A DNA stretch of 36,977 bases from Nitrospirae bacterium JdFR-86 (GTDB lineage: Bacteria > Nitrospirota > Thermodesulfovibrionia > Thermodesulfovibrionales > JdFR-86), in NCBI GenBank assembly GCA_002011815.1, contig MTOV01000002.1, positions 414,409 to 451,385 on the forward strand, written 5' to 3'. Position 1 is the stretch's first letter. Each line of letters opens with the position of its first letter. Shown here piece by piece: positions 1-36,977 of this stretch. Below the pieces are notes generated by a model, which ran no database searches, was not told the DNA's origin, and saw only the letters and a program-made list of their open reading frames with translations. Made by a program: the position numbers and the translations under genes.

Positions 1-1074
1 GCGGCACGTGTATGCGGAACTGCTGCTGCTATATTTATTGAAATGCGTTTCATGCGCCCCAGCATTCGTCGAACCGGTACTCACCGACTTCATAACACCG
101 TCTTCCTTTATCTTCTTTACAAGGTCGCTCGATGTCCTTAAAGGATTCCCGTGACAGTCACTGCATCTGGCAACCACCTTAAACCCTTCCTGGCTGTTTT
201 TATGGCAGCCGCCGCGCCAGCATGTACCTGAACTGGAATCAGTATGCCCGTTATAAACAGACATATTGAGTGTCTGGAACTGAGAGCCATACCTCGCATA
301 TCCTATATTGTTAAACTTCGTCTTCGTATGGCATATAATACATATTGACTTGGTGTCCGGGTTGAGATTTTCACCCTCCGGCGCAGCAGAGTTCGGTCCA
401 CTGTTGTAAAAATACTTTACATACCGCCATGTATTGGAGTCGAATACCACACCGTCTGAATTCACTATCGGCTTGTTCGTGTTTATTACTTCCTTTATCA
501 TCTTTCCATAAGTAATTGAGAATGTATTCCCGCTCTTTGCAAATGTCGTCTTAATATTGCCGTAAACTGTTATTGTATTACTTGTGTTGTTGGCTATTCT
601 GTAATAGATAGGATATTTTATGTTTGGCTGGAGGGTGTAACCAGCCCACTGACTGTCAGTCCAACCAGGATCAGGCGAGACAGTAACCGTATTACCTATA
701 ACACTGGCTATTTTTCCTGTCGCAAGAAACGATTCAGAACGGTATACCCTTGTCTGTCTCTGCCAATGGGGGTTATGACACACTCTACATTCATAAGTCC
801 ATGTTCCATATACATCGCTGGTGGTCGCCGAAGAATGGGTTTCCTGCGCTATTGCAGAACCGCCACTTCTATGGCAGGTCTTACACATGGCATTGTAAGG
901 GGAGTTGTCTAAACCAACACCAGTCCACTCCGGTAATGTCGCATTATGACAGTTCACACATGTCACATTCTTAGATGCATCGTGTGGCGGGTCTAACGCA
1001 GACGCCGTCGCCGCAAACGCAAGTACAAACGCCGCCAGTAGAATCATTAAAAATTCAAGTCTATTCGGCTTCAT
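1..1074 (-). CDS. Multiheme c-type cytochrome (CxxCH/CxxxxCH), cut by the left window edge
   Basis: An open frame of 358 codons runs without a stop from an ATG at 1074 to the window edge, so the C-terminus is missing. It starts with a signal peptide (residues 1-26, ending ATASA). Heme-binding motifs are CVNCH (39-43), CKTCH (64-68), CRVCH (96-100), CIICH (245-249), the unusual CWRGGCH (285-291) and CSDCH (304-308). A further motif probably begins at the edge (YTCR). The CxxxxCH followed by CxxCH resembles a cytochrome domain known from Geobacter. Residues ~115-190 form a heme-free, Trp/Gly/Asn-rich insert that looks beta-rich. The start lies 17 bp after the stop of the NHL/FG-GAP gene, so it is probably the last visible gene of the cytochrome operon. 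The likely role is electron transfer at or outside the outer membrane. The class is sure; the exact partner is not. Confidence 0.9.
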   Translation of the reverse strand, partial: MKPNRLEFLMILLAAFVLAFAATASALDPPHDASKNVTCVNCHNATLPEWTGVGLDNSPYNAMCKTCHRSGGSAIAQETHSSATTSDVYGTWTYECRVCHNPHWQRQTRVYRSESFLATGKIASVIGNTVTVSPDPGWTDSQWAGYTLQPNIKYPIYYRIANNTSNTITVYGNIKTTFAKSGNTFSITYGKMIKEVINTNKPIVNSDGVVFDSNTWRYVKYFYNSGPNSAAPEGENLNPDTKSICIICHTKTKFNNIGYARYGSQFQTLNMSVYNGHTDSSSGTCWRGGCHKNSQEGFKVVARCSDCHGNPLRTSSDLVKKIKEDGVMKSVSTGSTNAGAHETHFNKYSSSSSAYTCR

Positions 1075-1091
1075 TTTCCACACCCCCCTTT

Positions 1092-3857
1092 TCAATAACC
1101 CACCAGCTTGCCTAACGATACCTTTACACCGTAAACGTCCGGATTATCAAATGCCATGAACTCGCTCCTGAAACTGCCGTCAGCATCGTATATCCTTATA
1201 CGCGACGGACTCCGCTTAAACACCCCTTCTCCAACCACTATCTCCGCCACGCCGTCATAATCAATATCACCTGCCGCTATATCAACACCTTTCTTGGAGC
1301 TGTCAATAGAAAATTCAACCACCTGTGTGCCATCCGCCTCGTAAGCCCAGATAGTTGCTATCTTTACCCTCGGGTCAAGCACAGCAGTAACTATTATCTC
1401 ATCTACACCGTCTGCATCAATATCTCCTGCTGTAATGTCTCCACCATGACCTACACCATCACCAAAGCCTCCAGAATACTCCACTGTCCACGGGTCAGCC
1501 CCTGAGGCAGGGTTAACTTTATATATCCTTACCAGTATTGTCCGCTTGCCAGGACCACCCTGCGTAGTCAATATCTCAGCCCTGCCGTCTCCATCTACAT
1601 CGCCAACAGCTACGCTTACCCCCTCCAATCCTTCATACGCTAAGAAGTATATACCCGTATCTACTACAGAGCCTCCACTGTAACGAAATACCCTTACACC
1701 AGATGTATCAGCCTTCGGACCTTCACCTACTATAATCTCAGCCACTCCATCTCCATCAAGATCACCTACAGCAACATCAACATTATGCTCTGTAGCGAAC
1801 GCCCTGAAATTAAGACCCTCTATCATCGTGCCATCTGCCCTGAAGCCAGTAATAATCCCTTCGTCATGCCCAATAACAATATCCTCAACTCCATCCCCAT
1901 CTATATCACCAGCTGCAGTAACCAAACCTTCTTTACCAAAAGAATCAATGTTAATCAACCCCATTAATTCACCGTCACCGTTGAATATCCTTAACTCATT
2001 GGCAACTTCACCCTTGCCCCTGCCCATAACGGCAATTATGTTGTTCCGCTCCCTTAAATCCTTGTACTCGCCTACAAACTCCACTACCGCTCCATTAACT
2101 ACAGAAAGACTGTAAGACGCAGGCTCCTTGAATCCCTCAACCTTGCCAAACGTTATAGTATACGTGCCTTCAGGCACTTCATTCGCTTCAAAGTACGTTC
2201 CGCTGCCTGTATATGTTTTAGGACCTGTGATGGTAAATGTCGCCTGCTCTATATTGGTAGTGACCTTGATTACCCCGCCTTTTATATAAGTAAGAGTAAC
2301 CGGTACTACCGTAGGACTTCCTGTAGCACACCCTGCCTCTACTGTTATATTGCCTGTATATTCACCAGCAGTAAGACCCTCAAGACCAGCTGCATTTATG
2401 GATACATCCGCTATGGTAAGCGCACCAGAAGGACCTGAAGAAGGCGATACACTCAGCCATCCGCTGTCCGTAGAGGCTGACCAGCTAAGCAGCCCGCTTA
2501 AATCACCAGAAAGCTCGATGTTCAGCTTCTCAGCAGGTGGGATACCACCACTTACTACAAACGACATCGACGACGGACTTACATCAAGCACAGGCGGGTC
2601 AAGAACATTGACCGTCACCTTCACGCTCTCCGTTGCACCAGGCGCTGAAATGGTTATAACACCCGTATGCGTTCCAGGACCAAGAGCTGCCGTATTAATA
2701 TTAATGCTTACATTAACCGATGCCGTGCCGTTAATCTCGCCCGACGTCATCAAAGGTACTATCCACTCTACATCGGTAGATATGCTCCAGTTCAAAATAC
2801 CTGGTCCTTCATTAGATATGGTAATGTTCTCCGTAATTGGCTGACTACCACACTGCTGAACCTCATAATAAAGCGACAACGGACTTACCGACAGCTTTAT
2901 ATAATCATCAATTCCAAAAACCTGTATTGTCTTATCCAGCGCTACCACAAGCCTTCCATCTTCTCCTACCTCAATCCCCTTAGGGAACGTACTGTTATGC
3001 TCTGCAATATCAATCCTGCATACAGGATTCCCATCTGTATCAAATACATGCAGAAAACCATTAAAGAAATCAGAAACTATAACCCTGCCTGCTTTATCTA
3101 CCACCACACCACCTGGCACAGATATCGTGCCAAGCTCGTCTTCATACCCTGCAGTGCCAAACCGCGCTACAAATTCGCCGTCTCTGGTGAATTTGTGCAA
3201 CCCTGCACCATAGCCATACTCTCCCCGATACTCAATCAGTGCCCTGTCTACTACATAGACATACCCGTCTAACGTTGAACCGTTGCCTCTCTGACCGCCC
3301 AGCTGATGCGCAGAAACATCGTTTGGCCTTACAAGATCGCCGTCATCAATACCATACCCACCAAACGAGAACAGAAACTCACCGGTATTAATATCGTAGA
3401 CCTTGACCCTGTCAGCAAAAGAGTCCGCTACATATACCCTTTCGCTGTCAGTTGCAATCCCCATAGGATACTTAAATTCTCCCATCCCGCTGCCAAGACT
3501 GTACAGAGGTGTCAGATTCGCATCATATACCGTTACCTCACCCTTCTTGAGATCCTCTCTACCGGTTGACCTGCTGATATAAACTCTTCCTGAACTGTCC
3601 ACAGCCACACCCGCAGGATCGCCAATATTAACTGTCTTGATAAGCTTGCCACTGTAACTGAAAACCATCACTTTATCATAAAATTCATCAGTCACATACA
3701 GATTACCCTTACTGTCAAGGGCAACGTGCAGAGGAGAAAACTCCGTACCCCATCTTATTACCCCCAATGACTCTACCTGAGGACACACAGCCGCAAAAAC
3801 AGCAGATGAAATAAATATACTAATTATTGCTAATAAAATTAAGGCCTTTGTCCTCAT
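1092..3857 (-). CDS. Secreted NHL beta-propeller / BACON-like / PEGA-like / FG-GAP repeat protein, 921 aa
   Basis: The start is supported by AGGAGG six bases before the ATG. Residues 1-22 are a signal peptide. Residues ~25-320 are NHL-type propeller repeats (patterns such as VALDSKGNLYVTD and GIATDSERVYVAD). Residues ~325-525 are two BACON/Ig-like modules, each with a 'W' near a Ser/Thr-rich turn. Residues ~527-600 resemble a PEGA domain. Residues ~605-915 carry five FG-GAP blades with calcium-loop motifs of the type DxDxDGxxxI (GDIDGDGVEDIVIG, GDLDGDGVAEIIVG and similar). There are no heme motifs and no clear membrane anchor after the signal peptide. It sits between the OmcE-like gene and the truncated cytochrome in the same operon, so an extracellular scaffold, adhesin or cytochrome-assembly role is plausible. 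That function is inferred from context only. Confidence 0.9.
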   Translation of the reverse strand: MRTKALILLAIISIFISSAVFAAVCPQVESLGVIRWGTEFSPLHVALDSKGNLYVTDEFYDKVMVFSYSGKLIKTVNIGDPAGVAVDSSGRVYISRSTGREDLKKGEVTVYDANLTPLYSLGSGMGEFKYPMGIATDSERVYVADSFADRVKVYDINTGEFLFSFGGYGIDDGDLVRPNDVSAHQLGGQRGNGSTLDGYVYVVDRALIEYRGEYGYGAGLHKFTRDGEFVARFGTAGYEDELGTISVPGGVVVDKAGRVIVSDFFNGFLHVFDTDGNPVCRIDIAEHNSTFPKGIEVGEDGRLVVALDKTIQVFGIDDYIKLSVSPLSLYYEVQQCGSQPITENITISNEGPGILNWSISTDVEWIVPLMTSGEINGTASVNVSININTAALGPGTHTGVITISAPGATESVKVTVNVLDPPVLDVSPSSMSFVVSGGIPPAEKLNIELSGDLSGLLSWSASTDSGWLSVSPSSGPSGALTIADVSINAAGLEGLTAGEYTGNITVEAGCATGSPTVVPVTLTYIKGGVIKVTTNIEQATFTITGPKTYTGSGTYFEANEVPEGTYTITFGKVEGFKEPASYSLSVVNGAVVEFVGEYKDLRERNNIIAVMGRGKGEVANELRIFNGDGELMGLINIDSFGKEGLVTAAGDIDGDGVEDIVIGHDEGIITGFRADGTMIEGLNFRAFATEHNVDVAVGDLDGDGVAEIIVGEGPKADTSGVRVFRYSGGSVVDTGIYFLAYEGLEGVSVAVGDVDGDGRAEILTTQGGPGKRTILVRIYKVNPASGADPWTVEYSGGFGDGVGHGGDITAGDIDADGVDEIIVTAVLDPRVKIATIWAYEADGTQVVEFSIDSSKKGVDIAAGDIDYDGVAEIVVGEGVFKRSPSRIRIYDADGSFRSEFMAFDNPDVYGVKVSLGKLVGY

Positions 3858-4007
3858 GGCAACCTCCTGCCGGTCCCATCGCCCGGATAATTACTCATAA
3901 CATCCATCATGATTAGGTTTCTACCACTCACCATTAGTTTATGCTCATAATTTATAAAATTGCCCATTTTGCCTTTTATAAACTCGAAAGTACGCATATA
4001 CAAAAAC

Positions 4008-4874
4008 TTACTTAAGATGGCAAGCCCTGCAAAGCTTGCTCTCACTATTCGACATCACCAAAAAAGGAAATGTCCCTTGATCCTTTGCCCCCTCATTATG
4101 CGGATCATGACATGTAGAACATTCCAAACTCGAAAGCGTGTTCGGATTGGAAGGATTCGGGAAAAGCCTTATCCTCGGATAACCAGATACATAGCCGTTA
4201 GTGTTATCTGGCGTCCTGAGCCCCCCATTCCCAACATCAGGATGAGTCGCAGTATAATCAATGCTTATAGGATGGTCATTTCTTAAATCTACAAACGTCT
4301 GACCCGAAGGCCACATCTCACCTATATTCGGGTCAGGATCACATGGTACGGATGCACCCGGGTAACACACGTCTCCTATCTGGTCAGATACACCGTCTAC
4401 AGGCTGCATAAATTCAGCCTCAGTGTAATAGTTTGGGTCCCTGGCCGGATTCGTTATAAGAACATTCAATGCCCCTACACCATCATGACAGCTCAAACAG
4501 AGAAGTGAATAAGCCCTTACCTGATTCGACGCCGCATCCATCGTAGACGAAGAATAAAGCCTGTACCCGGTCCCCTCAGTCGCTGCATTCGAAAGCGCCC
4601 TGTTCCATAAAAGCATTGACGCACCATCCGTAGTGTTCACATACCCGGAGCCATTATACAGCGTGTCCTCCCTCACATTCTTATTAGCACCATGAGGAGT
4701 ATGACAGAATACGCACACCTGAACCGTATAGAATTGAAACTTCGACTCTCCCCAGCTCGGATATGAAAGATCATGCCGGCTGTCTACAACTCCAGCATGT
4801 GAAATCACACTAAGCAGCGTGAAAACACACAGTACTGCAACTCCTATAACCCCTATGAGCCTATATATTTTCAT
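4008..4874 (-). CDS. OmcE-like tetraheme c-type cytochrome, candidate nanowire subunit
   Basis: I chose the ATG at 4874 rather than an upstream in-frame start because GAGGAG lies just before it and the protein then begins directly with a signal peptide (MKIYRLIGVIGVAVLCV..., cleaved near SHA|G). The mature N-terminus reads VVDSRHD. Four heme motifs follow: CVFCH (54-58, followed by TPH), CLSCH, CSTCH (followed by DPH) and C-terminal CRACH. A NDHPI motif lies between hemes 2 and 3. This order, spacing and set of distal histidines match the OmcE family of extracellular cytochrome filaments of Geobacter. It is larger than the second copy in this window because of inserts, one with two non-heme cysteines (CYPGASVPC). 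Neighbours are an NHL lipoprotein, a prolyl isomerase and an outer-membrane barrel. The family call is confident; filament formation is inferred. Confidence 0.88.
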   Translation of the reverse strand: MKIYRLIGVIGVAVLCVFTLLSVISHAGVVDSRHDLSYPSWGESKFQFYTVQVCVFCHTPHGANKNVREDTLYNGSGYVNTTDGASMLLWNRALSNAATEGTGYRLYSSSTMDAASNQVRAYSLLCLSCHDGVGALNVLITNPARDPNYYTEAEFMQPVDGVSDQIGDVCYPGASVPCDPDPNIGEMWPSGQTFVDLRNDHPISIDYTATHPDVGNGGLRTPDNTNGYVSGYPRIRLFPNPSNPNTLSSLECSTCHDPHNEGAKDQGTFPFLVMSNSESKLCRACHLK

Positions 4875-4931
4875 AATCTCCTCTTTCCCCACTATTATAC
4901 AAGCAATTACCATGCCCAATAATTGCTTTTT

Positions 4932-6014
4932 CTACCATGGCCATGGTTTTCCCCCGATACCAGCAGCATCGTCGTCAGCATCGTGGTTGACCCCGTGGCA
5001 TTTAAGAGAACATCTGGGCGTCCCAGGCGCCCCGGGAAGATAAAGCAAGTCGCCATTGTCAGACTCGCTGACAACTTCGGTATTAAACTCTATAAGATGC
5101 TTGTTGTCTCTGCTACCATGGGTTGTATGGCAGGTATAACATGATGTCTCAAAAAACACTATATGCAGATTATGCCTCTTGAAGCTTTCATCCCCGAGGA
5201 TGCTTCTTCTGTCATGGCAGATATAGCAGAGTTCATATGCCTTGTCGTCTTCAGGTCCGTCCTGCGTCCTGTACTCAGCAATAAGAATCGGCTCATAGTC
5301 TGAACCATGCGGACCACGGGGACCAGTCCTGTCGTCATTGCCATGACAGCTACTGCATGTTATCACGCTGTTGACATCGAGATCCCTTACAAGACTCGGA
5401 ACATCCTTATTTTTTCCAGTCATTTCTACCGGATGATACGACTCATTCGCAGGATTAAACTGCTCACTTATATTCTCTGTATCAGAAGGAAGATTTGCAC
5501 TGTCTGAATGGCATAAATAGCAAAGTTCGTATTCTTCAGTCGCCTCTCTGAGCCTAAGACCCAGGGGGACACCTCCCCTTTCCTGTCTTATCTGTCCTGG
5601 GGCATAACCTCTAGCACCTTTCCACGGCTTCTCAGGTGTGGAACGATGCACAACATGACAATCATAACAGGATACATGCCGGGGTGCAGATGCAAGTTTC
5701 TCAGGTAATTGTTCACCTGGACTGTGATATATCGCTGTCTCAAATATCGGATGCCTTGAACTCTTGGCAAAAACACTCTCGATATCAATCCTTGACCTCT
5801 CCCTGTTCAGTGCACCATGACAGTAAAAACACATCTCCTCCATTGGCTTCTTAAGCAGTGGGGTGCCTGAAACACCCGTGCCTGAATGACACCCTGCGCA
5901 ACCCTCTGGCACCTTCGATCTGTCCATATGCGACGGCGTCCCTTCCACAGCCACAACACCCAGCATAACGCTGATTGCCACAGAAAAAACTATAACAGCT
6001 ATAATCTTCCTCAT
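4932..6014 (-). CDS. Periplasmic/outer-surface multiheme cytochrome with eight heme motifs
   Basis: The start is ATG 6014, with GAGG five bases upstream; a GTG at 6020 is in frame but would bury that site. A signal peptide covers residues 1-25. Heme motifs in order are CAGCH, CFYCH, CYDCH, CYLCH, CSSCH, CYICH, CYTCH and a C-terminal CSLKCH, which has three residues between the cysteines. Several come in the 'doubled CXXCH' arrangement (the C-Y-x-C-H pairs). The protein ends in a short Gly/Pro/Trp tail. It lies between the NHL lipoprotein (89 bp upstream) and the OmcE-like tetraheme gene (57 bp downstream). A role passing electrons between periplasm and the extracellular cytochromes is plausible. 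Which membrane side it occupies cannot be seen from sequence. Confidence 0.9.
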   Translation of the reverse strand: MRKIIAVIVFSVAISVMLGVVAVEGTPSHMDRSKVPEGCAGCHSGTGVSGTPLLKKPMEEMCFYCHGALNRERSRIDIESVFAKSSRHPIFETAIYHSPGEQLPEKLASAPRHVSCYDCHVVHRSTPEKPWKGARGYAPGQIRQERGGVPLGLRLREATEEYELCYLCHSDSANLPSDTENISEQFNPANESYHPVEMTGKNKDVPSLVRDLDVNSVITCSSCHGNDDRTGPRGPHGSDYEPILIAEYRTQDGPEDDKAYELCYICHDRRSILGDESFKRHNLHIVFFETSCYTCHTTHGSRDNKHLIEFNTEVVSESDNGDLLYLPGAPGTPRCSLKCHGVNHDADDDAAGIGGKPWPW

Positions 6015-6102
6015 TATCACCTCAACCTTTACTACTGCAGTTCCAGTTGTTAATTGCCCAGTTCATCTCTTTCCCTTTAATAATATACACAAAATACACA
6101 AA

Positions 6103-7131
6103 TTAATCGCCTCCAAGAAACTGGAATACCTGAATCCGTCTGTTTAAGCTATCTGCCACATATATCCTGTCAGTTGTATCAATATATATGCCGGCAGGCA
6201 GATAAAAATCACCGTAAAAATGCCCCTTGCGACCAAAAAACAAAAGCAGGCGCCCTTGTCGATCATATATCTTTACCATGTCCTGCGCAGCATCCACTAC
6301 ATATATATGCCCTTCGGTATCCACAGCAACGCCTTTTATCTTGTCAAAAGTGGAATAAGAATCCCCAATAAGACCAAAAGCCGTCAGAAACTTACCCGTA
6401 GGCGTAAATATCTGAACCCTGAAGTTCAGGGTGTCTGAAACATACAGAAGACCATCCTTATCAACAAACAAATGCGTTGGGTAATTCAGCTTCCCCTGTT
6501 CTTCCCCTCTGCCACCAATGCTATCAAGCCTCTTGCCATCAAGCCCGTATATATAAATTAAATGTGCCCATGTATCAGCAACATATATGCGTCCTTCACG
6601 GGGATTTATCGCAAGCCCAGTAGGCCTGTTGAACTGCCCCTCGAAAAACGAGATGAATTTGCCTTTCTTGTTAAATACAGCAACCTTCTTCAGGTCTGCA
6701 TCAGACACATAAATCCTGCCATCAGGAGCAGCTACAACACCAATGGGCGACAAAAGAGAAACCTCCCCTGCACTCTCAATATTAAAAGAATTCATCGTCT
6801 TTAAATCTATAACACTAACCCTTGAAGCACCGGGGTCTGTAATATAAAGAACCTCTTTATCATCCACAAAAACCCCATGCGGACTAACAAGAAAGTTGGA
6901 CGCCTGAGGGACCAAAACATCAAACTCATCTTCCCCTGTAAGAACCCTTACGAACTTGCCTGCACTTTCCTGCCCGGAAACCCTCCGCAGACTCCACAGA
7001 TACTTTATCCTCGGCTTCTCTGGCGCACCAGGCCAGATTATACTCTCAGACAGCGTATAATCAATACGTGCCTTCGACGGAACACACGAAGCAATAAAAA
7101 CTATTATCAAAATCGCTAACGCCCTCATCAT
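6103..7131 (-). CDS. NHL-repeat beta-propeller lipoprotein
   Basis: The signal sequence ends in a lipobox (FIASC, cysteine near residue 16), so the product should be lipid-anchored. The start ATG at 7131 shares a base with the stop of the prolyl isomerase gene (TGATG), implying translational coupling. After a conserved WPGAPEKPRI segment, about six NHL blades follow (patterns like GVFVDDKEVLYITDPGASRV, GVAVDTEGHIYVVD and GIYIDTTDRIYVAD). It is a paralogue of the NHL lipoprotein at 16228-17409, sharing the WPxxPEKPRI element and blade order but lacking that protein's acidic tail. NHL proteins are commonly encoded next to extracellular-filament cytochromes and prolyl isomerases. The exact role (chaperone, secretion or assembly) is not established. 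Confidence 0.9.
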   Translation of the reverse strand: MMRALAILIIVFIASCVPSKARIDYTLSESIIWPGAPEKPRIKYLWSLRRVSGQESAGKFVRVLTGEDEFDVLVPQASNFLVSPHGVFVDDKEVLYITDPGASRVSVIDLKTMNSFNIESAGEVSLLSPIGVVAAPDGRIYVSDADLKKVAVFNKKGKFISFFEGQFNRPTGLAINPREGRIYVADTWAHLIYIYGLDGKRLDSIGGRGEEQGKLNYPTHLFVDKDGLLYVSDTLNFRVQIFTPTGKFLTAFGLIGDSYSTFDKIKGVAVDTEGHIYVVDAAQDMVKIYDRQGRLLLFFGRKGHFYGDFYLPAGIYIDTTDRIYVADSLNRRIQVFQFLGGD

Positions 7132-8123
7132 CAGTATATCTCTATCTTGGCATTTGCCTTTAGTTCGGATATAAGAGCTTCCTTCAGCCTCTTCCGCTTA
7201 TCTTCCTTAAGTTGCCTTCTAATCCTCTGTGAAACGTCCTCAAAATTTAATTGTTCAGGCTTCCTCACCTCTTCCACTTTTACAATATGATAACCATATA
7301 TAGTCTCGATTATCCCGCTTAATTCACCTACCCGAAGAGCAAATATAGTTTTTTCAAGCTCTGGAACAAGTCTCCCTTTGTGAACAAGACCCAAATCCCC
7401 TCCTTTGACCCTGTAAGGGTCGTCAGAGTAATCCCATGCAAGTTTAGCGAAATCCTCCCCAGCTTTCAGCTTCCTGAGCACTTCCTCTGCCCTCTGCCTC
7501 TTCCTCTGCCTCTCCTCCACTGTCGCATTCGGAGGAACAGATATCAGTATATGCCTTATCCTTCTTGCCTCAGGCCTCACATAACTACTCTTGTTCTGCT
7601 CATAATACGCCCTTACCTCTTCCTCAGAAACAGTCGCTTTGTCTTCAACCTCAACCTTTATTATCTTTTCGATAAGAAACTGCCTCTCAAGCTTCTTCCT
7701 GTATTCTCTATCCGTAAGATTCGCCCTCTTAAGCGCTGCCTTAAACCTCCTCTTGCCGCCAAGTCTTTCTATCGTTTTCTTCCTCGCATCATTAATCTTG
7801 CTGCGCTTTACCTTCATACCCCTTTCCTTGGCAGCCTGATAGAGAAGTTCCTCCTCTATCAAAAGCTTAAGCGCCTTAGGCCTGTATTTCGCTCTCCGTT
7901 CAGGAGTAAGCGTCCAGTGAAAAGAAGTCGCAGGGACAAGCCTGTTCATTACCTCTGCCAGATCAGCCTCGGTCAAAACAGTCCCGTTGACCTTTGCAAC
8001 AGCTTTCCCTCTCTCCGATGCCTCAGAATGCTGAAAAAGCGAAAACACCAGAACCAAGCACAACAGACCTATCCCACAGATATTGACCAGTCTAAAAATC
8101 CCATTCTTATACTCTTTTGACAC
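7131..8123 (-). CDS. SurA/PpiC-type parvulin peptidyl-prolyl cis-trans isomerase
   Basis: The start is GTG 8123, preceded by GGAG. An N-terminal hydrophobic stretch (residues ~12-30) is a signal peptide or membrane anchor without an obvious lipobox. Residues ~40-170 form a SurA-like chaperone helix domain opening with VAKVNGTVLTEADL. Residues ~185-285 are a parvulin domain with the expected landmarks RHILISV, AxEVLRKLKAGEDFAKLA, SDDP, GGDLGLV and YGYHIVKVEE. A charged helical tail completes the chaperone module. It probably folds exported proteins in the periplasm. Its position between the outer-membrane barrel and the cytochromes suggests those as clients. The domain call is firm and the client assignment inferred. 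Confidence 0.95.
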   Translation of the reverse strand: MSKEYKNGIFRLVNICGIGLLCLVLVFSLFQHSEASERGKAVAKVNGTVLTEADLAEVMNRLVPATSFHWTLTPERRAKYRPKALKLLIEEELLYQAAKERGMKVKRSKINDARKKTIERLGGKRRFKAALKRANLTDREYRKKLERQFLIEKIIKVEVEDKATVSEEEVRAYYEQNKSSYVRPEARRIRHILISVPPNATVEERQRKRQRAEEVLRKLKAGEDFAKLAWDYSDDPYRVKGGDLGLVHKGRLVPELEKTIFALRVGELSGIIETIYGYHIVKVEEVRKPEQLNFEDVSQRIRRQLKEDKRKRLKEALISELKANAKIEIY

Positions 8124-8158
8124 GTCCTCTCCTTAATTCAAAATTTAATTCAAACCTC

Positions 8159-10216
8159 TTACCACCACAATCTTCTCAGGTACCGGGTAAATACTCTCTT
8201 TACACTGAACTTCAGAGTGTGATTTTCGCCTCCTGTATCGCTGTCCTGGAAAAGATATGTAGTTTCGAATACAAACCTTCTGCTTCTCCATCTGAAAATC
8301 GTGCGTAAAGACGTAGATTCAACAACAGAAGCATTACCCCACCTTACCTTACCGATAAATAACAATGCACTCCTTATGGACGTCCTTAATCTATATATAG
8401 TGGACAATGTGTATGAATCCATTTTCTCCGTATACCTCGCAACCCCCTCTACCTTCAGGCTGTTTCGGGAAGAAAGTCTCCAATCAATGCCATTTAAAAG
8501 CTTTGTGCTATGGAATGACTGCTTGCTACCGTCTCTCTCTTCCATTACGCTATGAACTACTTCGCCATACACTGAAAGGTGATGCGTAGCTCTCCACTTT
8601 GCATTAAGTCTCACATAATGTTTTGTCTTTCTGCTCTTGTGTTCTTTCGGGAACGAAATATTAAATGAATATTCCGTAAATAGGTAAAGTCTGCTGGTTG
8701 CCGGATAATCCACTTTTGTCCTAAACCATAATGGTACACCTGACTCCGTATAACCTACAGACCCTTCAGTGCGGAGCTTCGCCCTGCGGTTAAAAATCCG
8801 GTCAGTCCATATCAGCCTCTCAGTAATGTCGTAAGTGTATCGCCTTCTGTTGCCTACGTCTTCGTTCTGGGATTTGGTGTAAGAGCCTTTTATCGTAGTC
8901 TCTGAAACTAACCGCTGAGAGACCCTAACACGCTTCCTTATGCCGGTCTTTCCAGCAGCACCAATGCTATACGAATGCGAAATAGTATCACCGCTCTTTT
9001 TATACGCACCCTGGGCGACGAGTGAATAAGGAATGCGATATATTATCTTCATACTGTTGCTATACCTTATTCGGGACCTGAACAGATAGGTCTCGAAATC
9101 CCCAACCAAATCGTAAGAGAAATAGTTCTCCAGTGTTGTATGCATCCATTTATTGCGTGCGGTCACATTTACGGTGTGAGTGTCATTGCCGTTGGTTCTG
9201 TCCCTGAGTCTATAATAAAATGAATAAAAGGAGTCATAGATAAGCTTTTCGCCCCTCTTTACAGGCAGATTGTCCACCACAACTCGCAAATATCCTATTG
9301 TAGTCGTATACCGGCTATCAGACGTCTTTGACTTTATCTCGTTCCTGATAATATTAAAATCAAAAGAAGGATGCTTGAACCTGAAAAGCCCTTTCCTGTA
9401 AACCTGATTCCACTGATTCACATTTCTGTTCCAGTTCCTGTTTCTGTTCCAATTCCGGTTTCCATCATCGTTCCAGTTGGCGTTTCCGTTCCAGTTACCG
9501 TTTCCATTCCAATTGGTGTTTCCGTTCCAGTTACTGTTTCCGTTCCAATTGCCATTCCAGTTGCCATTGCCATTACCGTTGCCTACCCTGTTTATATTCC
9601 TGTACTTAACCCTGTAACGGCTTAGATTATTCCCAATATACTTTTTTGTGCCATCATCATAGGATATGAATTTCCCATTAGATAAGAACACAATCTCGCC
9701 TGGCCTTGTATAAAGCATGCTCAGACCATACGACTGGCTTATAAAATTCCTACTCGTGTAATAGGAATACTTTACTCTTAATGGAGAGGGGACATACTTC
9801 CAGATTTTAAGCCCTCTTGCCCTGTCTATCCCGTTGAAGAAACTCAGGTCAATAGTAAACCTTTTGATATCGCGGTCTCCTCTGACACCGGAGCCTGTCC
9901 GATCAGAAAAAGTGGTGGCAACTCTGAAGGTAGCCAGTCTCGGGTCGAGAACATAACCTCCAAGCGATAGGGTATAATCCTGCGAAAAGATAGAACTCTT
10001 AGGCCGGTCACCCCATTTCGCCTCATAAGACAGTCCTACCGAAAGACTAAGCGAATAATACTTCTGAAATCTCCACCTGTCCCTGCGATAATAACCATCT
10101 GCCTCGCTTGGAAAGACAGACGAGACAAAAGCCAAGACTACAGCAAACAGCACAACTTTCCTGAGGGTGCTGAGCCTTAACAATCGCTTTATTACTGTAA
10201 TCCCCTTAGCCCTCAT
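8159..10216 (-). CDS. Outer-membrane beta-barrel protein with Asn/Trp/Gly repeat insert
   Basis: A 685-residue protein with a signal peptide (hydrophobic residues ~19-36, then SEADG). The rest is dominated by alternating polar/hydrophobic, aromatic-rich strands (for example YSFNISFPKEHKS, YTYDITERLIW, TYLFRSRIRYSNSMKI), typical of a large transmembrane barrel. I do not recognise a named family; a role like the porins of porin-cytochrome conduits is possible but not shown, and no heme motif is present. Residues ~212-272 are a low-complexity repeat (see 9410-9583). The start codon overlaps the preceding gene's stop as ATGA, so it is coupled to the small HTH-like genes upstream. A 35-bp gap precedes the prolyl isomerase gene. 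Confidence 0.85.
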   Translation of the reverse strand: MRAKGITVIKRLLRLSTLRKVVLFAVVLAFVSSVFPSEADGYYRRDRWRFQKYYSLSLSVGLSYEAKWGDRPKSSIFSQDYTLSLGGYVLDPRLATFRVATTFSDRTGSGVRGDRDIKRFTIDLSFFNGIDRARGLKIWKYVPSPLRVKYSYYTSRNFISQSYGLSMLYTRPGEIVFLSNGKFISYDDGTKKYIGNNLSRYRVKYRNINRVGNGNGNGNWNGNWNGNSNWNGNTNWNGNGNWNGNANWNDDGNRNWNRNRNWNRNVNQWNQVYRKGLFRFKHPSFDFNIIRNEIKSKTSDSRYTTTIGYLRVVVDNLPVKRGEKLIYDSFYSFYYRLRDRTNGNDTHTVNVTARNKWMHTTLENYFSYDLVGDFETYLFRSRIRYSNSMKIIYRIPYSLVAQGAYKKSGDTISHSYSIGAAGKTGIRKRVRVSQRLVSETTIKGSYTKSQNEDVGNRRRYTYDITERLIWTDRIFNRRAKLRTEGSVGYTESGVPLWFRTKVDYPATSRLYLFTEYSFNISFPKEHKSRKTKHYVRLNAKWRATHHLSVYGEVVHSVMEERDGSKQSFHSTKLLNGIDWRLSSRNSLKVEGVARYTEKMDSYTLSTIYRLRTSIRSALLFIGKVRWGNASVVESTSLRTIFRWRSRRFVFETTYLFQDSDTGGENHTLKFSVKRVFTRYLRRLWW
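9410..9583 (-). repeat. Coding tandem repeat, 18-bp unit (GN-x-NWN)
   Basis: Read on the minus strand, this stretch encodes a chain of hexapeptides GNSNWN, GNTNWN, GNGNWN, GNANWN, preceded by GNGNGN and WNGN steps and followed by decayed forms in which Arg replaces Gly (RNRNWN, RNVNQWN). The DNA unit is about 18 bp. Third-position changes between units show that the copies are not all recent. It lies at residues ~212-272 of the beta-barrel protein and interrupts its strand pattern. Confidence 0.9.
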
Positions 10217-10569
10217 TCACGCCTTCCGTTACTACCATTACTACTGGCGTTTTTTCTCCTGCCTTTTAAAGGCACTACATATCCCTGCTTCTCAAGGTAA
10301 TTCACATCCCGCTTGAGGGTCGCCAGCGATGTAAGAAGCAGACCTGCAAGGTCTTCATAACTTAAAAGACTGCCCTGCTTTTCAGCTTCGTTCGTAAGCC
10401 TTATAATCCTTCTGCGCCTGAGACCGGCAAGCCCCTCCTGCCTGAGAATCTCCTCATCGTCCTGCCCAATAAGAGTAAGCTTCAGCTTCTTGACACCGCT
10501 GCCGTTGCTCGTCTCAAAGACGATATATTCGACTCTGCCGAAATCCATACTCCCCAAATTACTTACCAC
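10213..10569 (-). CDS. Small HTH-like protein B (DUF1670-like), putative regulator
   Basis: A 118-residue protein. Its C-terminal half has a helix-turn-helix look, with LSYEDLAGLLLTSLATLKRDVNYLEKQG and then VPLKGR. This resembles the N-terminal region of DUF1670 proteins; the assignment is from memory of the pattern and tentative. A basic stretch (LRRRRIIRLTNEA) precedes it, and the tail is Ser/Asn/Arg-rich. It is a tandem paralogue of the next gene upstream. The GTG at 10569 overlaps that gene's end by 11 bp; the ATG at 10548, with GGGG just before it, is an equally possible start. Its own stop overlaps the barrel gene's ATG. Its position at the head of the cytochrome operon suggests an autoregulator. 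Confidence 0.75.
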   Translation of the reverse strand: MVSNLGSMDFGRVEYIVFETSNGSGVKKLKLTLIGQDDEEILRQEGLAGLRRRRIIRLTNEAEKQGSLLSYEDLAGLLLTSLATLKRDVNYLEKQGYVVPLKGRRKNASSNGSNGRRE

Positions 10570-10849
10570 CTGTCACCCTGCCGCCAAGGGGCACTTCCAT
10601 GCCAAGCCTCCTCAAATGGCTGACATCCCTCTTTAACGTAGCCTTCGAGGCAAGCATTATCATACAGAGGTCACTGTAGCTCAACCTCGCCCCCTGCGTC
10701 AGAGCCTCATTGAGAATCCTGCTAAGCCTCTTTCTCCTTAGACTCGCAAGACTCCTACTGTGCCTGTCCTCCTCAGAACAAACAGTAAGCCTCAATGACT
10801 TAAATCTGTTGCTTCCGTCCTTTGCCCAGTAAATCAAGGTCCCGCTCAT
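10559..10849 (-). CDS. Small HTH-like protein A (DUF1670-like), first gene of the cytochrome operon
   Basis: A 96-residue protein. The start ATG at 10849 has GGAGG six bases upstream. It shares a pattern with its neighbour: LSYSDLCMIMLASKATLKRDVSHLRRLG followed by VPLGGR, after a basic LRRKRLSRILNEA segment. The N-terminal ~35 residues form a separate small region. No enzyme motif or signal peptide is visible, so it is cytoplasmic. The LKRDV helix is a plausible recognition helix. It is the first gene after the 386-bp regulatory gap with repeated dyads, which makes DNA binding there an attractive but untested idea. Confidence 0.75.
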   Translation of the reverse strand: MSGTLIYWAKDGSNRFKSLRLTVCSEEDRHSRSLASLRRKRLSRILNEALTQGARLSYSDLCMIMLASKATLKRDVSHLRRLGMEVPLGGRVTGGK

Positions 10850-10863
10850 TATAAACCTCCAAA

Positions 10864-10879
10864 ACTCAAACTATTGAGT
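10864..10879 (-). promoter_or_regulatory. Dyad in the operon leader next to the ribosome binding site
   Basis: ACTCAA and TTGAGT flank a 4-base centre (6-bp arms). The dyad lies within the predicted leader of the HTH-like gene, ending about 8 bases before GGAGG. It could be an operator or a small hairpin controlling translation. The half-sites resemble the CTCA/TGAG halves of the 16-bp repeats further upstream. Confidence 0.4.
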
Positions 10880-10908
10880 CATATAACACATTAAGAGTTA
10901 TATGCCTT

Positions 10909-10937
10909 ATCAGACATAGAACACCTGTTTCTGTCAA
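10909..10937 (-). promoter_or_regulatory. Candidate sigma-70 promoter of the cytochrome operon
   Basis: On the minus strand, TTGACA (10937-10932) is followed after 17 bases by TCTGAT (10914-10909), predicting a start near 10902 and a leader of about 50 bases. The -35 is perfect but the -10 is weak, as expected if an activator is required. A 16-bp dyad site lies just upstream of the -35. Confidence 0.45.
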
Positions 10938-10951
10938 AACCCTTTACTTTA

Positions 10952-10967
10952 AAGCTCATTTGAGCCC
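10952..10967. repeat. 16-bp dyad repeat, copy 1
   Basis: AAGCTCATTTGAGCCC occurs here and, identically, at 11110-11125. Its core GCTCA-TT-TGAGC is a dyad. This copy sits immediately upstream of the candidate -35 of the cytochrome operon. A regulator binding site is inferred. Confidence 0.6.
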
Positions 10968-11109
10968 ACCTACCATTCGGCATAAAACCTCCATTTGTTC
11001 ACATACAAATAACATGCCAATGCTTGGATTTTCGGCTCAGAAAGCCGTTTGAAAGCCTTACAGAAAGGTTCAGAGGGAAGAAATAATATAACTTGCTTTG
11101 TCAAAAATT

Positions 11110-11125
11110 AAGCTCATTTGAGCCC
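11110..11125. repeat. 16-bp dyad repeat, copy 2
   Basis: The second exact copy of AAGCTCATTTGAGCCC, 158 bp from the first, which is about 15 helical turns. Like copy 1 it is preceded on the plus strand by a TGTCAAAA stretch, and CCTGTTTCTG occurs near both. The rest of the 10850-11235 gap shows only a weak CGGCT/AGCCG hairpin (11033-11047) and no convincing gene. Confidence 0.6.
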
Positions 11126-11199
11126 TGTTTCTGCCCTCCGCCTCTGCTATATTACCTACTAATTTGTTCAATAAATATGCCAGATAAAACCGTCATTTC

Positions 11200-11227
11200 T
11201 TGCATTTTTGACTATATGCATTATATC
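11200..11227 (+). promoter_or_regulatory. Candidate promoter, near-leaderless start
   Basis: TTGCAT (11200-11205) and TATATC (11222-11227) are 16 bases apart. The predicted transcription start falls within a few bases of the GTG at 11236, and no Shine-Dalgarno sequence precedes that codon. Moderate matches only. Confidence 0.35.
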
Positions 11228-11235
11228 TTAACTTT

Positions 11236-12918
11236 GTGAAAAAAATCATTCTTGTCGCCTTCTGGTGCGCTGTCTTTCTGGCATTCCTCACACCTATGGA
11301 ATTAGGGGATGTATGGTGGCACATGCGCACCGGACAGTGGATACTGCAACACCATACACTGCCGCAAGAAGACCCCTTCTCGATATATACAGAGGTCACC
11401 CCTAAAAATTCCTTTGTTCTCAAAGGGTTCTGGCTCTGCCAGATAATGCTTTACGGCATTTACCGCCTCTTTGACTTTTATGGACTTATAGTTCTTAAGA
11501 GTGTACTCTTTACCTCAACCTTCTTCATCCTTCACCGACTTGTCAAAGGCTATGGACTTAAAGCCCCCCTAAGCTATATCGTTCTTATACCGGTAATCTA
11601 TCTGGCAACCTATTATGATGAGATCAGACCCCAGACGTTTTCGTTCTTCTTCTTTGCCCTGACTATATACCTTCTTGAGCGCAAGCGGGGTTCACCACCC
11701 CGTACAGCCAAAGACATGCTTCACTGTTACTGGCCTCTCTTTGCCGTAATGCCCCTCTGGTCGAACATACACCCAGGATTTGTAATCGGCGATGCCATAA
11801 TAGTCGCTTATATGCTTGAAAGCATCATAAGCTCTGCGTTCAAAAAGCCCCGTAAGCTTCAGACATACTTTATCATCGCCTGCTTGCTGTCTGTAGCACT
11901 GTCCTCACTAAACCCCAACGGACTTAAAGCCATTATTATAACTATGAAAATGCTCGCCACATCCGCAGCAGGCAGCGCGTCCATACACGAACACCTTCCT
12001 CTGAAAGAATTCGCATCATTCACACACGAAAACTATCTCTACCTGACAGTCATCGGTCTTATAGTATGCGCATTTTTAAGCTTTATACTAAGAATTAAAA
12101 CACTGGACATCCTGCATCTCTTCCTTGTATCCTCACTTTCATATACCGCCATAAAATCATTCAGGGCAGGAATATTCTTCGCCATCTTTGCAACTGTTGC
12201 AATAGGTAGAAACCTTTCAATACTGAGACAGCCCAGACAGATCAGACATCCCCTTGTTCAAACATCTGTCTTAGCAGCTATCGTTATGGTTATGATTCTT
12301 CTGCTCGGGCAGAGAACAATTCTCACTCAGCCAGTTATGAACAAAAGCATCTTTCCACTTAAAGCAGCAGCTTTCATTGAAACTCAAGCACTGCCCGGTA
12401 ACATATACCATCCATACGAATGGGGCGGTTACCTCATCTGGAGGCTTTATCCGGAATACAGGGTGTTTATCGACGGCAGGGCCCTCGGCTTACGGAAAGA
12501 GCACACAGATGTGCTTCTGGCAAGACCGCAGTGGGAAGAAATCCTTGAAAGATATGGTGTAAACACCGTCCTTTACTGGCCCCTGCTGCCTTACAGAGGA
12601 AACGTGCCGCCCATTATCTTCGCACTGCTTAAGGACGACGCATGGAGCCCTGTCTACTGGGATCTCCAATGCATTATATTCGTAAGAACTCCACTGGCTA
12701 AAAACCCAATCAAAAAAGACTCTATATGGGAACTCCTGACATCACTGGTATCCCTTAATATCAGAAACAATCCCTCTGAACCGGATAACTACATAGCCTT
12801 GGCAGAAATATACCTTGAAAAAGGATTAAAACACGATGCCAAAGACGCATTCAGAAAAGCACTCGCACTGGAGCCTACAAACCAAAAAGCACTGTTCTGG
12901 ATGCAAGTGCTCGAATAA
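11236..12918 (+). CDS. Polytopic membrane protein, GT-C glycosyltransferase-like, with C-terminal TPR
   Basis: A 560-residue protein starting with GTG. About ten to twelve hydrophobic segments run from residue 1 to ~380. An early periplasmic loop has the motif GDVWWHMRTGQWI followed by LPQEDPFS, and a later one EWGGYLIWRLYPEYRVFIDGR. These motifs recur in uncharacterised GT-C-fold-like membrane proteins that may transfer sugars from polyprenyl-phosphate donors. Residues ~513-558 form a TPR-type pair (ALAEIYLEKGLKHDAKDAF). It is a paralogue of the protein at 14243-16090, and the two flank the OmcE-like gene, suggesting modification or assembly of that product. Glycosyltransferase activity is inferred from fold resemblance only. 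Confidence 0.8.
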   Translation: MKKIILVAFWCAVFLAFLTPMELGDVWWHMRTGQWILQHHTLPQEDPFSIYTEVTPKNSFVLKGFWLCQIMLYGIYRLFDFYGLIVLKSVLFTSTFFILHRLVKGYGLKAPLSYIVLIPVIYLATYYDEIRPQTFSFFFFALTIYLLERKRGSPPRTAKDMLHCYWPLFAVMPLWSNIHPGFVIGDAIIVAYMLESIISSAFKKPRKLQTYFIIACLLSVALSSLNPNGLKAIIITMKMLATSAAGSASIHEHLPLKEFASFTHENYLYLTVIGLIVCAFLSFILRIKTLDILHLFLVSSLSYTAIKSFRAGIFFAIFATVAIGRNLSILRQPRQIRHPLVQTSVLAAIVMVMILLLGQRTILTQPVMNKSIFPLKAAAFIETQALPGNIYHPYEWGGYLIWRLYPEYRVFIDGRALGLRKEHTDVLLARPQWEEILERYGVNTVLYWPLLPYRGNVPPIIFALLKDDAWSPVYWDLQCIIFVRTPLAKNPIKKDSIWELLTSLVSLNIRNNPSEPDNYIALAEIYLEKGLKHDAKDAFRKALALEPTNQKALFWMQVLE

Positions 12919-13230
12919 AAACTCCTGACTGTCTAAATTTCGGTTATAATAGATTGACATTGGATTACTTTTTCAGCTATTCTTTTACTCTTTCAGTTGG
13001 CTCCAGAAAGGTCAAAACTTAGGGAGGGAAGGGGGCACAAAAATTGATGCACCAAAAAGGAAAGCAGGACTTCTATAGCCCAATAATAACCAAAATGTCT
13101 GGGTTATTTCCCTCACGTTGTTTATTATCACGCAGCAATACAAAAGAGTTTAATACAGTGATACACCCGAAAGATAGTAAAAAACCTACAAATTATTCTA
13201 TACTATTCTATTATGGAACTATAATCTTAA
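12919..13230 (+). other. Intergenic region upstream of the sigma-54-type promoter
   Basis: This gap holds no gene I would support. A 64-codon open frame at 13044-13238 lacks a ribosome site and coding character. A purine-rich run (about 13020-13036) and an inverted repeat (13085-13108) are the visible landmarks. I found no match to the GEMM cyclic-dinucleotide riboswitch core that controls some cytochrome genes in Geobacter. Confidence 0.6.
13085..13108. promoter_or_regulatory. Inverted repeat, candidate activator site for the sigma-54 promoter
   Basis: AATAACC and GGTTATT (7-bp perfect arms) are separated by 10 bases. The centre lies about 140 bp upstream of the -12 element at 13244, the usual range for an enhancer-binding activator site. 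The role is inferred from position. Confidence 0.4.
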
Positions 13231-13246
13231 TGGCATAAGGTTTGCA
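13231..13246 (+). promoter_or_regulatory. Sigma-54 (RpoN)-type promoter of the OmcE-like gene
   Basis: TGGCATAAGGTTTGCA matches the -24/-12 consensus (TGGCAC-N5-TTGC), with the invariant GG (13232-13233) and GC (13244-13245) exactly 10 bases apart. The predicted start is near 13257, giving a ~43-base leader with a purine-rich ribosome site before the GTG at 13300. Confidence 0.7.
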
Positions 13247-13299
13247 ATATACATATAGTGGAAGTTTTGTGAAAAGATTCCAATTTTAAAGGAAAGGGG

Positions 13300-14022
13300 G
13301 TGGAAGGAGTGAAGAAAGTTTTAATTTTGGCAGTAGCAGTCAGTTTGATAATAGCTGGAGTAGCCGTTGCATCAGTCGTCAGCTCAAAGCACGACATGAG
13401 GCTTGAGGATACCGCAAACCAGAGTGGTGCTAAAGCAGTTTGTGAGTTCTGCCACCATCCACACAGAGGCACATCAACAGACGGCATCACTAACGCCCTC
13501 ATCTGGAACAAGATCTACAACACCACTACCACCTACACGGCCTATGCCACAACTGCAACAATGAACGGTACACCTGCGGATGTCAGCATGTCGGCAAATC
13601 TCAACGCTGATGGTCTTTACGCCACGGCTCTCTGCATGAGCTGTCACGACGGTGCAAACGCCACCAATGGTCTCGTCAAGGCACCAATGGGTGGCTCAAC
13701 AAGCCTTACCATTACATATGACGTCACCTCAGCTAACCTCGGCGATACACTCGCAGATGACCATCCAGTCAACTTCGCATACACTGATATCACAACCGAC
13801 GACATACCTTCGGTGACAACAGGTGTCGGACCTACAGACTACGCTATCGTGGGTAACATCTCAAGCGCAGAGTATCCTCTCTTTGGCACAAACAAGTACT
13901 TCCAGTGCTCCACATGCCATGACGTCCACAGAGGTGACAACAGCGCAAGCAGTGCAGTCCAGTTCATGAGAGGAAACACTGAAAACAGTGAAATTTGCCG
14001 CGACTGCCATACAGCAAAATAA
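13300..14022 (+). CDS. OmcE-like tetraheme c-type cytochrome, candidate nanowire subunit (second copy)
   Basis: A 240-residue protein starting at GTG 13300, with AAAGGA six bases upstream; GTG 13309 is an alternative. The signal peptide ends near VAVA|S. The mature protein (~215 residues) begins VVSSKHD. Heme motifs are CEFCH (48-52, then HPH), CMSCH (112-116), CSTCH (203-207, then DVH) and CRDCH (233-237); DDHPV lies at 153-157. Length, four hemes and histidine positions match the OmcE family, whose Geobacter member forms extracellular cytochrome filaments. The linker after heme 1 is rich in Thr (NTTTTYTAYATTAT), a plausible site for sugars or packing. It has its own sigma-54-type promoter and terminator and sits between two GT-C-like genes. 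Polymerisation is inferred. Confidence 0.9.
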   Translation: MEGVKKVLILAVAVSLIIAGVAVASVVSSKHDMRLEDTANQSGAKAVCEFCHHPHRGTSTDGITNALIWNKIYNTTTTYTAYATTATMNGTPADVSMSANLNADGLYATALCMSCHDGANATNGLVKAPMGGSTSLTITYDVTSANLGDTLADDHPVNFAYTDITTDDIPSVTTGVGPTDYAIVGNISSAEYPLFGTNKYFQCSTCHDVHRGDNSASSAVQFMRGNTENSEICRDCHTAK

Positions 14023-14045
14023 TCCCACCTATGGGGATAAAAGAA

Positions 14046-14071
14046 GGGAGGCAAAATCGCCTCCCTTTTTT
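14046..14071 (+). terminator. Rho-independent terminator of the OmcE-like gene
   Basis: A perfect 7-bp stem GGGAGGC/GCCTCCC with a 6-base loop is followed by six T. It starts 24 bases after the stop codon. It is the clearest intrinsic terminator in the window and marks the cytochrome gene as a single-gene unit. Confidence 0.9.
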
Positions 14072-14134
14072 ATTGGGCTTCTAAATCCAAATGCTTAAAC
14101 ATTCAGCGGAGACCGACCAGGCGGAACACCCGGA

Positions 14135-14216
14135 GGGTCACAGACCTCTTTTTAATAACGCTTGAAGCGTTCTTGAAAGTGGCTGTACCACCAAGCAAAA
14201 AAGTAATCAGGGTTTG
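14135..14216. repeat. Dispersed intergenic repeat, copy 1
   Basis: About 82 bp closely resembling 23665-23747. Shared blocks are GGGTCACAGACC, CTTTTTAATAACGCTTGAAGCG (with small changes), GTG-CTGT-CCACC and GAGCAAAAAAGTA (here AAGC). The centre AACGCTT-G-AAGCGTT is a perfect dyad. It lies between two convergent genes, and no open frame is involved. By eye, identity is roughly three in four bases or better. Confidence 0.65.
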
Positions 14217-14242
14217 GGCAGAGCCCCATAACAAGCGGATAG

Positions 14243-16090
14243 CTATTTCTTCAGTCTCTTTAAAAGTTCCTTTGCGGTCCTGTCCTCAGGATTCAATTTA
14301 AGGGCTTTCTTAAGATGTCTTAATGCCGCATCCCTGTCTCCTCTTTCCATATACAAATACGCTATTGCCGTATGCTCAAACGGAATATCAGGTCTTAGCT
14401 CAAGAGACTTTTTAAGTTCCTCAAATGCTATATCCTTCTGTCCAGAATAATACGCCAGATACGCCTTGGCAAGATGAGCATCCTGAAGAAGAGGATTCCT
14501 CTTTATGTCAGCATCAATAGCCTTCATAATTAAATCCCTGTCAGAGACCTTCAGATAGTGGTCAAGATAGCTAAAGTCATCGAAATTCGGCCTAACAACC
14601 CTGTATCCAAACTTTCTGATTATGCTCCTATTGTCCGCTTTGTTCTTCAGATAAACAACAGCTGTGTTGTCCCAGTACACAGGCACCCAACGAGGATTCC
14701 AGTTTAAGTGCAATGGAAACCGCCACTTATACTTCAGATTGTAGTCTATAAGGGCATAATTGAAATCATAAACTCTGTCGACAGCGGCAAACCCCTCCGA
14801 GGTCTTAATCGCCTTTGCATAATCCTCCTGAAACTCCCTTGAGGCAACAAGCCTGCCATCTATAAATACCTTCCGCTCAGGACACCGCCAGAGCATGTAA
14901 GAGCCTACAGTGATTGTATTGAAACCATTTCCCTGTATGTTATGTTCCTCAAGAAAGTTTATAGCACCGTCAGGGAAAACACCCTCTTTCTTGCCAGAGC
15001 CAAAGGAATAAATATCACTCTTAAGCACAGAAAAAACAAAAAGATACGACAGGAGCAAAACAACACACAGATTCAGAACAGATGTATGTCTCTTAAACCT
15101 TACTGCCAGTTCTTCCAGGGCATGGAAAAACAGCGGGACAATGATTATAGAAGACACGGCTATCAGTCTTACGTGTTTGACCGAATAGAACAATGCAAAA
15201 GAAAACAGAAGCAGCCCGAGCAAATCAACCCTTTTTCTGAGTATCTGAATTACAAGATAAACGGATGCGCCTGCCACCAGCAACTGAAAACCCCAGGTAT
15301 ACCTTAATCCATATCCCCAAAGCAGATGCCTGTCAAGTCCCATCCACTCGCCAAGCTCTGTCAGACCGGAAGCCGAACCCGGGACAAAAGAAAACAACTT
15401 AATATAAGGACGCAGTCCTTCAGGATTTAATCCTGACACCAGCCACAAAAGCACCAAAGGCAATAGCATCTTGGAAGGAAACGCTTTCTTTCTTAAAGCC
15501 TCTGTCAGGAAAAACACACTTGCAAGAGGAGGTCCCATTATCATGCCGCCATGGGTATTGCTCCAGAAAATCTGGACAAAACACAATAAATAAAGATACC
15601 TGACTTTCTCCTCCTGCATATAACGATAAAAAACATACATATACAGGGCAACAAACAGATAAGTGAAATAATACGGGCGCAGGTCAAGTCTAAATCTCAT
15701 TGCATAAGCCATTACTATTATCGCAAGGGCTATGTGCCAAAACCGGCGGGAAGCCGCAGTCAGCTGAAGCGTCTTTACCACCACAAAAACCATCAAGCCG
15801 AATAAAACAGACTTCAGGACGCCAAGGCCGAAAAACCCGAAATGCTTATAAACCGCATATAATATTCCGTTTGAAAGCCACTCAAGCAGATACTGAGGGC
15901 TGCCATATGAAGTGTAGGAATAAGTGTCAACCCTGTAAAGACTTCCTTCTTCTATTAAAGACTGTCCAAGTCTGAGATGAAAGAAAAGGTCAAAATCAGC
16001 AATCTTTGTAAAAGGCAGAAGGAGAACAAAAGCGCACAGAAAAAACAAAAGCAGGTAGTGTGTCCAGTCAGGATAAGTTCTTTCGGTCAT
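14243..16090 (-). CDS. Polytopic membrane protein, GT-C glycosyltransferase-like, with TPR repeats (paralogue)
   Basis: About 615 residues from ATG 16090. A TTG two codons earlier is in frame, but neither has a Shine-Dalgarno; TATGAT lies 5 bases before the ATG. About a dozen hydrophobic segments are present. The early loop motif is ADFDLFFHLRLGQSLI with YRVDTYSYTSYG, and the later loop has GSYMLWRCPERKVFIDGR. These align with the equivalent motifs in the protein at 11236-12918. The C-terminal ~110 residues form two or more TPRs (AYLAYYSGQKDIAFEELKKS, AYLYMERGDRDAALRHLKKA). It points toward the OmcE-like gene and may act on it, for example as a sugar transferase or assembly platform. No catalytic residues can be assigned with certainty. 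Confidence 0.8.
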   Translation of the reverse strand: MTERTYPDWTHYLLLFFLCAFVLLLPFTKIADFDLFFHLRLGQSLIEEGSLYRVDTYSYTSYGSPQYLLEWLSNGILYAVYKHFGFFGLGVLKSVLFGLMVFVVVKTLQLTAASRRFWHIALAIIVMAYAMRFRLDLRPYYFTYLFVALYMYVFYRYMQEEKVRYLYLLCFVQIFWSNTHGGMIMGPPLASVFFLTEALRKKAFPSKMLLPLVLLWLVSGLNPEGLRPYIKLFSFVPGSASGLTELGEWMGLDRHLLWGYGLRYTWGFQLLVAGASVYLVIQILRKRVDLLGLLLFSFALFYSVKHVRLIAVSSIIIVPLFFHALEELAVRFKRHTSVLNLCVVLLLSYLFVFSVLKSDIYSFGSGKKEGVFPDGAINFLEEHNIQGNGFNTITVGSYMLWRCPERKVFIDGRLVASREFQEDYAKAIKTSEGFAAVDRVYDFNYALIDYNLKYKWRFPLHLNWNPRWVPVYWDNTAVVYLKNKADNRSIIRKFGYRVVRPNFDDFSYLDHYLKVSDRDLIMKAIDADIKRNPLLQDAHLAKAYLAYYSGQKDIAFEELKKSLELRPDIPFEHTAIAYLYMERGDRDAALRHLKKALKLNPEDRTAKELLKRLKK

Positions 16091-16191
16091 AAACAATCAT
16101 AAAACAGACCCTAATGCCCGTGCAGACTATACACAGAAAATGTTGGCATGGGGCAAAGGCTGTCTGTGGATGTTCAAAATATTGAGTCTCC

Positions 16192-16221
16192 TTGACTTTC
16201 AAAAATTTAGGTTATTATAAT
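16192..16221 (+). promoter_or_regulatory. Strong sigma-70 promoter giving a predicted leaderless mRNA
   Basis: TTGACT (16192-16197), an 18-base spacer and a perfect TATAAT (16216-16221). The ATG follows after 6 bases, so the predicted transcription start is at or next to the A of the start codon. No ribosome binding site is present. Confidence 0.7.
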
Positions 16222-16227
16222 TAAAAA

Positions 16228-17409
16228 ATGAAAAAAATTCTGCTACTTATTGCTCTAAGCGTCTATATTGTATCTTGTGGTGTTCCTCAAGTTGTAAGAA
16301 GAGACTATAGCGGATATGTGTGGCCTACCCCTCCGGAAAAGCCAAGGATTCAACTTCTCAATGTAATAGCCACTGACCAGGATTTCAGAAAACCCTCAAT
16401 GAGTGAACGGCTCTTTGGAGAGGAAACCTTCTTTGCCTTCAGAAAACCCCATGGAATAGTTGCAGACACAAGAGGAAACATCTACGTATCAGACAGTGCT
16501 CTGGCAGAGGTCTTTATCCTGAACCCTGAAAACGGCACTATAAGAAGACTATTCAATCCTTATGGTTACTCCCTTCCACTCGGCTTGGCTTATGACGACA
16601 CGCTTAACTGGGTAGCAGTAGCTGATGCAGGGAAGAAAACCGTTTATGTGGTAGACGTCACAAGATGGAAGCTCCAGCTTGTAATCGGACAGAGGGGGGA
16701 ATTCAAGCGTCCTGTTGCTGTTGCATTCGACTCCGCAAGAAAAAGAATCTATGTGGCTGATACCATCCTGCATAAAATTAGAGTGTTTGACCTCTATGGC
16801 AAGCACCTGTTCGATATCGGTGGTAAAGGTGCTGCGCCAGGTAAACTCTACTTCCCTACCGGACTGACAGTGGACAAAGAAGGCAATCTGTATGTCGTAA
16901 ACTCCTTCAACTTCCGGTTTGATATATTCACACCCGAAGGAAAATTCATAAAGTCGATTGGCTCTCACGGTGATGTAATCGGTATGTTTGCAAGACCAAA
17001 AGACATAGCACTTGACTCCGAAGGTCACATATACGTAACAGACGCGGCATTCAATAACTTCCAGATATTCGACAAGGAAGGAAGGGTCTATCTGTTTGTA
17101 GGAGTCGGTGGAATAGCACCAGGCACATTCTCCAACATCTACTCAATCTACATAGATAAAAACGACAAAATATACGTAACAGACCAGACCAACAGAAGAA
17201 TACAGATATTTAAATATATCTCTTACCCTGAGGAAAAAATGGCTCCGATAGGACAAAAACCCCAGACAGAAGAGACTCCCCCTCAGATAGAACAAGAGGC
17301 TCAAACCGAAGAAACGCCTCAGGTAGAGCAGGGCTCTTCAGCAGAACAACAGCCTGAGCAGCCTGAAGAAGACCTGCAGGAAGAAGTGCTCGAGGAAGAA
17401 GAACTATAA
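16228..17409 (+). CDS. NHL-repeat beta-propeller lipoprotein with acidic tail
   Basis: A lipobox (IVSC, cysteine near residue 17) marks a lipoprotein. A WPTPPEKPRI segment like that of the protein at 6103-7131 follows. Residues ~70-335 carry about six NHL blades (GIVADTRGNIYVSD, GLTVDKEGNLYVVN, DIALDSEGHIYVTD, SIYIDKNDKIYVTD). Residues ~340-393 are a Gln/Glu/Pro-rich acidic tail with TEETPPQIEQ-type repeats, absent from the paralogue. It is predicted to be translated from a leaderless mRNA. With the OmcE-like gene and the GT-C-like pair it appears to make a second cytochrome-filament module. Its 3' end lies 5 bp from the convergent PIN gene. Confidence 0.9.
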   Translation: MKKILLLIALSVYIVSCGVPQVVRRDYSGYVWPTPPEKPRIQLLNVIATDQDFRKPSMSERLFGEETFFAFRKPHGIVADTRGNIYVSDSALAEVFILNPENGTIRRLFNPYGYSLPLGLAYDDTLNWVAVADAGKKTVYVVDVTRWKLQLVIGQRGEFKRPVAVAFDSARKRIYVADTILHKIRVFDLYGKHLFDIGGKGAAPGKLYFPTGLTVDKEGNLYVVNSFNFRFDIFTPEGKFIKSIGSHGDVIGMFARPKDIALDSEGHIYVTDAAFNNFQIFDKEGRVYLFVGVGGIAPGTFSNIYSIYIDKNDKIYVTDQTNRRIQIFKYISYPEEKMAPIGQKPQTEETPPQIEQEAQTEETPQVEQGSSAEQQPEQPEEDLQEEVLEEEEL

Positions 17410-17414
17410 AAGAC

Positions 17415-18020
17415 CTACTCCTTCAGTAACTTTGCCTTTTTAATCGAGCCTAGCAGATACGCCTTGAACTTTTCAGGAAAGAGCCATTTTATGCCGAGCT
17501 TGTCAGCCCATTTTATAACCCCCTGGTCTGCTGTCACCAGAAGGGCATCGAGCTCCTTTGCAAGAAGTATCAAATCCACGTCTTCTTTACTGTCAATAAT
17601 GCCTTCTCTTAAAGCCTCCCTGTATTTTCTCCTTAAGTCCTGTATAACCTCATCAGGCTTCTTGTTGCTCCGGACAGCACGTTCTGCAATTCTCAGCCCC
17701 TTGTTTACACGCTCTCTTATATCCTCTATAAGCTCATAAAGCAGAAAAGCCGGTGTGGTAAGCTCATAACGCTTTGGAGGTTTCTGATGAAGATAAACAA
17801 GCAAATCGCCTGAAATTTTATCCTTGTCCACGAAATTCAAAAGTTCATTGAACACAGAAGGAGGCATATAGAATTCGAGTATTGGCACCTGTGCTGCAAG
17901 GAAAAGAAAACCCTCTAATGCCTGTGTCGGTGTCTCTCCAAAGCTTGCCCTGACATCAGGATTTACAAAAAGACTTGTATCTAATACTACCCTGCCTTTG
18001 TTAAGTTTTGCAGGTGCCAT
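17415..18020 (-). CDS. RNA-ligase-partner PIN-domain protein (MJ_0950-like family)
   Basis: About 201 residues from ATG 18020. A longer frame reaches 18095, but family members begin with a short lead into RVVLDTSLFVNPDVR, which fits this start. The gene then overlaps the end of the LapA/B-like gene by 20 bp. Landmarks are VLDTSLFVNPDVRASFGETP, FYMPPSVFNELLNF, IEDIRERVNKGLRIAE, REGIIDSKEDVDLILLAKELDA and VTADQGVIKWADKLG. The conserved acidic residues (D of LDTS, E of NELL, D of KEDVD, D of TADQG) are those of a PIN metal site. In archaea and some bacteria this family is encoded beside an ATP-dependent RNA ligase; none is in this window. Nuclease activity is inferred from the fold. Confidence 0.88.
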   Translation of the reverse strand: MAPAKLNKGRVVLDTSLFVNPDVRASFGETPTQALEGFLFLAAQVPILEFYMPPSVFNELLNFVDKDKISGDLLVYLHQKPPKRYELTTPAFLLYELIEDIRERVNKGLRIAERAVRSNKKPDEVIQDLRRKYREALREGIIDSKEDVDLILLAKELDALLVTADQGVIKWADKLGIKWLFPEKFKAYLLGSIKKAKLLKE

Positions 18021-19308
18021 GAAGGTCAAATTGATAAGTGTTCCAACTGCTGCACGCCGGGCATCTGCCTGACCACTGCTCTGAGGAACGTCCACAGCTT
18101 TGGCAGCAGTAAGGAAGCCTGAAGGTCTTTTTCATGTCAAGAGCCTTTTTAAACTCCTCTACAGCCTTCTCGCACTGGTTCCGCCTGAGATACAGCTCTC
18201 CCATCAGCTTGTACAGCTCAGGATACGACTCGGTCATATCCAGAGACGACAGGGTCTCAAGTGCATCATCTATCATTTCAAGCCTGTAGTAGAGCTTTCC
18301 AAGAAAGAACTTGAGTATGTTGTTCTGAGGATTGTCTGAAATGGATTTTCTGTAAATGCTTATAAGCCTTGATGGCTCACCCAGGTTTATAAGCATGTCT
18401 TCAAGACGGGCAAGGATTATCAGCGATGAGGTCTGCTCATAACCCTTTTCAAGAAAATTCACTGCATCCTCTGCTTCCTCCTCCCTGAGCATAACCTCTG
18501 CAACACCAAGATAAGCAGGTATGAAGTTTTTGTCCTCACGGAGTATTGCCCTGAATCCTTTGTTTGCCTTTTCAAGCTCGCCTTTTTCAAGACTGTCTCT
18601 GGCATATTCGTATCTGTAGCCCAGAAGATTGGACTGCTCTCTCTGCCGCTCCTCATCAGTATGCACATTCTTCAGTATCGTCCTTTGCACATCAATAAGG
18701 TCATCCCATTTTCCGTCTCTTTCAAGCAACGAACGCTTTTTGTAAAGAGCACTGAGATTGTCAGCGTCTATGTCAAGAATATTTTCTATATACTCCAGTG
18801 CCTCTTGCCACCTGCCCATCTCCTCCATTACTGCCTCAATAGAAAACAATGCCTCAAGATTCTGCGGATTGGACGCAAGCGCCCTCTTGTAATATCCGAA
18901 TGCATCCTCAAATTTCTTTTCCTTAACTGACAGGTCGCCAAGCCTGAGCAAGGCATCAGTGTGCTCCTCCTCCTTAAGTATTTCCTCAAGCGTATCCCTT
19001 GCTTCTTCTGCATCATTGGCAAGAATGGCATTTACAGCCTTTGAATAAAGAGACTGAATCTTTTCCTCTTTCTTCTGCTTCTTCTGAATCTGATACGTGG
19101 CTATAAAACGCCTTGTATCCCTTATTGCAAAAATTATGAGCATTGCAAGAGCACCAAAAGCACTTGAAAACAGTATCACACCTATCTTCGGAATCTCATA
19201 GACATCGCCAAACGGAACATTAATCGTCGTGACCTCGTTGTTATAAACTGCAAAAAGAGCCAGTACTCCCAAGAAAAGAATAAAAATCAATATAGCGAGT
19301 TTACCCAT
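18001..19308 (-). CDS. lapB: LapA-LapB-like fusion: two TM segments, TPR array, rubredoxin-type zinc site
   Basis: A 435-residue protein. Residues 1-75 contain two hydrophobic segments separated by NNEVTTINVPFGDVYEIPK, the layout of LapA (DUF1049). A charged helix and a long TPR array (~85-390) follow, then a C-terminal CCQSCGRSSEQWSGRCPAC site, the rubredoxin-like zinc tail of LapB/YciM. In Escherichia coli lapA and lapB are separate neighbouring genes; here both elements appear in one chain. LapB tunes LPS synthesis through LpxC turnover. The role here is inferred from architecture. It starts next to the stop of rlmH, sharing one base. Confidence 0.85.
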   Translation of the reverse strand: MGKLAILIFILFLGVLALFAVYNNEVTTINVPFGDVYEIPKIGVILFSSAFGALAMLIIFAIRDTRRFIATYQIQKKQKKEEKIQSLYSKAVNAILANDAEEARDTLEEILKEEEHTDALLRLGDLSVKEKKFEDAFGYYKRALASNPQNLEALFSIEAVMEEMGRWQEALEYIENILDIDADNLSALYKKRSLLERDGKWDDLIDVQRTILKNVHTDEERQREQSNLLGYRYEYARDSLEKGELEKANKGFRAILREDKNFIPAYLGVAEVMLREEEAEDAVNFLEKGYEQTSSLIILARLEDMLINLGEPSRLISIYRKSISDNPQNNILKFFLGKLYYRLEMIDDALETLSSLDMTESYPELYKLMGELYLRRNQCEKAVEEFKKALDMKKTFRLPYCCQSCGRSSEQWSGRCPACSSWNTYQFDLHGTCKT

Positions 19309-19745
19309 CAGTGATGATACCCTCCACCTCTGTTTATAGTCATTGCCCTGTAAATCTGCTCAAGCAGAAGCAGTCTTGCCATCTCATGAGTAAGGGTCAT
19401 GCGCGAAAGCGCAACGATGTCAGAAGCAGCGTTCTTTACATCATCCGATACACCGTAGGCACCGCCAAGAACAAAGTCCACCTGTGCCCTATCCTTGAGG
19501 ATAGATGCAAATTCAACAGAGGAAACCTCCCTGCCTCTTTCATCAAACAGTATGTAAGATGATGTCTTTCTCAATATGCCTTCTCCTTCCTTACGAATCG
19601 CTACATCAGAGGCCTTGCCCTTCTGCTCCTTTGTCTCGACTATATCCACACTGGCAAACGGTCTTAAGAGCCTGAGATATTTGGCTATTCCTTCAGCTAT
19701 ATACCGCTCTTTTGTTTTTCCCACCCAGATTATCCGAATTTTCAT
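19308..19745 (-). CDS. rlmH: 23S rRNA pseudouridine-1915 N3-methyltransferase
   Basis: 145 residues from ATG 19745; the start is set by the family N-terminus MKIRIIWVGKTK, not the longer open frame. Motifs are LFDERGREVSSVEFA, the SAM-binding knot segment FVLGGAYGVSDDV, and the C-terminal LSRMTLTHEMARLLLLEQIYRA ending in GGGYHH, all diagnostic of RlmH (SPOUT class). It acts on helix 69 of the large subunit. It overlaps the end of rsfS by about 53 bp in another frame, and is followed directly by the LapA/B gene. Confidence 0.97.
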   Translation of the reverse strand: MKIRIIWVGKTKERYIAEGIAKYLRLLRPFASVDIVETKEQKGKASDVAIRKEGEGILRKTSSYILFDERGREVSSVEFASILKDRAQVDFVLGGAYGVSDDVKNAASDIVALSRMTLTHEMARLLLLEQIYRAMTINRGGGYHH

Positions 19746-20088
19746 CCAGTGGAATTCTCGGTGCGTCAAGCCAGAGCTTTTCCAGCTCGTAGTAACACCT
19801 CGTTTGTTCTTCAAAGACGTGGACGACTACATCCCCGTAGTCCATTAAGACCCAATGACTGTAGCTAAGACCTTCCACGCCAAGAGGCTTGATATCCCTT
19901 TTGGAGAGAACTTCCTCTATATGCTCTACAATGGTTTTTACCTGTGCCGTGCTTTCAGCAGAACAGATAACAAAATAATCAGTGAAGGTCACCAACTCCC
20001 TGAGCTCAAGCACAACAACGTCTTGCCCCTTTTTGTCAAGGGCTAACTTTGCAATCTCAATCGCCTTGCTCGTGCTCTCTAGAAACAA
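19693..20088 (-). CDS. rsfS: Ribosomal silencing factor RsfS
   Basis: 131 residues starting at TTG 20088, with AGGAGG just upstream. Core motifs are DVVVLELRELVTFTDYFVICSAES, HIEEVL, GVEGLSYSHWVLMDYGDVVVHVF and YYELEKLW, the complete RsfS/Iojap signature. RsfS binds uL14 and blocks subunit joining when nutrients run short. The C-terminal ~20 residues (LGGKNKRAVYS) extend past the usual end and are encoded over the start of rlmH. Order nadD-rsfS-rlmH is the common bacterial arrangement. Confidence 0.96.
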   Translation of the reverse strand: MFLESTSKAIEIAKLALDKKGQDVVVLELRELVTFTDYFVICSAESTAQVKTIVEHIEEVLSKRDIKPLGVEGLSYSHWVLMDYGDVVVHVFEEQTRCYYELEKLWLDAPRIPLDENSDNLGGKNKRAVYS

Positions 20089-20112
20089 ACCCCTCCTTCA
20101 ATTAATATAAAA

Positions 20113-20778
20113 TTACTGTCCTGTTTTAGTATAAAGTCCATGGGAAATTATATAAGATTCGACGCTCTCTGGCAATAGATATTTCACACTTTTATTCTTC
20201 TGCAACAAGGCTCTTATATGTGTGGCAGACACTGCCATAGGAGTTATCCTGAGGAGAACAGCGGTTCTTCCGCTTTTAAGTGTTGCATTGTATGAATCAA
20301 TAATTCCTTGATCAAGCTTAAGAAGCACATCTTTTTTGACCTCAAGATAAGGAGAATTCGCTATATCGGCAAAAACACACGAAGGTCTGGCTATAATTAC
20401 AAAATCCACAAGAGCCGTCAGTTTTTCAGGCTGCCGCCAGTTAGGCAAATCCATAAACGCATCTGTGCCAAGTATGAAGAAAAGCTCTGAATCCGGATAA
20501 AGCGCCTTAAGCTCCTGCACTGTATCCACAGAATAGGATCTTTCAGACTTTTTGCACTCTATATCTGATATCTCGAAAAACCTGTTTGAGGCGATAGCCA
20601 GCTCTGTCATCGAATACCTGTGTTTTACAGCCTCAAGTTCTGAAGACTTCAGAGGCGGGATGCCGGCAGGCACAAACAGAATCCGCTCAAGACCAAGACT
20701 CTCCCTTACCTCCTCCGCAGCCCTGAGATGTCCGTAATGCACTGGATTGAATGTTCCACCGAAAACCCCGATTCTCAT
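20113..20778 (-). CDS. nadD: Nicotinate-nucleotide adenylyltransferase
   Basis: 221 residues. The nucleotidyltransferase motif GGTFNPVHYGHL is at residues ~7-18, PAGIPPLK follows, the middle has FILGTDAFMDLPNWRQPEKL, and SATHIRALL near the end stands in for the ISxTxIR motif. It makes nicotinate adenine dinucleotide in NAD synthesis. ATGA overlap with the small gene upstream indicates coupling. The start is the only sensible one (MRIGVFGGTF). Confidence 0.97.
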   Translation of the reverse strand: MRIGVFGGTFNPVHYGHLRAAEEVRESLGLERILFVPAGIPPLKSSELEAVKHRYSMTELAIASNRFFEISDIECKKSERSYSVDTVQELKALYPDSELFFILGTDAFMDLPNWRQPEKLTALVDFVIIARPSCVFADIANSPYLEVKKDVLLKLDQGIIDSYNATLKSGRTAVLLRITPMAVSATHIRALLQKNKSVKYLLPESVESYIISHGLYTKTGQ

Positions 20779-21056
20779 AAACCCATCTTTTTCAATGCCT
20801 CATCAGCACTGCGTCCTGCAGAAGACGGCGCTTCTTCAGGCAGATACAGCATCACACCACCTTTTACAGGCCTGATGATTATCTTTCCTTCGCTTGCAAG
20901 CTGGTTGGTTACCTTGACAGGGTCCTCTCCGTCATAATACTTCTTGAAGGCTTCGTTGAACCCTGAATACACCGTGTGAATGCCCTTGTACCCCTCTTTT
21001 CTTAAACTCACTATAGCTCTTTTGACAAACTCTTCATATGAAAGTTTCTCTGACAT
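20775..21056 (-). CDS. Small conserved-looking hypothetical protein upstream of nadD
   Basis: 93 residues, preceded by AGGAG six bases from the ATG, with good coding character. I do not recognise it. Residues ~1-70 look like a compact alpha/beta fold (EEFVKRAIVSLRKEGYKGIHTVY, then KVTNQLASEGKIIIRPVKGGVMLYL). The final beta hairpin with GGVML resembles a winged-helix wing, so a wHTH fold is possible. The tail (SSAGRSADEALKKMGL) is probably flexible. Overlap with nadD suggests co-expression. Confidence 0.8.
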   Translation of the reverse strand: MSEKLSYEEFVKRAIVSLRKEGYKGIHTVYSGFNEAFKKYYDGEDPVKVTNQLASEGKIIIRPVKGGVMLYLPEEAPSSAGRSADEALKKMGL

Positions 21057-21087
21057 AGCCGGCTCCTTTCTTTTGAAGATTAGCTAA

Positions 21088-21116
21088 AGACTACAAAATA
21101 TTTACAGTTTTTTCAA
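21088..21116 (-). promoter_or_regulatory. Candidate sigma-70 promoter of the nadD operon
   Basis: On the minus strand TTGAAA (21116-21111), 17 bases, then TAGTCT (21093-21088), about 31 bases before the ATG at 21056. Moderate match; the spacing is ideal. Confidence 0.45.
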
Positions 21117-21213
21117 TAGGTTTTGGGATGCTGACCTGCTGTTTTGCAGTGTTTCTCGCCCCTCCCCATAAAACCAGAAAAAAGTTTGCACTTTATATAT
21201 AATTTATACAGAA

Positions 21214-21747
21214 ATGTGGTATGCCGAGGCAAAGAAAATCTACATACTGCCGTTTGGCAAACTCCCTGGTGCTGTAATCGAAAGACTTACAGACACACTG
21301 ACGGAAACATTCAAAAAAGAAATCCTCACCGCAGATGAACAGCCCCTTCCTGTTTACGCCTACGACAGATATAGACAGCAATGCTACTCCACAGAAATAC
21401 TTAAGAGGATTAACGACCTGAACCTCGACGGAATAGTGCTTGCAGTCATAGATGCTGATTTATACGTGCCCGGACTTAATTTCGTCTTTGGTGAGGCAGA
21501 CCCTGAAAACGGCGTGTGCATAATCTCCATAACAAGACTCAGACAGGAATTCTACAGGGAAACACCGGAGTATGAGCTTTTTCTTCAAAGGACGGTCAAG
21601 GAAGCAGTGCATGAGATAGGTCACCTGTACGGTCTTTTCCACTGTCCTGACCCTGAATGCGTTATGCACTTTTCAAATACCCTTGCTGATACAGACAGAA
21701 AAACAGAAAGATTCTGCAAAATATGTATAAAAGGAGTTACTGCTTAG
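21214..21747 (+). CDS. Archaemetzincin (M54 zinc metallopeptidase)
   Basis: 177 residues. The M54 signature is complete: HEIGHLYGLFHC, four residues, CVM, then about 16 residues to CKIC. This supplies the catalytic zinc histidines and Glu, plus a second four-cysteine zinc site. The N-terminal half (KIYILPFGKLP, DGIVLAVIDADLYVPGLNFVFGEAD) also fits the family. There is no signal peptide, so it is cytosolic. Family members are aminopeptidase-like zinc enzymes of archaea, some bacteria and animals; physiological substrates are unclear. No ribosome site is visible, and TATAAT lies 10 bases before the ATG. The 3' end overlaps the convergent regulator gene by 11 bp. Confidence 0.93.
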   Translation: MWYAEAKKIYILPFGKLPGAVIERLTDTLTETFKKEILTADEQPLPVYAYDRYRQQCYSTEILKRINDLNLDGIVLAVIDADLYVPGLNFVFGEADPENGVCIISITRLRQEFYRETPEYELFLQRTVKEAVHEIGHLYGLFHCPDPECVMHFSNTLADTDRKTERFCKICIKGVTA

Positions 21748-22426
21748 CTTCTTCGTCGCTGTCCTCTTCCCTGGGTTCTGCAAGATTCAAAAGACTCTGG
21801 ATGGCTGCCAGCTTGAGGAAATCCCTCTCTTTGTAAATCTTATCCAGCTGCCTGTGCATCTTTTCAAGAACGTTATCCATGTATACCTGCTCGCCTTCCC
21901 TGCTTACCTTTTTCTCGGACTGCACCCCTTTTATATAAATTCCGCCTCTGCCTGTAAGAAGCCAGTCAAGGTTGATAAGTCCATGATGCTTTGCATTTAA
22001 TTTTGTAAAAAACTGTGCATCCGGTACAGTCTTGTCGCTTTCGTATTTTTCAAGAAGCCGCGGCGTAATGCCAAGCCCAACAACGAACTCCTCCCTTGTT
22101 TCTCCTACTTCATGTTCCCTGAAATAGCGCAGCCTTTTGCCGAGTGTGTCAACCCCCTCGATAACCTCTTCCGGCTCTACTGCCGGAGCCTGCCCAAGGA
22201 AAAACATCGGAGGCTTTCCCTCCCGTAGCCACTCCGCACGAATCCCCATCTTCGACTCTATTAAAGACAACACAATATCCGAGGGAAGCTTCTTGCCTTT
22301 TAACAGTTCGCTCAGATAACCCCTTGAGACCCCGAGCAGCTCAGCTACCTCTGCCTGTTTTTTATATCCCTTTTTTGCAAGTGCTGCCCTTAAACGGGCA
22401 GCAAACGCCTCAAAAGCAAAAGCCAT
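21737..22426 (-). CDS. Regulator with two tandem XRE/CI-like HTH domains
   Basis: 229 residues. HTH 1 is at ~8-60 (KQAEVAELLGVSRGYLSELLKGKKLP), followed by a CI-repressor-type GIRAEWLREGKPP element. HTH 2 is at ~93-165 (LGKRLRYFREHEVGETREEF...ITPRLLEKYESDKTVP), ending in LINLDWLLTGRG. A charged helical tail has no protease or ligand motif. Each half repeats the 'WLL/WLR-xG' ending, so it looks like an internal duplication. It is divergently transcribed from another XRE gene, with shared operator-like repeats between them. Phage-repressor ancestry is possible, but no phage genes are near. Confidence 0.88.
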   Translation of the reverse strand: MAFAFEAFAARLRAALAKKGYKKQAEVAELLGVSRGYLSELLKGKKLPSDIVLSLIESKMGIRAEWLREGKPPMFFLGQAPAVEPEEVIEGVDTLGKRLRYFREHEVGETREEFVVGLGITPRLLEKYESDKTVPDAQFFTKLNAKHHGLINLDWLLTGRGGIYIKGVQSEKKVSREGEQVYMDNVLEKMHRQLDKIYKERDFLKLAAIQSLLNLAEPREEDSDEEAKQ

Positions 22427-22450
22427 AAAAATTCTCTCAGCTTATTTTGC

Positions 22451-22479
22451 TTGACAAAAGTTATCTCAGCTAATATAAT
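22451..22479 (+). promoter_or_regulatory. Consensus sigma-70 promoter for the plus-strand XRE gene
   Basis: TTGACA (22451-22456), 17 bases, TATAAT (22474-22479): a perfect consensus. CTCAGCTwAT direct repeats at 22436 and 22465 surround the -35 and -10, so a repressor could block it. Confidence 0.8.
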
Positions 22480-22486
22480 TTCTTGT

Positions 22487-22502
22487 GGCTAATTTATTAG
22501 CC
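22487..22502. promoter_or_regulatory. Palindromic operator at the predicted transcription start
   Basis: GGCTAA-TTTA-TTAGCC is a 6-bp-arm palindrome covering the +1 region of the consensus promoter. AGCTAA also occurs in the direct repeats just upstream, suggesting one regulator binds all three. The two XRE proteins flanking it are the obvious candidates. Confidence 0.55.
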
Positions 22503-22590
22503 GGAGGTGAAAACCTTTGCGGTAATTCTATATTTTTTTACCTTTATGGGTCAACGGTTATTGTCAGCCGGTCTTTCTCGGGGGGGCGTC

Positions 22591-22950
22591 ATGGGCAGAG
22601 GAAAAGCTAAACAAAAGACAGCAAAGGGAATAGGAGCACTGCTAAGACGTATAAGAAAGTCTCAGGGCATGTCTCAAATAAAACTCTCTGAAAAAATAGG
22701 TGTTTCTTATCAGCAGGTGCAGAAATACGAATATGGGATCAGCAATCCCACCATATCAAGACTTAAACAGATAGCAGATGCCCTGTGTGTTCCTGTCAGC
22801 ATTTTCATAGAGGAAAACGGCAAGATTACCACTGAAAATGACGACGAAAACAGGCTCTTGATGCTCTTCAGGGGGCTTAAAGATAAAAAGACAAAACATA
22901 TGGCAATAAAAATACTCGAAGTGATTTCAGAGACAGCAAAAACTGATTAA
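22591..22950 (+). CDS. XRE-family HTH transcriptional regulator
   Basis: About 119 residues from ATG 22591, where a G-rich stretch lies just upstream and the family-like N-terminus begins. A GTG at 22507 would add 28 hydrophobic, unlikely residues. The HTH at ~13-68 reads ALLRRIRKSQGMSQIKLSEKIGVSYQQVQKYEYGISNPT, followed by LKQIADALCVPVSIFIEE. The short C-terminal helix (KDKKTKHMAIKILEVIS) may dimerise. This resembles SinR/Rhizobium-type HTH_3 proteins that sense through partners. It is driven by a consensus promoter over an operator, so it is probably tightly repressed. Its end overlaps the convergent methyltransferase gene by 4 bp. Confidence 0.85.
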   Translation: MGRGKAKQKTAKGIGALLRRIRKSQGMSQIKLSEKIGVSYQQVQKYEYGISNPTISRLKQIADALCVPVSIFIEENGKITTENDDENRLLMLFRGLKDKKTKHMAIKILEVISETAKTD

Positions 22951-23603
22951 GGAAGCGATAATTTCATTCCGAATATCCTTTTTGGTATAAACCTCGGCAC
23001 CTCCTTCATATACTGGATATACTCATCCCCGAAACGCTTGATTAGTCTCCTCTCTTCAATAAACGCACCTATAATGAAATATATGTCGGCAAGCACGCTT
23101 ACTGTAAGCCAGTTCCTTGTTATATTAGGCTCAAAAGTAAATATCATTATCCCTGCAAGATACATCGGATGCCTTACAATGCCGTAAAGTCCTGTCTTGA
23201 CAAGCCTATCCCCTGTAATCCCTTCTTCATCACCCTTTACTTCCCTTCTGGTAATGTATCTTACTGCCTGTGCAATGCCAACGAACTCAAACGGCTTACC
23301 GGCATTCAATGACAATATGCCTATAACAAGACCCAATACCTGTATCCCATGCATAAGCCACCTGAACCACGTTGGTCCACGAAATATATAGACATCCGGA
23401 ATCTGCATTATAAGATAGATTGCTCCAATTGTTGTGACAAAACTAAAACACACATAAAGAAATCTGTAAAACGCCTTTACGAATGTTTCGCCAAAGAGCC
23501 TTTTTGTAAGGTTTTTAATCGTAGATGTTACGCAAAGGCTGTGGATAAATGCGAACAAGAAACATATTAAAGACACCAGTCCTACGGCTTCATACCAAGG
23601 CAT
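22947..23603 (-). CDS. ICMT/PEMT-like membrane methyltransferase
   Basis: 218 residues with about five hydrophobic segments (8-28, 47-67, 80-100, 145-160, 170-190). The C-terminal signature GLYGIVRHPMYLAG, followed by EERRLIKRFGDEYIQYMKEVPRFIP, is the SAM-binding RHPxY...EExxLxxxFGxxYxxY motif of the isoprenylcysteine carboxyl methyltransferase / phospholipid methyltransferase superfamily. The substrate cannot be read from sequence; NnrU-like proteins are a related alternative. The ATG lacks a ribosome site, and TACAAT (minus strand, 23616-23611) lies 7 bases before it, suggesting a leaderless mRNA. Confidence 0.85.
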   Translation of the reverse strand: MPWYEAVGLVSLICFLFAFIHSLCVTSTIKNLTKRLFGETFVKAFYRFLYVCFSFVTTIGAIYLIMQIPDVYIFRGPTWFRWLMHGIQVLGLVIGILSLNAGKPFEFVGIAQAVRYITRREVKGDEEGITGDRLVKTGLYGIVRHPMYLAGIMIFTFEPNITRNWLTVSVLADIYFIIGAFIEERRLIKRFGDEYIQYMKEVPRFIPKRIFGMKLSLP

Positions 23604-23664
23604 AACAGTTATTGTATATCAAAACAGCAGTGGCGATGCCTCTAAACCCCACCTGAAAATTTCT

Positions 23665-23747
23665 GGTTCACAGACCCTTTTAATATACGCTTGAAGCGCT
23701 CTTAAAAGTGACTGTGGCCACCGAGCAAAAAAGTAGCAGAGGGGGTT
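23665..23747. repeat. Dispersed intergenic repeat, copy 2
   Basis: Matches the element at 14135-14216 through GGTTCACAGACCC, CTTTTAATATACGCTTGAAGCG, CTGT-CCACC and GAGCAAAAAAGTA. The central dyad survives as CGCTT-G-AAGCG. It lies between two divergent genes. The 23604-23800 gap holds nothing else but the promoter-like sequences of both genes. Confidence 0.65.
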
Positions 23748-23800
23748 AATGCTGCCAGTTTTGATAAGAGCCCTATCAGGAATTCAGGTAAAATATTTTT

Positions 23801-24847
23801 ATGCGCCGCATACTGCATATAGACATGGATGCCTTCTTTGCTGCTGTAGAAATCTTAAGACGTCCTGAACTTAAAGGAAAACCCGTTGTCGTAGGCGGAA
23901 GCGGAGACCCTACCAAAAGAGGCGTTGTCTCAACTGCATCCTATGAGGCAAGAAAATACGGCATACACTCAGCTATGCCTCTTAGAACCGCATACAAGCT
24001 CTGTCCCCATGCCGTGTTCCTCCCTGTTGATTACGAAGAGTATTCAAGAGTCTCTGAAGTAATAAAGGGCATCCTGAGACGGTTCAGCACTGTTATGGAA
24101 GATGTAGGCATAGACGAGGCATATCTTGACATATCAAAAAGACAGGAATCATCAGAAGAAATAGCAAGAAAAATAAAGGAAGAGATACGGAAGAAAACCT
24201 CTCTTACCTGCTCCATAGGGATTGCACCTAATAAACTTCTTGCAAAAATAGCCTCTGATATGCAAAAGCCTGACGGGCTTACGATAATACAAGAAGAAGA
24301 CATTGAAAAAGTATTGAATCCCCTGCCTGTGAGAAAACTCTACGGTATTGGTCCTAAAACAGAAGCATATCTTAACAAAATCGGAATAAACACTATAGGG
24401 GAACTTAAAGCCCTGAGCATTGACGAGCTTATAGGGCATTTCGGTCAGTCTTACGGAAGCTATCTCTATGAGGCATCAAGAGGCATAGACCACAGCCCCC
24501 TTGTCACAGAGTGGAAACCTAAAAGCACAAGCAGGGAGATAACGCTTCAGAAAGACACCTCTGACTGGCAGACGATTGCAAGAATACTTGCAGAGCTTAC
24601 AAAAGACGTTGTCAGCGATACAAAGGCAAGAGGGTTAAAATGTAAAACAGTCACGGTAAAGATAAGATTCAGCGATTTTAAAACCCATACAAGGGCAAAA
24701 ACCCTTGCTGAGGCATCCGACTCTCTGGAGACTATAAGAAGAGCAGCCTTTGAAGCACTCGGAAGATTTGAGCTTAAAAAGGTGCTGAACAGGAAAAAGG
24801 TAAGACTTATTGGCGTAAGAGTAGGGTTTAAAAATAATGCCCGCTGA
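23801..24847 (+). CDS. dinB: DNA polymerase IV (Y-family translesion polymerase)
   Basis: 348 residues, the usual length for DinB. Motif I is LHIDMDAFFAAVE (catalytic Asp), then KPVVVGG, VVSTASYEARKYGIHSAMP, and motif III DVGIDEAYLDIS with the Asp-Glu pair. IAPNKLLAKIASDMQKPDGL and the helix-hairpin-helix region KLYGIGPKTEAYLNKIGI follow. The little-finger domain extends from ~240. It copies past damaged bases. No LexA-type box is obvious upstream. TAAAAT ends 6 bases before the ATG and there is no ribosome site, consistent with a leaderless mRNA. Confidence 0.97.
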   Translation: MRRILHIDMDAFFAAVEILRRPELKGKPVVVGGSGDPTKRGVVSTASYEARKYGIHSAMPLRTAYKLCPHAVFLPVDYEEYSRVSEVIKGILRRFSTVMEDVGIDEAYLDISKRQESSEEIARKIKEEIRKKTSLTCSIGIAPNKLLAKIASDMQKPDGLTIIQEEDIEKVLNPLPVRKLYGIGPKTEAYLNKIGINTIGELKALSIDELIGHFGQSYGSYLYEASRGIDHSPLVTEWKPKSTSREITLQKDTSDWQTIARILAELTKDVVSDTKARGLKCKTVTVKIRFSDFKTHTRAKTLAEASDSLETIRRAAFEALGRFELKKVLNRKKVRLIGVRVGFKNNAR

Positions 24848-24858
24848 GATATACTAAA

Positions 24859-24881
24859 AGGGTCATAGACCCTGTTCTTTT
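24859..24881 (+). terminator. Possible terminator hairpin after dinB
   Basis: AGGGTC-ATA-GACCCT (6-bp arms) is followed by GTTCTTTT. The stem is short and the U-tract imperfect. The GGGTCATAGACC string resembles the start of the dispersed repeat, so it may be a fragment of that element. Confidence 0.4.
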
Positions 24882-24941
24882 CGAATTTGTGCGGCGGCTT
24901 TTAAATCCGGATAAAAAGGGTCTGCGACGCAGGAGACTGTT

Positions 24942-26204
24942 ATGCCTTTGTTCGGAGAGCTTTTTTTAAGCGAGATATTGAACAAGCCTGTGCTTGACCC
25001 AAGGGGCGAAGAACTCGGAAAACTTAAGGACGTCTCAATTGTAAAAGGAGAGCCCCTGCCAAAAGTGGACTCTCTTATAATCGAAAAGAAAAAGAACCTC
25101 TACAAGATTCCGTGGTCAAGCATGAATATATTCAACAAGAGGATAATGGCAGCAACGCTCTACAGTGATGCGCTTTCCCCTTATACTTACTCCGAGGACG
25201 ACCTCCTTGCTGCAAGGGACATACTCGACAAGCAAATAGTGGATGCAAACGGGGTAAAGGTAGTCAGGGCAAATGATATAAAACTCGAAGGCTATGATTC
25301 CAATGCAATACTTGTTGCCGTTGATGTAGGCATGAGAGGAATATTAAGAAGACTCGGCATCGAAAGAGGAGGCGAAGACTTTCTCAGGCTTTTCAGGGCG
25401 CAATTGCCTTACAACCTTATAAGCTGGAACTACATACAGCCGCTTCAGCCAAAGCTTTCGACCATAACACTTACAGTGCCCAGACAGATGGTATCAGAGC
25501 TCCATCCAGCAGACCTTGCAGAGCTTATAAGCCAGGTATCGCATAACGAAGGCACGCAGTTTGTCGAAAACCTCGATGTAGAGACAGCGGCAGAGGCTAT
25601 CTCAGAGCTTGAGCCTGACGCCCGTATAGCAATGATAAGAGACATGAAGTCAGACAAGGCGGCAAACATCATAGGGGAGATGTCTCCTGACCTTGCAGCA
25701 GACCTGCTCGGCGGTCTGCCTGCTGATAAGGCGAAAGACATACTTGAGCATATAAAGCAAGAGGATGCAGAGGACATTCAGGAACTTCTAAGCCACGAAG
25801 AAGATACAGCAGGCGGTCTCATGACCAACGAGTTCATCGCATACCCTGCAAAAATGACCATAAGAGAAATCATGACCAGGTTCAAGGAGGATGCACCTGA
25901 AATAGAGACCGTCTATTACATATATGCACTTGATGAGGATGGGAAACTCTGTGGTGTGGTCTCATTAAGAGAGCTTCTGCTTTCAGAACTCGATGTGAGG
26001 CTTTCAGAAATTATGGAGACAAAACTTAAGACCATAGGGCCTGAAGCAGACGAGATGCAGGTGGCAGGAATAATATCAAAATACAATCTCGTTGCCCTTC
26101 CTGTAGTGGACAACGAAGGGTTTCTTATGGGTATCGTTACGATAGACGATATAGTGGACAGAATACTTCCGGCTCAGGCAAGGCGCAAGAGGAGAGGGGT
26201 ATGA
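24942..26204 (+). CDS. PRC-barrel / MgtE N-terminal / CBS-domain protein, no membrane domain
   Basis: 420 residues with AGGAG before the ATG. Residues ~5-155 are two PRC-barrel-like units (NKPVLDPRGEELGKLKDV; DKQIVDANGVKVVRAND). Residues ~185-290 are an MgtE_N superhelix (ELHPADLAELISQV, MSPDLAADLLGGLPADKAKDIL, LSHEEDTAGGLMTNEFIA). Residues ~293-410 are two CBS domains ending in VDNEGFLMGIVTIDDIVDRI. The MgtE channel domain is absent. The next gene overlaps by 4 bp and encodes an NRAMP-family transporter, so this is probably a cytosolic metal-sensing regulator of that transporter. The arrangement is known in several bacteria; the ligand (Mg2+ or other) is inferred. Confidence 0.92.
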   Translation: MPLFGELFLSEILNKPVLDPRGEELGKLKDVSIVKGEPLPKVDSLIIEKKKNLYKIPWSSMNIFNKRIMAATLYSDALSPYTYSEDDLLAARDILDKQIVDANGVKVVRANDIKLEGYDSNAILVAVDVGMRGILRRLGIERGGEDFLRLFRAQLPYNLISWNYIQPLQPKLSTITLTVPRQMVSELHPADLAELISQVSHNEGTQFVENLDVETAAEAISELEPDARIAMIRDMKSDKAANIIGEMSPDLAADLLGGLPADKAKDILEHIKQEDAEDIQELLSHEEDTAGGLMTNEFIAYPAKMTIREIMTRFKEDAPEIETVYYIYALDEDGKLCGVVSLRELLLSELDVRLSEIMETKLKTIGPEADEMQVAGIISKYNLVALPVVDNEGFLMGIVTIDDIVDRILPAQARRKRRGV

Positions 26205-27433
26205 AGCTGTGGAAGAAAATCGCACTGTTCGTCTCCATAATGGGACCGGGGATAATAACCGCAAACATAGACAATGACGCTGCAGGCATAACTACTTACT
26301 CTGTCTCCGGTGCAAGATTCGGGTACTCGCTCCTCTGGACCCTGATACCCACTACCCTTGCACTTGTAGTCACACAGGAGATGGTTGCCAGAATGGGCGT
26401 CGTCACAGGCAAGGGGCTCTCCGACCTTATAAGGGAAAACTATGGTGTAAAGCCTACCTTCTATATGATGGTCGGTCTGTTTATAGCCAATTTCGGCACG
26501 ACAGTGGCAGAGTTCGCAGGCTGGGCTGCAAGCTGGCAGATATTCGGAATCAGCAAGTATGTAATGGTGCCTGCAGGTGCAGTCTTTATATGGATGCTTG
26601 TTACAAGAGGCAGTTACAAGTTTCTGGAGCGAATCCTGCTCTTTGCCTGCTTTATCTATCTCGGTTATGTAATCTCAGGGTTTATGTCCAAGCCGGAGTG
26701 GTCTGAGGTGCTCCACAGCACATTCGTGCCTGATGTCAAGATGGACCCTGAGTTCATGATGCTTGCCATAGCCATCATAGGCACAACTATAACACCGTGG
26801 ATGCAGTTTTATCTTCAGTCATCTATTGCAGAAAAGGGCATAAGAAAAGAACACTACAAGGTTTCAAGGCTGGACGTCATTACAGGCTGTTTTATAACAG
26901 ATGTAATTGCATTCTTCATAATCGTGGCATGTGCAGCCACTCTTTTCCCCCATGGCATAAGAATAAGCGATGCAAGCGAAGCCGCACTTGCACTGAAGCC
27001 CTTTGCAGGCAATTACGCCTCATTTATATTCGGGCTGAGCCTTGCAAACGCATCACTTTTGGGTGCAATAATCGTTCCTCTGGCTACGGCTTATTACATA
27101 TGCGAAGCCATGGGCTGGGAAAGAGGCGTGAATAAGACATTCAAGGAAGCGCCCCAGTTCATGTGGATATACACGGCGATGATTGTCACGAGCTGTCTTA
27201 TCGTGCTCATACCAGGTGCGCCGCTTATCCTTATAATGGTTCTCTCCTCTGTGGTAAACGGCATACTGCTGCCCTTTGTCTTACTGTTTGCCCTTTCCCT
27301 TGTAAACAACAAAAGGATAATGGGTGAGTATACTAATCCGAAAAGCTATAATTATGTAACATGGGCTACAATCCTTGTACTTATAGTCCTTACGACAGTC
27401 ATGGTCGTTACAACAGTTATACCAATAGGGTAG
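26201..27433 (+). CDS. NRAMP-superfamily divalent metal transporter, atypical metal site
   Basis: 410 residues with about eleven membrane segments. The start overlaps the previous gene as ATGA. TM1 reads GPGIITANIDNDAAGI; where classical NRAMPs have DPGN, this has an NIDNDAAG run. The TM6 region reads IIGTTITPWMQFYLQSS instead of the canonical MPH-containing motif, so the conserved Met and His metal-site residues appear to be missing. Together with the upstream MgtE-N/CBS partner this points to a substrate other than Mn2+/Fe2+, possibly Mg2+ as in NRAMP-related magnesium transporters. The superfamily is firm, the substrate inferred. Confidence 0.9.
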   Translation: MKLWKKIALFVSIMGPGIITANIDNDAAGITTYSVSGARFGYSLLWTLIPTTLALVVTQEMVARMGVVTGKGLSDLIRENYGVKPTFYMMVGLFIANFGTTVAEFAGWAASWQIFGISKYVMVPAGAVFIWMLVTRGSYKFLERILLFACFIYLGYVISGFMSKPEWSEVLHSTFVPDVKMDPEFMMLAIAIIGTTITPWMQFYLQSSIAEKGIRKEHYKVSRLDVITGCFITDVIAFFIIVACAATLFPHGIRISDASEAALALKPFAGNYASFIFGLSLANASLLGAIIVPLATAYYICEAMGWERGVNKTFKEAPQFMWIYTAMIVTSCLIVLIPGAPLILIMVLSSVVNGILLPFVLLFALSLVNNKRIMGEYTNPKSYNYVTWATILVLIVLTTVMVVTTVIPIG

Positions 27434-27445
27434 GAAAGGGGATAA

Positions 27446-28504
27446 ATGGTTAAAACAATAGAATGGGCAGAAGGCAGAGTAAGGATACTCGACCAGTGCA
27501 GGCTTCCGCTTGAGATTACATACATCGAGTGCACAGACTACAGGATGGTTGCAGACTGCATAAAGAACATGAACATCAGGGGTGCTCCTGCCATTGGCAT
27601 TGCAGCAGCTATGGGCACAGCACTCGGTGCAGCAGAACTAAACGCAAAAAACTTTGATGAATTCATGAATGCCCTGCAGCCGGTTTTTGACACCCTGCTT
27701 TCCACAAGACCCACAGCAGTCAATATAAAATGGGCGCTGGACAGAATTAAAAACCTCCTTAATTCAAAACGCACAGAGCCGGTGGATGCACTAAAACAGC
27801 TCCTGATAGATGAAGCAATAAACATTCTCAATGAAGACATAGAGGTTAACAAAGCTATCGGCAGGTGGGGAGCAAAGCTCATAAAAGACGGTGACCGCAT
27901 TCTTACCCATTGTAACGCTGGAAGCCTTGCAACAGGCGGATACGGAACAGCCACTGCCCCTATGTTTATTGCGAATGAAGAAGGCAAAAAAATCCATGTG
28001 TTTGTCGATGAGACAAGGCCGCTTCTTCAGGGCGCAAGACTTACAACATGGGAACTGATGCAGGCAGGCATTCCGGTAACGCTTATCACGGACAATTCAG
28101 CAGGCGCACTGATGAAACGGGGAGAAATAGACCTCGTGATAGTAGGCACTGACAGAACAACCAGAAACGGAGACGTCGCAAACAAGATAGGCACATACAC
28201 CGTGGCTGTGCTCTGCAAAGAACACGGCATACCCTTTTACGTAGCTGCGCCTTTAAGCAGTATTGACTTTTCCCTCCCCTCAGGCGATATGATACCAATA
28301 GAGGAGAGAGCTCCTGAAGAAGTGACAATCGTATTCGGAGGGTGCCGGATAGCACCTGAAGGCGTAGGAGTAAGAAACATGGCATTCGATGTAACACCTG
28401 CAAAGTATGTTACAGCAATAATCACGGAGAAAGGTGTATTCAGACCAGAGGACATTAAAAACCTCATGGAAGAGACTCCGGATCTGGATGCTATAAGGCT
28501 TTAA
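27446..28504 (+). CDS. mtnA: S-methyl-5-thioribose-1-phosphate isomerase
   Basis: 352 residues, GGGG-type ribosome site 13 bases after the transporter stop. Signature elements are [44 protein letters not shown] (catalytic Cys), [18 protein letters not shown] and [20 protein letters not shown] (catalytic Asp). It works in the methionine salvage pathway, isomerising methylthioribose-1-phosphate to the ribulose form. No other mtn gene is in the window. A related eIF2B/RBPI-type protein is the only alternative, and the motifs favour MtnA. Confidence 0.95.
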
Positions 28505-28507
28505 TTG

Positions 28508-29500
28508 ATGTTGAAATACAATCATGCAATAGACATTAAGAACGTATTTGACGCCCACGAGGAAGAGCTCCGCCTTGTGGAGGAGCACCTCAGAGACATG
28601 TTCAAAAGCGATGTCTTCCTCATACCGCTTGTTGGAAGACATCTTCTGGACAGCGGCGGCAAAAGAATAAGACCTCTTTTTCTGCTTTCAAGCGCACGGC
28701 TTGCAGGCTACAAAGGCGAAAATCACATCGCACTTGCAAGTGTGATAGAGACTGTGCACACCGCATCCCTCCTGCATGACGACGTGGTGGACGGCGCAGA
28801 ACTAAGACGCGGAAAACCGGTCGCACATTCAATATGGGGTAATCAGGTAGTTATACTCGTCGGAGACTTCCTGTATTCAAAAGCGCTTAAACATGCAGTC
28901 TCTTTCAAAAGCCAGCAGATAATGGAAGCGCTTTCCTCAGCCACTACAAGCATGACAGAGGGAGAACTCCTTCAGCTTCAAAAAAGCGGCGACGTAAGCA
29001 TTACCGAAGAGGAATACCTGAAAATAATATCTTCAAAAACCGGAGTGCTCATCTCAGCAGCATGCAGAATCGGCGGAATACTCGGTGATGTCTCACCTGA
29101 AAAAGAGCAGGCACTTGCAGAGTTCGGTCTTAAGGCAGGAATAGCCTTCCAGATGGCTGATGATATACTTGACTATATGGCTGATGAAGGCGACCTCGGT
29201 AAAAGGCTCGGCAAGGACCTAGAAGAAGGAAAGATTACACTGCCACTCATCTGCCTGCTAAAGGCAGTCTCAGGGGCTGAAAGAGAAGAGATAAAGGGAA
29301 TGATAGAGCACGGGCTTTCAGATGACAGTCTGCATAGAATACTGGACCTTTTTAAACTTTACAATGTCCTTGAGGAGTCTGTCTCCAGAGCAAAGAAGCT
29401 CGTCGAGGATGCCAAGGCAGAGCTTTCAGTATTCCCACCTTCTGCTGAAAGAGACGAGATGTTTGCCATCGCCGAATATGCACTGCAAAGGGGGAAGTGA
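28508..29500 (+). CDS. Long-chain polyprenyl diphosphate synthase (IspB-like)
   Basis: 330 residues from ATG 28508; a TTG one codon earlier is also in frame. The first aspartate-rich motif is [15 protein letters not shown] and the second [18 protein letters not shown], with [16 protein letters not shown] near the N-terminus. It makes the prenyl side chain of a quinone (menaquinone is expected, given mqnD in the window). Chain length would depend on residues before the first motif, which carry small residues consistent with long products. It overlaps the AMMECR1 gene by one base. Confidence 0.93.
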
Positions 29501-30009
29501 TGCATCCCCTCGTAAGGCTTGCAAAACAAGCCGTAGAAGAATATGTAAAGACCGGCAGGGTGCTGAAAACCCCTAAGGAACTAAGCGAGGAGATGAAGCA
29601 AAAGGCAGGGGTGTTCGTCTCCCTTAAAAAACACGGTCAGCTCAGAGGGTGCATAGGCACCATCCAGCCTGTGACCGATTGTGTCGCCTCCGAGATTATA
29701 AGAAACGCAATATCCGCAGCAACCGAAGACCCAAGATTTTTACCCGTTGCAGAGGAAGAACTCGAAGACCTTGACTACTCTGTTGACGTGCTCTGCCCGT
29801 CTGAAAAAGTAAAAGACATAAGCGAACTCGACCCCAAGAAATATGGGGTCATAGTATCCAAGGGCATGAGGCGCGGACTGCTTCTGCCTGACATCGAGGG
29901 CGTTAACACAGTTGAAGAACAGCTTAAGATTACAAAACTCAAGGCAGGCATCAGCCCTGATGACGAAGACGTAGAGATAGAAAGATTCGAGGTAAAGAGA
30001 TATAAATAG
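29500..30009 (+). CDS. AMMECR1-domain protein
   Basis: 169 residues, starting at the ATG inside TGATG that joins it to the previous gene. The AMMECR1 core is present: [15 protein letters not shown] (the LRGCIGT motif), [54 protein letters not shown] and [14 protein letters not shown]. The family is widespread in archaea, many bacteria and humans. Its molecular function is unsettled; the invariant Cys and nearby residues suggest an enzyme. In many genomes it sits next to radical-SAM AmmeMemoRadiSam partners, but none is adjacent here. It abuts moaC tail to tail with no gap. Confidence 0.95.
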
Positions 30010-30486
30010 CTACCCTCTTTTGAAATGTCCGCTTCTTCCGCCTTTTTTCTCGACAAGAATGACCTCGGAGATGGTCATTTCCCTGTCAACTGACTTGCAC
30101 ATATCGTATATGGTAAGGGCTGCTATGGAGACTGCAGTAAGGGCTTCCATCTCAACCCCTGTCTGCCCTACAGTCGTTACTTTTGACTCAATCTGAATCC
30201 TGCTCTTTTTTTTGTCAGGCTTAAACTCTATGTCCACAGACGTAATATTTAAAGGGTGGCACATGGGTATCAAGCCTGAGGTGTTCTTGGCAGCCATTAT
30301 TCCTGCCACCTTTGCCACTGTAAACACATCGCCTTTCTGAATACCGCCTTCCTGCACAAGCTTTAATGTTTCTTTTTTCATATAAACGAAAGCCCTTGCA
30401 GTGGCTTCTCTTAGGGTTGCTGGTTTTTCACTTACATCAACCATTCTGGCTCTGCCTTTTTCATCAAGGTGTGTGAGCTTTTTCAT
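30010..30486 (-). CDS. moaC: Cyclic pyranopterin monophosphate synthase (molybdenum cofactor)
   Basis: 158 residues from ATG 30486; the longer open frame upstream only overlaps cpoB. Motifs are [65 protein letters not shown] and [15 protein letters not shown], with the conserved catalytic region intact. It converts the MoaA product to cPMP. It is the last gene after cpoB, 28 bp downstream, so it probably rides on the Tol-Pal transcript. No ribosome site is obvious. Confidence 0.97.
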
Positions 30487-30514
30487 GGTCTGGCCGGATG
30501 AGGTCTTAACGGCA

Positions 30515-31453
30515 TTAATCTTTGCTGCCGGAGATTTTCTCCAATTTCTCTTTTGCAGCCTTTGCCTGTTCTGAGTCAGGATATTTCTCGATAAGTTCTC
30601 TAAGGATGCCGCGGGCAGCTTTCTTGTCTCCGAGTTCCAAAAAAGCAAATGCCTGCTTGAGCATGGCACCAGGCACTTTCAGGCTCTTCTTGTAATTCTG
30701 AAGAAGCTCCTCGTATGCAAGTATTGCATCGTCATAGTCCTTCTGCGCATAGTATGTCTCGGCTATCCAGAACTGGGCATTTCCTGCAAGATAATGATTA
30801 GGAAAGGTTTTTATAAACGCCTCGAACTGTTGTCTTGCCTCTTCGTAACGCTTTTCCTTGAAGGTATTACGTGCCGCCTCGTATATCTTTTCAGGAGTAA
30901 TCTCCTTCTGTGTCTCTGCCTCTCTTGTAATTTCCTCAAGGGCTGACAGTCTTTCCTTAAGCCGGCTGAGTTCGGAGTCTATGTTTTCTATCCTCGTCCT
31001 GATAGCCTCCAGTTGCGCCCTGCTTCCTGCGGCAGAAATGCTGTCCAGCCTGCTCTTTATGACTTCTATCTCTGAAGATGTCTCTTTCAGGAGCTTGTCG
31101 GTGAAATACTTGTTTTCATCGAACCTGCCGCTTAAGACCTGCACTTCTCTCAACAGTTCAGAGACCTGCAAAAACAGGTTCGCCTGATTCTTCCTGACTG
31201 CTGCCAGTGATTCTCCGTTGCCCTTTTCCGCTTTTGTCTTCAGGTCTGCGACATCGTTCTGGAGTGAAGAAAGTATTCTCTTTATGTCCTCGATGTCTTT
31301 TTTCGTCTGGTAGGAGTCTTCTTTAAGGTCATTAATATCTGCTTTCATTACATTAAGGTCGGTTACGCAGGCAGAAAGCAAAAACACAAAGACCAGAAGT
31401 CCACAAAGAGGAGCAGACCTATAGAGTCTCTTCAAAAGACCGATATTTTTCAT
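30515..31453 (-). CDS. cpoB: Tol-Pal associated coiled-coil/TPR lipoprotein (CpoB/YbgF)
   Basis: 312 residues. The lipobox LLSAC (cysteine ~29) makes this a lipoprotein, unlike the soluble E. coli protein. Residues ~35-170 form a long coiled coil. Residues ~185-305 carry three TPRs, with the typical [20 protein letters not shown] and [20 protein letters not shown]. CpoB coordinates peptidoglycan synthesis with outer-membrane constriction. It follows pal by 6 bp, the standard order. Confidence 0.93.
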
Positions 31454-31459
31454 CCGCCT

Positions 31460-32020
31460 TTACTTAGTGATAACAAAGTGCGCTCTTCTGTTTTTCGACC
31501 AGCACGCCTCATTGGACTCTGTGCATACCGGTCTTTCCTCTCCGTAGCTCAACGTCTCTATCTTGCTTGGTGCAACGCCACTGGCTGTCAGGTATTCCTT
31601 AACCGCAACTGCCCTTCTGTCTCCAAGAGCAAGGTTATATTCGTTTGTGCCTCTTTCATCGCAGTGCCCTTCTATCAGGACTTTTGCACCAGTGTCTATA
31701 AGCCACGAAGACAGCTTCTTAAGTGTCGGCTTCGCACTCTCTTTTATTTCATATCTGTCAAAGTCAAAATATATGTCATCAAAAGATGGTATCTCGCCTT
31801 CTTTGTATCCTTCCGGCAATTCTTCTGTTTCGACTTTTGCAATGTCCTGCCCGGCTATTTCAGCCTCCTGAATCTCCTTAACAGCTTCCTCTCCTTCTAT
31901 CTGTTCGGAAGTTTTTATGGCTTCCTCCCCTTCAACCCCGACACCAGACTTAACAATTTTTTTCTGAGCACAACCAAAGGCTATAAGTCCAACTATCAAA
32001 AGGATTAGAATTTTCCTCAT
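31460..32020 (-). CDS. pal: Peptidoglycan-associated lipoprotein
   Basis: 186 residues with a textbook ribosome site AAGGAGGT six bases before the ATG. The lipobox is IAFGC. A Glu-rich linker with a duplicated GEEAxK element lies at ~30-60. The OmpA-type peptidoglycan-binding domain at ~80-186 has IYFDFDRYEIKE, EGHCDERGTNEYNLALGDRRA and SYGEERPVC. It anchors the outer membrane to peptidoglycan. The duplicated linker is the only unusual feature. Confidence 0.96.
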   Translation of the reverse strand: MRKILILLIVGLIAFGCAQKKIVKSGVGVEGEEAIKTSEQIEGEEAVKEIQEAEIAGQDIAKVETEELPEGYKEGEIPSFDDIYFDFDRYEIKESAKPTLKKLSSWLIDTGAKVLIEGHCDERGTNEYNLALGDRRAVAVKEYLTASGVAPSKIETLSYGEERPVCTESNEACWSKNRRAHFVITK

Positions 32021-32045
32021 AAATTACCTCCTTACAATATCGTTC

Positions 32046-33326
32046 TCATTTTGGAGACCACCGGGGACCAAATGCCTTGATTCCCCTTGGTGTTATTCTT
32101 GTTTGCGCCTCTCCATTTGCCCTCATTATGTAAATCCCTTTTTCACCATCCCTGTCCGATGTGAAGACTATGAATCTGCCGTCAGGAGAAAAAGAAGGGT
32201 CTTCGTTGTTACCTTCCTCGGTGAGCATTGTGAGTCCTGAACCATCGGGCTTGACAATAAATATCTGATTTCTGCCCTTATATCTGCCGCTAAAGGCAAT
32301 GACATCTCCTTTCGGCGACCATGTCGGCGATGTATTATACGAGCCGTTAAATGTAATTCGAGCCTTATTATAACCAATTTTGTCCATGGTGTAAATCTGG
32401 GGACTGCCCCCTCTGTCAGAGACAAATGCAATCGTCAGCCCGTCAGGGGAAACAGCAGGCGAGACCTCTATACCTCTTTCTGAAGTAAGCCTCGTAAGCC
32501 TTGATTTCGGAATATTGTATACATAAATATCTGCAGTGCCTGCCTTTGAAGAGGACAGGGCGAATTCATTCCCGCCGGGGAAAAAATCTCCGGCTATGTT
32601 CGTCCCCTTGGAGGAAAATATAAGCATCTCCCTCTTCTTTAAAAAATCCAGCAGGTAAATCCCCCACCGTTTTTGACGTTCGGCTGAATAAAGCAGTTTT
32701 GTTCCGTCCTCTGACCAGTGAGGGGTAAGAAGCGTTCTTGCCCTGATGCCGAGGTTCTTCATTCTTCCGCCGTCCCAGTCCATCAGGTACAGTTCATGTA
32801 CCCCCTTACTTTCGACAACAAACGCTATCTTTGTCCTGAACACCCCTTTGTGACCGGTTATTTCCTTGTAAATGTCATTTGCAATGCTGTGTGCAAGCGG
32901 CACTATCATTGTCTTTTCTGCCTTATACCGTTTTTTCAGTACCGCCCTGCCCTCAAATACATCATAAAGATATATGCTTGCAATGACCTTTTTATCTACT
33001 CTTACACTCCCCTTAAGTACCACCTCTGCACCCAGCACTGACCAGTTTTCCCTGCTGAATGCCTGCTCGGGTTTCTCAATAAACGCCTTCTCGTCCAGAA
33101 GGAAAAAGAGTCCTGTAAAATCAAGGTCTTTTTTTATTATTTCGGAGATCTCCTTACCATAAGGTCCGGTTAGTTCCTGTATCGCTATGGGAAGTTGTTT
33201 CTGAGGTGAGGTTATGTCAATATAAACCTTGGCCTCTGCGCTCCGGCACGGCAGTGCAAGCTGGAGGCATAAGAGTATGAGAAATATTCCTGCACGGCAT
33301 ATGTGATTGAAAGTTTTATTCTCCAT
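32046..33326 (-). CDS. tolB: Tol-Pal system protein TolB
   Basis: 426 residues with a signal peptide (cleavage near AEA|K). The N-terminal alpha/beta domain covers ~30-165. A six-bladed PD40 propeller (~170-425) has repeats of the form PHWSEDGTKLLYSA, PAVSPDGLTIAFVSDR, PTWSPKGDVIAFSG and PSFSPDGRFIVFTSDR. It binds Pal in the periplasm. It overlaps the end of tolA by 11 bp. Confidence 0.97.
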   Translation of the reverse strand: MENKTFNHICRAGIFLILLCLQLALPCRSAEAKVYIDITSPQKQLPIAIQELTGPYGKEISEIIKKDLDFTGLFFLLDEKAFIEKPEQAFSRENWSVLGAEVVLKGSVRVDKKVIASIYLYDVFEGRAVLKKRYKAEKTMIVPLAHSIANDIYKEITGHKGVFRTKIAFVVESKGVHELYLMDWDGGRMKNLGIRARTLLTPHWSEDGTKLLYSAERQKRWGIYLLDFLKKREMLIFSSKGTNIAGDFFPGGNEFALSSSKAGTADIYVYNIPKSRLTRLTSERGIEVSPAVSPDGLTIAFVSDRGGSPQIYTMDKIGYNKARITFNGSYNTSPTWSPKGDVIAFSGRYKGRNQIFIVKPDGSGLTMLTEEGNNEDPSFSPDGRFIVFTSDRDGEKGIYIMRANGEAQTRITPRGIKAFGPRWSPK

Positions 33327-34074
33327 CCGGGTAAAACCTCACTCCGATTTCCATTTCATACGGTGGGGGGTCAAGCGGGCTTGCCTTTTGAATAGCTCTC
33401 AATGCCGAACGGTCAAACAGCAGATTACCTGAAGACTTCTCAAACCCGTTTACCTTTACCCTGCCGTCTTTCATTATCGTTATGGAGATTACGGCCTCAA
33501 CGTCCCTGGCTGCAGTGCCGGGGAACACCCACTCCTGCCATATCTTTTCCTGAACCTTACGATAGTAGTCATCCAGCACCGAAGGCTTGACCTCGGCTGG
33601 CTGCACTTTTGCACCTCTTATTGAAACTATCTGCTTCAACTTCGAGATATGCTCGACTTTTTTCTTTGCCTCCATGTCACGAATTCTCTTTGCAAGATAC
33701 TCTTCCACCTTTTTCCTTGCCTCCATGGCTTTAAGCCTCTTGGCTATATACTGCTTGAGTTCCTCTTCGTCCTCTGCGGTGATTTTTTCAGGTGCTTTTT
33801 TCACGGCTGGTTTGGCCTTTTTCAGTGTCACGCCCTCGTCCTTCGGTTTCGCCTTGGGCTTTACTGCTTTCTTCGGAGCTTTTTTCACAGGCGGAGGAGC
33901 AACCTTGGCTTTTTTAGGAGCAGGTTTTGCCTCTGGCGCTACAAGTTTCACGATATAGGGAGGGGGCATAATAAACGTGTTTGTCTTTCTCGTCATCAGC
34001 ACTACCAATAACAGGAATGCCAGGTGAATTATGAGGGACGCTGCAGTAGCCCTCTGAAGGCTTGGCTGTCTCAT
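33316..34074 (-). CDS. tolA: TolA-type energy transducer with TonB C-terminal fold
   Basis: 252 residues. One N-terminal membrane helix (~10-28, containing a SLIIHL motif) is followed by a Lys/Pro/Ala-rich linker (~45-105), a helical segment with two similar halves (AKRLKAMEARKKVEEY; AKRIRDMEAKKKVEHI) and a C-terminal domain ~165-250 (VISITIMKDGRVKVNGFEKSSGN). The last domain looks TonB-like, as in many TolA/TonB proteins, so TonB is an alternative name. The gene order (between tolR and tolB) supports TolA. ATGA overlap with tolR. Confidence 0.92.
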   Translation of the reverse strand: MRQPSLQRATAASLIIHLAFLLLVVLMTRKTNTFIMPPPYIVKLVAPEAKPAPKKAKVAPPPVKKAPKKAVKPKAKPKDEGVTLKKAKPAVKKAPEKITAEDEEELKQYIAKRLKAMEARKKVEEYLAKRIRDMEAKKKVEHISKLKQIVSIRGAKVQPAEVKPSVLDDYYRKVQEKIWQEWVFPGTAARDVEAVISITIMKDGRVKVNGFEKSSGNLLFDRSALRAIQKASPLDPPPYEMEIGVRFYPDGE

Positions 34075-34472
34075 TTCAGAGATATTGTCGGCTCAGTTAT
34101 CATTCCAAGCTTTTCTATTCCCGCCTCTCTTACCTCGCCCATGACCTGAACGACACGGCCATAAGGCACATCTTTGTCTGCCTTAAGAAATACATTTGGA
34201 TTAAGCCTGCTTATCGCCCTGAGCTTAACCCGCATTTCCTCAAGTGAAACACGGTTGCGATTCATGTATATGGTTCCGTCTTTCTTTATAGTAAGGGTAA
34301 CCCTTTCTTCAGGCGGCAGATCTTTGCCTTTTGCCTCTGGTAAATCAACATCAATGCCCTGCTGAAGAAGGGGCGCAGTAATCATGAATATAATCAGAAG
34401 CACGAGCATGACATCAACCAGCGGGGTAACATTTATCTCTGACAGTAAACCCCTTCCTCTTTCAGCCCTCAT
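34071..34472 (-). CDS. tolR: Biopolymer transport protein TolR/ExbD
   Basis: 133 residues from ATG 34472, preceded by AGGGAG; a longer frame to 34496 is less likely. The conserved LLSEINVTPLVDVMLVLLIIFMI helix carries the proton-pathway Asp. The periplasmic part has VDLPEAKG, ITIKKDGTIYMN (approximately) and VFLKADKDVPYGRVVQVM, all family features. It couples proton flow to TolA. It overlaps tolQ by 11 bp. Confidence 0.96.
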   Translation of the reverse strand: MRAERGRGLLSEINVTPLVDVMLVLLIIFMITAPLLQQGIDVDLPEAKGKDLPPEERVTLTIKKDGTIYMNRNRVSLEEMRVKLRAISRLNPNVFLKADKDVPYGRVVQVMGEVREAGIEKLGMITEPTISLK

Positions 34473-35097
34473 GTGTCTCCCTGGTGAACAGGTCAAGTAT
34501 CTCTTCAGAGAAGTCTTCCATTTCTATAATCATTCGGCGGGTTTTGCTCATATAATAGTTGTAGGCAATAACTGCCGGTATGGCAGCTGCCAGTCCCATT
34601 GCAGTGGCTATAAGCGCCTCTGCTATGCCTGGAGCAACAACAGCAAGTGATGCTGCACCTGTTGCACCAATACCCCTAAAAGAGTTCATTATGCCCCAGA
34701 CAGTGCCGAACAGCCCTATAAAGGGTGTGGTAGAGCCTGTGGTTGCAAGAAAACCAAGATAGCTTTCAAGTTTTGCACTCTCAAGCGCCTCATACCTTTT
34801 AAGAGCACGCCTTACTTCCTCCCTGTTTTGATGCGGAGAATCGTTATAAACCGCCCTGAATACATTGGAAATAGGACTTAGAATTTGTGTTTTCGATGCG
34901 GCAAAAAGTTTCTTCGGGTCCCGTGTGGACTGAAATGCCGTCATAAAAGCCAAGTTCTGCTTGCTTGCATTCTTGAGATAACGATGCTTGAAAAAAATAA
35001 TCGCCCATGAAACTACTGAAAAGAAAAGTAGAATTAGGAGTACTACCTTGACTACATACCCGGCTTGTAATATCAACTGAAAAGCAGAACTTTGCAT
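34462..35097 (-). CDS. tolQ: Biopolymer transport protein TolQ/ExbB
   Basis: 211 residues with three membrane helices (~15-35, ~120-145, ~155-180). Diagnostic segments are TTGSTTPFIGLFGTVWGIMNSF and VAPGIAEALIATAMGLAAAIPAVIAYN. It is the first gene of the tolQRAB-pal-cpoB run. There is no ribosome site at the ATG, and a good -35/-10 pair puts the transcription start at the start codon (see 35105-35134). Confidence 0.96.
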   Translation of the reverse strand: MQSSAFQLILQAGYVVKVVLLILLFFSVVSWAIIFFKHRYLKNASKQNLAFMTAFQSTRDPKKLFAASKTQILSPISNVFRAVYNDSPHQNREEVRRALKRYEALESAKLESYLGFLATTGSTTPFIGLFGTVWGIMNSFRGIGATGAASLAVVAPGIAEALIATAMGLAAAIPAVIAYNYYMSKTRRMIIEMEDFSEEILDLFTRETHEG

Positions 35098-35104
35098 ATT
35101 AAAA

Positions 35105-35134
35105 ACTTTAAAAAAATTCTCCCCTAAAAGTCAA
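35105..35134 (-). promoter_or_regulatory. Promoter of the tol operon, predicted leaderless
   Basis: TTGACT (35134-35129), an 18-base spacer and TAAAGT (35110-35105), then 7 bases to the tolQ ATG. Same -35 and spacing as the promoter at 16192-16221. A GGGGAG sequence lies inside the spacer and so would not be transcribed. Confidence 0.55.
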
Positions 35135-35161
35135 ATAACACACTTTAGTCTATATCTCAAG

Positions 35162-36007
35162 TTATTCGATAAATAAAGGCTTCGATGCCTGTTTGATTAT
35201 CCCTTTTTCCTCTGCCATACTGAATAACTCCATTACAGCCGCAACCCCTTCTTCGCCCATATCAACTGAATAGTCGTTTACATAGAGGTCTATATGCTCC
35301 TTGATTACAGAGTCCTCAAGCTCCTGGGCATACCGCTTTATGTACTGTTCAGGTTCAACCCTGTTGTTCACGGCATAGAGAACACTGTCTCTGATAAGGC
35401 TTTCAAGGTCTTCAATCAATCCTTTTCCCAGAGCCCTTTTCGCTATGATTGCACCAAGCGGTATCGGAAGTCCGGTCTTCTGCTCCCACCACTGACCGAG
35501 ATCAATAACAGAAACAAGCCCATATCTGGAATACGTAAACCTGCTTTCATGGATGATTAACCCTGCATCCACCTCGCCTTCCTTTACTGCCTGCATTATC
35601 TCATTAAACGGCATCACTTTTACGTTATCCCTGAAAGAAGGGTCATAAAGTTGAAGAAGTAAATACGCTGTGGTAAGTCTGCCAGGAATAGCAATCTTTT
35701 TACCTTTTAAATCATCCATGCTGCACTTAACCGGTGCAACAACAAGCGGACCACAGCCCCTTCCCAGTGCACCACCTGAACGCAAAAGACAGTAATCATC
35801 CCTGAGGTCTCCAAATGCATGATACGAAACCTTTGTTATATCAAGCTCTGCCCTTAGCGCCATCTGATTCAGGGTTTCCACATCCTCAAGGATTTCTCTA
35901 AATCCAAGACCTTTTGTGTCAATTCTTCCATGCACAAGTGCATAGAATATGAATGTGTCATTCGGGCAGGGAGAATAACCCAGGGTTAAGGTCTTTGCAC
36001 TATTCAT
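35162..36007 (-). CDS. mqnD: 1,4-dihydroxy-6-naphthoate synthase (futalosine menaquinone pathway)
   Basis: 281 residues. LGYSPCPNDTFIFYALVHG at the N-terminus, KVSYHAFGDLRDDYCLLRSGGALGRGCGPLVVA, KKIAIPGRLTTAYLLLQLY, GLIIHESRFTY and LPIPLGAIIAKRAL are the conserved substrate-binding and active-site regions of MqnD, a periplasmic-binding-protein-like enzyme acting on cyclic dehypoxanthinyl futalosine. It implies menaquinone made by the futalosine route, which fits an anaerobic respirer. TATAAT on the minus strand lies 9 bases before the ATG, with no ribosome site. Confidence 0.95.
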   Translation of the reverse strand: MNSAKTLTLGYSPCPNDTFIFYALVHGRIDTKGLGFREILEDVETLNQMALRAELDITKVSYHAFGDLRDDYCLLRSGGALGRGCGPLVVAPVKCSMDDLKGKKIAIPGRLTTAYLLLQLYDPSFRDNVKVMPFNEIMQAVKEGEVDAGLIIHESRFTYSRYGLVSVIDLGQWWEQKTGLPIPLGAIIAKRALGKGLIEDLESLIRDSVLYAVNNRVEPEQYIKRYAQELEDSVIKEHIDLYVNDYSVDMGEEGVAAVMELFSMAEEKGIIKQASKPLFIE

Positions 36008-36071
36008 CTTAATGAGATTATAACCGTAAAAGACTCCTATAATCCAACTGGCAGGCAGTTAAGAAAGTTTT

Positions 36072-36977
36072 TTAATATGAAAGGAATACCGGAGGTTTTT
36101 TGGGCATTCCGGTCTGTGGATCCAGTTTTGCCATACCAATGGCAAGAGTATAATCCCTGCTTTCACCTGGCAGCAGGAGTTGGTTAAGCCAGCCTATGCT
36201 TATAACCCTGTCTGAACTGCTCGAAAGAGGAACAGACTCATTACAACAACGCTCAATGGAATTTGACAGAAATACAAACGAAGGCGCGGGACTAATCCAT
36301 TCCACAAAGTTCGCATAACCTGAAAAATCATGACTCTCACCAGCAGCATCATTGCCATAATCCCAGTAACCAACATATTTGTATCTGACTGGAGAAATAA
36401 ACGTCTCGGTCTTTATGAGACCATCAGCATACCAGCCAACATCCCCTCTGGATGCACCATAATGGCCTACCCACGGCTCATCACCCCATGAATAGCCGTA
36501 TACGACAGGTTCAGAACCAATATTCGTAAACCTGACCTTTAAAATAAAATAATCCTCTCCTGCCCTGAAAGAGACAAACCGCTTCATCTGTATCCTGCTC
36601 TTTTCGAGAACCAGCTCATGGTCGCTCTCAAGTATCACCTCTTCCTCTGTGTCCTTCAACACCTTGCTTCCAAGATACCTCCATCTTATGGGAAGCACTG
36701 AAACTGGTTTCTCACCGAAGATTTTAAACCCTTCATCAACAGCGCACCATATATGGTGCCAGTCTTCTCCATCGTAGTAGCCGAAACCACTTGAGTCGTG
36801 GTCGTCAGCCCTTGAGGGGTCGCCGTAGGGCAGGTCTCCGCCTAAAAACAGCCCATGGGGCCTTCTGTCACCTATCTCAAACCTTGAAAAACAAAGCGAC
36901 AACATCGAACCATCAGACCTGAACTGCTTGACTCCCCCAACCCCTACCTCACTGTCCCATGAAAGCTCAAGTATAGG
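36072..36977 (-). CDS. Unrecognised beta-rich protein, cut by the right window edge
   Basis: The frame is open from the stop at 36072 to the window edge. The first ATG, at 36905, is probably internal because the 24 codons before it (for example VGVGGVKQFRSDG) continue the same strand-rich character. About 302 residues are visible. It is rich in Trp, Tyr and Gly with alternating strands (YFILKVRFTNIGSEPVVYGY, DEPWVGHYGASRGDVGWYADG). A double cysteine occurs in ERCCNES. I recognise no family; a carbohydrate-related beta-sandwich is conceivable but unproven. It lies 64 bp upstream of mqnD on the same strand. Confidence 0.8.
   Translation of the reverse strand, partial: PILELSWDSEVGVGGVKQFRSDGSMLSLCFSRFEIGDRRPHGLFLGGDLPYGDPSRADDHDSSGFGYYDGEDWHHIWCAVDEGFKIFGEKPVSVLPIRWRYLGSKVLKDTEEEVILESDHELVLEKSRIQMKRFVSFRAGEDYFILKVRFTNIGSEPVVYGYSWGDEPWVGHYGASRGDVGWYADGLIKTETFISPVRYKYVGYWDYGNDAAGESHDFSGYANFVEWISPAPSFVFLSNSIERCCNESVPLSSSSDRVISIGWLNQLLLPGESRDYTLAIGMAKLDPQTGMPKKPPVFLSY

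Follow-up and report, generated by a model that had tools for sequence, protein, structure and literature searches.

A row of nine genes in a member of the Nitrospirota brings together an outer-membrane barrel, a periplasmic foldase and several multiheme cytochromes, one of which resembles the filament cytochrome OmcE of Geobacter, and thus raises the question of whether it encodes a complete, self-contained apparatus for the export of electrons. The row lies in a stretch of 36,977 nucleotides (hereafter the window; contig MTOV01000002.1, positions 414409-451385) from the genome of Nitrospirae bacterium JdFR-86 (2.1 Mb, rated 100% complete). The minus strand carries all nine open reading frames of the preliminary description, each showing the features ascribed to it there:

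10559-10849, minus strand: HTH gene 1, likely regulator, DUF1670 family (PF07900, E=9e-11)
10213-10569, minus strand: HTH gene 2, likely regulator, DUF1670 family (PF07900, E=4e-17)
8159-10216, minus strand: predicted outer-membrane β-barrel, 685 aa, with signal peptide (AlphaFold2 model)
7131-8123, minus strand: SurA/PpiC-type periplasmic foldase (Rotamase_3, E=1e-27; SurA_N_3, E=4e-15)
6103-7131, minus strand: NHL β-propeller lipoprotein, five NHL repeats (NHL, E=5e-33; lipobox IASC)
4932-6020, minus strand: octaheme cytochrome C8, seven CXXCH motifs and one CX3CH
4008-4874, minus strand: OmcE-family tetraheme cytochrome OmcE1, four CXXCH motifs (phmmer, invariant ligands, Foldseek)
1092-3857, minus strand: secreted protein with NHL, BACON and FG-GAP domains (domain matches)
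1-1071, minus strand: N-terminal part of a giant multiheme cytochrome, running past the window edge

Overlaps join the two HTH genes (11 bp), HTH gene 2 and the barrel gene (4 bp), and the PpiC and NHL lipoprotein genes (1 base). The intergenic gaps measure 0-82 bp across the row (35 bp between barrel and PpiC, 57 bp between octaheme and tetraheme, 82 bp between NHL lipoprotein and octaheme), save for 150 bp 3' of the tetraheme gene, before the NHL/FG-GAP gene. The ninth gene, cut by the window edge, is whole in the contig and encodes 1,737 aa with 30 CX2CH and 10 CX4CH motifs; about 27 bp beyond it, outside the window, a tenth gene encodes a second giant cytochrome (1,211 aa, 11 CXXCH). From there the co-directional row runs on through a TPR gene and ABC/GldG-like genes to ResB and CcsA (system II cytochrome c maturation), which close its far end (L031:3302-5495). 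A ResB/CcsA pair, together with an NHL gene, adjoins omcE in Geomobilimonas luticola too. Judged by eye, window positions 30515-35097 resemble an ordinary Tol-Pal locus, and much of the remaining window carries housekeeping-like genes.

Conservation of the row, its barrel and its octaheme cytochrome

A search with the barrel led to 18 other Nitrospirota loci, whose genes follow the order (HTH-HTH)-barrel-PpiC-NHL-(tetraheme a)-C8-tetraheme 1-NHL/FG-GAP-giant. Since this order recurs so widely, the nine-gene arrangement is not due to chance; the neighbourhood search proposed in the preliminary description has traced the barrel-PpiC-NHL-tetraheme-octaheme order across the Nitrospirota, with partial rearrangement in distant relatives. 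Tetraheme a, located between the NHL and C8 genes in most relatives, is missing from the window, and the position of HTH gene 1 is kept in at least 12 relatives. At the level of sequence, the parts of the system, their order and the conservation of that order are established.

A scan of genome contigs with a profile of the C8 alignment yielded 526 relatives, the best 80 of which come first from Nitrospirota and then mainly from Geobacteraceae/Desulfuromonadales; C8 is present in 41 of the 246 sampled Nitrospirota genomes. Neighbourhoods were counted for named C8 loci flanked on either side by 6 kb or more, i.e., 28 from Nitrospirota and 20 from other organisms, nearly all Desulfobacterota; the 18-locus (barrel) and 80-locus (C8) sets overlap partly, and their counts are not additive. 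The Nitrospirota loci contain a barrel gene in 26/28 cases, an NHL gene in 26/28 and a tetraheme gene directly upstream of C8 in 25/28. For the remaining loci the figures are 20/20 for NHL, 20/20 for the tetraheme, 13/20 for the PPIase and 0/20 for the barrel. This barrel-less core recurs in Geobacteraceae/Desulfuromonadales, often adjoining a type II secretion/pilus system. The statement of the preliminary description that prolyl isomerase and NHL genes accompany OmcE/OmcS-type filament genes is borne out for OmcE-like tetrahemes, Geobacteraceae included. In Geobacter AOG1, a tetraheme-NHL/FG-GAP-giant-giant group forms a separate locus, preceded by a gene for a sigma-54 activator.

The barrel matches no family in Pfam or NCBIfam and hence has no MtrB/PioB domain (PF11854); its assignment to MtrB/PioB was rejected for want of a domain match. 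Its AlphaFold2 model, built from 19 aligned sequences (pLDDT 79.8), contains about 28 long strands and a disordered loop rich in Asn, Gly and Trp at approximately residues 205-270, in agreement with the prediction of a true outer-membrane barrel. The Asn/Gly/Trp repeat of the gene (window 9400-9610) is extended in many relatives to long stretches of (NG)n or (NGG)n, which cover up to 58 of 60 residues. A Foldseek search with the model returned many general large barrels, MtrB (6r2q_B) among them, and favoured no one family. Within Desulfobacterota, the barrel is absent from three Geobacteraceae genomes and is matched weakly and partially in just 6 of 297 others; its absence from these three shows that C8 does not strictly require it as a partner. 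Elsewhere in the genome, on contig 2 (L033:2415-5383), a 10-motif cytochrome is followed by an MtrB/PioB-type barrel (PF11854, E=2e-10), constituting a separate porin-cytochrome pair.

C8 contains eight invariant histidines besides those of its motifs. Its best PDB profile match is 6r2q_A (E=3e-8, a local match over a short stretch), which we take to be the MtrA position of the Mtr complex, the database listing another name. This match, the size of the barrel in the MtrB range, the presence of MtrB among its structural matches and the tetraheme gene directly before C8 in most Nitrospirota loci could point to a porin-cytochrome conduit, in which C8 would plug the barrel permanently, as MtrA does in MtrB, and the tetraheme would be a docking cytochrome of the surface, with neither a filament nor secretion through the barrel. 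Such a conduit seems somewhat doubtful, however: the barrel has no MtrB/PioB domain, whereas a genuine PF11854 protein is encoded elsewhere in the same genome, and C8 and the tetraheme travel without the barrel in Desulfuromonadales/Geobacteraceae.

The OmcE-family tetrahemes and their surroundings

The resemblance of the tetraheme to OmcE is borne out by sequence, conserved histidines and fold search alike. In phmmer searches OmcE1 matches the Geobacter sulfurreducens OmcE filament (7tfs) with E=3e-18 and 9yuq with E=2e-13. A second member of the family, OmcE2, is encoded beyond the HTH genes and is closer than OmcE1 to 7tfs and 9yuq, as judged by the E-values. The nine-gene row of the preliminary description stands, and the module is not confined to the span noted there, as the row continues leftwards and the OmcE2 group occupies 11236-17409:

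11236-12918, plus strand: polytopic membrane protein, C-terminal TPR, about six transmembrane segments; adjoins OmcE2-like genes in relatives
13300-14022, plus strand: second OmcE-family tetraheme, OmcE2 (phmmer: 9yuq, E=2e-22; 7tfs, E=5e-22)
14243-16096, minus strand: second polytopic TPR membrane protein
16228-17409, plus strand: second NHL lipoprotein (NHL, E=3e-27)

In an alignment of 43 members, including both tetrahemes of the window, all four CXXCH motifs are kept without exception, and precisely four histidines outside the motifs share this invariance, located in the N-terminal KHD, in CXXCHxPH, in HP and in CHDxH (H31, H55, H155 and H210 in OmcE2 numbering, and no others); this is the count required for bis-His ligation of four hemes. 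The AlphaFold2 model of OmcE1, for which a family alignment of 41 rows served as input, has a low confidence (pLDDT 58.5). Even so weak a model passed the proposed structural comparison of the 4008-4874 product with OmcE, 7tfs being the sole PDB match in Foldseek (E=7.5e-5, probability 1.00, TM 0.36/0.47). A phylogenetic tree places OmcE1, OmcE2 and OmcE on one side (100/97), with the branching order among them unresolved and no specific grouping of OmcE1 (4008-4874) with Geobacter OmcE. The sequence comparisons give good support for placing OmcE1 in the OmcE cytochrome family.

OmcE1 and OmcE2 are probably filament subunits. Alternatively, the tetrahemes might be monomeric electron carriers of the surface or the periplasm which share the OmcE fold and do not polymerize, a less likely possibility; OmcE1 is longer than Geobacter OmcE (288 vs 232 aa), has inter-heme insertions and shows no specific grouping with the OmcE clade, and relatives encode two or three tetraheme types per locus, but 43/43 aligned members, OmcE and 9yuq included, keep the histidine of the N-terminal KHD, which is a candidate for ligation between subunits. 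The conduction of current by OmcE filaments in Geobacter is disputed (PMC11077965), as is the physiological value of these filaments (PMC11077965 vs PMC12307469).

The OmcE2 gene sits between the two polytopic membrane proteins with C-terminal TPR, close to the second NHL lipoprotein. OmcE filaments carry glycosylation (PMC9473688), and in Geobacter AOG1 the surroundings of omcE include glycosyltransferases and a TPR membrane protein, besides an 11-motif cytochrome and a large protein predicted to be secreted; because of this analogy, a putative role in glycosylation or modification is at most a reasonable guess for the TPR membrane proteins of the window. Their assignment to a named glycosyltransferase family was rejected, the matches being confined to the TPR part.

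Further cytochromes are encoded outside the window. On contig 12 (L034:49-4552), genes for an NHL/FG-GAP protein and a further cytochrome come after a third OmcE-family tetraheme, and those for a two-component system, cytochrome b and a cytochrome with 13 hemes come before it. Contig 2 (L032:5445-8573) encodes a cytochrome of 1,042 aa with 45 CXXCH motifs in paired-CXXCH repeats, approximately one heme per 23 residues, adjoined by a 17-heme cytochrome and an NHL protein.

Predicted promoters and operators

The elements recognized around the two groups of genes are the following:

4902-4917, minus strand: sigma-54-like -24/-12 promoter GGGCATGGTAATTGCT, between C8 and OmcE1, immediately ahead of the latter
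13231-13246, plus strand: sigma-54 promoter TGGCATAAGGTTTGCA, exact consensus match, before OmcE2
10954-10965, no strand assigned: palindrome GCTCAAATGAGC, copy 1, putative operator
11112-11123, no strand assigned: palindrome GCTCAAATGAGC, copy 2, putative operator
11004-11019, minus strand: conserved sigma-54-like element TGGCATGTTATTTGTA, without the -12 C; precedes palindrome copy 1 by 53 bp
11167-11182, minus strand: conserved sigma-54-like element TGGCATATTTATTGAA, without the -12 C; precedes palindrome copy 2 by 58 bp

As a reading frame from the listed TTG at 4919 would cross the promoter-like sequence, the ATG at 4874 is the better start for OmcE1. When up to 300 bp upstream of genes were scanned with a strict sigma-54 pattern, TGGCA[CT]N5TTGC[AT], it was found before 16/18 genes of the OmcE2 type and 5/14 of the OmcE1 type, as well as before 3/11 NHL/FG-GAP and 2/15 HTH genes; it occurred before 0/88 unrelated neighbours and before 0/88 barrel, PpiC, NHL-lipoprotein, C8 and tetraheme-a genes. 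A slightly looser pattern is present before 12/14 OmcE1 genes, that of the window included (expected 0.03 per gene), with the sites mostly about 40-70 bp ahead of the called start. A sigma-54 site likewise precedes omcE in Geobacter AOG1, G. luticola and G. argillaceus. RpoN is encoded in the genome; the RpoN consensus of G. sulfurreducens reads TTGGCACGGTTTTTGCT, and pili as well as cytochromes for Fe(III) belong to the RpoN regulon there (PMC2725144). The nine genes, described as one operon, probably do not form one transcript, given the conserved predicted sigma-54 site before the tetraheme gene. Because such sites concentrate on the subunit genes, the filament-type genes are predicted to be transcribed separately, and they are probably expressed apart from the barrel operon from a predicted promoter of their own.

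Two copies of a palindrome, GGCTCAnnTGAGC, lie upstream of the HTH-barrel operon and mark its promoter; the 13-mer GGCTCAAATGAGC occurs twice genome-wide, both times in this position. The palindromes follow, 53-58 bp past them, conserved TGGCAT-N5-TTG elements devoid of the usual -12 C. Among relatives, the palindrome is present in 12/15 distinct HTH operons (own count, duplicate loci removed), and copies away from annotated HTH genes lie 0.5-0.8 kb upstream of the barrel (checked in L064-L066). Its arms are invariant and its two central bases vary; for this reason a DNA operator fits the palindrome better than an RNA hairpin, and it is likely to be an operator. The DUF1670 HTH pair is the obvious, though unproven, candidate to bind it. 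Control by a riboswitch was also considered and rejected, as no Rfam family matched the window with an E-value of 1 or below.

Proposed mechanism and comparison with known systems

Taken together, the cluster is judged rather probably to be a module for the export and wiring of surface cytochromes around OmcE-family tetrahemes, with platform and subunits switched separately. Filament formation, electron export and the role of the barrel are what we infer from its parts. PpiC would help the periplasmic folding of secreted hemoproteins, and the barrel would provide the passage across the outer membrane; the octaheme C8, on the periplasmic side of that passage, would hand electrons to the outer tetraheme(s). 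The NHL lipoprotein may organize the site, and the NHL/FG-GAP protein and the giant cytochromes would be located on the cell surface. The platform of barrel, foldase and C8 would be expressed from a promoter controlled via the DUF1670 HTH pair and/or the palindrome, and the subunit genes would be switched separately via sigma-54 promoters. The terms complete and self-contained proved too strong for this module: no inner-membrane quinol oxidase is recognized in the cluster, contig 2 carries a porin-cytochrome pair of its own that is MtrB-like, and both this conduit and cytochrome c maturation genes are located elsewhere than in the nine-gene cluster. Multiheme conduits can run in both directions. 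The uptake of electrons from partner cells or minerals, as proposed for related PPIase and β-propeller clusters with methane-oxidising archaea as the source (PMC10553843, PMC12246660), seems an unlikely function for the cluster, although its direction is not decided by anything in the sequence.

The export module resembles several known systems in part. By domain it is not an MtrCAB conduit: the two share a barrel and multihemes, but the barrel of the window has no MtrB/PioB domain. By content it is not the osc cluster either, whose parts reportedly (Shen et al. 2025) comprise the PPIase OscH, the channel OscEFG and the β-propeller OscD. An eight-gene block adjoining omcS has been linked to nanowire secretion, the osc cluster GSU2500-2493 being cited (PMC12977616). 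The likeness extends to the kinds of parts only, i.e., a prolyl isomerase, a β-propeller, a channel and multihemes: the cluster of the window has PPIase, NHL and barrel genes beside a filament-type tetraheme, whereas osc serves the hexaheme OmcS. Cytochromes of the hexaheme OmcS/GSU2501 type are absent from the cluster, which contains 4-heme, 8-heme and giant multihemes only; the second-best PPIase locus of G. luticola is likewise not the osc cluster. The system may nevertheless work like the nanowire secretion cluster. The OetABI conduit of syntrophic sulfate reducers, compared for OetI by its description only (PMC10553843), also unites a barrel, periplasmic and surface multihemes and filament-type cytochromes in one cassette, but its filament candidates are OmcS/OmcX-like rather than OmcE-like.

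The omcE locus of Geobacteraceae shares the four CXXCH motifs and four invariant histidines, the upstream sigma-54 site and, in its neighbourhood, ResB/CcsA, NHL proteins, further multihemes and a large protein predicted to be secreted; in Geobacter the omcE locus differs in showing no PpiC, C8 or HTH pair, and its neighbour of 748-796 aa is undetected by the profile of the window's barrel. A counterpart of the platform is the PPIase-GT2-NHL-tetraheme-C8 cluster of Geobacteraceae, in which PPIase, NHL, tetraheme and a 7+1 C8 are kept in order. There, the NHL/FG-GAP protein and the giants are absent, and a secretin-type exit (GspD/PilQ, GspE/PilB, GspF, PilM) lies nearby instead of a barrel. 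It is conceivable, if speculative, that the PpiC-NHL-tetraheme-C8 core represents a general machine for the export and anchoring of OmcE-type nanowires with an exchangeable outer-membrane exit. On this view, Nitrospirota would use a barrel of a hitherto undescribed family and Geobacteraceae a secretin of the type II secretion/pilus kind, and platform and subunits would be under separate control, with sigma-54 acting on the subunits in either phylum and the GGCTCAnnTGAGC operator on the barrel operon. According to a recent review (PMC12307469), the secretion, anchoring and electron feeding of cytochrome filaments still await explanation. A compact cluster with a core kept in two phyla and a differing outer-membrane exit narrows the candidates for testing down to a handful of genes, and its sigma-54 sites provide a regulatory signature for finding filament genes.
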